DNA from: Coniferiporia sulphurascens
Taxonomy: Eukaryota > Basidiomycota > Agaricomycetes > Hymenochaetales > Hymenochaetaceae
Reading direction: 5' to 3'
Assembly (NCBI GenBank): GCA_002794785.1
Contig: NBBA01000006.1
Span: 744,001-808,000 of the forward strand
DNA: 64,000 nucleotides
Position 1 is the stretch's first letter. The number at the start of each line of letters is the position of its first letter. A program made the position numbers and the translations under genes. The notes beneath the pieces were generated by a model. That model saw only the letters and a list, made by a program, of their open reading frames with translations. It was not told the DNA's origin and did no database searches. Below are positions 1-64,000 of this stretch, piece by piece.

Positions 1-1
1 T

Positions 2-1357
2 GCCCAGAAAGAAGGCATAGACTACTACTCAAACGACACATTCGCTCCAGTAGCACGATTAGCTACAGTAAGAACAATATTAAGTTGGAGCGCAACAAAA
101 AATTACGAAATTCACCAAATCAATATAAAATCAGCTTACTTATATGGCGAATTAGAAAAAGACGAAAACATATACATAAAACCACCACCAGGAAATCTAA
201 TTGAAATAAAACCTGGACAAGTTTTAAAACTAAACAAAGCCTTATACGGATTAAAACAAGCAGGCAGACGATGGTATAAAAAATTATCAGGAATATTAAT
301 CGGAATAGGACTAACAAGAGCAGTCCAAGATAACGCAGTATTCCTAAGAAAAGATAAAGGAAAAACAATTCTAATACTTTTCATACATGTTGACGACATA
401 ACGATATGTGGCTTAAATCTAAAAATAATAAAAGCCTTTAAAGAAGAAATTGGAAAACATGTAAAATTCACTGACGGAAACGATATACATTGGTTACTCG
501 GTATTGAAATTGAAAGAAACCGAGATGAAAGAATCATAAAATTAAGACAAAAACATTATATTGATAATATAATAGAAAAATATAAATTAAAAGACGCTGT
601 AACGGTACGAACACCAATGACACCTGGTCAAGTGTTAAAATCACTCGAAAATCCAACTAATGAAGAATTAAACTTCATGAACCAAATACCATATATGAAC
701 ATGGTTGGAGCGTTACGATATGCAGCAGATTGTACGAGACCTGACATATCATTCGCAACAGGTCAATTTGCTAGGTATTTAAATAAACCTAGTATTGAAC
801 ATTACAATGCAGTAAAACACTGTTTTAAATATTTAAAAGGAACGAACGATTATTGGTTAATACTCGGAGGAAAAGAACCAATCGAGTTAATCGGATATAC
901 CGACGCTGACGGAATGACACAAGAAGGACATAAAGCTATATCAGGATATATATTCCAAATAGGAAACGCAACGACATCCTGGTCAAGTAAAAAACAAGAA
1001 TTAGTGTCATTATCAGTATGCGAAGCAGAATTACAAGCTTTAACTCATGGAGTAAAAGAAGCTATATGGCTACGAAGACTGGTTGAAGAGGTACTGCAGA
1101 CCTTGGATACACCTACGAAAATATTATGTGATAATCAAGCAGCCATAACAATAGTAAATTCAACAGAACAAAAATATACGCAATGAACAAAACACATTGA
1201 TATACGAAAAGACTTTTTACGAGATTATATTGAAAATGAAACCATATCAGTTTCATATATTCCAACTGGACAGCAAAAGGCTGATATTATGACGAAAGCG
1301 CTAACGATAGAATTAATCAAACGTTTTACAAGTCTACTCCGCCTAGTAAAAGTTTGA
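2..1357 (+). pseudogene. Ty1/copia pol, 3' part: reverse transcriptase and RNase H
   Basis: This is the C-terminal part of a copia polyprotein, which copies element RNA into DNA inside virus-like particles. The frame is open from the window edge to a TGA at 1184-1186 and then runs on to TGA at 1355-1357. It shows the copia RT signatures FAPVARL, ALYGLKQA and the catalytic FIHVDD (about 383-400). RNase H follows, with YTDADG, SSKKQ, CEAE, LCDNQAA and TKHIDIR. The TGA at 1184 sits where copia proteins have an Arg before TKHID, so it is probably a mutated CGA. A second copy at 33868-37476 reads CAA there. The 5' part of the element lies outside the window. The family call is firm. Confidence 0.93.
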
Positions 1358-1364
1358 AGGGGAG

Positions 1365-1623
1365 TATTAAATAAATAAATATAATGAACGATATAAATAT
1401 AGTACGTGGTCATATGAACAACCACCTTACTAAGTGAACGATAACGCAACGATAACGCCATACGATAGGAGCTAGTTAGTTATAGTAGTACTAGCCCACG
1501 GAACGTGTATATAAGGGGAGCTGGTCTCGCCCTAGAAATACATCGGTTTACACTGATAACCCACCTTGCCTGAACTTCACCACTGCACCTCACCGTCTAC
1601 CACAACGTGCGTAGATTTTAAGA
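1365..1623 (+). repeat. 3' LTR of the copia element
   Basis: A 259-bp LTR directly follows a polypurine tract (GAAGGGGAG, 1356-1364). It begins TATTAAATAA and ends TTTTAAGA. The same termini bound three solo LTRs here (16811, 49133, 55231) and the second copia copy. A TATATAAGG box lies near 1508. The expected 5-bp duplication would be GTGAG at 1624-1628, but its partner is outside the window. Confidence 0.9.
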
Positions 1624-2609
1624 GTGAGCCAAAGTGTTGATGTGCACTTGCGTTCAATTTTTGAGCCCCATCTACCAGATGAAGCCATCTTGGAAGCAAA
1701 CTTCGACATAGCGGCAAGGAATTGCTGCACCTCCCAGCACTCTTTGATACTCAGCATGGGCGAAACGAACCGGAGCAGTATTGGGAAGCTTTTTCTGATA
1801 GTGCGTTAATCAATTGTGTGCCATGTAACTTAAGCTAATGGTCCGTAAAGTGCAATTGATTGCACAAGCCAACAATATTTCCGGTCCAGCTGCCTGATAA
1901 AGTCATGATGATCTGTGCTGAGGCATTGCTGAAATTGGAGCCTCCTCCAATCATAGGCAAAGAACAGAGACTGCAGAACAAAAGGTTCTTGAAGTCACTC
2001 AATCCCAAGGGTCCCCATAAGCAGTCAAAGAAGAATAGTTCCCCTCTTACCACTACATCCTGTAAGTGCTCTCTTAACTGTTCTCCAGCGCTGCTTGTGA
2101 CATTTTACTTAACAGTAAGTTCTCCAATGATCACCTTCCCATCATCTCAAGGGGACTTTTTGTCATCATTGTCGCCCTCAAAGAACCTTACTCCTTCCAA
2201 ATCCCAGCACATTGCGGCAGGTTCTCATATGTGCTCTACCCAAGACCTATTCGGTGCTCATGGATTGTGGTCTGTTGCATCTACGCCTGGTAAGACTTCC
2301 GTTTTCGAGAAAGGTCCTTTGCATAGCGCTGCTGCCGCCTCTTCGTCCCCATCTGGATCGACATCACAAGTGGCTTGTATGAAGGGAGGCTTAGCTGTTT
2401 CTCATGGTAAACCTACACGCCCCATCTTCATTGCTGAGATCAATATTCTCTCTTCAATGGATGAGGAGCTCAAGAGCCCATTCAAAGATTTACTCCATTC
2501 AAAGCACAGTCGACAAGTGTCATTGGGGGACGTCCAACCAGTACACAAGAAGGCACGTGCAGGTTCGACTCCCAAGGACCCTATTGTGTTCAGTGATGGA
2601 GAGGCTTAA
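1624..2609 (+). CDS. Hypothetical Ser/Pro-rich protein, possibly nuclear
   Basis: I do not recognise this gene. The best-supported coding part runs from about 1860 to the TAA after 2606 and contains a clean 54-nt intron (2062-2115, gtaagt..aacag) that keeps the frame. A further intron at 1805-1850 could link it to upstream sequence from 1624. The predicted product is rich in Ser, Pro and Lys. It ends with a basic patch (HKKARAG) and then DPIVFSDGEA, which resembles a nuclear localisation signal plus a SUMO-interaction-like acidic tail. No enzymatic motif is visible. The copia LTR abuts its 5' side, so the start may be lost. It could be the tail of a larger gene or of a transposon-borne gene. 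Confidence 0.35.
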
Positions 2610-2652
2610 TTACATGATTCTAAATATGTATGAACAAGAATATTGCATTACA

Positions 2653-2800
2653 CTTCTTATTTATATTGAGTAGGATTTACATTTTTATTCACTAGCAATT
2701 AAGGATGATTGTCTGTGCCGTAACATCGCTTCTTATTTGTATTGAGTAGGATTTACTTCCATACACATCAGGATGATTGTCTGTGCCGTAACCTCAATTG
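2653..2800. repeat. Imperfect tandem duplication, unit about 75 bp, two copies
   Basis: Two head-to-tail units share TTGAGTAGGATTTAC near the start and GATGATTGTCTGTGCCGTAAC near the end. They lie just downstream of the hypothetical gene. No function is evident. Confidence 0.7.
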
Positions 2801-3044
2801 TTATTTAGCCTTATAAATACCATGGATGAGTATAACTGAAATAAATGATGCGTGGCTTGGAAGAACACTTTAGTGACAATCTCCAGCTACAAGTGCCCAG
2901 GATATTGAGAACAATAAGATATTTGCACTGGCCAGGTGACCAGCCGAATCTGGTCAGTAATTGTCTTAGATGTCTTTGGGTGCTGTTCTGGATCTCATGC
3001 TTTGATTTGCAGTTTTGATGAAATATGGAATGCAAGGGCCATGC

Positions 3045-3605
3045 TGTTACAATTTTCCTTTACTTTTCCCTTACTGCGCTGACTCACTTCCTCTTCGTCA
3101 TCATCAGTCAGTGCAACTCCCCCATTTCTCTGCCTTACTCATCCTTATTTCGCCTTGCGCCATAAGACGCCATGATGACACCTTAATGCACCATCATGTT
3201 GTGCTTTGCTTACTGATCACCGTACTTGTATTACCAAGGCCTTCCTTGAGTTTCCATGACCTTCCATAGTCTGGTAAACATACCTAACCAAGTCGCTACA
3301 GTAGCAAACACATAGAGTAGCATATAAGCATGTAACTTCAGTAGCACAAGCCCTAAGCTTGTGCTCTTTGTTCATACAAGCCCATTATCTGCTACCACCA
3401 GTCTACTGTGTGCCACTTGGCCATTCGTCGCTTCGTCGTAACCCGACTCTGCTAAGAAGCATCTCGCATCCACATCGTCAATCAGGAAGCCCCACCGACG
3501 ATCATCTTCGACTTACGACATCTAGGAAGCCCCGTTGCCGTACCCATCAGTCTCGATGATCAGGAAGCCCCAACGTCGATCATCGCATAACCATTGAGCT
3601 TAACA
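3045..3605 (+). repeat. Ty3/gypsy-type solo LTR
   Basis: A 561-bp sequence with TGTTAC...TTAACA ends is flanked by a perfect 5-bp duplication CATGC (3040-3044 and 3606-3610). It is one of five copies here (others at 35059, 57316, 58093, 62469). The 62469 copy precedes a gypsy gag on the plus strand, which sets the orientation. A CATATAAGC TATA-like box lies near 3320. The duplication shows a complete insertion followed by LTR-LTR recombination. Confidence 0.9.
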
Positions 3606-3845
3606 CATGCACTTAGTTCATAAGCTTTAGCATGGCTCTTGTTCAGAGATCAGGAGCAACCTTGAATGCTTTTGTCTGTCTTATGTGGTCTCGTCTGGGC
3701 CACAGGCATCCCAAATGCTTTTGTTTGTGGTGGGTGGTTGCATTATAACTATACAACCTTTTCATTCAGTATGTCTCCCCTGCAGCCCGTACATTCTTCC
3801 TGACGCATTCTTCCAAGTCTATGCTTTGCGCTTTCTTAAGTCTTA

Positions 3846-5475
3846 ATGTCTTCTCTACGCCAAACAACACTAGTTTCCAGCAATGACGTGTCCATGTCAT
3901 CTGCCCTGGAAAGGAAACATATGGTTAATTTGACTGCCAGGAAACTTAGCCAGGAGGAGGAGACTTTTCTTGGGGAATACTTGCAGGAGTTTTATTCGTT
4001 GCCCCAGATACCTAAAAATAAGTTGATGGTTAACTTTAAATGCAGAGTGGCCAAAGCATACATTTGTCACTTCAGCTTTCCAGATGGCACAGACTTGGAC
4101 AAAATGCGCATGGTGAGTGCCATTCTCTCATTAGTCAACACTGCTATACTTATACATTTACAGAGAGCAAAGCAGTACTTCTCAAATGACAAGAAGGATA
4201 ACCCAGAGTTCAAACTGAAGAAAGAGCCGTCCACAATGCAAAAAGGAAAGCAATCGACATCCAGTGTCACAATCACTGAGAAGGATGCCGACATGCTTTC
4301 CTCATTTTTCGGCACTTCTGGGTTTTGTGGTCATATTACAGCGAAGAGCTTATTTCATTCCGAAAACAAGATCCGTCTCAATGACTTTCTCATGAAGAGG
4401 CTTGCATCCCCTCTTGACGGCCAAGATAACTGTGGTGTTGCAAGTGCACTTCGAAAAGAGCAGTTTGATAAGCTTCCACCTGAAGTGAAAGAGGACTATG
4501 AGAGGCGCACTGCAAAAAAGATGGAGGAGGCTAAACAACAAGCGGAACATCCCATTGATGAGGACAGTGTGTGCATGTATGTGGAATTTTACAGATTGCC
4601 ATAGTGTCTGACTGTCTTCATGTGACACAGCAATCAGGATGAGCTGCAGAATGTATTGATGACATTGCTGGGATCCCTTCCTGGCTATCGTGAGCAGTTC
4701 TCTGTGGGAGATGCCGTTTTTCATCTACAATATGCCTATTGGTCCCATAAGGATGGGTTTGTTTCAAAGGGGTAAGACCGACTTAACTATTCTGCAGTTA
4801 TCTTTTGATCAATCTCTGTTCCAGGGTTCACATAGGCCTGGATGGCGAAGCATACCCAAAGAGCGGTATATACAAGGATAACAGGATAGAACAGGCATGG
4901 TCTGAATGGGCAGGTACCATTCTCACTGCACGTAAGTCTGTGTTTCATACAACCATATGCTGTACTGACTAAACAATCAGGCAGAGCAGACATTATATCT
5001 CATCCAGATAGTTCCAAATTTCCTGTTCATAGTACTAGTGTGTCAGGCTCTTCGTTTGGTCATGAGCACAATATGCATATTGAGTGAGTCGCATCACCCA
5101 TCCAAGAGAAGACAGGCTGCGCTTCTCCTATTGCACATGCAAATTCTTTGTTACCAACATTGCCATTGCCCTTACCCTTGTCTATGCCACCTCAGCCCAT
5201 GGAAGCCTCCCCTCCACCTCCACCTCCAATCATGCCCCTGCCCAGCACTGCATCCCCTTTACCCACAGAAATTCCATTTCCAAAGGAGACTCATTTCAAT
5301 GGTGAAGATGACTGTGAGTCTTTAGTACTGTATATTGACACAAAAGCAGCAACGTTAATCTTTAATCTTGTTTATGGATACAGTACTGCTCCCTGTAGAG
5401 AAAGATGGACCAGAAGAGGCATACAATGAAGTGCCGTTCCATGAAATGGACTGTGCACCACAGGGCCAGAAGTGA
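3846..5475 (+). CDS. Multi-exon protein of a repeated basidiomycete family, function unknown
   Basis: Starts at ATG 3846. Introns supported by GT..AG and frame are 4113-4163, 4577-4630, 4772-4824, 4932-4980 and 5314-5393, with one more uncertain near 5088-5120. The stop is at 5473-5475. The central region has SLFHSENK, then RKEQFDKLPPEVKEDYERR followed by an Ala/Lys/Glu helix, then LPGYREQFSVGDAVF and HIGLDGEAYPKSGIY. The C-terminal part is strongly Pro-rich. From memory this resembles a multi-copy Agaricomycete family often found among transposons and having a short HMG-like helical segment. That is recollection, not a search. Sequence to about 5797 could hold further exons in a shifted frame. 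The function is unknown. Confidence 0.6.
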
Positions 5476-6480
5476 AAATTTGATGAGCAACATAAGAGTC
5501 ACAAATCGGATATCATGACGAATAAACTAAAGCTACTCTCCTTGCAGACATGGAAGAGGCACCATGTGGGGGGAAGCACCTGTGTGTGGCACAAGACATG
5601 CACCATGAGGCCGGAGACTGAAAGCCACCAATGAACGTAAGGGGATCAACAGTAAACCCGCCCCACAGCCACCAGCCAAACACATGATGAAGATCAAAGA
5701 TGCACCACTTCCTGCCTGTAGGAGTATACAAGGTAAAGAGACTGAGGATGTGCCGCTTTCTGTCCATAGGGTTAAACATACTATCAAAACCCTGTAAGCC
5801 TTAGGTTATCCATTCAAATCTTCAGTTTTTAACTGATGTTGTATTGCTTCCTTGCAGTGCCAGGTTTGCATAAGCATATGTAAATATTTGTATGTCAGGC
5901 TGGGCTCTCAATAAAGTGTTTTTCTGCTCTCAAGCCTGAGATAATCTCATCATTTACTCCATTGATAAATGACCAAGATTTGTTGGTTATGAAATCAAGG
6001 TGATCTGTTCCTGACAATTAATCTGTTTTTAGTGGATTACATCTGACTAAGGTTTGTTGGCTATGTGATCAAGATGATCCATTCCATGCAATCTGTTCTT
6101 AGTGGATTATAGGATATATGACTAAGATTTGCAGTTAAGCAATTAAGGTGATGCATAGTATAATACTGTAATAGTATAATTTGGAAATGTAAGGGGAGAT
6201 CGGATCCATACAGTGTACTAGTGTACACTAACAGTAGCGCATGGTGTAATCATAACAGCTTTGAACGGATCAGGGGTGATCCGTTCAAACACTGGCAAGT
6301 AGCATGCAGGAACAGTGTGCATGCTGCAATTGTAACAGGCCTGAATGGTTCACAGTAGGATCCATTCAAAGTAGTAGCAAGCAGGAACAGTAGTGCATGC
6401 TGTAATTGTAACAGACATGAACGGATCATGATTGGATCCGTTCCGTCTATTAAGTAGACTTCCATTCAAACACAAGTCCT
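5476..6480. repeat. Non-coding stretch with two blocks of degenerate tandem repeats
   Basis: No convincing gene. About 5940-6150 holds roughly 2.5 units containing GACTAAGATTTG and AGTGGATTA. About 6240-6465 holds three units of about 78 bp, each with an inverted pair around GAACGGATCA/TGATCCGTTC and a GCATGC-TGTAATTGTAACAG core. A poly(A)-signal-like AATAAAG lies near 5912. Confidence 0.55.
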
Positions 6481-7512
6481 GTGGTGTTACTGTAGAGTAC
6501 TGCTGTGCTTCTGGGAATCAACTTAAGCCCGTAGTGGGAATTACCCCCACACAAACCAACAGAGGATTTAGTCCTCTGGAGCCACTGGGGGGAACTCTCC
6601 CACAGCGCTATGGCCCGAGACACTACACTTCAGTGTGCCGGAATGCCAACGCACACTCCATGCAGGCCCTTTCCCATGCCCTGGCATGCACTTCAGAAAC
6701 AGCCATTACAGCTGGAATACTCAGGCACCAAGGTCATGGGACAAGTGCCCAGTCAACCCCCAGCCCCACTTCTGGATCCATGATTGTACCAGGATCTCCG
6801 TCTCACATACCCGGCCCCAGTGGCAAAGCTGTCCCAGGGAGTAGGGGATACTAACCACCTCAAGAGGGTCCAACCCACCCAAGAGGCCCATGGTGCCCTG
6901 TCGCCTTTCAGCATCGGGTGGTTCTTACCGCCATGCCATGTGTTATGAGCCCCCTATCTCCTTTTAGCATGAGGTGCCATCATCAGAGACCCTTTCGGGA
7001 ATTTGGGGGGGCAGTTTTTGATTTGTCATGCCAGGGACAACGCAGGCCCCGAGGTACCCAGGAGGGCATTGCTCAGCACCCGAAGGCGCAATCCGAGTTG
7101 CCCCAAACTGAGATCTCCCGACCGAAGTCGCCCACTATGAGGCAGGGGGTTTCCCCCCCCCCTGTGAGGACGTTAATGTTGTGTCCCCCCCCACTGAGCC
7201 CACATACAATGCAGGTCCAATGAGCATGCCACCCTGAGAGGACAGCACAGACACCAGAAGGATGCAAGCTCACTGAGAATCCAACCAGTAGCAATGTTTT
7301 CAATGGGTTGCCTAGACCACCAGCAAGCTCCATGCCCGTTTCCTGCTGCGTTATGGCGACTGACAACCAACCCTGGTGCACCAGGGTGAGTCGGAACCTT
7401 CTCTCATACAATGCCCAGTCCCAGAGAGTCCAGACAAGGTTGGGTAGCTGTGACTTCCCCCAGCCGACCCCAGTTGCAAAACCAAGATGGTGGTGGTAAG
7501 AGGACAAGAAGG
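6481..7512 (-). other. Unassigned GC-rich insertion with a LINE-like leader on the minus strand
   Basis: No gene is recognised. On the minus strand the block begins near 7512 with CTTCTTGTCCTCTTACCACC, nearly the same leader that starts the LINE copies at 41350, 41824 and 55569. The sequence then diverges. It interrupts the zinc-finger gene fragment that ends at 7513. It may be the 5' region of a related LINE family. Long runs of C or G near 7150-7190 suggest decay. Confidence 0.3.
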
Positions 7513-8008
7513 ATGATGCATTGCTGCAGCACCACCCCGCTTTTTCGCGCTGGCTTTAGCATGCTCGGCCTCCACCTTGAGGTTGGTATGATATTCCGCA
7601 TCAGTACTATACACCACCGGATGTGGATGATGATGGCGGTGCCAAAATTTGCCTAAGAAATCATCATCAGAATTTCGTCAACCACAAGGGAAATATATGA
7701 TCTGTACCACAGGTGCCGCACTACGACTTGTCACCCAGCAGACCCCTTCGTCTACCAATAGTGATACTGTCAAGACAGCCACAATTGGAACAATGCCAGA
7801 CACCATCGATTATATTCATGCACTGCCCATCTGCATACTCATGCTCCTTGGCCTCTTTATCGAGCTCCCTTTGCTGATGGGCTGAAACAACCTTGGCCAC
7901 TTTTGAATCTGGTGCAGCTGTAGATGATGTTAATGACACCAGTAATGGAAGATCACCCTCCAACAGGAGCTCATATGCTGCCACATCCACTACAGTCGAT
8001 GGTGTCAG
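7513..8008 (-). pseudogene. GATA-like zinc-finger host gene, C-terminal part (continues from 27476-28040)
   Basis: The minus-strand frame reads from VVDVAAYELL through QRELDKEAKEHEY to a zinc finger, CSNCG, then GRRRG..GDKS, a TAG at 7721-7723, CGTCG, and after a 55-nt intron (7653-7707) KFWHRH. The finger is C-X2-C-X20-C-X2-C. The TAG falls where related fingers have Gln, so CAG to TAG is likely. I associate this finger with fungal chromatin proteins, possibly the SNF5/SFH1 type, but the family is tentative. The 5' side stops exactly at the target-site duplication of element A (8004-8008) and resumes at 27476. The 3' side is cut by the block ending at 7512. Confidence 0.55.
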
Positions 8009-9221
8009 TGTTAGTAAATTGATGAAAATCGTGATCGCCGGATCGACGGATTAGCAAGATCGACATGGAGAGACCTGTAAACATAATAGATACTCAGGGA
8101 ATGTGTCAGTGATGTAAAGACACAAATCTAATTAGCTAGAAGGTATTCAACATAGCATGTGCAACAATAGGTGCAAACACAGGATACAATAACTGTCAAA
8201 TCATATTTGATCATACTACAAGGGAAATACCAGTAATGGACAAATGAGAAATTGTAATCAAACACAAAGCCACAATGTTCTCTTACCAATTAAACAAGTG
8301 GGTAATCAATGCTTACATCAGAACTAGGATATGTAATCGGCCACATAATAACTTATGTTATCAATGAACAGTGATAGCACAAACTGATTATGCTAAGAAC
8401 GCCAACCAAATAGTTCACAATATCAATAAGCAATTATGAGAACAAATGTTCACATACATGAACAACTTTGTAGCCAAAGGAAATACAACAGAAGATTGAA
8501 GAGAAGAAGGAACACCTCAGATGATGAACATGGACAGAGAACTCCTAATGTGTTGGATGAATGAAGAACCATCATATTGAGTCATGACAGGTTACAATAG
8601 AATTGCAAACCTTATGAATGCAGGGCCTGAAGAACTCTTTATGCTAATAGATGATAGGACACCAGAGCAAACCCCTTTCACCGATATCATTAATCTATAG
8701 GCGGAACAACTCAATCTTAGTCCATGGTAATAAGTAACAAGCCACAACAAGATAAGATTAAGAAGGCTAGCATTAGCATTGAGCCACACAAGTATATCTA
8801 AGCATTTGGCTAAGAATAGCCGATGGAAGCATGGCGATCAATTGAAGATGCAATTAATGGGAGCCAAGTATAGCGCATCACACAGCAGAACCGATTAGGA
8901 AATAAGGAGAAGCATCATAGGTATAGTAGTATCCAAGAATGGTTAACTTAGATATTATACTGTATGACTCAATGGAAACTCAGGGAAGGTTCTAGCATAA
9001 GATAAAGATAGCACGGTAGGCTGTAGAACATACTGGAATATGTAACTGACTCATAGGAAGCTAAGAACAGTAAATAGCATGTACAGGATTGTACCGGAAC
9101 ATTCCTATGACTTATAAATCAAGAGTAGTACATTGTGGTATCTACTGGAACATAGTAAATAGACTACAACATGTAGGGTATAAAAGCCCAATGTAAAATT
9201 GCAGTAAAAAGCAGTTTAATT
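8009..9221 (+). mobile_element. Element A copy 1, 5' segment (LTR-like, split by the KDZ transposon)
   Basis: Starts TGTTAGTAAATTG at 8009. Its other end, AATCTAACA, is at 27475. The flanks are GTCAG (8004-8008) and GTCGG (27476-27480), a 5-bp duplication with one mismatch. A TATAAAAG box lies at 9179-9186. The part from about 8060 to 8780 aligns at protein level with the open frame of copy 2 (53073-54418) but has several stops. Copy 2 shows the sequence without the KDZ insertion. Confidence 0.85.
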
Positions 9222-10319
9222 CACTTCAGGCACCCCCTCTGGGAAGACCTATTAGGTGTATCAGACCTTTGACATGATTGACCTAATAGACCCTCCTCCT
9301 GGGTGGTATTCCCAAGTGGTCTGGGTGCTCCCAGAGGCTGGGATCTCCCAGGAATTACCTCACTATTTGGTTTGGGAGCTCCCAGCCTTAGATACATGTC
9401 ACAGGGTGTCTGGGGTATTTTTTCTGGGATTTCCCAGCCTTTTTTGACCTATTTTCTGGGGATTTTTTTGCTTTTTTGGGGCTCAATACAGGGGTTCTAC
9501 CCTTTTCATTCTGGTAAATAGTATCCTTGAGGATCAAATTGAGCCCTGCATCCTTTCATATTGGATCAATATGTTCCTGGAACCTCAATGGGTTAAGGGA
9601 CCAGTGATGTCATGGTATGGGTTTGGCCATTTTATGTGGTTCTCCATGCTACTAGCTATTTTCTTCGACCACTAGGGTCTTGCAGGCAAGGGTTGGATGA
9701 GGGGGGTATTGAGGATCTGGGAGCAAATCACACTGAGAAGGTTGAGAAAGAAGGGGATTATAATTCAAGACAATTTATGTATAAAGTAGGGACACTAATG
9801 CACTGCTACATACATGCACTAGTTCCTTTACATTCATAATGTGTTCCTGTTATGTTTCTTTGTATGACATTTGCATCTGGAAAGCACAGGGAATGTGCTA
9901 CAAGGAAATGGGATGGTACATACCCTCCCCATTGTTTTTACAGCACTTGAGGCACGGACATTCTGTAATGCTTCCCTTTCTTGAAGGCCCAGGAAGCTAT
10001 CAAGTGCCTCAAGCATGCACGCCTCAGTGCAGACCCTAACAACACAACCTTAGGCATGCGGCTTGCTAAGCTTTTTGATGAGATCAAGGACTACTGTTCT
10101 GCTGCAGGCTACCACCAGCACACTGGCATAGTCAACACCTCACTATGTGCATTCCCCATGCACTCTCTTCTCTCCTACAATGGCCCTGATGCTGCCTGTT
10201 TTGTGGGAGCGCCCGCAGGACACAATCGCAGGGTTGATAGGGTTTGGGCTGAAGCACACACAAAAAAACCCTGCATAGGAAAGCCCTTAGGTAAAGCAAT
10301 TGCAAACAGAGCTTCAACA

Positions 10320-10580
10320 ACATATTGGGAGTGCCCCATGTGGGCATGCCCACGTTGGGCACTCCCAACATGAGCATGCCCATTAATTGGGAGTGCCCAA
10401 TGTGGGCGTGCCCATTACTTGGGAGTGCCCAGCATGGGCATGCCAAAATATTGGGAGTGCCCACATTGGGTGTGCCCATAGAGTGGGAGCACCCATAGAG
10501 TGGGAGTGCCCATGGAGGGCATGCACTGATGTGGGCACTCCCAAAGGTGGGCATGTCTACCATGGGCGCTCCCAGGCAGG
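10320..10580. repeat. Subterminal GGGAGTGCCC / GGGCACTCCC motif cluster
   Basis: About ten direct and inverted copies of GGGAGTGCCC or one-base variants (GGGAGCACCC, GGGCGCTCCC) occur in about 260 bp, interspersed with GGGCATGCCC-like palindromes. Related GGGAGCTCCC, GGGATCTCCC and GGTGCTCCC motifs lie nearer the end (9300-9440). The same cluster is mirrored at 25970-26230. Clustered subterminal repeats are typical transposase-binding sites in other DNA transposons; the role here is inferred. Confidence 0.6.
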
Positions 10581-11459
10581 AGCACGAACCTCAGTGTTTA
10601 AAGGTGCAGTTACCTGAGCACTGTTAGCTAATGGTGATGTTTATTTTGATATGGTTTGTGCAGAAACTTATGTTTAGTCACTTGATGTGAAAGTGGGCAA
10701 TGGAGATAAGTAGTTTATTAGTTTGTCAGATGTCAGTATCTTGAGTCCATACAAGTCCATCATATATTCAATTTTGCTATGTACATCGTGTATCTAGTAA
10801 TACAACTACAACTACAGAAGACAATGTCATTATAAATGCCCGTAGTCCTAAATGCCTTATAGTAATACAGACCCTTGCCATACATCCATTATAAAGGAAA
10901 AACTGAAACAAGATCAAAAAGGTGGAAAACTGTGAAGACATTAAACAAATAACTAAAGTAAGACTTCCCCTCTAATTTTACAAATCCCCACTAAGATTTA
11001 GAGAAGGTAAAAATATCCATCTGTATAACACCACCCCTGTAAGTGTTGATAAGTATAGTTCAAATGAAACCAAGCAAATGAAAAACATACCAAGTGAACA
11101 AATGGGATGTGATGTGTTCACATCCTTAAGACCCCCCCATCCCAATAGAAGTACAACACCGTAAGGTGTGTACACACATCTGAATAGCTCAAGTGCAGAG
11201 TGGACCTGAGGTCCATAAGCAAATCAGAGCACAAAAAAAAAAAGAAATGCACTGAATGAAAACAAAGTCCAAGGCCTGGCCATAAACCCCCAAACCCATG
11301 GACAAGGCTGCATGCTTGCACATGGACCGAAAAGAAAAATTGTGTGCATATGCACAATGCAAGAACCAGAGCAAGAACATATGAAGATAAAAGGAGGGGG
11401 GGTGGAGTTGTGAGGGGATGGTGGTGGGAGGAAGGAGGAAGAGGTTGAGATGTGAGCAC

Positions 11460-11480
11460 AGAGTGTCGGATTTTATAGGA
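11460..11480 (-). promoter_or_regulatory. TATA box of an outward-facing promoter-like segment, left repeat
   Basis: On the minus strand CCTATAAAATCC (TATA at 11471-11477) is followed by a long CT-rich tract toward 11390, the layout of a fungal TATA plus pyrimidine initiator. It points from the interior toward the left end. The mirrored copy is at 25071-25080. Confidence 0.4.
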
Positions 11481-11728
11481 GGGCGTGCTGCGGCACGGCT
11501 AGGCGGGAGGCGTGGCAGCAAATGCGGCATGCCCTGTGGGTGACATAAGGCAAGACATTGAATAACAAATGTATTCAGCTTCAAATTCCTTGAGAGCTTT
11601 GCCTTGCACGCTGTCTTGTATTACTTCCCTTGATATTTCATGCTCAAAACTATATTTTTCCTGTCACTCACGTACCATATCATCCAGTAGCATCAATGTC
11701 TGATCCACTGGCTCTTGCGTGAGACCTG

Positions 11729-12055
11729 GTGTTATCACCTATCAGCAAAAGCTGTGCTACTCCCAATCAGCCACTGGATAACATCAGCTCACCATTGCCT
11801 CCCTTTGCTTCTCTGTCCATGCTTTATGGAGATGCAGTTCCATTCACTTCCGATGGGTTTGTAGCATTGAGGGCCAAGATCTGTGAGTCCGATGGTATGC
11901 TGCTTGACCTCGATGCTATTTGCAAAAATAGGTCATCCGGCAGAGAGGATGCGCAGCAGGCTCAGTATCCTCCAAACGCTCCAAACTCCTCTGCAACCCG
12001 AGTTAAATATTTTAAAGCTTCCCATATGGCATCATGCATACCTGGTTTCGACTGA
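11729..12055 (+). CDS. Small uncertain reading frame just inside the left repeat
   Basis: A 108-codon frame starts one base inside the repeat boundary. It has ordinary composition, no recognised motif and no close neighbour on the same strand. 12056-12468 shows nothing beyond the 3' flank of the next gene. It may be chance. Confidence 0.2.
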   Translation: MLSPISKSCATPNQPLDNISSPLPPFASLSMLYGDAVPFTSDGFVALRAKICESDGMLLDLDAICKNRSSGREDAQQAQYPPNAPNSSATRVKYFKASHMASCIPGFD

Positions 12056-12468
12056 TTTGTCTCATTGTATGTGTCAGTGTCAATGCTAGAGTGACGCTTG
12101 TACAAGTTCCTTTGTCTGTTCATTGCCATGGCTTGGTTTGTGATCCATTGATATCTCTTGTGGGTTTGCCCAGTTGAGGACTGTGGGTGCACACACACAT
12201 GCATGGCGGCACACCTGTCCCCTTTTCCTGTGCCTGCACTTGTACTTGATCTGCAGATACAGACTGTACATACACATTGTGCTGCTTCCGTACCACAATA
12301 CAAGCTACACTGACATTATAAATTCACGAATATTGAACAAACACACCTATTGTAGTTGACCCATCTACTTAGGCAGTGTAGTCGATCTTACAAGGGGGAA
12401 GGCGCTTCTTACAGCAATTCATTCGAAGTCTACTGACATGAAGGGGAACGTGGCCATCATCCTTGCCA

Positions 12469-15400
12469 TCAATCGTCACCATCACTGTCATCCTCGTCAT
12501 CACTATCTTTCATGGGCCTGGTGAAACCGACCGGGATGGGCACCAGCTGCTTTGTGAACTGGTTGTATATTCTCCACCTATCATCATTGGGCCTACGTTG
12601 ACCCCATACCGGTGGCACATCATAAACGGATATGGGCCCACCCTTGTGGTAGTCAGCTGTATCAGGCAGGTCATACCTTATTGACCCGTCCTTGTAATAG
12701 CTAAACAAAGTCTCATTGAGCTCACAGATGGTATGTGTGGAGTTGCAACTCTCCTTGACTCTCTCATGGAACTCAGGAACTTGGTCAAGTATGAGTAATG
12801 GCAGCCCACTCACAGACTTGACAACAGCAGTGGCTTTAATTGAGTCCAAGTCATCGGCTTTGTAATCTGCGACCAAAACGACATTAGATATTAAGATGCA
12901 GTGACTTACACTGCAAAAATGGGCATACCCTGACTCATGTCCTCAAACCTCAGAACTTTTCCCTCCAACTCCAAAACGTCCTCCCCCTTCTGTAAGCCCT
13001 CCTGCTCCTTGATTATCATGGCCGCAATCCGTCTAAGCATCTTACAAGGTATCATATGGGCAGTGGGATCCTTCGACTCCCAGCTAAAATTGTCCTCATC
13101 TGGGACACCCACAAGACGAAGCTCGTACTTGATGAGGAATGCACGGAACCCTGTGTATTTAACCAGGCTACATGGTGGCTTTTCCTTCGAGTCTTTGCAG
13201 GCTTCTTCCCTCATGTCGAATATTGCCTCTGCAAGTGCAATAGTTAGAAGGATAAATAATCAAAAGACAAGCAATGGACATACTTGCAGATGCATTTAGC
13301 TGTTTGGAATAGAGTGTGTGGTTGCAATATGTGGCGCGGCCATCCGTGCATTCCCAATTTATGCCGAACACTGGTTTGTTGGGTTGCGCTATGCCCCGAA
13401 CATCCAGGTCGGCCATTCTGCAACTAAATGAGTGCAATAAATTACCCAGCCCGAGCAGTACAAAAACCCAGATACAATATACCTTATCATCGCATCGATG
13501 TGCTCACTGGTGCTATTGAAGAAGTACAAATTCTTTTCCATCACTACACAAGAAACTTCTGTACTGGCATATATTGCAGTCGAATCATGCACCTTGGAAT
13601 TCCCAGATATATTGACTGCAAATGTAATGGTCACCATTTGAGTGTCTGCAAAGAATCTCTTCAACTACAATAAATATTATCAGCATTTGCAGACTATACA
13701 AAAGGGCACAAATACCATTTGGACAAATTCATTTTTACCTGTGTTCAACAGTGCTGGGAGGTTAGGTGTCATAACCAGAACGTCCTTTTCATTCGCCTTG
13801 CGCCATTCAAATTGCTCACAGAAGCGCTCCCTGATTTCGTCCTGAGTCATGTCCTGGACACCACCAGGAGCTATACTGTAGTATTTTCTTAAGACCATCT
13901 CATTGTATGGCCCAGATGGGTCTATTGATCACTCAGCAAAAAATCCATCATCGAAATTTAAAAAAACTCGCCTTCCTTTGGTTTTGGAAACTTGTCTTGG
14001 TGCCATGAAGCATACACATTGTATGGGTTTGCCTCTCGAGATTCCTTATACTTAATGCCGAGTTTGCACAGGATATACGACAAGTCGGCCCATCCTTCCT
14101 CCTTGCTGATCGCATCTATCTCCTGCATGAATGTATCATATGCTACCTCCGCTCTTCACATCGTGGAGGTTCATATCGGACCAGCCTTGGACTCCCTGCC
14201 CTGGCTTTCGTCAGGCAATGCCACTCCAACTGACTGTGCTCCACCTTTACCCTTCCTCTTACCATCACTCTTCCTCCCCCTTGATTTGCTTTTGAAGAAT
14301 GTTTCCTAGGATGAGACAAATCGTCACCACTCTCTTGCACACACTCACGTATCATGTCTTCTTTGTCGTCGATATCGCCTTCATGATCAGACAGTTGTGA
14401 CTTGTACTTGTCTTCTGTGCCATCACCATCACTGTCACCATCGACCTCCTCCTGACTAGTTCTCGGAGCAATGGTACGATCAGTTCGATTCCCCCCATTG
14501 CGAAGACCGGTGCAAGCAGAAGGGTTCAGAGGGCCCCCAGTGGCGGACTCGATGGGAACACCCGCTTCATGCAGGGACTGTGGAGAGGAAAGCTGAGCCG
14601 GTGTCCTGGAGTCGTACTCCTCATTAGCTGAGATAGTATGTCAATAAAATTATATGGGCGAGGCTGGATGAAAATCTGCTTACTGGTTGCTCTAAGAGGA
14701 GCTGCTGTGCCTACTGGCACCACTGGCATCCTGCTCGCATCTCCTGAAGACGCATTATCCAATGCATCCATCTGGGGTGATCTCTGCTCTTGCACCCTGG
14801 GTCATGGTGTTGTTGATGGTAAACGGGCTGGGACATGCTGTGTAAAGCTTCTGGCAATGCCGCCCCTTGCAATGACAGCCTGCATATGTGCAGGCAGGGT
14901 CGGTGTATCATTTGCATCAATAGAAAGTAGACTCCCTGCCGGCCCCTCGACTAAAGCTTGATTGCGTTGGTTAGACAATCTGGATGTCATCCTCCTGGAG
15001 AGATTGAAGCTGTCCTCTTCGAGAGATTCTCCCTGTCTTGAACACTTGTTTGGCTGAATATATTGCAAAAAAATTAGGGAGATGATTGAAAGTCAGAAAA
15101 TATATCTTACTACCTCTGCAATGACATTTTCCACAGAATCACCAGAGAGACAATGTCTTGCGCATCCGAGAGCACCTTCCTTGAGGCTTGCCTGTTCGAT
15201 TGCCTGTGGTCTCACCACCTCTTCACATTGATTACGCTCGACCCATTCCCGCTGCTTGCACTGAACTAGTTTGTCCTGTGAGCGAGCAATCCGCTCATAT
15301 TCTGTGTCGACCTGTTCGACCTGCTCAGGCTCAGGCTCAGGACTAGCCCCTTCTTCCTGCCCTTGTTCTGCTTGCGCCGACTTTACCATGTCTTGTTCCA

Positions 15401-15804
15401 TTCACACTCGCTCCATTCGCACTCGCTCCACTTGCCCTGTCTCAGCCTGCTCTTGTTGCAATTGCTGTTGACCGACCGATTCAATATTCTCAGCTTCCTC
15501 CTGACTCATCTGCATAAGTTAACATAATTTTTGTTTGAAGACAGAAAAGTCCTTACCGCATTTCCTGCTCTCCTGGAAATTCTCGCCCCCTTTCCCTTAT
15601 GTTGACCTCCGTTCGTATCTTCTGGGACATTATTTCCGTCTCCAATGGGGTCGTTAGGACAGGCTTTCTTCCTAGCCTTGCTCAATGTCTGGTTTATCAT
15701 CGTCAGTTGGCCAGTCGGTTCCATTTCCTGGCGAAATGTAAGGTGTGGTGCAAAAACTGACATAACAATAAAAGTCAGACCTTGTGCTTATTACTCCTCA
15801 TCAT
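12469..15804 (-). CDS. KDZ cargo gene 1: large unrecognised multi-exon protein
   Basis: Probable start at 15804 (MMRSNKHK), with about eight exons and introns mostly of 50-60 nt whose removal joins the frames; stop TCA (complement) at 12469-12471. The N-terminal half is low-complexity: Gln/Glu-rich with VERVRME repeats, then Ser/acidic, then a basic FFKSKSRGRKSDGKRKGKGG segment. The C-terminal half looks folded, with EEGWADLSYILCKLGIKY, NPYNVYASWHQDKFP, GVQDMTQDEIRERF, FGINWECTDGRATYC, KYTGFRAFLIKYELRL and DDRWRIYNQFTKQLVPIP, and a DSDDEDDSDGDD acidic end. I do not recognise the fold. A TGA at 15402-15404 replaces CGA in one VRME repeat, so this copy may be broken. It lies on the same strand as the Spt5-like gene and opposite the transposase. 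A nuclear DNA- or chromatin-associated role is only a guess from composition. Confidence 0.65.
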
Positions 15805-16630
15805 ACAAACAGGAGGTGTATCAGCCACTTCAGCTAGTTGTATATTAAAAAGTTATTAAATGCGCAGGACAATCACTGCATAGAATATGACTGATACCTT
15901 GTTTTGTACTTCATGTAAACACCATCATGGGGGACGAGAGATGACAAAGAGAAATGAAACGGTGTAGGAATATATGTATACAGGCTGTTTACTGTATGAC
16001 AGATGTGTGCTGTTACAGTCGCAAGACATGAGGACTGGCTCGTGCCCCCCATGGCCTGGCAATGTGGATCATGTGCATGAAAAAAACTTGTGAGTAGACA
16101 TAACCGCCTAATGTCGCCAGGCGCACTTATCTTAATGGAGAGAGTGTTATCATTGCTAATTCACCATCAAAAAACACACCATTCATTTTAGTTCAAGCCG
16201 TTACTAGAATAGAACACGACTAGTAACATGGATTGAACTCGTTTTTTGCTAGGACATACAGGTCATATGGCTTTGCGACTGCACACAAGGCTTTGGGGAT
16301 CATAATCTGAAACCATTCATTTTAGTCCAAGCCAGTGCTAGAATAGATCATGACTCATGTGGATACATTAAAAACTCGGTTTTCGCTAGGACATACAGGT
16401 CAAACAGCTTTGCAACCACACACAAGACTTTGGGGATTGTAATCTGAAACCACATGCAGGACTACCCTGTATATGGAAGGTGGTGTTATTATCACGATCC
16501 CTCGGGTAAAGATAGTGTACTCACATAATTACTTGAAGCGAAACCGGCCCGCCTTGAACTGCAGATGACTTCATCGGAAAGTGAACAAGATAAATGTCAT
16601 CAATTCTATAGCTACAAGTATCCTTATACA
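15805..16630. repeat. Non-coding spacer with a 134-bp tandem duplication
   Basis: Two units begin CCATTCATTTTAGT at 16179 and 16313 and each contains CTAGGACATACAGGTCA and a CTTTGGGGAT tail, ending near 16450. Otherwise I see only the 5' flank of cargo gene 1 and the 3' flank of the Spt5-like gene. Confidence 0.65.
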
Positions 16631-19324
16631 CTACAAACAATCATTTGTATCTGCTAGACACTCGACTTGGGTCACATTCTCAATAGGCTTGGGTGGCCAA
16701 GTGCAATTGTTGGAGTCGACAATCAGTGCCGACTTGAAAAACCCCCCTTCCTTTATTAAGCCCTTAATGGTGACAATGGTCCCCACAAGATCTGGATTGC
16801 CATTGATAACTATTAAATAAATATAACGAACAATATAAATATAGTACGTGGTCATATGAACAACCACCTTACTAAGTAAACGATAACGCAACGATAACAC
16901 CATACGATATAGGAGCTAGTTAGTTATAGTAGTACTAGCCCACGGAACGTGTATATAAGGGGAGCTGGTCTCGCCCTAGAAATATCATCGGTTTACACTG
17001 ATAACCCACCTTGCCTGAACTTCACCACTGCACCTCATCGTCTACCACAACGTGCGTAGATTTTAAGAATAACCAAGGCCAGTTTACCCTTTAGTGGCCT
17101 TCTTGGCCGGAGTGCACTAACCCATGTTAGCTCGGACTGGTAATTGAGCTGAGCATTCTGCATCCTGATGTGTATGTGGCAACAATTGTGATTCAATAGG
17201 CACAGGGAATGTTTGCCCCCACTGAACGATTCTCTCTCCATGTAAATCGGATGAGATGAATCTGAGCGTGAGAAATGTATGTGATATTCTGGAATGCATG
17301 CTTGCAGTGCCGGTGAAAACACCCACATTCCGGGGCCAGAGAAATCTACCCTGAGTCAGCGACAGGAGGGCGAAACGGGCGGATGGGACACTGACCCGTC
17401 AAAGGTTGTGCAGTGACAGCAGACAGAGATTTTGAAGCAATTTTGTCTGCTTCATCTACTGCCCACGGCCCTGCAACGCTCGCACACACAGCAGGTGGGG
17501 GACTTACTGAATGTATACTGTGGGCAGTATATTCCTTTAGTTTTTTCGAATAATAGGCCCTTTCTTTGTCAGAAAGGGGATGTGCACTGTCCAGGCACGA
17601 TACCATCGAGCTGCAACGGTATTAAGCTTCATGGGAATAAACCACTATTGTATTCTTACATGGAGATTAGATGCTTCAACTCTACCATATGTAGAGATTT
17701 ATCGGTCATTCCATCTCACAATATCTGAGCAGTTTTATTGATTGGATGGCAGCTGTGTACATATCTGTAGGTGCCCTTCAGGTTTTTGTCCTTTCGTACC
17801 AAAACATGGAGCCCCTGATATGGATCATGAAAGTGCAGTGAAAGTTCTTTTGAAGTAGAGCATACATGCTCCTGTTCTTGCCTGAAGGCAGGCATGTAGG
17901 TCTCAACCCATTTTGCATGGGTGTTTATCTGGAGGAGTCAAATTGGCAGAATACCACATTGATCATTTATTCCGCAACTAACCTCATTAGTGCCGTCAAT
18001 AGGCTGAATAGATAGAAAGTGCTCATCGACATGAGTTATCATTCCTTCAGCTCCTGTGTTGGTACCTAGTTTCACCTGGACGTGATCTCCGATGGCTAGT
18101 ATATGCCTCACACTGGAGATAGAAATTCGTAGTTCCTTGACTCTGTAGCCACCTGTGTAATCAACGAGATCATAGACGGTGATCTCATCACCGTCCGTGT
18201 CAACGACTACACCACAGAGAGAAGCTTGTGCCCCTGATATAACTCTGACTCTATTGCCACACCTCAGAAAGGGCTCCCCCTTTTCCAGTTTGCCGAAGTT
18301 GCTCTCTGTCAGAGTAAATAATCCGATTTCAAGCAGATTCAGATTTGCCTTTTTCATGAAGTGTATAGCAGGGACTTGTAATTCACATAGACCCTTCCTA
18401 TATGTCCTCTGTCTAAAATGAAACTCAGACTCGCTAATTTTATAAAGCAGGTCCTTAGAGTGGCCAGTTCAACACATCTCGCCATAGTTAAACAATGCCG
18501 GTTCGGGATGCACTTTGCTTTGTCCCCCTTTCAAAGATATACGGGGTATGATCGCCAGGACTATTTTGTCGTTGTCACTCAGCACTGTACAAACACACCC
18601 AATATCGCCTTTGTACAATCCTCTGCATACAACGACCCAATCACCGGGATGGAGTTTGGGGAGAGTAAATGATTCATCATTATCCAGAAGATGCAGAACC
18701 TGTGAATGCTCATTGATTGGCACGGAAAGAATACTCGCTTGGTCGACACTATTGAGATTTCTCCATGCATTGTTAATTTCCACTAATGTATGAGCACGAA
18801 CATAAAATCTTCCATGCAAGACATGTATGGTGAATGCCACACACGGCTTCGATAGGTGTGCATTTATGCGATTTGCATTGAGGAACTCCTTACCAGCCTG
18901 CAGTATAAGCAAGTAGACACTCAGTCTACCAAGAGCAAAACTTAGATACATAAGTAGAAAAAAAATAGCATACCAGGGAGCAGATCATCCAGAGGCATAG
19001 ATCAGGTACAACACCCTTTTCTATTGATTTCTCCCTCTGACTCCGTTCAACATATCTCTTTGCCAGCGTTTTGGCATCGAAGTCTTCTACTGGCGACTGA
19101 GACACATTTCGGGCAAGCATCTGCACACTGGATTTGGGAAAGTCCACATCATCATTGAGGAAATCATCAACTGTATATTCTTTGTCTATACTTTTTCAAT
19201 TCACTAGTCATTATATCTCACCTTCGCCTTTGCCTCCTTCCTCATCCTCCTCAGCACTGTCTGCTTCTTGGGCCTCAATATCCAGCAGTGCCTCAACTTC
19301 ACCAGGTCTTACTCTCTTAGACAT
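16631..19324 (-). pseudogene. KDZ cargo gene 2: Spt5-like NGN/KOW protein, split by a copia solo LTR
   Basis: Starts MSKRVRPGEVE at 19324 with an acidic N-terminus (AEEDEEGG), followed by VDDFLNDDVDF. An NGN-like region at about 19000-18700 includes LWMI, AGKEFLNAN and HVLHGRFYVRAHTLVEI. KOW-type repeats follow: PGDWVVVCRGLYKGDIG (about 18630), GNRVRVISGAQASLCGVV (18260), GDHVQVKLGTNTGAEGMI (18080), YQGLHVLVRKDKNLKGTY (17800) and GNPDLVGTIVTIKG (16790). NGN plus several KOWs is the Spt5 plan, a factor that rides on RNA polymerase II. The long Pol II phospho-repeat tail of host Spt5 is not seen. The LTR at 16811-17068 splits KGKLALV from INGNP, and removing it with one TSD copy (GTTAT on this strand) restores the frame. 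Exons are approximate. Confidence 0.7.
16811..17068 (+). repeat. Copia solo LTR inside the Spt5-like gene
   Basis: A 258-bp copy of the LTR at 1365-1623, with ends TATTAAAT and TTTTAAGA, flanked by a perfect 5-bp duplication ATAAC (16806-16810 and 17069-17073). It interrupts the last coding exon of the Spt5-like cargo gene. Confidence 0.95.
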
Positions 19325-20737
19325 CTGTGCAACGTGATCAGCAAAGTCCGGCACTGTAATCACACAACCTTACCTTTAGTGTAACTGACTAATCAAAAAC
19401 TAAATGCTAAAACATTATATTATTGTTCTTTTACTACCTGCTCTATGTTAAGAGTTATCTATTACACATATCAGCCATGTAAGGATCGAATAAAGAATCC
19501 CAATTTTTTTAAAACTAGGTATCCAAAGTAAATCTAACTAATAAAATGGCTAATTTAAGTCTAGTAGGAAGAAAAAGACAACACAGGGGTATAGCCGATC
19601 GCAGCTAAATGGGCGATGGTGGCGGTTGGGAGAAGAGTTCGGAAGGTGTTCCTAATTTGGTCGACCTGATTGAGTAGAGCAATTGCATGTGAGAAAAAGG
19701 GAATACTTAACTGGAAGTCACACCCTATTAAAATACATAATTGCCACATGCATGATTGCTTGATATTCACACCACTTTCCGCTTTAGGGACACCTTCCGA
19801 TCTTTCACTCTTACCACCACCATCTTTGACTAGTAAAAAACTGTATACTACTTTCTAATCTAAAGTTGCTATATTAAAAAGGAATTACATTAAGTTAACA
19901 GAGCTGAAGTAAGAGCATTGGTAGCATGGTCCTTACACTAGTAATACATTGTGTGGTCAACGTAGCTGGATTAAAAGCATTAGTAGTCAATTGAGCTGCA
20001 GGGGAACCCATCTAGATGCACCTTAATAGTGTGTAACAAATGGTACATGGCCGAATGGAGAGCACAACAGCTTACAGTTGAAACAGCTACTAGAAAAGTC
20101 AAGTTAACCTAAGGCAATACTATACATACCATATTAATAATGGGTAACAAGAAGTACATGGACTGCAAGGGCTCAGCAGCATACTAGTACTGTCAAGAGG
20201 GCCACTTAGGGAGGGACTACGTACCTTATTGAAACAAAGGGGGGTCGTGATAAGCATCGATCATATGTACTGCAACAACTATTAATTGAGTTGTGAAATG
20301 TCGTTGGTAATCTCGGTAAGAAGGCGTCATGTCAGTAATGAGAGGAGAATGCAGATGAAGGGGGGGGGGGATTGAGTTGGCAGGTAGGTCAATGTTTCCT
20401 TCTCTTTTATGTGGGACGTAGCGGGTCATGAGCTCTTAGCAGGTTCACAGGTGCAATTGGATCTATCAGTGTGGAAATTTTTAGCTCAGGGTCAGTTCGC
20501 CTTTATGTTTCTACACCAGAAAGTGGTCACTAAGCATAGGACATGAATGTTCGCTTTGCTTGATGAATCTGCCATATGATTGCAGTTTATGCGGCCCAGT
20601 GCACGGCCGGCCTGTGAATGATAGCTCCGATTTCCATCTGAAGCGACTCCGGACAGTGCCACCCATACATGGCTCTAATAATTCATTTGTCGATTTACCC
20701 TTTTGATTTATTCCCAAATTCTGCTGACTTCCCATAG
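19325..20737. other. 1.4-kb spacer between divergent Spt5-like and transposase genes
   Basis: AT-rich with no convincing gene. It should hold both divergent promoters. A G10 run lies near 20361-20370. No clear TATA box or repeat was picked out. Confidence 0.5.
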
Positions 20738-23700
20738 ATGGGCTTGAAGGGTATAAAACTTACACAGTCTCAGAAGAGAGACCTGAAATCCTGGAGGGAA
20801 GGACCTTCAGGTCTTCTCCCAGGACCACCCTCTTCTGAATATACTGATGGTTCTTCTCCAGAAAAGAGATTTCCCCCACCACTTGTGTTTTTACCAGGTA
20901 ATAGGACACTAGTTCATGTACCCACCTCAGTGCTGCCCATACCATCTAACCCCCATGACATTGATCCGGAGTCTGCCCCAGCTGATGAGGGCATTGCACA
21001 CAATGAGTTGTTTGATCTCATGACCAATGATGCAGAGGAACGCACTGGCTCTTTTTTTATCGCTTCACGGAGGTTACCTCTTGATCCAACTCTCTCGAGG
21101 CATAGGCAGAAGAGGATCTGGCAGTGTCAGAGATGGACCGAGGAAGTAATTCCAATGCTCATTGTGCCTTTCCTCGATGTTCTTCGGCATTCAAAATCAC
21201 TGCACAACCCAGTGGAGCTTCCTGTGGAACCTCGTTGTTCATGTCTGAACCAATGGTTAACCATTCAGGTTTTGTGTGTTTATTGGAATCATGAGTAAAG
21301 TTATTTGACTTACCACCCTGAATCATGAGTTTATTCCATCTCTCAAACCTCAATACCCTGTCCATAGAGACCTGCCCCTGTTGACCGGTGCCGAGACAAC
21401 TCCTTGATCACGGCCCCTTCGGATGCACACCCTGCCTTCCCACCCTGGCTGTTGATTTTAACTTGCTTGAGTTCTGCATCAAGCTCTTTCTGCACTTGAC
21501 ACCGAATCAAACTGCGTTTTGTAGTACGTTAGAGGCTTTTTTGAGGAATCATGGATATGATTTTAAGTCGTTGGTGAGTACAATAATTTTGCCACTCATT
21601 TACAGCTCTATTTAATCGATTTGATAGGATTTGATACAAAAGCGCTTTGGGAACTGCTTGAAATGGTTCAGCACATTGCAAGATGCCATGATGGCTTATG
21701 TTAACAGTGCCATTTCATCTGCCGGTAATGAAGATGTGTACTTGCCTGACAGAGTGACGACCCCTTCAGAGTACATAGGTTCCAGTTCGATCCCTAGCTC
21801 TCCATGCCCAACCAACATTGGGCTGGTCTCTTGTCTCAACCCCCGCCTAAATGATGACTTCCAATTAGACGAACGTGAGTTTATTATGATGTCATCAACA
21901 ACAATGATTACAAGGAAACATACATATTAGTGGAGGACTTCAGCCATGGAAGCTATACCATGGATGCTTTGCCCGAAACCGAGGGTGCAATATTCACTTT
22001 GTACATGTTGAAAACATGCTGATCATCCATCCTATCGGGTTCGGTAGAACATGCCAATACTACCACCGAACCCGGTTCTGAGTGTGGAGAAACCACTGAA
22101 AGCAGACCGAACCCCCGACCTTCAGCCTACCTCCACAAGCGGTGTCCACTCTGTTTTGGGGGAAAGAATTGGACTCGTGATCCTAACTTGGTGTACGTTT
22201 CTTATGCTCGGATATATTGCACTCCCTTTTTGATGTTCCTGCATCTCCTCAGCTTTGATGTGGCGGTCTGTCTGGATGCATGCTTTCAACAAAAGCGGGG
22301 GCAGACAGACTGTGGTCCACCTTACAAACATCTGAAGTCTGTTTTCCTTGATGAGAAGACTGTTAAGGATATGGAAAATGTAGTAGAGTTGATTCACCCA
22401 GTGTGCAAACACAGTCATGGTGGTGCTACCAAAGCAGCAGGCTCAACAAAACTCAGAGTGCCAAATGAGGTACTTGATGAATGTGAACTATCCTTTAAAG
22501 CTGCAGATGAGCGCCATCAGAAAGCTAGCATGCGTTTTTTTTCGGACATGGGTCTCATGGCCCTGCTTTGCTGCCATGATCGGGTCTTATGGTTAGCCAA
22601 CATGCAATCCGCAGGCGAGAAGCAGCACTTTGCTTTCGCCCTGCTTCACACGCTTTTTGAGAACTTGCCGAGTGACACTATCATCGGCGTGCTTTATGAC
22701 GTGGGCTGTCAGTTACATCGCAGTATGGTCAAATGGGGTTTTCTGCCTCAATACGCTGCAAGAATCGTTTTTGCCATAGCAGTTTTTCACATGTTTGGCC
22801 ACCAATGGGCTTGCCAGCTAGTCTATCATCCACGAAAGTGCGAGGGCTTTGGATTTATGGACAGAGAAGGCTGTGAAAGGTTTTGGAGTTCGATCAAGCA
22901 TCTGATACCTACTCTTTGGATTAGTGGTGTGCGTATAGATATTATTTAACCTGCACTCATCCTTGCTAACATTTTTCTCATAAGTTCTACCAGTGTCTAA
23001 CTACAATCGATGCACAAGTGCACCACCTCAGTGCCAATAATCTTTTTAAGCTCAGGGCATGGATGCTCAATCGAACTCGTCAAACTTATCAACGGTTACA
23101 CAATGTGAAAAAAGAATTAGTACGCTGTGCTATACCCGAAGATGAGCTTGCATCCAAGTGGATTAAGCAGGTCGAAGAGCAAACAAAAGCATTGCCATGT
23201 AAGTTGGCTCTTCGAAAAAATTGGATGTACTATAATAACGCATACAACTCAGGTCAGTCAAAGTTGGCGGCACATACTGCAATTGAAGATGTCGCTGTGC
23301 TTCAGTTCAGACCTGAGGCTATTTCCCAGCAGATCCACGCACTTCGGACAAGTCTAGGGAACGAAGACGCCAATATTAGCGAGATTCGGCACTCCATACA
23401 GAGTATGGAAATTGTGTATGCACAAGTCTCTGCAAACCTCCTAGTAAAGAGGAATGCTCTCGGAGTTGGCGATCGAGAAAAACTCGATAAGCTTAAAAAT
23501 AGTCCTTTTCTTAATAACCAGATGAATGTGCGGGCTCTGAAGGCACGTCTGCATGCCAAGATTCAGTCCCGCAAGTTCGAGCTTCAAAGCACTGAGTGGC
23601 CCTATCGGACACAGCATAATGGTATGAAAGGCGAGTTTTTCTAAGTCCTTACTTTTCATTGGCACTAACTCTATAGTCTAGATCATAAGAAGACTGAACT

Positions 23701-24625
23701 AATAGAGTCTCAAGTAAAGCACCGAGATCCTGGAATCATCCAACTCGCAAAGAAGTATAATACATTATGCAAATCTCTTCAAAAACTTGTTAACAAAGGC
23801 AAGGCCCCATGAGGCTCAAGATGTCCGGAACCTGTCGATGTAAAGGGCCTATTTGAATTAGACATTGACAATAATATATGGAACAACATCGGCCTTTACG
23901 ATGAAGATGACATCGACATTCCCCATTGGCTTGGAGATCAAAACATCAGGAATGGTATAAAGGCTTTGCTAGAGGTGCAAAGGTGTGAGGAGGAAGTAAA
24001 ACATCTGGAGAGGGAGAAATCAGCAATGCAAACCTGGTTTTCCGAAACTTGGAGTCTTACTGCAACAGTGTTTCATTCCCCAGGTGAGTTTTTCTTTTAA
24101 CCTTCTTATTTCTATACTTTACCTGATTATCGATTAGAAATATCACCTGGTCTTAAATACACAATTTATCTAAGATGACAATCTCTCCTTGCATTGTATG
24201 TTGAGTGGCAGAGTAAAGTCGAGAGTGTCCCAGTAGCAAGCCACCTTCAATTCGAACCATGGGGACCTACTGAACAGGATCTGGTAACATTTAGGCAAAA
24301 TGAAATGGACACCTGCAGTGTGAGCTATTACGTGAGTCAAGCTAATTCAAGGCGTCATGAAATAGATTCTGATTCGGACTCTATTGAAGCCAAAGGGACA
24401 GAACTTGACGAAACCGATAATGGTGAGTTCCTGGAGCTTGCAGAAACAATTGAGCATGACAACAAGCATACCCTTGCGCTTGATACTCCAGCGGAGGAGT
24501 TGGGGGGTGCGGAATCTACTGAGGATGTGGACGTGGTGGATACAGGTAGTAGACCGGTATTTACTACTCCTTTGAAACGTGCCCGTGTTGGTGATGTACT
24601 GTATTCAATAAGCAGGAACGTTTAA
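20738..24625 (+). pseudogene. KDZ-superfamily transposase
   Basis: This would cut and paste the element. The N-terminal exon (20738-about 21255) ends with RWTEEVIPMLIVPFL and a CSC pair. After a spliced segment come QLLDHGPFGCTP and LAVDFNLLEFCIKLF (about 21390-21490), typical of KDZ N-termini. The catalytic core is one exon (about 22190-22930): CLDACFQQKRG (first Asp), DRVLWLANMQSAGEKQH, LYDVGCQLHRSMVKWGF (second Asp), FHMFGHQWACQLVYHPRKC and GFMDREGCERFWSSIKHLIP (Glu). After a further intron the helical C-terminal part continues, ending with an acidic tail and PLKRARVGD. The three acidic residues of the RNase H fold are present. A TGA at 23810-23812 interrupts the C-terminal domain where relatives have KAPRG, so CGA to TGA is likely. 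Exon borders are approximate. Confidence 0.92.
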
Positions 24626-25070
24626 ATGGGTTGTGCTAAATAGTCATTGATGCGGGATTGCTCAGTTTTGTTTGTGATCTACACAGTTTAGTCGACATTC
24701 ACAAGTCTGTTTGTGCGCCTCAAACCACTGCATTACTGTTAAACATTTGATGAAGAAGGGGGAGGGACGCAATGGTATGCTGATGCTATTTAACGCTGGT
24801 TCTGCTAATAGGGATTGCAACAGGTCTCACGCAAGAGCCAGTGGATCAGACATTGATGCTACTGGATGATATGGTACGTGAGTGACAGGAAAAATATAGT
24901 TTTGAGCATGAAATATCAAGGGAAGTAATACAAGACAGCGTGCAAGGCAAAGCTCTCAAGGAATTTGAAGCTGAATACATTTGTTATTCAATGTCTTGCC
25001 TTATGTCACCCACAGGGCATGCCGCATTTGCTGCCACGCCTCCCGCCTAGCCGTGCCGCAGCACGCCCTC

Positions 25071-25150
25071 CTATAAAATCCGACACTCTGTGCTCACATC
25101 TCAACCTCTTCCTCCTTCCTCCCACCACCATCCCCTCACAACTCCACCCC
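25071..25150 (+). promoter_or_regulatory. Outward-facing TATA and CT-rich leader, right repeat
   Basis: CTATAAAATCC at 25071-25081 is followed by CTCAACCTCTTCCTCCTTCC and more pyrimidines, as in fungal promoters. It points toward the element end and flanking DNA, mirroring 11471-11477. Confidence 0.4.
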
Positions 25151-25969
25151 CCCCTCCTTTTATCTTCATATGTTCTTGCTCTGGTTCTTGCATTGTGCAT
25201 ATGCACACAATTTTTCTTTTCGGTCCATGTGCAAGCATGCAGCCTTGTCCATGGGTTTGGGGGTTTATGGCCAGGCCTTGGACTTTGTTTTCATTCAGTG
25301 CATTTCTTTTTTTTTTTGTGCTCTGATTTGCTTATGGACCTCAGGTCCACTCTGCACTTGAGCTATTCAGATGTGTGTACACACCTTACGGTGTTGTACT
25401 TCTATTGGGATGGGGGGGTCTTAAGGATGTGAACACATCACATCCCATTTGTTCACTTGGTATGTTTTTCATTTGCTTGGTTTCATTTGAACTATACTTA
25501 TCAACACTTACAGGGGTGGTGTTATACAGATGGATATTTTTACCTTCTCTAAATCTTAGTGGGGATTTGTAAAATTAGAGGGGAAGTCTTACTTTAGTTA
25601 TTTGTTTAATGTCTTCACAGTTTTCCACCTTTTTGATCTTGTTTCAGTTTTTCCTTTATAATGGATGTATGGCAAGGGTCTGTATTACTATAAGGCATTT
25701 AGGACTACGGGCATTTATAATGACATTGTCTTCTGTAGTTGTAGTTGTATTACTAGATACACGATGTACATAGCAAAATTGAATATATGATGGACTTGTA
25801 TGGACTCAAGATACTGACATCTGACAAACTAATAAACTACTTATCTCCATTGCCCACTTTCACATCAAGTGACTAAACATAAGTTTCTGCACAAACCATA
25901 TCAAAATAAACATCACCATTAGCTAACAGTGCTCAGGTAACTGCACCTTTAAACACTGAGGTTCGTGCT

Positions 25970-26230
25970 CCTGCCTGGGAGCGCCCATGGTAGACATGCC
26001 CACCTTTGGGAGTGCCCACATCAGTGCATGCCCTCCATGGGCACTCCCACTCTATGGGTGCTCCCACTCTATGGGCACACCCAATGTGGGCACTCCCAAT
26101 ATTTTGGCATGCCCATGCTGGGCACTCCCAAGTAATGGGCACGCCCACATTGGGCACTCCCAATTAATGGGCATGCTCATGTTGGGAGTGCCCAACGTGG
26201 GCATGCCCACATGGGGCACTCCCAATATGT
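25970..26230. repeat. Subterminal GGGCACTCCC motif cluster, right repeat
   Basis: Mirror of the cluster at 10320-10580, with the same spacing and variants. Confidence 0.6.
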
Positions 26231-27327
26231 TGTTGAAGCTCTGTTTGCAATTGCTTTACCTAAGGGCTTTCCTATGCAGGGTTTTTTGTGTGTGCTTCAG
26301 CCCAAACCCTATCAACCCTGCGATTGTGTCCTGCGGGCGCTCCCACAAAACAGGCAGCATCAGGGCCATTGTAGGAGAGAAGAGAGTGCATGGGGAATGC
26401 ACATAGTGAGGTGTTGACTATGCCAGTGTGCTGGTGGTAGCCTGCAGCAGAACAGTAGTCCTTGATCTCATCAAAAAGCTTAGCAAGCCGCATGCCTAAG
26501 GTTGTGTTGTTAGGGTCTGCACTGAGGCGTGCATGCTTGAGGCACTTGATAGCTTCCTGGGCCTTCAAGAAAGGGAAGCATTACAGAATGTCCGTGCCTC
26601 AAGTGCTGTAAAAACAATGGGGAGGGTATGTACCATCCCATTTCCTTGTAGCACATTCCCTGTGCTTTCCAGATGCAAATGTCATACAAAGAAACATAAC
26701 AGGAACACATTATGAATGTAAAGGAACTAGTGCATGTATGTAGCAGTGCATTAGTGTCCCTACTTTATACATAAATTGTCTTGAATTATAATCCCCTTCT
26801 TTCTCAACCTTCTCAGTGTGATTTGCTCCCAGATCCTCAATACCCCCCTCATCCAACCCTTGCCTGCAAGACCCTAGTGGTCGAAGAAAATAGCTAGTAG
26901 CATGGAGAACCACATAAAATGGCCAAACCCATACCATGACATCACTGGTCCCTTAACCCATTGAGGTTCCAGGAACATATTGATCCAATATGAAAGGATG
27001 CAGGGCTCAATTTGATCCTCAAGGATACTATTTACCAGAATGAAAAGGGTAGAACCCCTGTATTGAGCCCCAAAAAAGCAAAAAAATCCCCAGAAAATAG
27101 GTCAAAAAAGGCTGGGAAATCCCAGAAAAAATACCCCAGACACCCTGTGACATGTATCTAAGGCTGGGAGCTCCCAAACCAAATAGTGAGGTAATTCCTG
27201 GGAGATCCCAGCCTCTGGGAGCACCCAGACCACTTGGGAATACCACCCAGGAGGAGGGTCTATTAGGTCAATCATGTCAAAGGTCTGATACACCTAATAG
27301 GTCTTCCCAGAGGGGGTGCCTGAAGTG

Positions 27328-27475
27328 TTTAATTCATCTCTTGTCTCTTACCACCATCATCAGCTCTAACACTCTAGTGAGTGAAGGGTATCAAGCCTGC
27401 CCTAAACTAACTAGTATCATTGTGTGAATCTGTTATCACTTGTTTCTAACCCTTAATCAGGGAGCAAATCTAACA
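27328..27475 (+). mobile_element. Element A copy 1, 3' segment
   Basis: Resumes after the KDZ insertion (TTTAATTCATCTCTTG) and ends AATCTAACA at 27475. It contains the leader CTCTTACCACCATCATCAGC, about 50 nt beyond the TATA box of the 5' segment once the insertion is removed. It is the same as 53073-53220 on the minus strand. Confidence 0.85.
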
Positions 27476-28040
27476 GTCGGTGTGGTGACATTTGTGCGGG
27501 CAGTCAACACAGACAAAGGGTACTTCAGTGCCTTGAAAGAGCCTTTCGCTTTCGGGATCTTCGACAACAGAACTGTGGGTGCAGCTGGCATACTCGAGAC
27601 AGGTTGAATTATCGCTGTGCCGTTCTCTGAAGCAACCATATTCGTGATAGTGAGAGACGCCACTGCCGCAGCCGCCTGACATGACTGCAAGCATAGACGG
27701 ATCGATCTCAGGGAACCCAATGGTCGGAGTACGATGCATCTTAAATGGTTCACAATCAGGCAGAGCAATTCCACAACGTCCATGTGTATTATGTTTCCAT
27801 CGTTTATTAGCTTCCTTTCACGTTCTTTATCGAGCCTGTCAAGTTCTCCATTGCTCAGATAATTGATGATCGGCTGGAACAACTGCATTTGATTGACAGA
27901 CCGAGACACAGGAGCGATCAATGGCAAGAAGGACATGCGCAAATCGTCATCTTGCACCGCTGAGCCATCAGATGGGTGTCCAACCAAGAAGAGCGACTTC
28001 TGGTAGGCATTGACTTGCTCCCATATTGGCTGTTCTGTAA
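27476..28040 (-). pseudogene. GATA-like zinc-finger host gene, N-terminal part
   Basis: Reads from about 28040 with RLIEFTEQPIWEQVNAYQKS, FQPIINYLSNGELDRLDKER and, after a likely intron, KALKYPLSVLTARTNVTTPT. It then meets the element A duplication at 27476-27480. With element A and one duplication copy removed, it continues without a gap as PSTVVDVAAYELL at 8008, so both parts are one gene or captured fragment. The 5' side runs straight into a VPS35 fragment in another frame, so the join near 28040 looks chimeric. The N-terminal domain is not identified. Confidence 0.5.
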
Positions 28041-28049
28041 ACTCAATTA

Positions 28050-28775
28050 GTCGAGCGTGCTGAGCCATACGAGGTTGGTATCAACGAGGATACGCAGCTC
28101 ATGTCACTCCATCTCGTGCTTCTTGCAGTTGCACAAGTGTCCTTGGTGCTGCAGCCGTACCCAGAGCTTGTTCATCTCAATGAAGTTGGTGAGCTCGAAT
28201 GTGATCGAGTCCTGCAGGTTTCCAACCGGGCTGTTACAGTGGAAATGAGGTCAGGGATCAGAGCGTTGGGGGTAGGACACATACCCCTTGTCGTTGCCTA
28301 CAGGGAGGTTATCCCGGGTCTGTCCGCTGAGGTAGTGGCGGAGGAAGAGACCACTGGTGGGGTGCTGTATGCTGCGTGACATCTCCATCTTGTCCCTCAT
28401 GATCTCCTTGATGGGTGTGTTGGGGATAGACATGTAGATGGTGCCAACGGTGATCATAAGGTACAGACGCAGGATGATGTTGCCTGCATATTGAACGAGT
28501 TCATAGAGGTCTGCAAGATGGTGCTTCCCCTGGGTGTGCGTGTCATAGAAGTAATTAGTGAGGTGTTGGAGGGCGTCAAACATGGCCGGTGGAGGAGGAC
28601 GTGCATCAGTGCTGCAGCGTCAGGAGATGGAACAGCGGGAGACTGCACACACACACAATTCGTAGTACTGCTTTGGGGGGGGGGGGTGGGGACGTGCACA
28701 GCTCGGCAAGCATAGGCACTCTTGAGCGCATCCATGAGCTGGTAGATCTCCTGTGGGCGATTGACTTCATTTGAG
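28050..28775 (-). pseudogene. VPS35: VPS35 (retromer) N-terminal-region fragment
   Basis: VPS35 is the cargo-recognition alpha-solenoid of the retromer complex on endosomes. The fragment reads [107 protein letters not shown] and [10 protein letters not shown], in VPS35 order, about residues 50-190 of the family. Frameshifts, a homopolymer C run at 28676-28686 and TGA/TAA stops show it is dead. Intron-like breaks remain between blocks, so it derives from genomic DNA. It is fused to the zinc-finger fragment on one side and abuts a tRNA-related repeat on the other. Confidence 0.85.
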
Positions 28776-29221
28776 TCTATAACCTAAACCCTGTAATGTT
28801 AATTAGAAAGCATGGCTGTAAATGGAATTTAGGTCAGTGAGGTAGTCATAGGGGATGGATTTTGAAGAAATTTCATGGCCTGAATGGCTCAGTGGTTGAG
28901 CGGTTCCCAAACCGTATTGAGGCTCGCATAGAGTCAGGTGCTTTCGGGTTTCTGAACCTTATGCATCTGCTACTGGGATTGGCAGCAGATACTGTGTAAG
29001 GTGGTGTACCTATGCTTAACTGCAGCACATATGGTATTGAGTAGGTATGAAAATGCCACCCCAATTCCCATTTTTCTTTATTTTATCTTATGTTTTTTGT
29101 GGTTTTCCCCTGGCCGCTGTGGTAGGGGAGCCAGGTCCTGGGTTCAAGCCCAACAAAAGCAAGTGAATTTTTATTACTTTTTCCTAATAAATTATACAAT
29201 TCCCACAACCACACTTGCCAT
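28776..29221 (+). repeat. tRNA-related SINE-like repeat, copy 1
   Basis: Shares about 430 bp with 47865-48311. Near 28880 is a tRNA 5'-half-like GGCTCAGTGGTTGAGCGG (box A-like) and near 29126 a T-arm-like CCTGGGTTCAAGCCCA (box B-like), followed by an AT-rich tail. The boxes are about 250 nt apart, too far for one tRNA, so it is either a composite SINE or tRNA-derived halves with an insert. Ends are approximate. Confidence 0.45.
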
Positions 29222-29328
29222 GTACAGCATGTCGTTGTAATTGCACAAACATGTTACTGATGGTGTGTTCCTTCATTCCTGTCTAGCTTGAATAGTGCTG
29301 ATGGTGTATCCACTTGGGCTATACAGAA

Positions 29329-29493
29329 GGTTGAAATCAACTCGTTCTCAAGCTACAAAGTTTACCCCAGCAAGGGGCACCTGTTCATCCGTGGCAACAG
29401 CAAAGTGCATCCTCAACACAAGTTATTTCTCCAGTTCCAATACTGATGGTGTATCGATCCCTGCAGGTCTTCCGTTTCGCCAACGGCAAGAAC
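29329..29493 (+). pseudogene. RPL24: RPL24 (ribosomal protein eL24) fragment, 5' exons
   Basis: eL24 belongs to the cytoplasmic 60S subunit. The exon reads KVEINSFSSYKVYPSKGHLF then IRGNSK. A 62-nt intron follows (29405-29466, gtgcat..tgcag), then VFRFANGKN. The gene should continue with LFLQR, but here it is interrupted after GKN by a piece of a membrane transporter; LFLQR is found at 30194. The retained intron argues for DNA-level copying. A GGTGTATCC..ACAG segment just upstream could be the first-intron end. Confidence 0.85.
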
Positions 29494-30193
29494 AAGCCCG
29501 TATATGCTCACCGCCCTACATGCACTCTGCAGGAGCATCGGTGGGTACATCCTGATGGAGCGGGGTGTCTTCGAGCCACAGCAGCTCTTGTTAGGCGAGA
29601 CAGGGCGACTGCGTGGACTGGAGTTGGAGCATAGATCCTAGAAAGTGGTGTAACGTACTGTGTCCTGCTAAGGACCGAAGGAATAGCCTGGCTGCTTGGT
29701 CCAGCCGCACCTGCGACTGGAACGCTCCGGGCCCCAGTGGCGAAGGCAAGACTTGGAAGGGATGGCCTCCACGTTGGACTAGGTGGGCTGAAATCGAAGA
29801 GCGAGGACGGCAATACCAGCCGCTCCTTCGCTATTGGGTCACGATCGGGCCTAGACGCATGCCATCCCTGTTTGTTTGGATTGGCGTGTACACCCTCCTT
29901 GACTATCCCTTTCATCGAGCTCTTTCTCCTCTGCTTGCGCCGACATCACGCACAGCAGTAGAACACGATCGAAGTCGTAATAAATAGTATCAAGATGCCA
30001 CCAGTTACAGCAGTAAGGACAGGGATTGAGAACTATGAGGGAACAGCACAGTGTTCAGCGTGCTGTACACGGTGAATATCGCCGTGAGCAACTTGAGTCT
30101 CGGTTTGGTGACCATCCCAGTGAGTGGCACGCTTTGCTGGGTGTTCGTGGACTCTGTCTTACCATGGCACGCCCAGTTCCATCAAGTTTTGCG
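29494..30193 (+). pseudogene. Triose-phosphate/nucleotide-sugar-type transporter fragment inside RPL24
   Basis: The first block, YMLTALHALCRSIGGYILMERGVF (29500-29570; the longest family-like run), and the second, VFSVLYTVNIAVSNLSL then GLVTIP, a 57-nt intron (30120-30176), and FHQVLRA, follow the order of fungal DMT/TPT carriers (SLC35-like, Golgi/ER or plastid-phosphate-type antiporters). The two blocks are separated by about 440 bp that holds a minus-strand membrane-protein tail, so this copy is itself rearranged. It ends where RPL24 resumes at LFLQR. Confidence 0.7.
29620..30025 (-). pseudogene. Possible single-pass membrane protein fragment
   Basis: On the minus strand from about 30020: AVTGGILILFITTSIVFYCC (a hydrophobic span), a TGA, CRRKQRRKSS, then a Pro/Ser-rich tail to about 29620. 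A transmembrane helix followed by a basic stop-transfer patch and long cytosolic tail is a common fungal plasma-membrane layout. The family is not identified. The TGA directly after the span suggests it is broken. Confidence 0.35.
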
Positions 30194-30367
30194 GGCTCTT
30201 CCTGCAACGTATAAACCCACGCAAGATCACATGGACACAGGTGTACCGTTGCATGCACAAGAAGGGTATCACTGAGGAGACCGCGAAGAAGCGCATGCAT
30301 TGCACTGTGAAGCACCAGCATGGCATCATTGGTGCAGTTTGCGGTCAGGATGGGGATGCCCAATGTT
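30194..30367 (+). pseudogene. RPL24: RPL24 fragment, 3' exon
   Basis: Reads LFLQRINPRKITWTQVYRC, MHKKGITEETAKKR and TVKHQHGIIGAV, then departs from the family and stops at TGA 30367. It continues the eL24 sequence left off at 29493, with no residues missing by eye. Several basic residues of eL24 are replaced by Cys, Met or His (CGN to TGN/CAN-type changes), which fits C-to-T decay. Confidence 0.88.
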
Positions 30368-30850
30368 GAGGGGGGTGCTGCTCAGTCTTCAGTCGTCTTG
30401 GTCCTGATCTCGCCTGCAATGGCATCATCCAGTTGTGGGGGAAACTTACCACTTTCCGGGTCACCATCCAAAGTACCCCCACCATTGGGCATTAACTTCT
30501 CTAGGTCTGAGAATGCAATTCCAGGAGGATTCTTCCCGATTGCTATGGCAGCATCTGTGCTTGCAGGGACAGGTCCAATGTCTCCCACAAGTGGGCTAAC
30601 ACAGTACAAGAGTGTGTCAAGCTCACCTAAGACCATGACCCTGGAGCATCCACCTAATCCTATCCCATCCTTGCCCACCACTCCAATGGCGACTAACAGG
30701 GCTGTGGCAGCAACTGCCCCAGGCATAGGGACAGCAGCTAAATGAACCTGCTTTGCAGGTGAAGATGCGAGGGGCATATTGTCATTGCTGGACGACAAGT
30801 ATGTGGCAGCCTTGCATTTCAGCAAGCACTTGGACATCTCTACCTTTGAC
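30368..30850. other. Unassigned, open on both strands
   Basis: Long frames exist on both strands (plus to about 30745, minus from about 30966) but neither shows a known motif. The minus-strand reading is Gly/Ala/Pro-rich. It may be another captured fragment. No call is made. Confidence 0.25.
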
Positions 30851-31120
30851 ATCATCAGGAAAAAAAAAGGTTTGCTATGAGCACCTATGTAGTCTATATG
30901 AGCTTCCATAGACCCTGTAGTCCAATAAGTCAAGTCCCAATTATATAGTTTCCCATAGACCCACATAGGCCAATATAGCCTACACTTGTTCTATATAGAC
31001 TTTGCACAGACTGTATAGAATAGACTGTGTCTACAGGGACTATCCAATATATAGGATGCACTATGGTGTTGTTATAACAAAATTTTCAAATAAAACTATA
31101 TTTAATTTGAGGCACCATAT
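30851..31120. repeat. TATAG/ATAGAC-rich low-complexity stretch
   Basis: Dense irregular repeats of TATAGAC, CCATAGAC and TATATAG. Similar stretches occur at 33341-33560, 39900-40220 and 43715-43960. Confidence 0.55.
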
Positions 31121-31139
31121 TTTACATAGTCATGGTGTT

Positions 31140-31540
31140 ACAGCAATGAGTATGGAGCAAGAGGGAAAGCAATAAAGATAGACCTAACACCAACCAGGAA
31201 AAAATGGCCTGCATCAATGTCCTGCACTCGCACTTGATAACCATGTCCCCTGAACAAGCTCCACCCTGCAAAATAGAAATGGATGGTGCACTCTGACGAA
31301 AATGCGACCGCCTCGAACGAATACAGGAGCCTTCCCAGGACCTCAGGTGCCATGTAACCTGGCACACCGCACAACCCGAAGACTGCAAGCAGCTGCAGCA
31401 GTGTGCGGTCACCACTCGATCTGCTAATAACCCTAACATGACCTCGTGTCATTGCATATGCGACCCAGTGCATCGCAATAGTCATCCTGGGCAGGAATGT
31501 TGGGCCGACCTTGATAAGTGCGATAGCAGTGGACTTCATG
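31140..31540 (-). pseudogene. Possible protein kinase fragment
   Basis: A minus-strand frame contains VFGLCGVPGYMAPEVLG, close to the kinase activation-segment pattern DFG..GTPGYMAPEVL but without the Asp. Flanking residues do not extend into recognisable kinase subdomains. Either a small decayed kinase piece or chance. Confidence 0.3.
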
Positions 31541-31659
31541 CAATCACGAGATGCCTGTACATTCTCCTGACTTCGAAAAAAGTCAAATATGATGTTCTGT
31601 GAGGGAAGGCTGTCTTTTCTGTGAGTCCATATGAAACGAGAGGGTAGAAAGTGAAAAGG

Positions 31660-32680
31660 CTTTGAAAGAAGGGAGGGCCGAGACTCACATTATGGCGACT
31701 CCGGTAGCGCCTGTTGCTGCTACCCCTGTACCCTCCCCAGCTGCTGCGAAGCCACCGCCTCCGCCAGAACTGCCACAAAAGTGTGCTCCAGCACCCCTTC
31801 CCCCCATGAAGAGGGGCCGGGCTCCTCGCCTGCCTGTCCCGTCTCCAGCTCCCCCAGCACCGGCTCCTCCTGCCCCTCAAGTAGCATGACCTCCGCCAGC
31901 TCAGATACGGAGCCTGAGGCTGACCTGACAAGGAAATGTTGCATGAGTGGGAAGAGCATCTCAGGAAGCAATATAAAGCTCATGCAGAACATCTTTGACA
32001 ACTGTAGAAAGAGGAAGAGGAAGGGCACCGTGCAGAGGAGGAAGAAATGAATCGCAGCAGGGAACGTCTAGCGTCTGCATCCAGGCAGAACTCCACACCG
32101 AATGCACCTGTCGCACCTCCTGTACAGACGCAGATGCCTCCGCCTCCATCACCCCAGCGCCACCCACCCCAGCTGTAGTGAGCCCCGAGATACTTTCAAC
32201 ACCCATTACTACTCCCTCTGCCAGCGAAAAGTCTAGTACAAAACTGTTCAGCAAACTTATGAGCCAGGGACAAAGTGCAACTGTCACTCCAGCAACTCCC
32301 TCCAGTGGCGGAACTGACCCTTTTTAGACCCCCCTCAACCTTCTGCTGTCCCTGCGACTCCCGCAACCCCTGTGCTGTCTCCACCGCTCTCGAAGAGCAT
32401 TGCGCCTCTCACAATGAAAACATCATACAATACTGCTCTGCAGGACAATGATGACTGGGGAGATGCCAAAGAGACTGAGGCCGACAATAGCAGTGACAAT
32501 GAGACCTCTTCGAAGCGTCTTTTGACAACTGCCAGTGGAGCAAGGGGAAGAGGAAGGGCACTGTGCAGAGGAGGAAGGAATGAACCGCAGGAGGGAACAT
32601 CTAGTGGCTGCGTCCAGACAGAGCTCTGCACCGCAATGCTATGTTATAAAGTCAAATGCAATACCAGAGTCTGAAAGCAC
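31660..32680 (+). pseudogene. Pro/Glu-rich coding-like segment with an internal duplication
   Basis: The first part (31692 on) encodes Ala/Pro-rich APVAATPVPSPAAAK. A block at about 31990-32120 reads EEEEGHRAEEEEMNRSRERL and then ASASRQNSTP. It recurs at about 32500-32640 as GEEEGHCAEEEGMNRRREHL then VAASRQSSAP, about 510 bp apart. The Glu/Arg-rich pattern would favour a coiled coil. Frames are broken between the blocks. Source gene not identified. Confidence 0.35.
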
Positions 32681-32939
32681 TGACCTAAGCACGGGGAGAG
32701 AAGAACATTTCCAGGCTTGATATCATGGTGAACAATCCTGGGGTTTGAACATAGAGGAAGACAAAGAAGATGATCAGTGGGAAAAAAGGGAAGTGAAGCG
32801 CACCTATTCTCAACCATGGGAAATACCTGGACACTGTTTTAACTTGAAGTCCATTTTGCTAAGTCACCCTGTGTCTGTTCTGTACAGACTGTACCATACA
32901 CTTCAGCTTGAAAAAAAAAAAAGTTTCTTCCATGTAAGT

Positions 32940-33340
32940 GGTTTTTCTCAGACAAAAAATGCACATAGGGCTGCGCCAATTGCAAGCATGAGTGAGAACA
33001 GGAGGGCAGCACGCATTGCTTCCGCATAGTATGACACATGCACAATCACCTGAACGGCTGGCGGAAGTGTGGCAAGCAATGCAGGCGAGGTGCATGCACG
33101 CTCGATGATGCCGCTGACATCAACATCCTGGTCTGCAAGCCAAGAGTGGAGGTTCGTCCACAGCACATTCTGAATGAGTGTGCTCCTGACAGATATACCT
33201 AGGACAGAGCCCAGAGAGCAGAATAGGTACTAAGATATGGCGGTCCAAGTCGCAATGGCCTGATCCTTGGGGGCAGCATTCAAGTTGGTGATGATGGCAA
33301 TAAGCATAGCTGTGAGAAACAATTTAAATACAAGTTAGTA
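32940..33340 (-). pseudogene. MFS transporter C-terminal fragment
   Basis: On the minus strand from about 33340: LIAIITNLNAAPKDQAIATW, CSLGSVLGISVRSTLIQNVL, LPPAVQVIVHVSYYAEAMRA, ALLFSLMLAIGAALCAFFV. This matches the last membrane segments of the multidrug / vacuolar basic amino acid (Vba-like) MFS group, which exports small molecules by proton antiport. A TAG near 33225 breaks it. The N-terminal two thirds are absent. Confidence 0.65.
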
Positions 33341-33867
33341 TATCTATCTAGCAATGGCCTTTGTTTTGTCCTATAAGTAGTAAAATCTTTGGGCCTATGG
33401 TGACTATGGGTGACTATAATGCCCATGCCTGCATACAGACTACTACAGGAAATTTATATTTTCCTATAGTAGTTCACATAGCCCTTTTAGTCCCTATAGC
33501 ATATCTATGGAGTGCTATGGGTGCTAATCCTGACTATGACAAGTATGGTAATGATCAGCATGCTATGGGAATTTTATTTTTTCCTGATGATGCAAAGACT
33601 GTGGTTACAACATGGGAGATGCACTTTATATTCAGAAAGCACATACTACCAAGAATGGTACATCATCTTCATTCATAGAGCTGTCCCCTTCAACTGACTG
33701 GTTCACTTGACTGATGTGTGCACAAACCAGCACACGTCACCACACCAGCCTTCTGCTCGGCCTCATTGATGGTGGGAGATTCTCTGGTGGGTTTGCAGTG
33801 TGTATCTCTTTGTCTGCATCTCTGACCATTTGTTGTCTGCTCTCAAGTTTATGCATGAGAAGGAAGC
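33341..33867. other. No gene seen; TATAG-type repeats then plain sequence
   Basis: 33341-33560 is rich in CTATAG/CCTATGG motifs as at 30851-31120. 33561-33862 shows nothing recognisable. 33863-33867 is the GAAGC duplication of the copia insertion. Confidence 0.4.
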
Positions 33868-33989
33868 TATTAAATAATTATAATGAACAACTAAACATAG
33901 TACATGGTCATATGAACAGCCATCTTACTAAGTGAACGATAATGCAACAATAACACCATATGATAAGGGCTATGATAGTTATAGTATAT
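33868..33989 (+). repeat. Truncated 5' LTR of the second copia copy
   Basis: The first 122 bp match the 3' LTR at 37221 up to GTTATAGTATAT, then break into pol sequence. Confidence 0.88.
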
Positions 33990-36900
33990 TTAACAAAAAT
34001 GTATATGCAGCTACGAAAAATTTAACATTATTTGAACTTCACAAAAAACTCGGTCATATAAGCTACACTTACATAAAAAGATTATTAAAAGAAGACCAAA
34101 TTACAAATAACAAAATTACAAATTATGAAGAAACTCAATGTCAAATTTGCATAGAAGCAAATATAAAAAGAATACAAATCCCAAAATTACATGTTTCAAA
34201 GTTAGCAGAAAAATTTGGTGATCATATACATATGGACATATGGGGACCCGCATCAACACATGCTATAGGAGGATATAAATACCTTCTAACACTAATAGAC
34301 GACACTACTAGATGGATTAAAATGATTTTAATAAAAACAAAAGATGAAAGTTTTAGCGGTTATACAACTTGGGCTACAATGCTCAATACACAACATAATA
34401 TAACAATAAAAATATTACAAAGTGATAATGATACAGTGTTTTTAAGTAAACAATTCACTGAATATTTAGAAAAACATGGAACAATATGAAAATTAACCAT
34501 ACATGATACACCACAACAAAATGGTGTAGCAGAACAATCACATCAAACAATTTTAAATAATACATGAGTTAATTTGCTACAAGCAAAACTGCCACCAAGT
34601 TTATGGGGTGAAGCAGTAAAATATAGTACTTACATTTACAATAGAACTCCAAAGAGTGCTATTGATTTTAAAACACCATATTACAAAAGATATAATGAAA
34701 ATTATAACATAGACAATTTAAAGGAATTCAGCCAATATTGCATAATATGACAAGAAGATGTTACTAAATTACAACCTAAAGGAATATATGCACAATGGCT
34801 CAGATTTGACGAAGAAAGTAAAGGGCACAGAACATATCATGACAGGAAAATAACTGTCAAATGAAACTTACAATTTCTAGATTCTCCACCATCTAAAATT
34901 GAAGGGGAGAAAAATATAGAAAAACAAAACAAGCAAATACAAGAATTAACAAAAGAAAGACCAAAAAGAACATTAAACCCAACAAAATGATCATTAGGTC
35001 TAAATTTTGATGAACAAAACATGGTAGCCTATCTTATGGAATTTAATCAATTCAATACTGTTAAGCTCAACGGTTATGCGGTGATCGACGTTGGGGCTTC
35101 CTGATCGTCAGAACTGATGGTACGGCAACGGGGCTTCCTAGATGTTGTAAGTCGAGGAGGATCGTCGATGGGGCTTCCTGATCGACGATGTGGACGCGGT
35201 AGGCTTCTATAGCGAGTCGGGTTACGACGAAGCGACTATTGGCCAAGAGGCACACAGTAGACTGGTGGTAGCAGATAATGGGCTTGTATGAACAAAGAGC
35301 ACAAGCTTAGGGCTTGTGCTACCGAAGTTACATGCTTATATGCTACTCTATGTGTTTGCTACTGTAGGGTCGTGTATTAGTATGTTTACATGTCTATGGA
35401 AGATCATGGAAACCCAAGGAATGTCTTGGTAATACAATTGAAGGTATCAGTAAGCAAATCACGTCATGATGGTGCAAGAAGGCGTCATCATGGCATCTTA
35501 AGGCGTAAGGCGAAATAAGGATGAGTAAGGTAGAGAAATGGGGGAGTTGCGCTGACTGATGATGACGAAGAGGAAGTGAGTCAGCGCAATAAGGGAAAGT
35601 AAAGGAAAATTGTAACAAATACGGAATTAATAGGCGATCCTAATTCATATCAACAAGCGATCAATAGAATTGATGCAAATCAGTGGATCACAGCAATGAA
35701 AGAAGAAATAAAAACGTTAATTGAAAGATCTACATGGACAATCATTGATCCACCTAAAAATACAAATATAATTGGAACAAGATTTGTTTATAAAACAAAA
35801 AGATTAGCAAATGGGGAAATTGAATGTTACAAAGCAAGACTAGTAGTTCAAGGATTCGCCCAAATGGAAGGCATTGACTACTATGCTAATGATACATTCG
35901 CTCCAGTAGCATGACTAGCTACAGTATGAACTATATTAAGTTGGAGTGCAACAAACAATTATGAAATTCACCAAATTGATATTAAGTCAGCATACTTATA
36001 TGGTGAATTAGAAAAAGATGAAAATATATATATAAAACCACCACCAGGAAACTTAGTCAAAACTAAACCTGGAAAATTTTTTAAATTAAACAAAGCCTTA
36101 TATGGACTAAAACAAGCTGGCAGATGTTGGTATAAAAAATTATCAGAAATATTACTAGGAATTGGACTTATGTGAGCAGTCCAAGACAATGCAGTATTCT
36201 TTAGAAAAGAAAAAGGAAAAACAATCCTTGTACTTTTCATTCACATTGACGACATTACTTTATGTGGATTAAATCTAACAATTATTAACGCTATAAAAAA
36301 TGCAATTAATAAACAAGTTAAATTCACAGATGGAAGCAATGTACATTGGTTACTAGGAATTGAAATCGAATGAGATCAAAAAGAAAGAATAATAAAACTT
36401 AGACAAAAGAATTATATTGATACAATCATTGAACAATACAAATTAAAAGACGCTGCAACAGTATGAACACCAATGACACCAGGACAAGTGTTAAAATCAC
36501 TTGAAAATCCAACAAATGAAGAATTAAATTTCATGAGACAAATACCTTACATGAATATGGTTGGAGCATTACGATATGCAGCAGATTGTACTAGACCTGA
36601 TATATCATTCACAACAGGTCAATTCACTAGGTATTTAAACAAACCTAGTATTGAACACTACAATGCAGTAAAACACTGCTTTAAATATTTAAAAGGAACA
36701 AATGATTATTGGTTAATACTTGGGGGTAAAGACCCAATTGAGTTAATTGGATATACTGATGCTGATGGTATGACACAAGAAGGCCATAAAGCAATATCTG
36801 GATATATATTTCAAATTGGAAATGCAATGACATCATGGTCAAGTAAAAAACAAGAATTAGTGTCATTATCAGTATGTGAAGCTGAACTTCAAGCTTTAAC

Positions 36901-37213
36901 ACATGGAGTTAAAGAAGCAATATGGCTTAGAAGACTCATTGAAGAGGTACTGCAGACCTTGGATACACCTACAAAAATATTATGTGACAATCAAGAAGCC
37001 ATAACAATAGTAAATTCAACAGAACAAAAATATACACAACAAACGAAGCATATTGATATATGAAAAGATTTTTTACAAGATTATATTGAAAATGAAACCA
37101 TATCAGTTTCATATATTCCAACAGGACAGCAAAAAGCTGATATTATGATGAAAGCACTAATGATCGAATTAATCAAACATTTTACAAGTCTACTCTGCCT
37201 AGTAAAAGTTTGA
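33990..37213 (+). pseudogene. Copia pol remnant: integrase, RT and RNase H with many TGA stops
   Basis: Integrase part: LHKKLGHISYTYIKRLL, a CQIC zinc pair, DIWGPASTHAIGGYKYLL, QSDNDTVF and PQQNGVAEQSHQTI. RT and RNase H parts (35623 on) parallel the copy at 2-1357: IGTRFVYKTK, FAPVA, ALYGLKQAG, FIHIDD, YTDADG and TKHIDI. I count TGA at 34487, 34565, 34748, 34862, 34988, 35912, 35927, 36173, 36371, 36464 and 37061, mostly where family or copy 1 has Arg. Copy 1 keeps CGA at three of them (56, 608, 1205). AERSH has become AEQSH. No TAA or TAG was noticed. Confidence 0.93.
35059..35617 (-). repeat. Ty3/gypsy solo LTR inside copia pol
   Basis: A 559-bp copy, opposite orientation to 3045-3605, with perfect duplication AATAC (35054-35058 and 35618-35622). 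It separates the integrase C-terminal end from the RT start of the copia remnant. Confidence 0.93.
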
Positions 37214-37220
37214 AGGGGAG

Positions 37221-37476
37221 TATTAAATAATTATAATGAACAACTAAACATAGTACATGGTCATATGAACAACCATCTTACTAAGTGAATGATAACACAA
37301 CAATGATGCCATACAATAAGGGCTATGATAGTTATAGTATATGTAGCTCATGGTAGATGTATATAAGGAGAGCTGGTCTCTACCATGAAATACATTGGTT
37401 TACACTGATAACCCCTGCTCCTCTCGCATTAACCACTGCACCTCACCATCTACCATAATGTGTGTAGATTTTAAGA
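37221..37476 (+). repeat. 3' LTR of the second copia copy
   Basis: 256 bp after the polypurine tract GAAGGGGAG, ends TATTAAATAA and TTTTAAGA. Many CG sites of the 1365 LTR appear here as TG or CA. Confidence 0.92.
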
Positions 37477-37481
37477 GAAGC

Positions 37482-38193
37482 ACAATTCTCTCCACTCTCA
37501 TGGTATGGGATATGATGCTGGTATTTTGGCCTATGGATGCACAGGCCATCAAGGCTGTCATGTCCAATAGACACACATTCAGGAAAGAAGTTGAAGCAGT
37601 GAGTATTTGTTCCGTACCTCAAGCGACAGCAGCAACCCCCATGGAGATGGTTGTCTGAGGACTGCTTAATATAGTCCTCAAATCATATCCGGGTCTTACA
37701 GTTTCCAGTCGTGCAATTGGTAATGCTCATACCACTCCTCTCACAGTACAATGTTCTCGAGATCTATGGTTGCAATCCCGTCACAACGGAGGGAGATGAA
37801 TGGAAGAGACATCTGGCTATTGTGGGCCTAGCCTTTAACTAATCAAACTACACTCTAAATTGGGTGGAGACACTTCGCATCTCATGTGAATGGTTCGACG
37901 AACTGAATGCAGGGCCAGTGCACTCCACTCTTGGACATCGGATCGATGTCAATGCCGCAATGATGCAGGTGACACTTCTCATTATCTTGGCGGCTGGCTT
38001 TGGGATGCGCTCACCCTGGTCCTCATTTTCTTCACTACACACTGTGCTCGGCAACTACCAGAAAGATAACAGAATGGAGCTGCTTCTGTTCCCTGTCGCC
38101 CTGTTGCTCACTATTGAGAAGCTGTTCATGAAGGTACTGATGCCGGATTTCGTGTACAAGCTTCCATTTCGGATCCCATGGCTCTCTGGATAG
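37482..38193 (+). pseudogene. Cytochrome P450 fragment (N-terminal half)
   Basis: P450s are ER haem monooxygenases, greatly expanded in basidiomycetes. Reads MDAQAIKAVMSNRHTFRK (about 37535-37590), an intron-like gap (gtgagt..ttacag), then LEIYGCNPVTTEGDEWKRHL (37750-37810), VETLRISCEWFDEL (37866-37910), GHRIDVNAAM and LAAGFGMRSPWSSFSS, the helix B'-D region. An in-frame TAA at 37838 (CCTTTAACTAA) breaks it. The haem-binding Cys half is absent. The copia element inserted at its 5' edge. Confidence 0.8.
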
Positions 38194-38415
38194 CTTGATA
38201 TAGCTTGAAACACATTCAAAAGCTTGAGGGTACATATGCAGAAGTTGCTGGTAGGAGTATGAGTAAGTGCCAATAATGCACTTCCTGTGACTCTGCCTCA
38301 ACGACTCACCTGCATAGCTCAACAGCCTTCTCTAGGTCATGTTCAGGACTAGGTTGGGTGAGTGCAATTGCAGCATGAAAGCATGCAGAAGCTGTAGGAT
38401 TTTGCTCAACAGAAC
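38170..38415 (-). pseudogene. Unrecognised host-like exon pair
   Basis: Minus strand from about 38410: ASACFHAAIALTQPSPEHD then LEKAVELCR, a 62-nt GT..AG intron, QLLHMYPQAFECVSSYIKL. Helical, TPR-like spacing. It overlaps the P450 fragment end. Not identified. Confidence 0.35.
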
Positions 38416-39034
38416 AGATAAGGGGATAGCTCAGAAGTCAGTTTATGTATTGTGTAGACCATTGCAATCTTAAACTACTTGTAGGAAGGGAAAATGGCTC
38501 ATGGTACATAAGGAACCAAATTTCAGTATGTCATTGGTTAAACCAGAGGCTGATTTGACTGCAGATATGCCTGTGTGATTCCCAAGATATATGTTGGAAT
38601 TATGATTTGGTAATCTTGACTATGTGACTACATTTGGTATTTATGTCTTATGCTCTGTGAAGTTTTACTTGTAGTTAGCTGCATGTATGCTCTTGGTTGG
38701 AAATGGCCACAAAGAAATCTTTTATCAACAAGGACCAACCCATGCTGCAATGGCATGCCTCAAGAGTTTCTACAATATACTCAGTAGTGGCTTGCACAGG
38801 GGTTCATGGAGGAGCATTTCTTTCAAAAAGTATAATTTTGAAGCCATGGGAATGCCTCCAAACAGGGGTGCTCTGCACCTGCTTTTAGAGGTCTGGGAAG
38901 AGTAAGCCAGTCTAGGCCATGGACTTGTAGAGTGCTTGGAGGTGCTTATGGCACTGAGTCCTGGGAAGGTGTAGATGGTCCTTCTGGCTTAAATGCCACT
39001 CCCATTCCCTTCACACAATCATAGATGCAAATAG
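38416..39034. other. No gene seen
   Basis: AT-rich sequence without a convincing open frame, known repeat or tRNA. Confidence 0.4.
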
Positions 39035-39930
39035 ATGCAATAAACAAGCTGGGCAGGTTTATGTAATATGTGGGGGCTATTTCCAAATATATATCTATTT
39101 GTGGATATTTGCCTGTCATGTGACAACCCTCTATAAATTTGACTCAGGGTCTTCTGCTTCTTTTCCTTTTACCACCATCATCCCATTTGCAAATATTCCT
39201 CATTTGGGGTTTTGGTCATCCTAGATCATAAAAATATGTCTTGGGAAGAGGGGAAGGAGACTGATAGATTATACTACTTTCTCCTCTCCATATTCATTCC
39301 CACATATCAAGCTTGCAATGCATCATCTCTTAATTTCAGATTTCTGCATCATTACTTCTTCCTCCCACAAGGACCCAACACTTATCATGCTTGTTGATTT
39401 GCATGTCCTTGGGAGTACATCATCAAAGCCATATCTGGCCTGCCCCTCATTTGACTTTGGCATTGCTTTCTCAAATAGCCTTGCCATTGCCACCAGTGTA
39501 TATCACATTTTTCAAGCATTCTATGATGTAATTCTTTCCATTTATTTTGACTGACTTTAGATTCATCAACCATTCCAGTTGAACATCTGGGAGGTCCTAC
39601 CCATGTAGGTGAGTAATGTTTCACATATCTGTTGAACATCTCTTTATAGCTGATTTACTTATGCTCCCACTAACAAGACTTTAGTGACAGCTCCTGCCCA
39701 TAGAGTGTTTCTTTTTCATAGTTGCTTAAGATGTTTTGGTCCCACTGACCACTGATTTGCCAGCTTTTATGCTTCTTTTTATTCTTACTTACATACACCT
39801 GACTTGAAGAGTTAGATGTCTGTATATTATAACTAAATAGAACATATTTTTTCTGAAAGGTCTAGACAAAGAGTGTGATCAACCATATGATCAGCATCAG
39901 GGAGATTATCAGTCAGAGATAGTGGGAAAT
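39035..39930 (+). repeat. Interspersed repeat E, copy 1
   Basis: Shared with 54424-55568 from ATAAACAAGCTGGGCAGG to ATTATCAGTCAGA. It contains TATAAATTTGACTCAGGG and, about 30 nt on, CTTTTACCACCATCATCCC, the same leader motif as element A and the LINEs. No protein is conserved between copies. It may be an LTR or LINE remnant. No terminal repeats were found. Confidence 0.6.
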
Positions 39931-40220
39931 AGTCAGATATAGTCAGAAATAGCCAGAAAATAGTAGAAGATAGCTGAAAATAGTGAGAAAATAGTTAAAA
40001 GTAGACACAATATAGTGAAAAATAGTGAAAAATAGTTGGAAAATAGTACAAAATAGTGGAGAAAAGGGGCTATATAGCAGTATATAATGCTATATAGTAA
40101 GGGGGCCTACTATATAGTACTATATAGTACTATATATGACCAAGAAGGGCTGGATTAACCTATTTTACCTATGGGACCTATTTTAATTATATAGTGTTAT
40201 ATAGTACTATATAGCATTTT
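39900..40220. repeat. AATAGT to TATATAGTAC low-complexity array
   Basis: Begins with irregular AGTCAGAAATAGT-type units of 9-12 bp, passing into TATATAGTACTATATAG repeats. The minus-strand LINE remnant ends in it at about 40222. A similar array follows the plus-strand LINE remnant (43715-43960). Confidence 0.6.
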
Positions 40221-40221
40221 G

Positions 40222-41350
40222 GGTTTTTCCTGATGGGGGGTGGTGGCTGCCGGACTTTCTTCACTTTCTTCACTGGGGCTGTCTGAGCTGTCTGGGGTTG
40301 GGGGAGGTTAGCTGCAATTGCTGCTAACTGCACGTATGTCATGGGGGCTCCTGAGGGCATGACTTTCACCACAGCCTCAAGCTGAGCCGAGGTAATGGTG
40401 GCAACTACTGGTGCTGCAGTGGTGGGAGTGGGGGTGGAGCCTCCCACACTGGTGGGAGTCTGCTGGGGGGCCTGTTGAGGTCGCAGAGCAGGGTGGGACA
40501 CCAAGGAGGATACCTACTGGGTGAGGTTCCATATGTCAACTAAGAGTTGCTTGACAACATCTGCCAAAGCTGTAATCTGTGAGTCCAGGGGGGTAGGTTG
40601 GGCTTGAGCCTGCAGTTTGTTCCTTGTGTTGAAGGTGAATGGGGCTCTAAAGGCATTGGAGAAGGGGGCACCAAGTTGAATCTGTGTGCCCATTGTGTTA
40701 GTGGCATATGCCTGTTCCACAGCGTGGGTGGTGATATGTTCCAGGTCATCCAGTTCTTGCATCTGATATGCTGTCGACAGTGCTTCATGGCTGAGTGCTA
40801 TCATTTCGCCCAGAAATGTCGCCATCACTTGTATGACTGTAGTGGAGTCGGCGGCTGCTTCAATCATAGCCCGGAGGATGTCGAGGTTCCTGCCCACGTT
40901 GGGTGCATAGTCTGTCAGGGCTCTGACAAACTCTGAGGTGACTGGCCTATTGCGGGGGGTTTCAGGGGAGAGGACATCAGCCATGCATTTGCCAGTTGTC
41001 GGAGGGGGTGTATGTGGTTCCTCCTGCATCTGGTCGTCCTCCCCCTGCCCTGATACAATCTGAGCTTGGGGGGCGGTGGGTGTGGGCTCTGCATCTCGTT
41101 GCAGCCACTGATCGAGGTCGGTGAGGGATGCGAAGCGGTTGGGGGAGGGGCGGCACTGATGCAGCGACATTGAGCGGCTCCAGGGGGGCAGTGGGCGACT
41201 GGTGGCCTTGGTTAGCTGTGCCAGACACAGTAGAACTTGCAGTAGAGAGGCCAGTAGATCATAATGTATGACCACCAAAGCGATCCACCATAGTGAGGAG
41301 TTTGAGCTGCCTGCACAAGGGAGATGGTGGTGGTAAGAGGTCAAGAAGGG
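40222..41350 (-). pseudogene. LINE remnant, ORF1 (gag-like) N-terminal part
   Basis: The 5' leader CTTCTTGACCTCTTACCACC lies at about 41350-41330. Reading left: SPNRFASLTDLDQW, GKCMADVLSPETPRNRPVTS, EFVRALTDYAPNV, HEALSTAYQMQELDDLEH, then the Pro/Gln-rich RPQQAPQQTP and MTYVQLAAIAANLPQPQ, ending at KKVKKVRQPPPP before the TATAG array. Related to ORF1 of the plus-strand copy at 41824 and, more distantly, to the LINE at 55569. One TAG near 40514 splits it. ORF1 proteins bind LINE RNA. Confidence 0.75.
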
Positions 41351-41823
41351 ATGGCTAGGGACTTACAGTTAGCAGTTACTGAGGTGCCCACACATGCGAT
41401 GAGGTGGTCATCAACATAGGCCAGCAGTTGAGAGCCGCACTGTTGAAAGTGCTGCAGCACAATGCCAGCAAAGATGGTCAAGAGGATGGGTGACACTGGT
41501 GATCCTTGAGGGGTGCCGAGGTTGGGTTTAGGCACAGTCAGTAGGGTTGTGCCATCAAAAGAGACAGCCACTTCCCTGCTTGTCATGAAGGAGAGGCACC
41601 ATGACACCATTTCTGGTGGGCATCCCATCTCCAATAGCTGGTGGTGGAGATGTCTTGGGTGCACTGAGTCAAAGAAGCCTTGAATGTCCACTGCTAGGAT
41701 GGAGCAGACTAGGCCTTTTGAGTGGGCGCCATCGATGATCTGTAGGAGGTGCTGGGCAGTGTCATAGACTGAATGGCCCTGACAATTCCCATATTGGTTA
41801 GGTGGCAGCCAGTCCCACTCCAA
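41351..41823 (-). pseudogene. LINE reverse transcriptase fragment between two LINE 5' ends
   Basis: Reads WLPPNQYGNCQGHSVYDTAQ, LAVDIQGFFDSVHPRHLHHQ, LGTPQGSPVSPILLTIF and AYVDDHL: RT motifs for palm strand, GxxQG and YVDD. It aligns to 60421-60880 in the LINE at 55569. Each side is joined directly to a LINE 5' leader, one on each strand. Confidence 0.85.
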
Positions 41824-43324
41824 TCCTTCTTGACCTCTTACCACCACCATCTCCCTAGTGCGGGCAGCTCAAACTCCCCCATGGCAGATTGCTTTGGTGG
41901 TCATCCTCTACAACATACAGGCCTATCTATTGCTAGTTCTACAGCATCTGGCACCACTGTGAACACTGGCCACCATTTACCCACCGCCCCCTGAAGCCAC
42001 TCGATGTCCCCACTGGCGTGCTGCTTCTCCCCCAACCGCTTCACTCCTCTTGACGACCTCAGCCAGTGGCCACAACGAGGAGACCAGCCTGATCCCAACA
42101 CCCCCCAGGCCCAGATTGTATCAGGGCCAGGGGAGGACGACCAGATGCAGGATGACCCGCATACACCCCTTCCATCGATGGGCAAATGTATGGCCGATGT
42201 CCTCTCCCCTGAGACCCCTCAAAACCGGCCAGTCACCTCAGAGTTCATAAGAGCTCTGATGGACTATGCACCAAATGTTGAGAAGGCACTCAAAACACTC
42301 CGGGCCAACATCGAAAAGGCCACCAATTCCACTGTGGTTGTACAAGCGACAGCAATGTTCCTGGGGATGTTAACAGCCCTCAGCCACGAAGCATTGTCAA
42401 CAGCATACCGGATGCAAGAACAGGATGATCTGGACCATGTCACCACCCATGCTGCAGAGCAGGTGTACATCCAAAGCACAGTGGGGGCTTGAATTTCTCT
42501 CAGTGCCCCCTTCTCCTCAGCCCTCAAGGCCCCATTCTTGTTCACCCCCAGAGCAAGACAGCAGGCCCAAGCCCAACCTACCCCCCAAATTCGCTGATCA
42601 CAGATTTGGCGGACATCATCAAACGCCTCTCAGTCGACATGGGGAACCTCACCTGCCAGGTTTCCTCCTTGGCATCCCGCCCTGCTCAGCGGCCTCAACA
42701 GGCCCCTCAGCAGACTCCCACCAATGTGGGAGGAACCGCACCCGCTATCCCCACACCGGTCACACTGGCCACCACCATCACCCAGACCCAACTGGAGGCC
42801 ATGGCGAAAGCCACCCCAGCCGGAGCTCCAATGACATATGCACAGTTAGCCGCAATAGCCGCTAACCTCCCTCAACCACAGGTGACCCCAGCCGCCCCTG
42901 CCAAGAAGGCTAAGAAAGTCCGACAGCCCCTGCCCCCACCCAAGATGTATGCCAAGGACCCAACCTTGGTCCTAATACCATGGGACCTCATTGCGCCTGC
43001 TGCTATGTGTAAGTCAGGCACCTCCCTCACTGAATTGGCCCAGAGCTTCTTCTGGGCCTTGCCTACTGCTGACATTGTCACCATGTTGTCTTCCACATTC
43101 AATGCAAAAGGCAACCTGGTGACCACCTTTGCAGAAAGGCCAGCCTCTGCCACCCCATCCACATCAGCGATCATTGACTGCCATGCGGATGCATTCATGA
43201 AGTTCATGCGTGATCGCTGCCTTGCCAGACCATCGGATTGGGCCCTTTCGGACTGTTTCCAACTAACCCCCTCCAGAGTCCACCCAAGATCAATGCTGCA
43301 CATCTCCATGGTGCCCTTTTTTTA
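41824..43324 (+). pseudogene. LINE remnant, ORF1 (gag-like)
   Basis: Leader CCTTCTTGACCTCTTACCACC at 41822-41842, then SPNRFTPLDDLSQW, MADVLSPETPQNRPVTS, HEALSTAYRMQEQDD, a TGA near 42490 with a frame change, LADIIKRLSVDMGNLTCQVS, RPQQAPQQTP, MTYAQLAAIAANLPQPQ, KAKKVRQPLPPPK, YAKDPTLVLIPWD and STFNAKGNLVTTFAERPASA to SMLHISMVPF, where it is cut at a T run (43317-43324). The zinc knuckles and all of ORF2 are missing. Confidence 0.8.
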
Positions 43325-44683
43325 AAATAATTTTTTAAAATAATTCCTGCAGTATTACATAATTACAAGCTGCCCCCCTGAAGGGGGGGCCCTAACTACA
43401 TAACAACAGAGGCACCCATCATCATGCATCACACAAAACTGGGCAGGGGCTCTGCTCCCTGAGGGGTGCCATAATGTGAAGAGCCCCTATTTAGTAAGAA
43501 GAATTGTGACAAGGAGGGATACATATCGCTATGCACAAACCAAGCAGACAAGGGCAGGTAAGGTAAGAAGCTTAGAAGTGACAAAGGGATGGCAAGAGCA
43601 CTGGCCGGGACGTATTCATGGGAATTTGAAAGGCAGGCACTAGTCAAGAGGAAAGGGGGGAAGTGTACCTGAGAGCTCCAAAAGGGCCAGGTCCAACATC
43701 AGGAAAAGCCCAAATGCTATATAGTGTGGCAGGATAACTATATAGCATTATATAGCATTAAATAGGACTATTTTGTTGCTTTTGAGATAATATAGCATAT
43801 ATAGTACTATATAGTACTATATAGTAGCATAATAGTGCTATATAACAGTATATAGTACTATATACTGCTCAAATAATACTATATAGAAGTATATAGCACT
43901 ATATTACCTTCTGATAAGTATTATAGCTATTTTTGAGTACTTTGAGTATTTCAGACTATTTGAACTATTTTTTCAGTCCCAAGTCCTCAAATGATTGGAG
44001 TATGATGATATTGAACTATGGACAGTGCTAAATGTTGCTTGTTGCCTATGACACACATTGGATTTGGTCTCTGCATAGTTAGTATTATCCTGCCCCACTT
44101 TGCCTCCCCAAGTCCCCCCAAAGTATGGAAAGCAATTATGAATGACCAATTATGAATGCATTACACACTATATACCATATCCCCCATGCTATGTCTACTT
44201 GCCCACTTGTAACATCCACCTTGTCTCTGCCCACCATCCATTGCCCATACCATATGTCCTTTATACAATAGCTTGCACTATCACCTTAGCACCATACTGT
44301 ACCATACTGTACCCACTACCTTCTTGGGAGTAATGCACCACCCCCCCTCCCAAAAGAAATTATGCATCTTGGTCTTCCATGTCTCTAATTCTTACTCTGA
44401 TCTTGACCTCAGCTTTGGCTCTGAGGGGCAGAAAAAGATGGAGAGGTCAGAAAAAAGCATAAGATGATCCGCTAAATACAGATTAAGCACAACAGCATAC
44501 ACCTTCCCCATGATGCTCAATCGATCGATGTCTACATGCGATTCAAAAACAATATCAAATAAAGAAAAGTAAAAAAGAAGGGAGGAAAACAGAAACAGAG
44601 TCGATGGTGTTGATAAAAACAGGGAAACATGGAAACAGGGAAACAGGGACATGGGCGAGTGGCAGAAAACAAAACTACGAAAT
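43325..44683. repeat. Non-coding: TATAG array and 3' flank of the VPS35 fragment
   Basis: 43325-43714 shows nothing beyond AT and poly-C/G runs. 43715-43960 is TATATAGTAC repeats. 43960-44683 is unassigned; AAACAGGGAAACATGG-type short repeats lie near 44620-44650. Confidence 0.45.
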
Positions 44684-47600
44684 CTACTGCGCTGCACCAC
44701 CATCCTGCGTGAGCCCCATTTTAAGCATTGCACCAACAATGTCAACCTCATTCCACCATGTGTCCACTGTTCCTGCCCCCATACCCATACCTGCCCCTGC
44801 ACCAGCTGCGGCTGTGACATTCAGCATTTGGATATACACAAGGGTATTACAGAAATGGCACGCGATCATATTGGGCATTTGGACACCATCAATGAGCCCT
44901 GGCAGCACATGCTGCAAGGGGTGGACATCAGGAGAGGAGATACTGTCGATGCTTGATGTGATCAGCTCAACAAGGCTGTTGATGAATTTGGGGGTCACCT
45001 GCACAGGGTAGAGGGTGAGGTAAGTAAGGGCATTGAGAAGACAGATTAAGATTGAGATTGGACTGCTTACTGCTGGTGCATTATGGTCCAGGTAGTAGAG
45101 GTACTGGTCGAGAGCATCACAGTAGAGTTGCACAGTTATGATATCCTTTGTTGTGGAATTCGCAATGCATAGTGATTTCTGCAGGCACTTGAGGGTGTGC
45201 TTGCTATCCTGGTGCGGGTACTGCCCAATTCACAATTTGTAAGCTCAAGTTCCTCCAAAGCAGAGATTTAAAAATAAAATAAGAAGTGACACATATGGCC
45301 TTCGGCCCCTCTGTCCCCTCCGACACAGCAGCAGTAGCGGCTTCGCCGGCAGCAGCACCCACTTCCTGGTGGCCCTGCTCCAGTGCCTCACCTGCATGTT
45401 CCTCCTGCCAGAACATGTAACTCACGAGGTGCACCGCAGTCACCTGATGAGGCTTCTTCAACAGCTTCACACCGTTCAGCGCTGCCTTCATGATAAGTGT
45501 ATCATAATTTATGTGCAAAACCCACATGCGCCCTGTAGTGTGCTGATGAGCAGTGCAATGGCCTGCAGCTGCACATGGCTGTCTGAGATGCTGTCCTCAT
45601 ACACGGTGGATGCCTGCACATATAGGTTGTACATCAGGTCTTCGAACCCGCATTTGTTGGACACTTGCACAGTGAGTAGGAAGAGTTGTAGTGTGATGGC
45701 AGGAGCTTTGACTTATGTGAAGAGGATCAAAATGAGCTGACACGTCAATTTGAGGATTGTGGAGACTTTGGATTGCCAGTCATCCTCCTAAAGCATGTTT
45801 GCATTTCGTTAGACGCGTTTGGAGGTGTTCAGTATGGGCTTTCACTTACCTCATGTTCCTGCTTTTTGTGCCGCTGGCATAATTTTATGGTGTTCGTGAT
45901 GAGCGCTGGGTACATATACTGTATTTGCTCTCCCCCAGCTTCGAAATGTCTCTGTGCTTCATGGAAGAGCTAAAAGGACTTCATCATTCTCTCCACTTCA
46001 ATGGGAAAAACGGTATACATACCTTGAACTGCACATCAAGCGTGTCCGTGCAGAACAGGTGCACCATCCTCGCAACCCATCCCTGCTCCTCCGCCATCTC
46101 CTCACGATCTACATGCGCAGGGAGCCAGCGCACACCTGAGCCCGAGCCCTGCCCACCACCAGCTACCACAGTATCAAGCTGATCATGTATGAGCACTTGA
46201 CAGAGCTCTAGCACACCACATACGTCCTCAGGCATCTCGATGATAGTCTCGTTCTTGAGCACGGACGCGATGATGGCATGTGCGAGCGAGCGGTGCATCA
46301 TAAAGGGTTGCAAAAGGAGCAGGTTGGCATACCACAGGAGTGTGAGTAGCATCAGCACAGATTGGTAGGATGGGAGCAACAAGGAGTGAGGTGAGATTGT
46401 TTGTTGTTTGTGTTGCATGCAGGTCTGGGCTGGGGGAGGAGGTGTGAGTGAGTGGGGACAGTCGTTTGATAGGGCATGTAGCTGACCTGTCTGCTTGTGA
46501 AGCCCAAGACCTGGTCGATGTATTCTAGGCGATCAGGATAACAGCTGACAGATATGTTCATGAGGGACACTAAGAGCACTGTAATATCCTGGATGGACAA
46601 GTCCAGCTTTGCCGAAGAGACTGGTATTAATCGGCTGTCCGAGTTGTATATGAAATGCCTCACCTTGATGAGTTCAACCACTTGATGCCAAAAGACCTCA
46701 AACAGCTTGACATTCTCCGGTATACCTCTGAATTTCTTCAAAGGTGCAGCCTCCTTTTCCTTTTCCTTACCCTTCTCTTCTGTTGGCGACTTTTCACCAT
46801 TCAGCGCTGCTTCCCCATTGCTCAGACTGAGATCTGCAAACGACTTTTCAGCATCTTCTAAGGTCGGGCTTGTTGATCCCCAAAAACTATGTCTTCTGAT
46901 GCCTGAGCTCCAGAATTCATACCCATGCTGTTCGTCCAGGCCTTGGCTTTCTGCGCCTTGACTTTCTCTGCCAGCCATCTCGCCACCACCTCCTCCTGGC
47001 GCTTCGACGTCCATTCCATCCGTACCACTGAGAGTGCGTTTCCGCTTCCCCCCGACACCAGGAGAGTCAATAGAACTGGTATGTTGCGGGATACCACTGT
47101 AGACCTTTGTCTGACTGAGCAGTGCGCCATATGTTGCCCACACTTCGAGATGCACAGTCCCCTCACAATCCCCGAAACACTCGATTAGTACAGGGGACAC
47201 GTCCTTGTATAGTGACATGGGCATTTCCGGTCGCGTTTCGATGAGTGCACCAAGAAGCTTTGTTGCAGAACGATGGATCTTGTAGGACGTACCTTCATCA
47301 TCTGAGTAATCTAGATCATCATCCTCATCCTCTTCATCTGCATCGGCATCAGCTGTATCCTCCTCCTCCTCCTCCTTGTTACCATTGTAGTTGGGGTTGT
47401 GTTTGATCAGCTTGGTACCCATCCATATGATCCGACTCGAGAACAGAGAAATCTCACCTGGGCAGCAGAGCACAAATACCTCGAGTGCATGAAGAGCATA
47501 TTCATGCAGCTCGTCATCCTCACATGCAGCAGCCTTGAGAACTCCAGGAATGATCATGTCAAGAACAACGGCTATACAACCGGGTGAATGACGTGTGATG

Positions 47601-47870
47601 GCAGTGATGTGCTGTACAGTTGTGTGCTGTTGTTCAATCGCTGCATTTGCACTGGCCTTGTTACGCAGACCAGGAAGTACAATGGATTGAATTGCTGAGC
47701 AGCAGGTAGAAATTGGGTGAGTGTCAATATTGCACACTTGCGAATGGTGGGGTGACTATGTGCAAGGATAGGAGTAAGTGCAGGCACCAGTTATGGAGAA
47801 AGATCAGGGCTGGAAAGTTGGGCCAGGATGATGACAGTTGATCCCCTGCAGTGATTGTCTTCATTAATCT
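44684..47870 (-). pseudogene. Chimera: CAND1 N-terminal part joined to VPS35 C-terminal half
   Basis: From the right: HSHPTIRKCAILTLTQFLP, DDELHEYALHALEVFVLCCP, a long acidic run, DLDYSDDEGTSYKIHRSATK, LYKDVSPVLIECFGD and GGKRKRTLSGTDGMDVE. These are HEAT repeats and acid loop of CAND1 (TIP120), the cullin-RING exchange factor. With no stop the frame passes into KSFADLSLSN, KFRGIPENVKLFEVFWHQVV, an in-frame 54-nt intron, LDLSIQDITVLLVSLMNISV, CYPDRLEYIDQVLGF, HAIIASVLKNETIIEMPEDV, EEQGWVARMVHLF, LNGVKLLKKPHQVTAVHL, LYCDALDQYLYYLDHNAP and ISSPDVHPLQHVLPGLIDGV: VPS35 from about mid-protein to the C-terminus. The join is near 46870-46990. Introns persist. Later exons hold stops and gaps. Confidence 0.85.
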
Positions 47871-48311
47871 AAGTCTAAACTTAAAGCTTGTAATGTTAAT
47901 TAGGCTGTAAATGGTAATTAGATTAGCAAGGTAGTCATAGGGGTTCAATTTTGAGGAAATTTCATGGCCTGGATGGCTCAGTGGTTGAGTGGTTTCTGAA
48001 CCATATGGAGGCTCGCTTAGAGTCAGGTGCTTTCGGGTTTCTGAACCTTATGCATCCGCTACTGGGATTGGCACAGATACCAAGATGCTATTAAGTCTTG
48101 TTCTCTAGGTTCCCTAGGTTCCAGTGGTATTGCATATGGCACGAATAATGCTACCCTTCTCCATTTTATTTTATTTTATCTTATGTTTTGTGGCTTTCTC
48201 CCCCAGATGCTGCAGTGGGAGGGCCAAGTCCTGGGTTCAAGCCCAGTGAAAGCAAGTAAATTTTTATTATTTTTTCCTAATAAGTGCCACAATTCCTGCG
48301 GCCAACTGCAC
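47865..48311 (+). repeat. tRNA-related SINE-like repeat, copy 2
   Basis: Same family and orientation as 28776-29221, with GGCTCAGTGGTTGAG near 47978 and CCTGGGTTCAAGCCCAG near 48230. It lies between the CAND1-VPS35 chimera (minus) and the PHD-finger gene (plus), as copy 1 lies between VPS35 (minus) and RPL24 (plus). Confidence 0.45.
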
Positions 48312-50110
48312 TGTGGGGGGGTGGGTGTAGCGCAACTGCAGTGGTTAGCAGGCCCAGACACGTCCTCCCTTCCTCCACCCACCAAAGAGCCTGACACCCA
48401 CTCCTCTGTCCGCTCCGTTGCATCCTCGTTGTCGAACTTGACTGCCACCTACACAAAACACACCAAGGATGACGTAGATGAATCCCAGGCTGCTCCGCCG
48501 ACAAGCCACCACAGGAACCCTTCTGTCGCATCTACCACTAATGTTGTACATGCCCCCACCTCCCCAAAGCGGACCAAGCATAGAGGAAAGGAGCACACTA
48601 CCAAGGTGGAAGATGCCATTGAGCTCATCCCCCCAAGTGCAGTAGACACAGAGGTCCCTGCTGCTGGAGAAGAGGCTCTGGAAGAGGACACAGGAATTAC
48701 CTGCTGTGTCTGTGAAGGCCAAGGCACGTTATGATGGCCGCACCGATTTTCAACCATGCTGATGGTGTTCTGTATATTCTTTCAGCCGATTATGACAAGG
48801 ACGCTGCCGACTTTATGGTTCAATGTGAAGTATGCACGGCCTGGCAGCATGGTCCGTGCATGGGTTTCGCACAGGAGAGTGAACTGCCCCCTGGCGATTA
48901 CTACTGCGAGTGGTGCAAGCCAGAGAATCATGTAGAGTTGTTAAAGTGTGTCACAGCCCTCCATACAATCCGTGAGTTTTCCTAACTATATCCCAGGAAG
49001 CTGCAAAGGCACCAACAACAGAGCTCTGAGAAGTCTCTACACCACACGTCCCACCAATCCCGTAACTCTCACTCACATTCAGACATTCTCCCACTCACTT
49101 CTTGAAAACAGCAAAGAAACAAAACACAATGATCTTAAAATCTATGCACGTTGTGGTAGACGATGAGGTGCAGTGGTAGTAGTAGAGAGGGAACGGGGTT
49201 ATCAGCATAAACCAATGTATTTCGTAGTAGAGACCAGCTCTCCTTATATACATCTACCGTGAGCTACGTATACTATAACTATCATAGCTCCTATTTGTAT
49301 GGCATTATCATTGCATTATTGTTCACTTAGTAAGGTGGTTGTTCATATGACCATGTACTATACTTAGTCGTTCGTTATATTTATTTAATAAATGAATAGT
49401 CACAATGCGGCTTATGAAGAAAGCATACAGGAACTTCTGGATGTGATGGTGGCAAGTGTTGCCTAACAGTGATGTAGTGAGCAAAGACAGGGCTATGAGT
49501 GTTGCGGAAACTGAAGAAGTAGTACAAATGTTGCCGATGCGGTTTCCGGGGGGGGGGGCGGAAGAGATGAAAACGAATAGACGAGGACACATATGCATTC
49601 TTTCCTTGTTGAAATGCTAGCAGAATTTGACATCATCGTCCAGTGTGTCTATGAAGAGGAAGCAATTGTCTTCTATCATTTCGGAACGCGTAACCACAAC
49701 AGCATCGCATACTGAAAAGCCAGAGAAGATTGCAGAAATCACTACGACTCTTTTACCGCCACCTCCACCCCCAGTGCATGGAAAATCACGCATCAGAGGC
49801 GCTGGAGGTCAGAAGAGTGACATTGCGCAGGATGCCTCTGTTTTGGATGATGGCGAGGAAGGTTTGTAACTTCGACTTGCTTTTTTTTCGCCACACAGAG
49901 AGGTGCAACCAGCCATAATGCTGTATTCTCAGCATCTGCCCTTGCCCACTTCCAAAGTACCTTTGCACCACAGACCAACATAGAGGTTGCTCAAGCAAAG
50001 GTGTCCGAGGTTATGACAACAGTTCCGCCAAAAGATGTGGTCACTGCGGACGTTATCAGCGGCACTCCTGGTCTGTCTTCTTGTCTCGGGTATATCCACC
50101 GCAAACGATA
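48312..50110 (+). pseudogene. PHD-finger protein gene split by a copia solo LTR
   Basis: Exon to about 48726 is Ser/Pro/Lys-rich, ends acidic (EEALEEDTG), then ITCCVCEGQGT. A 58-nt intron leads to DYDKDAADFMVQCEVC, TAWQHGPCMGF and GDYYCEWCKPENHVELLK, completing a C4-H-C3 PHD finger, which typically reads histone H3 tails. After a short intron the sequence is Gln/Ser/His-rich (KLQRHQQQSSEKS) up to the LTR at 49133. It resumes at 49391 as MNSHNAAYEESIQELLDV, which I remember as following the same region in basidiomycete PHD proteins. Later parts (KPEKIAEITTTL, PPPPPPVHGKSRIRG) are coding-like to about 50110 with breaks. Several frames are disrupted. Confidence 0.65.
49133..49390 (-). repeat. 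Copia solo LTR inside the PHD-finger gene
   Basis: 258 bp with complement ends TATTAAAT/TTTTAAGA and a perfect duplication AATGA (49128-49132 and 49391-49395). Same family as 1365-1623. Confidence 0.95.
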
Positions 50111-51769
50111 CTGAATAAGGTGAACAGGTGAGCTGCGACACAGGACTGTGAGAGTCTACAAGCCGACATGGAGTATGATGCAGAGTGGAGGTGCATGAGG
50201 AGAAAGGTGGAGGATCGACTTTGACATTCTGCAGAGAGGCGGACGATGGGAGAACCCGCTTATGGGATGGGCAAGCTCGTAAGTAACTCAATGCGAACTG
50301 TTTCCTGGGTCCAAGCTGAACAGATGTATGTGCACCTCAGGTGCGGATTACGTGCAGGGCACACGTATGTCGTTCTGCTCAAAAGAGGACGCTATCCATT
50401 TCGCCGAAAAGCAGGGTGCATTTTACCAGTTCTCCAACTTACTCACTTGAAGCTGACACTGTTCACTATCTAATTGCTAATACAAGGGTCGTTAGCCACT
50501 AAGAAGCATCCAAATCAGTACACTTATCAAGGTAAATCTAGCTCTAATACCCAGAGTTGACATGCACCGCAGTCGGCACTTGGACAAAGCCAACATAACT
50601 CGACAATGCACGACCATGGACTGAGCCACATCCTACCTGTCTATTTTCTCCCATCTATGGTGGATGCAGGAGTTGAGCATTGCCTTCACAATGAATTGAC
50701 CGATAATCTCAAATACATAGGTATGCCTTTCTCCACAGTCAGCTGTGGTATCAGACAGCCCCACTGGAGCGGGGAAGAGACCGGTGGGATGCCTGCCATG
50801 GAGAATGTCATCACTGCGGCTTCTGTGCTTTGAGGGACAGATGCCGGCGGTGGTAGCGGGATCAGTCCGGATTTTGCAGCAGCCGGCGCGGGTGCAGGGT
50901 CGACCTTCTGCGTGGACGCCTGGCTCGCCATCCGATGGATACACAGTGGCGACAATGACAGCGTGGTATACAAGATGGTCGAAGCTCCCAAAGGCGGGTC
51001 AATGGCACTAAGCTGGAATTCACTTCCATACACCGGCGCTGAGGTTGCTGTAGTGGGCGCACCAACCGAGAATCCGAATGCACTCGGTGGTGGGAGGCTG
51101 TTCGCGACCTTCACATCAATCGCAGGCAGGCGGGAATTTGTGTGATGCATGTGTTTGCACGTGCCCAAGACCACATTGCTCACAGTTCGGCCATGTTTCG
51201 TTGTCTGGGGGACACCACCAGTGACAGACAGTGCACACTGGCGCGGGGGCATCGGCTGGTTGAGTAGTGGGACACCCATAGGCAGGTCTAATATGCATCT
51301 CTTCAGGTCTGCGATCTCATCCCGTGTTCGTGTGTGCGAAAGCTGCGAAGGTGCATTCACATGTCGCGACTGAATCGGATGTGGAGGTGACAACGCAGGC
51401 GTTCTACCTTGTGGCATGTTTGTCTTTATGCTATACATATCCATACCAGGCAAGGTCGCATGCTCCGCAGGTGTTGTGCCCAAGCGTGCCCAAATCGCAC
51501 CGGGACTCGGCAGGGCCCCACATGCAGACGGGATGGGCATCTCCGCCGCACCAAGTGCACTCGGTCCGGGGACCACAAGCACTGTCAGCAGAAGTGGGAA
51601 GCACAAAAGTGAGAATGCCGACAGCACCAGCGAGACCAGCTCTTGCTCATGTCCTCGCATTGGCGAAAGCAGCTGCGGCTGTGCGGTCATCTGCATCGGA
51701 GCAAGAGAGTTCGAATTTGGATGAGGAAGAGACCTGGCTTCGTGGTCCGGCAACGTGCATGGCGTAGCA
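50111..51769. other. Unassigned coding-like mosaic
   Basis: A long minus-strand frame continues leftward from the UFD4 fragment to about 50686 but carries no UFD4 sequence after about 51770. A minus-strand stretch at 51116-51298 is Cys-rich, with CTVCHWWCP..NETWPNCEQCG, a possible zinc-binding module from an unidentified protein. 50111-50685 shows nothing clear. The long open frame may be partly chance in GC-rich DNA. Confidence 0.3.
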
Positions 51770-52461
51770 GTGGGCATGGGCAACCCGGTACCAGAGCCGA
51801 TCTTGTAAACGCCAGGACGAGTAGCCTGAGTGTCAGCATCTCGCCAAATTTTCAAGTCCCGCCTCGTGAACTCCTTGGACACCATGGAATAGAATTCAAG
51901 TGTCGGACATAATCCAGTTCCAACCTCATCAAAGTACTCGACCTCCAGAATCGATGAAGATGACCCATAAAGCTCGAACACTTTGAAAGCAGACTCAGGT
52001 ATATGCTTTCTTGATATCCGAACCTTTTGCCTCTGCAAGCGCCTGAGGAAACCAAATGTGTCGTCTCTCTGAGACGTCTCCTGGGCACGATTTTGGCTAT
52101 GCCATTTTAAAATAAGGTGCGCATATCCGAAGGATGTTGACTGTAGGAATGAGAAGCGTGTAGAGAATGGGAATGAGAAAGGAAATGAAGTGGGAGATCC
52201 ATGGCCCACTCCAGAAGGCAGGAGCTGAAAACAAAATGAGAACATGTGGCAATCTCAAATTACGCACCTAGCTACAAGCATCGGCTCTTCTAGCTGACGA
52301 GTCAACTTAGCAGTCAATTTATTATTAAAAAAAGCTGTCTCAGGAAGTGGCTGGGCACTCGAAAAGCTATTGTCATTATTGTCTGCATTCAGTCTGTGTA
52401 GGATGTGCAAAAGCTTAAGAATTTTCGAGTATGATGCCTCATCATGAAGGGAGGCTAGCAA
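51770..52461 (-). pseudogene. UFD4: UFD4/TRIP12-type HECT ubiquitin ligase fragment
   Basis: From the right: ILKLLHILHRLNA, LPETAFFNNKLTAKLTRQLE and EEPMLVAR, a 44-nt intron-like gap, CLLEWAMDLPLHF, a frame shift, then TRFSFLQSTSFGYAHLILKW, RDDTFGFLRRLQRQKVRISR, KVFELYGSSSSILEVEYFDE and GTGLCPTLEFYSMVSKEFTR with RDLKIWRD. This is the region just N-terminal to the catalytic HECT lobe of UFD4, which builds ubiquitin chains on N-degron and fusion substrates. The catalytic Cys region is absent. It is joined leftward to unrelated sequence in the same frame. Confidence 0.85.
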
Positions 52462-53067
52462 AAAGACAGGTGATCTTGCCCATGATGGGGAATCAACTGC
52501 GGCTTATGAGGGTTAAGTCGAATGTAAATCAGGCCGAAGGGCACACCAGACTTACTTTCAGTAACCTGTCAAGGGCCAGTTACTTTCTTGTATTTCACGG
52601 TATACACTCCGAGTCCTCGCCAGATCATATTTGACAGGACAGTGCCCCCTGGAGACTTGTGAGCCTCATGTTGGTGTACTGCCCCGTAGATAGTCAGTCA
52701 TATCCAAAGGGAGAATATGACCATCCATGTTGAATTCCAGATGCCAATCGCTGCCTTTGTTCTTGAGTACAGCTGCATAAGAAGGCTTCCGATCTGATGA
52801 GCAAAGCTGGGGATTGAGGGGCTTGTCCTATATAATAATCTTGCTCACCCTTTTCTTCCATAAGAATGTTACTAATAATTTTATTAATCACATTTTTGTG
52901 ATTGCCAAGGCAAAATCACTTTTTAAAGTAAATTTTCCCTGTGAATCTCATTTTTGGCAGGGTCTTGCATGACATGTCACTTTGGTAATTTGGGGAATGG
53001 TCAACTCCCAGAAAATATCCCAAAAGTAAAATGTCTATGTGAGGTAAGTCCCTGGCAAAGCAAGGGA
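52462..53067. other. No clear gene
   Basis: Might include more decayed UFD4-side sequence to about 52700, but no motif is convincing. 52700-53067 is AT-rich with no recognised feature. Confidence 0.35.
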
Positions 53068-53072
53068 TTGAG

Positions 53073-54418
53073 TGTTAGATTCGCTCCCTGAGTAAGGGAT
53101 TGAAACAAGTGATAACAGATTCACACAGTAATACTAGTTAGTTTAGGGCAGGCTTGATACCCTTTACTCACTAGAGTGTTAGAGCTGATGATGGTGGTAA
53201 GAGACAAGAGATGAATTAAACTGCTTTTTACTGCAATTTTACATTGGGCTTTTATACCCTACATGTTGTAGTCTATTTACTATGTTCTGGTAGATACTAC
53301 AACATACTACTCTTGATTTCTAAGTCATAAGAATGTTCCAGTACAATCCTGTACATGCTATTTACTATTCTTAGCTTCTTATGAGTCAGTTACATATTCT
53401 GGTATGTTCTACAGCCTAATGTGCTATCTTTATCTTATGCTAGAACCTTCCCTGAGTTTCCATCAAGTCATACAGTGTAATACCTAAGTTAACCATTCTC
53501 GGATACTACTATACCTATGATGCTTCTCCTTATTTCCTAATTGGTTCTGCTGTGTGATGCACTATACTTGGCTCCCATCAATTACGCCTTCAATTGATCG
53601 CCATGCTTCTGTTGGCTGTTCTTAGCCAAACACTTAGATATACTTGTGTGGCTCAGCAATTCTGTTAGCCTTCTTAATCTTATCTTGTCGTGGCTTGTTA
53701 CTTATTACCATAGACTAGGATTGAGTCATTTCTATGGTGTTGTTGAAAGGGGTTTGCTCTGGTGTCCTATCGTCTACTGGCATAAAGAGCTCCTCAGGCC
53801 CTATAGTGTTTATATTTGTTATCCTGCTATACCCTGGTGTGACTCTATATGAAGGTTCATCATTGAACCATTGTATTATAATCTCTTTATCGATTGGTAT
53901 TAACTCCTGTCTTTGGTTTGGTTCCTTTCAATCTACTGTTGTGTGTCCTTTGGCTATGAAGTTGGCTTTGTATGTGAATAGTTGTTCTTGTAATTGTTTA
54001 TTGATAGTATGAACTATTTGGTGTGCTGCTTCTGCATAATTGGTTGATGTAATAACCACCCTTTGGTAACATAGTTCATTATGTGGCTGATTATAAATCT
54101 TGGTTCTTGTATAAGCACTGATTATATATCTATTCAATTGATACGAGAACATAGTTGCTCTATGTTCAATTATTACTTCCAGCCTTTCTGCCACTTGTTG
54201 TTCCCTTGTAGTATGATCAAATGTAATTTGACAGTTGTCATATCCTGCATTCTGTCCTACTGTTGCGCATGCAATATTAAACACTTTCCATGCTACTTGA
54301 TCTGCATCTTTACAGTGTTGACATAGGTTCCTGGTATCAATTAGAGTTACAGGTCTTGCCATGTCAATCTTGCTAATCCATTGATCCAGTGATCACAATT
54401 TTCATCAATTTACTAACA
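53073..54418 (-). mobile_element. Element A copy 2, uninterrupted (LTR-like, 1346 bp)
   Basis: On the minus strand it runs TGTTAGTAAATTG...AATCTAACA. The flanks are a perfect 5-bp duplication TTGAG (53068-53072 and 54419-54423). TGTTA..TAACA termini and 5-bp duplications fit a solo LTR. A TATA box (complement at 53250-53256) and the leader CTCTTACCACCATCATCAGC follow in that order. Unusually for an LTR it contains a protein-coding frame upstream of the TATA box. Confidence 0.85.
53690..54362 (-). CDS. Reading frame inside element A, unknown protein
   Basis: A 144-codon frame (54362-53928) begins MARPVTLIDTRNLCQHCKD, with FNIACATVG, NCQITFDHTTRE and HRATMFSYQLNRYIISAY. After one stop the similarity continues to about 53690 (GPEELFMP, DDRTPEQTPF). 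Copy 1 at 8060-8780 preserves the same amino-acid pattern despite stops (FNIACATIG, NCQIIFDHTTRE, ATMFSYQLN, GPEELFML, DDRTPEQTPF). Conservation of sense codons suggests a once-real protein of over 200 residues. No family is recognised; a gag-like or accessory role is possible. Confidence 0.5.
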
Positions 54419-54423
54419 TTGAG

Positions 54424-55568
54424 GGCTTGTAGAGGTGATAAACAAGCTGGGCAGGTTTATGCAATATGTGAGAAATATTTCCTTATATATCTCTGTTTGT
54501 GGATATTTGCCTGTCATGTGACATACTTCCATAAATTTGACTCAGGGTCTTCTGCTTCTTTTCCTTTTACCACCATCATCCCATTTGCAAATATTCCACA
54601 TTTGGGGTTTTGGTCATCCTAGATCATAAAAATACTTGGGAAGTGGAGAAGGAGACTGATAGATTATCCTACTTTCTCTTCTCCATGTTCACTCCCACAT
54701 ATTATGCCTGCAATGCATCATCTCTTAACTTCAGATTTCTGCATCATTACTTCTTCCTCCCACAAGGACCCAATGCTTATCATGCTTGTTGGTTTGCATG
54801 TCCTTGGGAGTACATCATTCATGCCATATCTGGCCTGTCCCTCATTTGACTTTGGCATTGCTTTCTCAAATAGTATTGCCATTGTCACCAGTGCATATCA
54901 CATTTTTCAAGCATTCTATGATGTAATTCTTTCCATTTATTTTGACTGACTTATAGATTCATCCACCATCCCAGTTGAACATCTAGGAGGTTTACTCATA
55001 AAGGTGAGTAATGTTTCACAGATCTGTTGAACATCTCTTTATAGCTGATTTATTTATGCTTTCACTAACAAGACTCCTGTTACCATGCCCATAGAGTGTT
55101 TCTTTTTTCTAATTGCTTAGGATGTTTTGGCCCCACTGACCACTGATTTTCCAGTTTTTATGCTTCTCTTCAGTCATACTTACATACACCTGACTTGAGG
55201 AGTAAGATGTCTATATATCATAGCCAAATATCTTAAAATCTACGCACGTTGTGGTAGATGATGAGGTGCAGTGGTGATGAAGAGGCAAAGGTGGGTTATC
55301 AGCATAAACCGATGTATTTCTAGGGCGAGACCAGCTCCCCTTATATACACGTTCCATGGGCTAGTACTACTATAACTATCTAGCTCCTATATCATATGGC
55401 GTTATCATTGCGTTATCGTTCACTTAGTAAGATGGTATATCATCTGACCATCTCTATACTTAGTACGTTCATTTATAATTATTTAATAAAATAGAACATA
55501 TTTTCTCTGAAAGGACTAGACAAAGAATGTGATCAACCAAATGACCAGGGAGATTATCAGTCAGAAAT
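54424..55568 (+). repeat. Interspersed repeat E, copy 2 (interrupted by a solo LTR)
   Basis: Matches 39035-39930. It begins right after the duplication of element A copy 2 and is split at 55231-55488 by a copia solo LTR, then continues from AAATAGAACATATTTT to ATCAGTCAGAAATA, where the LINE starts. Confidence 0.6.
55231..55488 (-). repeat. Copia solo LTR inside repeat E
   Basis: 258 bp with perfect duplication AAATA (55226-55230 and 55489-55493). The uninterrupted E copy at 39035 shows the pre-insertion sequence around 39835. Confidence 0.95.
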
Positions 55569-57315
55569 ACACCTTCTTGACCAGTAACCACCACCATTGA
55601 CTAGTGCAGGCAGCTAAAACTCCCCCATGTTGAACCCCAGTGGATACAGGAACACTCTACGTTCAACTCGACCACCCCTCCCACCCCCCTCATTGGCCAG
55701 GGCCGATGCCGACCGGGCTGCCAGAGCCGCCGCCAACTGGGCGGCTGCTGCCGCTACTGCTGCCACCTTACATGGCACGACCCCCACCCCCACCCACATA
55801 GACCCAGGCCTCCCAGAATCGTCCCCAGACACTCTTCGTCTCGCCCCATCCCCCGTCATCAGAGTCTCGAACACTGAGTTCACTTGTGTGTTCGAACACG
55901 TCAGCTGTCCCCCTTCAGCAGGGTCCAACCCCCCCGCCAGCTCCAACGAGTTCAGCAAGATGGAAGACATCCTCGAGAACCCGCACACACCTTTGCTGCC
56001 ACTCACCAACAAGCGCTCATCGGACAACCTATCCCCACACACCCCCTGACCTCGCCCACGCAACCAGTTCGAGCCGCACATGTCGGGCTTCATGTACTCC
56101 ATCTCCCGAGCGCTAGAGGACTTCGACCGGAAGACCCACTGCTACAGCCCTGCAGAGATTGACCGAGCAGCTGCTCAGTTTGTTGGCAACCTCCTTTGGA
56201 ACGTCCAACAGACCATTGCCGGCGTTTTCAGGGATGAGAAGGACCCCCAGTACATTGTCTCCCGCAACTTGGAGATGGCCTACAACATCACAAGGGGGGG
56301 GCGGAAGCCTCCCTGCCAGCGCCCTTCACCCCAGCCCACCCCCAACAGAGGACCTCGACCACCGCCCCACAACCCTCTGCCCCGACTAGGACCCCCGGAA
56401 CCGCTAACGTGTTACCTGATGTGGCTGTGCTGACAAACATTGTTAAACAGCTCTCCACAGAAGTCACATCCATCTCCTGACAGGTCTCAATGCTTGTCAA
56501 CCGGCCCGCGCCCCATGCCCCACCAGCCCAGAAGGCCCAGGCCCCCACCGCCACTGCCCAGACCGCCTCCACTGCGGCACCAACCTCCTATGCCCAGGTG
56601 GCGGCTGCCCCAGCCCCACCCACCGCCTCCAACCCCAACCCAGCAGCTCCAGCCCCAGGCACTGTCTTCATGATGGTGACCCACAAGAAAAAGAAGAAGC
56701 AGCAACAGGTCCCACCCCTGCCCCCAGTATACGCCAAGGACCCAACCCTGGTCCTCCTGCCGACCATTGCCATCAAAGCCAAAGTCCAGCTCCTGGCCAT
56801 GCACCTCACCACCACCGCCCATGAGTTCTTCTCTTCCCTCCCCACTGCTGACCAGGTCACGGTCTTGGCCTCCTCCTTCAATGTAAAGGGGAACCTCATG
56901 ACCTCCTTCGCCAAGCGCCCATCCTCTGCCACCCCGGCCACAGATACGATCATCGATCGGCATTCCATGGCCTTTGCTGCCCACATGCACGAAAAGAGTC
57001 TGTCCCTGGAGGTCGGCAAGATCCCCAGGATGTTCTCCTTCAACCCCATCCGAGTTCGCCCCCGGTCCACACTCCGCATCTCTATGGTGCCATGCAAGGA
57101 CTACCTCTTCGGCCAGAACGGCCACACCATCAACCAGAAGGCCCTCATGGCCGAAGTCCGGCACAACCCAACACTCTGCCTCCTCGACTTCATTGTCGAC
57201 CCCCACTTTGCCGCCACCGACAAGCACCTGCCGACCCTGGACAGGTGCCCCATGGCATTCTCCTTCTCTGACCCCGACAGATCCATCTGAGTGCAGCTTC
57301 TCAAGCACCTGTGGG

Positions 57316-57874
57316 TGTTAAGCTCAATGGTTACGTGATGATCGACATCGGTGCTTCCTGATCGTCGGGACGGGTTGTACGGCAATGGGGCTTCCTAGAT
57401 GTCATAAGTCGAAGATGATCGTCGATGAGGCTTCCTGATCGACGATGTGAACGTGGTAGGCTTCTGAGTGGAGTCGGGTTACAACAAAGAGACTGATGGC
57501 ATGACAGCATACAGTAGACTGGTGGTGGCAGATAATGGGCTTGTATGAACAAAGAGCACAAGCTTAGGGCTTGTGCTACTGAAGTTACATGCTTATATGC
57601 TACTCTATGTGTTTGCTACTGTAGCGACTTGGTTAGGTGTGTTTACCAGACTATGGAAGGTCATGGAAACTCAAGGAAGGCCTTGGTAATACAAGTACGG
57701 TGATCAGTAAGCAAAGCACGTCATGATGGTGCAATAAGGTGTCATCATGGCGTCTTATGGCGCAAGGTGAATAAGGATGAGTAAGGCAGAGAAATGGGGG
57801 AGTTGCGCTGACTGATGATGATGAAGGGGAAGTGAGTCAGCGCAGTAAGGGAAAAGTAAAGGAAAATTGTAACA
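57316..57874 (-). repeat. Ty3/gypsy solo LTR in LINE ORF1 (first)
   Basis: 559 bp, perfect duplication GTGGG (57311-57315 and 57875-57879). Confidence 0.95.
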
Positions 57875-58092
57875 GTGGGTGTGGATGTTCGGCACCTCCC
57901 TCTCCCTCTCGGTCCCACCCTTCTGCCCTAGCCTCACACAGTGCGAGTGCTGCCAGGGCCTAGGACACGGAACGAAAGGATGCTGAGCCCAGCCTTGTTG
58001 TGCCGAATGTGGAGGAGGTCACCTCTCCCACAACCATTGTAAGTCATGCGCACACTGTGCCACTGAAGCCATCAAGGGTGACCACTGCCCTC

Positions 58093-58655
58093 TGTTAAGC
58101 TCAATGGTTACATGGTGATCAATGTCAGGGCTTCCTGATCGTCGAGGCTGGTGTTATGGCAACAGGGCTTCCTAGATGTCGTAGATCAAAGGTGATCGTT
58201 GATGGGGCTTCCTGATCGACAATGTGGATGTGGTAGGCTTCTTTAGAAGAGTTGGGTTACAACGAAGTGCCAGATGATGAGATAGAGCACACAGAGGGCA
58301 CTGAGGTGCATATAATGGGCTTGTATGAACAAAGAGCACAAGCTTAGGACTTGTGCTACCAAAGTTACATGCTTATATGCTACTCTATGTGTTTACTACT
58401 GTAGGGTTGTTGTATAAGGTCATTTACATGGCTATGGAAAGTCATGGAAACCCAAGGAAGGTCTTGGTCATACAGGTGAAGGTATCAGTAAGCAAAGCAT
58501 GTCATGATGGTGTGATATAGCAACATCATGGCATCTTATGGTGTAATGTGAATGGGGATGAGTAAGGAAGAGAAATGGGGGAGTTGTGCTGACCAGTGAT
58601 GACGAAAGGGAAGTGAGTCAGTGCAATAAGGGAAGAGTAAAGGAAAATTGTAACA
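58093..58655 (-). repeat. Ty3/gypsy solo LTR in LINE ORF1 (second)
   Basis: 563 bp, perfect duplication CCCTC (58088-58092 and 58656-58660), only 213 bp beyond the first one's duplication and in the same orientation. Confidence 0.95.
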
Positions 58656-58787
58656 CCCTCACCCTCGCTACTGCAATAACTGCAAGGGCGACCACCCCAC
58701 CACCTACCCTCAGTGCCCCAAGAAACGGTGATACCGCCAGATTGAGGCCGCCATTGAAGGACCCAAAGATGAAACAATGGAGGATTC

Positions 58788-61700
58788 ATGAATAGAGACA
58801 TCTCTATTCTGCAGTGGAATGCCGCCCACTCCTTAGCCGCAGTCCATTCCCTCATCCCGATCCTTACCACTGACCCATTCCCACCCACTGTCATTTTGAT
58901 CCAGGAACCACCCTGGTACCAAATCAGCCTCCAGCCCTCCCTCACAGACCCCACCAGCAATCCAGTATTCAATGTCCCATCCCTCCCGGGATACACTGCT
59001 GTCCTCCCCCCGGCCACCCGACTGAGGGTTGTCACATACATATCCTGAGCCATCCCCTCTACTTCATGGTCTGTCCTTGGAGCCACATCCTCCGGCACCA
59101 ACATCCTCACCATCGAAATCCGGTCACACCTGATGATCCGCCTATGCAACTACTATGGGATGCATGCACTGGACTGCACCACCGCCACCCCCCTCTACCC
59201 TGGTGAGTTGTTTCTATTCACAATCCCACCGGCATCAGCCTCCACTCTACTTGTGGCCGGCGACTTCAACCATCGCCACCACTTGTGGTCCGAACTCCTT
59301 TCCTCACGGAAGGAGGACTTGAGGGTGCAACCCCTCGACGACTTCTTCCAGGAGCATGGCCTTGCGCCAGCCCACCTTCCGGACTCGGACTCACAGCCAG
59401 TCGACAATCGTTGGTGGTGCCCAATTGACATGATCTGGTCCCCCCCCACGATCAACCCCAACACAATCATGGATTTGGGCTCCTCAACCACCTCCTCACT
59501 GTCTGACCATGCCATCCTGCACTGGTCATTGCCCTTTCGGCCTCCACTCCCAGTCAGCAAAACCCGCCGGTTACTCCCGGCAGACAGGGAAGAATGGTCC
59601 GACATCGCCTTTCCATTACTCGAAACCGCCTTTTTACGCCCGGCGGACAACACCCTCACCCTCAATGAGAAAGCGCAGGCAGTGGTCAATTCTATGATCA
59701 CCGCCCTCACTCCGTTCACCAGGCTTGCAAAGCTGTCCAAGTCCGAAGTCCCCTGGTGGACTCCGACTTGCAAGTCGCTCCTCCAAGTGATCTCGACAGC
59801 CACCACCCCCCTTCAGCGATCAGCAGCCTGCCACACCTTCAAACGCGGTGTATGGGTGGCCAAAAGGCATTTCTATGCCGAACAAGCCGACCAAGCCGAT
59901 GCCTCCAACATTTGGAGCTGGGCCAAGCGCGGCCTGGGCAACCGACCTACTCCAATCCCCTCGCTCAAGAAGCGTGACAGCACCTTCACCCAATTGGACG
60001 ATGAGAAGGGTGAGCTTTTCCACACTACTTTCTTTTTGCCCCCCCCGCCCCACCAAGCGGCTGACACACCGCTGCCTCCACCCCAACCAGCTGCCCCACC
60101 CATACTCCTTGGAGCTCATGGGGGCACTGTCTGATACCTCCAACTTGTCAGCTCTGGGCCTCTTGGGGATAGGCTACCGCCCCTTAAAATGGGTGGTAGA
60201 CACCTACCCAGAAGAGATACTTGCCCTTTTCAATGACTGTCTGCGCATGGGGCACCACCCCAAGTGCTGGCAGGTGGCAAAAGTGGTAATGCTCCAGAAG
60301 CCAAACAAGAAGGATCCCTTCTCACTGAGATCCTATCGGCCAATTACCCTTGAGGAGACCCTAGGGAAACTCCTCGAAAAGATAATTGCTAACCAGCTCC
60401 AGTTCCTCACTAACATGAGAGACTGGCTGCCACCTAACCAATACAGGGGGCGTCAAGGACACTCCGTCTATGACACTGCCCAGCACCTCCTACAGATTGT
60501 GGAGTGAGCCCATGCCGAGGGCCATGTATGCTTGATCCTAGCAGTCGACATACATGGTTTCTTCGACTCGGTAAACCCGCAACTCCTCCACCGGCAACTT
60601 TTGGACCTCCAGTGCCCACCCGACATGGCGGACTGGTGCCTGTCCTTTATGATGGACCGGCAGGTCACCATCACCTTCAATGGCACCACCCTCCCAACTA
60701 CCCAAAAACCAGACCTCGGCACCCCTCAAGGATCCCTGGTATCCCTGATCCTCTTGACTATATTTGTGGGCATGGTCCTCTGGAAATTTCACCAAACTGG
60801 CACCACTGCCCTTGCATATGTCGATGACCACCTCCTTGTGTGTGTCGGACCCAGTGTGGCATCCAACTGCCAACAACTGTCCAATGCCTACCACCAACTC
60901 AACACCTACTTTGGTGCCATCAGTCTCAACATCGAAGCCGCCAAAACGGAGTGCCTACACTTCCACCCACCCTGATGACATACAGCTGCCTACACTGACT
61001 GGGACACCACTGGGGTTTGGGTCACCCCCACTATGCTTATCCGACCCTCCATCCCGCTCCGCTGGCTGGGAATATGGTGGGACCCCGCCCTCACATTCAA
61101 GGCCCACATGGAACGCATGCGATCCAAGGGCCTCTCCACTCTTGCCGCCCTCCACATTCTTGGCAACACTGAATGTGGAATCTCGGCCCTCCTCCTCCAT
61201 CGACTGTACACTGCCTGCATCCGCTCAGTTCTCACATGGGGCATGCCAGTATGGTATCATGGCCAACACCAAAAAACACTAGTAAACCATCTGCAGGCTG
61301 TACAAAATATGGCATGCAGATGGATTCTTGGCATCCACAAAGGCGCCTCCCCCTTTTCCACAAATTTTCTTTGCTCCCTCCCCCCTCTCTCTTACTATTT
61401 CGAATATGCTAAGACCCCCATTCTCTATGCCTCTGGCGCACCCCACACTCTGTCGGTAGAAAATGCTATTATAAAACCATAACTAACCATCCCTTTTCCA
61501 CTTCTCTGCAGGTCCGGGTCCCTCGGGTGCAACTGGTCCCTGCATACACTCATCCCCCATGGACAGATCCTCTGGCATTCATGACCAGAAGAGTTTCATT
61601 TGCCACTCCTATCACTCCGGTCAGTGAGGACACCTGCAAAGAATTTGTGGCTGCTGCCCACTCCCTGAGCACCCTCCCCCACCTCCAGGTGTTCACTGAT

Positions 61701-62468
61701 GGCTCCCGCATAGGTACAAACTCCGGATCAGCCATGTGTGCAATGAGTGGCCTCACCCGCCTCAAGTCTCGCCAGCTCGCCTCCCCCACCTGCGCCACAG
61801 CAACAGATGTGGAGATCTTCTCCCTCACCTCAGCACCGAGCTGGGCAGCCCACCACCTGTGGGAGCTCTTGCCTGTCGCATCTGACATCTTCTTTCTGTC
61901 AGATTCACTGACGGCACTCCACCTAATCCACACATGGGCACCAGTTCCAGGCACCCACCTCCTCCACCAATGGAAGGCAGGGGTCCAGACTCTATTGGAC
62001 TCATACCCAGATCTCTCCATTCATTTCATCTGGTGCCCAGGTCACTCTGACATCCCCAGGAATGAATGGGCAGACCATGAGGCAAAGTTTGCAACGAACC
62101 TACCCCCGTCCTCTCTTGCACCCTCCACCTCAGCACTAAAAGAGGCCGCCATCAACACACTCATGGAACGATGGTCCCTCTCTCTGGCCTGCCCACTCGC
62201 CTCGACAGCCGACAAATATCTAGCTGTCAATGGTATCCCGTCCTGCCGTCCCTGCAAGCTTATTATGCAAGCGGTTGACCACCCCCGCTGGGAGCTCTCT
62301 GCAGTCGCCCAGGTTCTCTGTCATGCCAGTCCCTATGGGGGTTACTGGCTGAGCTTTGACTCAGCCTACCAGTGCAGGCACGGCCTGATCTCGTACTGCA
62401 GATGGCACAACCACCCCCCTTGGCCGGCCCAGTCAACCACCCATATATTGGGTGGCTGTCGCACATTC
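58788..62468 (+). pseudogene. LINE ORF2: endonuclease, reverse transcriptase, RNase H
   Basis: Starts MNRDISILQWNAAHSL. The endonuclease (58788-59560) shows ILIQEPPW, VAGDFNHRHHLW, PIDMIWSP and SDHAILHW, which carry the AP-endonuclease catalytic Asn, Glu, Asp and His. RT (60220-60975) shows SYRPITLEETLGKLLEK, LAVDIHGFFDSVNP, LGTPQGSLVSLILL and AYVDDHLL. RNase H (61690-62090) shows FTDGSR, DVEIFSL, LSDSLTAL and WCPGHSDIPRNEWADHEAK. The C-terminal region ends THILGGCRTF at the gypsy LTR. Inactivating changes: TGA 59046, a frame change near 60010-60130, TGA 60505, TGA 60973 and a TAA near 61481. Confidence 0.92.
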
Positions 62469-63027
62469 TGTTACAATTTTCCTTTACTTTTCCTTATTGC
62501 ACTGACTCACTTCCCCTTCCTCATCATCAGTCAGTGCAACTCCCCCATTTCTCTACCTTACTCATCCTTATTCCGCCTTATGCCATAAGACGCCATGATG
62601 ACGCCTTATTGCACCATCATGACGTGCTTTGCTTACTGATCACCATACTTGTATTACCAAGGCATTCCTTGAGTTTCCATGACCTTCCATAGTCTGGTAA
62701 ACATACCTAACCAAGTCGCTATAGTAGCAAACACATAGAATAGCATATAAGCATGTAACTTCAGTAGCACAAGCCCTAAGCTTGTGCTCTTTGTTCATAC
62801 AAGCCCATTATCTGCTACCACCAGTCTACTGTGTGCCACTTGGCCATTAGTCGCTTTGTTGTAACCTGACTCGCTATAGAAGCCTACCGCGTCCACATCG
62901 CCGATCAGGAAGCCTCATCAATGATCACCTTCGACTTACGACATCTAGGAAGCCCCGTTGCCGTCCCACCAGTTCCGATGATCAGGAAGCCCTGACGTCG
63001 ATCACCGCATAACTGTTGAGCTTAACA
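62469..63027 (+). repeat. 5' LTR of a Ty3/gypsy element
   Basis: 559 bp, TGTTAC...CTTAACA. The left 5 bp are CATTC (62464-62468) and the right 5 bp CTAGC, so they do not match, as expected when the element continues to the right. No clear tRNA primer-binding site follows. It sits in the LINE C-terminal finger region. Confidence 0.85.
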
Positions 63028-63341
63028 CTAGCACAAGCTTTCCCAAATTTTTTTGCTGACGTATCCAACGTCCAAGCACCAACCCTTTGCCCAACCTGTC
63101 GAAACTAGCCATCCCGCAGCCCGTCTATCCCCTTATCGGAGGAACCTGGGACCACAACCTCAAGTGCTTTAAGAAAAAGCAACCCAACTCGAATGACTAC
63201 GACTACTACTCGTGGTTAGAAAACACCAACAGAGATTTCCAGTGGTTTAAAGCCAATGACACTGAAGACACCAGCAGTACATTCCTCCAGAACATACCCA
63301 ACTACCGCACGATTTTCCCGAAAACTCAGACACCACCACCA

Positions 63342-64000
63342 ATGTCGTCAACACCAGCACCAAAGGAGATTAACCTCGCTCATCCTAACACGTTTGATGG
63401 GGACCGCAAGTACGCTCGCCGCTTCCTATCCAGTTGCGAGGCCTACCTCCATATTAACCGACACATCTACACCACCAATGAGTTGAAGGTTAACTTCGTC
63501 CTCTCCTACATGCAAACAGGGACTGCTGGGGACTGGGCCATTAACCGAGAAACACTCACATCTGCCTTCGCCAAAGACCCAAATGGCAAGACACTAACTA
63601 CCATCGTTGGATATGGAACATGGGGCGATTTCAAGTGCGACTTCCGCAACATGTTCATCACTACAGATGATGTTGCCGAGGCATCCCAGGAAATCATGAC
63701 TCTCCAGCAAACGGGATCCGCGGACGACTACAATAGCCGTTTCCAATCTCTTGTCACACGAGCAGGGATGTTGGGAGACAACAACCTCATTCCCATCTAC
63801 GAGAAGGGTCTAAAGCACGGCCTTCTATCACGCGTCTTGGCCAGTTCCAAGGCACCGACCACCATCGAGGAATGGTACCGAGAGGCTTCCAAGCAGGACG
63901 CCGTATACCAGCGACTCAAGGCCCTCCGAGGCCCGGGACAACCTCCCATTAAACAAGAGAATCGTTTCCGAAATCTCAGAAACAATCAACAGCACAGGTC
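63342..64000 (+). CDS. Ty3/gypsy gag (capsid), partial
   Basis: ATG at 63342 (MSSTPAPKEINLAHPNTFDG) and open to the window end. The frame is also open upstream to a TGA near 63056 (CFKKKQPNSNDYDYYSW), without an ATG. Typical gag motifs: FDGDRKYARRFLSSCEAYL, MQTGTAGDWA, WGDFKCDFRNMF, ASQEIMTLQQTGSADDYNSR, YEKGLKHGL and TIEEWYREASKQDA. Capsid assembles the particles that package the element RNA. Zinc knuckle, protease and pol would lie beyond the window. No lesion is seen in the visible part, so this may be one of the youngest elements here. Confidence 0.88.
   Translation, partial: MSSTPAPKEINLAHPNTFDGDRKYARRFLSSCEAYLHINRHIYTTNELKVNFVLSYMQTGTAGDWAINRETLTSAFAKDPNGKTLTTIVGYGTWGDFKCDFRNMFITTDDVAEASQEIMTLQQTGSADDYNSRFQSLVTRAGMLGDNNLIPIYEKGLKHGLLSRVLASSKAPTTIEEWYREASKQDAVYQRLKALRGPGQPPIKQENRFRNLRNNQQHR

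Follow-up and report, generated by a model that had tools for sequence, protein, structure and literature searches.

Specialised paralogs of NusG, RfaH among them, occur in bacteria and on plasmids, where a dedicated NGN-KOW factor serves a subset of transcription units. Factors of the RfaH type work with the bacterial polymerase and with an operon-specific DNA element. In eukaryotes, the plant protein KTF1 and Spt5m of Paramecium are precedents for specialised paralogs of Spt5. KTF1, also named SPT5L or RDM3, combines NGN, KOW1, KOW4 and KOW5 with a GW/WG tail and acts with Pol V (excerpts of PMC10229537), and Spt5m is a host developmental gene (abstract of PMC8934623).

With regard to transposons, Kyakuja, Dileera, Zisupton and other fungal DNA transposons carry TET/JBP dioxygenase genes, which are thought to counter silencing and some of which have been reported to pass between lineages; the same source, in the passages available, describes two Kyakuja families with CA..TG ends, a 7-bp duplication and no terminal inverted repeats (TIRs) (PMC12730594). 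The elements KDZ1 to KDZ3 of Cryptococcus neoformans carry a KDZ transposase, TIRs of 139-241 bp and duplications of 4-8 bp (excerpts of PMC12810828). Term searches returned no mention of Spt5 or KOW in PMC12730594, PMC12810828 or PMC12062965 and no occurrence of 'transpos' in PMC13289920. Among the top matches listed for open PubMed Central, a scope outside which the founding KDZ paper (PNAS 2014) falls, none describes a transposon that carries an Spt5 or KOW gene.

The KDZ element and its Spt5-like gene

The window, meaning the whole stretch of 64,000 nucleotides of Coniferiporia sulphurascens DNA that was analysed, holds a whole DNA transposon at 9222-27327 (18,106 bp). Its TIR arms of about 2.5 kb, the left at 9222..11750 on the plus strand and the right at 24800..27327 on the minus strand, align over 2,530 bp with 99.7% identity when the window is compared with itself. 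The element termini read CACTTC...GAAGTG, and CACTTCAGGCACCCCC starts both ends, the end motif being present at other places as well. A 7-bp target-site duplication, TTTAATT, flanks the element at 9215..9221 and 27328..27334 (no strand assigned). The KDZ transposase gene region lies on the plus strand at 20738..24622, with the KDZ domain at 22257-22916 (PF18758; profile search, 6.2e-52, 176.9 bits against a cut-off of 26.6). The original observation of an Spt5-like gene inside the inverted repeats of a KDZ element is confirmed. A third gene region is left as fragments on the minus strand at 12469..15763; two of its pieces (12909-13259 and 13961-14155) have 31-32% amino acid identity to a strongly diverged element, and three pieces scanned against Pfam gave no match. 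The CpG observed/expected ratio of the element is 0.44 overall.

Both TIR arms also contain arrays of palindromic units (TTGGGAGTGCCCA / TGGGCACTCCCA, with a period of about 32 bp) at 10318-10527 and 26023-26232, which from their sequence are candidate, putative transposase binding sites. Elsewhere in the window, a repeat family of about 563 bp is found in both orientations with 80-92% identity (3032-3605, 35056-35617, 57315-57875, 58093-58668 and 62469-63028), and a big imperfect inverted repeat at 40236-42937, with arms of about 1.1 kb at 74%, is possibly a further element.

The Spt5-like gene (Spt5L) occupies 16631..19324 on the minus strand and is a decayed copy, with exons that were read by hand. 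An acidic first exon begins at the ATG at 19322-19324 and is followed by the NGN and KOW1 exon (18472..18897), after which an in-frame TGA is found at 18469-18471. The KOW2-KOW3 block spans 17941..18468, its tail from about 17982 probably being an intron. Then come a KOW4-like block (17719..17937), which is kept among the copies, has no match to Pfam KOW and precedes a further in-frame TGA at 17716-17718, and two blocks located with the C-terminal query on the same strand: the GPGMW block at 17068..17355 (C6:761068-761355) and the KOW5-like block at 16637..16816 (C6:760637-760816). An inserted repeat of about 258 bp, with approximate limits at 16811..17068 and no strand assigned, interrupts the last exon, and related copies of it lie elsewhere in the window. 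The two stop codons and the insertion leave the gene broken, and the window copy is therefore unlikely to yield a full protein.

Relationship to Spt5

The KOW profile (PF00467) matches the window gene in two stretches of the KOW2-KOW3 block (3.7e-9, 36.5 bits against a cut-off of 22.3), and the Spt5-specific KOW1 and KOW2 profiles match as well (KOW2_Spt5, 3.4e-6), both under their own cut-offs. The Pfam NGN model (PF03439) misses the window exon and genome-wide matches only the host Spt5 (C14). The NGN-KOW1 exon nonetheless aligns with the host Spt5 exon (2.2e-8), and the family has about 26-27% identity to host Spt5 (C14:1087885). With regard to the fold, the evidence comes from a relative in Phellopilus, P0001, and not from the window copy: this protein aligns with a solved Spt5 chain from NGN through KOW3 (5e-13), matches KOW1_SPT5 (1.8e-6) and, under the cut-off, Spt5_N (3.3e-4), and its structure model (mean pLDDT 58.7) matches archaeal and yeast NGN and Spt5 KOW2-KOW3 structures. 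Together, the alignment of the window exon and the modelled fold of P0001 support a predicted NGN fold in Spt5L. The domain order is collinear with that of Spt5, from an acidic N-terminus through NGN, KOW1 and KOW2 to KOW3. Hence the expected acidic N-terminus, NGN-like stretch and roughly five KOW repeats are recovered, KOW1 to KOW3 by profile, alignment or fold and the KOW4-like and KOW5-like stretches by eye; a profile search finds KOW significantly, and NGN, missed by Pfam, is reached through alignment and fold.

Certain features of Spt5 appear to be altered. No Spt5-type C-terminal repeat is evident in P0004 of Phellopilus, the sole full-length annotated relative, a result that rests on one automatic gene model; the entire protein has 3 S/T-P motifs, compared with 11 in the last 235 residues of Fomitiporia Spt5, and it has 0 GW/WG motifs. 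Its structure model (mean pLDDT 42.8) is too poor for judging the C-terminal blocks. In the NGN domain, a Glu that is kept in 10/10 Spt5 rows having NGN is replaced in all 18 Spt5L rows with data, by Gln in 12, Arg in 2, Leu in 2, Asp in 1 and Cys in 1, the counts being made without P0003, which has no NGN part, and without Suillus P0033, an Spt5 record that lacks the NGN domain and groups with Spt5. This residue corresponds to position 338 of the solved Spt5 chain 8jch_W, counted from the alignment, and we take it to be an Spt4 contact.

In each protein search for relatives, some 8,000 candidates were scored. A tree of 30 rows, from which the C4 place is absent, puts 14 copies and five further proteins in a single clade (100/100) separate from basidiomycete Spt5; this answers the call for a phylogeny with host Spt5, and Spt5L does not group with fungal Spt5 as an orthologue would. 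The host Spt5 groups with Fomitiporia Spt5, to which it is 83% identical. The five proteins comprise four from Hymenochaetales (two from Phellopilus and one each from Coniferiporia and Phellinidium) and one more. Since the Coniferiporia protein groups with one genome copy and the Phellinidium protein with others, either the family diversified before the genera split or the gene moved between them. The branching at the base of the clade is weakly determined.

Recurrence, selection and decay

A search of the 39.35-Mb genome with the NGN-KOW1 exon gives 17 matches, which correspond to host Spt5 and at least 15 places, two matches representing one copy. A query with the C-terminal blocks adds at least five places with no match to this exon, C4:594020 being counted together with C4:603057, and the three of these that were read (C7:405840, C14:1006834 and C1:247143; C20 and C31 were left out) are truncated. 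All place counts are lower bounds. KDZ has 24 matches, or 20 places once neighbours are merged. A KDZ gene lies within 25 kb of Spt5L at 10 of the 15 exon places (10/20 if the C-terminal-only places are included), within 12 kb at 8/15 and within 5 kb at 5/15, these limits having been picked after the positions were known. At all ten linked places, the closest KDZ is upstream on the opposite strand, in divergent orientation. As a control, of 150 reverse-transcriptase places scored out of 1034 candidates, 0, 4 and 6 were within 5, 12 and 25 kb of KDZ, with 0, 1 and 1 divergent; the Fisher tests were made on the 15 exon places, with the C-terminal-only places outside. Chance clustering of repeats is judged unlikely from this control and the constant orientation. 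No KDZ was found within 25 kb at the remaining 5/15 exon places or at any of the five C-terminal-only places. This linkage was assessed in one genome, other species being represented by proteins only.

Further whole or partial elements can be recognised. Those on C17 and C18 have an identical terminal 16-mer at both ends, and that at C12b has it perfectly at the right and possibly, with three mismatches, at the left; no 7-bp target duplication was found at these three. The C1b, C12a and C3a copies have common DNA around Spt5L and over KDZ, with 76-94% identity. At C1:1383890, a KDZ without Spt5L has one end of the window family 6 kb off and no second end at up to two mismatches, and it therefore looks truncated. 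A second CxC2 KDZ group, with five places, goes without an Spt5L of its own, so the gene is not needed by KDZ in general; one member, C6:712654, lies 23.5 kb from the C6b Spt5L copy, behind a nearer KDZ. The KDZ partners of Spt5L split into two deep lineages in a KDZ tree in which 9/20 rows are short of columns (38-48% filled), and Spt5L is therefore either old in KDZ or has passed between lineages. The congruence of both trees is partial, as the C6b copy has a CxC2 KDZ yet groups with other Spt5L.

As a separate observation, near-identical LTR-like repeats in opposite orientation (C1:1028748-1030223 and 1040065-1041540) mimic element ends around an Spt5-like gene. These 1.5-kb inverted repeats around the C1:1033869 copy were rejected as element ends, being two LTR-like repeats (TG..CA) with their own 5-bp duplications.

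Selection was assessed against a null in which the observed substitutions were redistributed by base and CpG context, in 300 redraws run both ways. In 9 of 12 Spt5L pairs (S1-S2, S14-S9, S7-S9, S10-S6, S10-S13, S6-S13, S12-S14, S12-S1 and S11-S8), none of the 300 redraws in either direction gave a pN/pS ratio as low as the observed one, with dN/dS of 0.23-0.31 where it could be computed and synonymous sites near saturation in several. In the pair S3-S2 the observed value was reached by 12 and 10 of the 300 redraws, and the recent pairs S1-S3 and S14-S7 were no different from the null. Among three KDZ pairs, constraint is seen in K1-K2 and K1-K12 but not in K1-K3. One or more stops are present in the extracted stretches of 8/14 copies and none in 6/14. 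These data fit selection on Spt5L while the elements jump, followed by decay of the copies. With regard to silencing, CpG observed/expected is 0.40-0.90 in 13 of the 14 copies as compared with 1.21 in host Spt5, the sole host control gene, a base composition that would fit silenced copies having been methylated and deaminated. DNA-methylase is found at two places in the genome; Tet_JBP has no match there, and the control genomes are silent too.

The copy at C2:136.1-138.7 kb stands in a different setting. Its CpG observed/expected is 1.20, and that of its surroundings is 0.91-1.36 in 14/14 kilobase windows; it has long open frames, with no internal stop in the stretch extracted, and a sub-threshold match to NGN (PF03439, 0.0068). 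Its neighbours are a UbiA-type prenyltransferase and a WD40-like frame, with no KDZ, and no inverted repeat longer than 18 bp was seen in the 14 kb read around it. In the tree it is nested in the clade beside a KDZ-linked copy (97/92). Judged from its sequence, this candidate gene model may have been domesticated by the host, or it may be a recent lone insertion.

The gene was thus not captured at one locus only: it lies beside KDZ at 10/15 places, always divergent, and is under purifying selection in 9/12 pairs. It is well supported that several KDZ families have, as a standing gene under selection, an old Spt5 duplicate oriented divergently to the transposase, and the original label of cargo is too weak, because of this recurrence in the same divergent order and this selection.

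Possible functions and known systems

In Spt5, the NGN domain touches the clamp coiled coil of the polymerase (passages of PMC3382729), and KOW1, KOW4 and KOW5 are placed close to the channel for upstream DNA, to the stalk and to the exit of the RNA (passages of PMC10229537). By analogy, Spt5L would dock on RNA polymerase II with its NGN at the clamp and its KOW domains close to these other sites, and would aid elongation where the chromatin of the element itself is silenced and probably CpG-methylated. The retained NGN and KOW domains, the lack of an evident C-terminal repeat in P0004 and the replaced Glu lead us to favour, as an inference, a private elongation factor on silenced element DNA. 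Since P0004 shows no such repeat and the presumed Spt4 contact is replaced, Spt5L probably acts with fewer partners than Spt5 has, and possibly with no Spt4. That Spt5L, as an integral KDZ gene, serves as a private Pol II factor for elongation or against silencing has, in our estimate, somewhat less than an even chance; the suggestion made at the outset, that the element may use an elongation factor of its own or interfere with silencing by the host, is plausible. A compound reading, in which a KDZ lineage encodes such a factor as an RfaH counterpart and the C2 copy has in addition been domesticated as a second Spt5, seems doubtful.

The same combination of retained NGN and KOW domains with no Spt5-type repeat in P0004 has the shape of a competitor, and Spt5L could be a dominant-negative decoy that weakens co-transcriptional silencing by competing with host Spt5 or by tying up Spt4 or exit-channel RNA. 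Such a decoy is unlikely: the C-terminal blocks are conserved too, and the loss of the Glu assumed to contact Spt4 argues against Spt4 sequestration. In two KDZ lineages that differ strongly, Spt5L and the transposase gene are paired divergently, which would also suit a KOW nucleic-acid binder that acts together with the transposase on mRNA or on the ends of the element, in transposition or copy-number control; we consider this quite unlikely, given that the polymerase-docking NGN is retained, the NGN-KOW3 region is constrained and a five-place KDZ group does without its own copy.

The open, CpG-normal C2 copy between ordinary genes, and the fact that KTF1 is itself an Spt5 paralog (passages of PMC10229537), could point to a KTF1-like silencing adaptor, host-used or of host origin, which KDZ elements picked up. 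This seems improbable, as P0004 has no GW/WG motif, plant RDM3/KTF1 matches less well than Spt5 (6.5e-7 against 5e-13) and the C2 copy is nested beside a KDZ-linked copy, although the clade base is weak. As for a passenger, a fragment of host Spt5 captured once and hitch-hiking, the broken window copy and the unconstrained recent pairs are what it would predict, but constraint in most pairs, one clade over several genera and the two KDZ lineages speak against it; recurrence, phylogeny and selection make this one-off capture very improbable. The selection result already counters the passenger reading by itself, provided that its null is not badly wrong.

If the private elongation factor is real, it could be the means by which the element stays transcribed under host silencing, and it would allow tests of how silenced chromatin is read by Pol II. 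The family also provides diverged Spt5s as a natural collection, in which the presumed Spt4 contact, and perhaps the C-terminal repeat, appear dispensable. Compared with Spt5, the DSIF subunit, Spt5L is multi-copy, lies in transposons, is diverged and has the NGN Glu replaced, whereas the KOW4/5-like stretches are alike. Plant KTF1 is likewise an Spt5 paralog and is linked to silencing in the accounts available; Spt5L differs in keeping KOW2-3 and in having no GW/WG in P0004, and fungi are not known to have Pol V. For Paramecium Spt5m, the abstract of PMC8934623 gives no transposon link.

Among KDZ elements, the window element agrees with the Kyakuja families, as far as these are described in the passages available, in its CA..TG ends and 7-bp duplication and differs in its 2.5-kb TIRs, no reference Kyakuja being in the tree, while Cryptococcus KDZ1 to KDZ3 are shorter and have CxC1 and KDZ domains (excerpts of PMC12810828). 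Spt5L would be a second type of accessory gene in KDZ elements, after TET/JBP; the latter is an enzyme on methylated DNA and the former a polymerase-factor look-alike. Transposon proteins thought to undo silencing marks are known, and a private elongation factor would work in another way, on the polymerase and not on the mark. Among eukaryotic transposons, Spt5L would correspond to the specialised NusG paralogs, the operon-specific DNA element being a property of RfaH.
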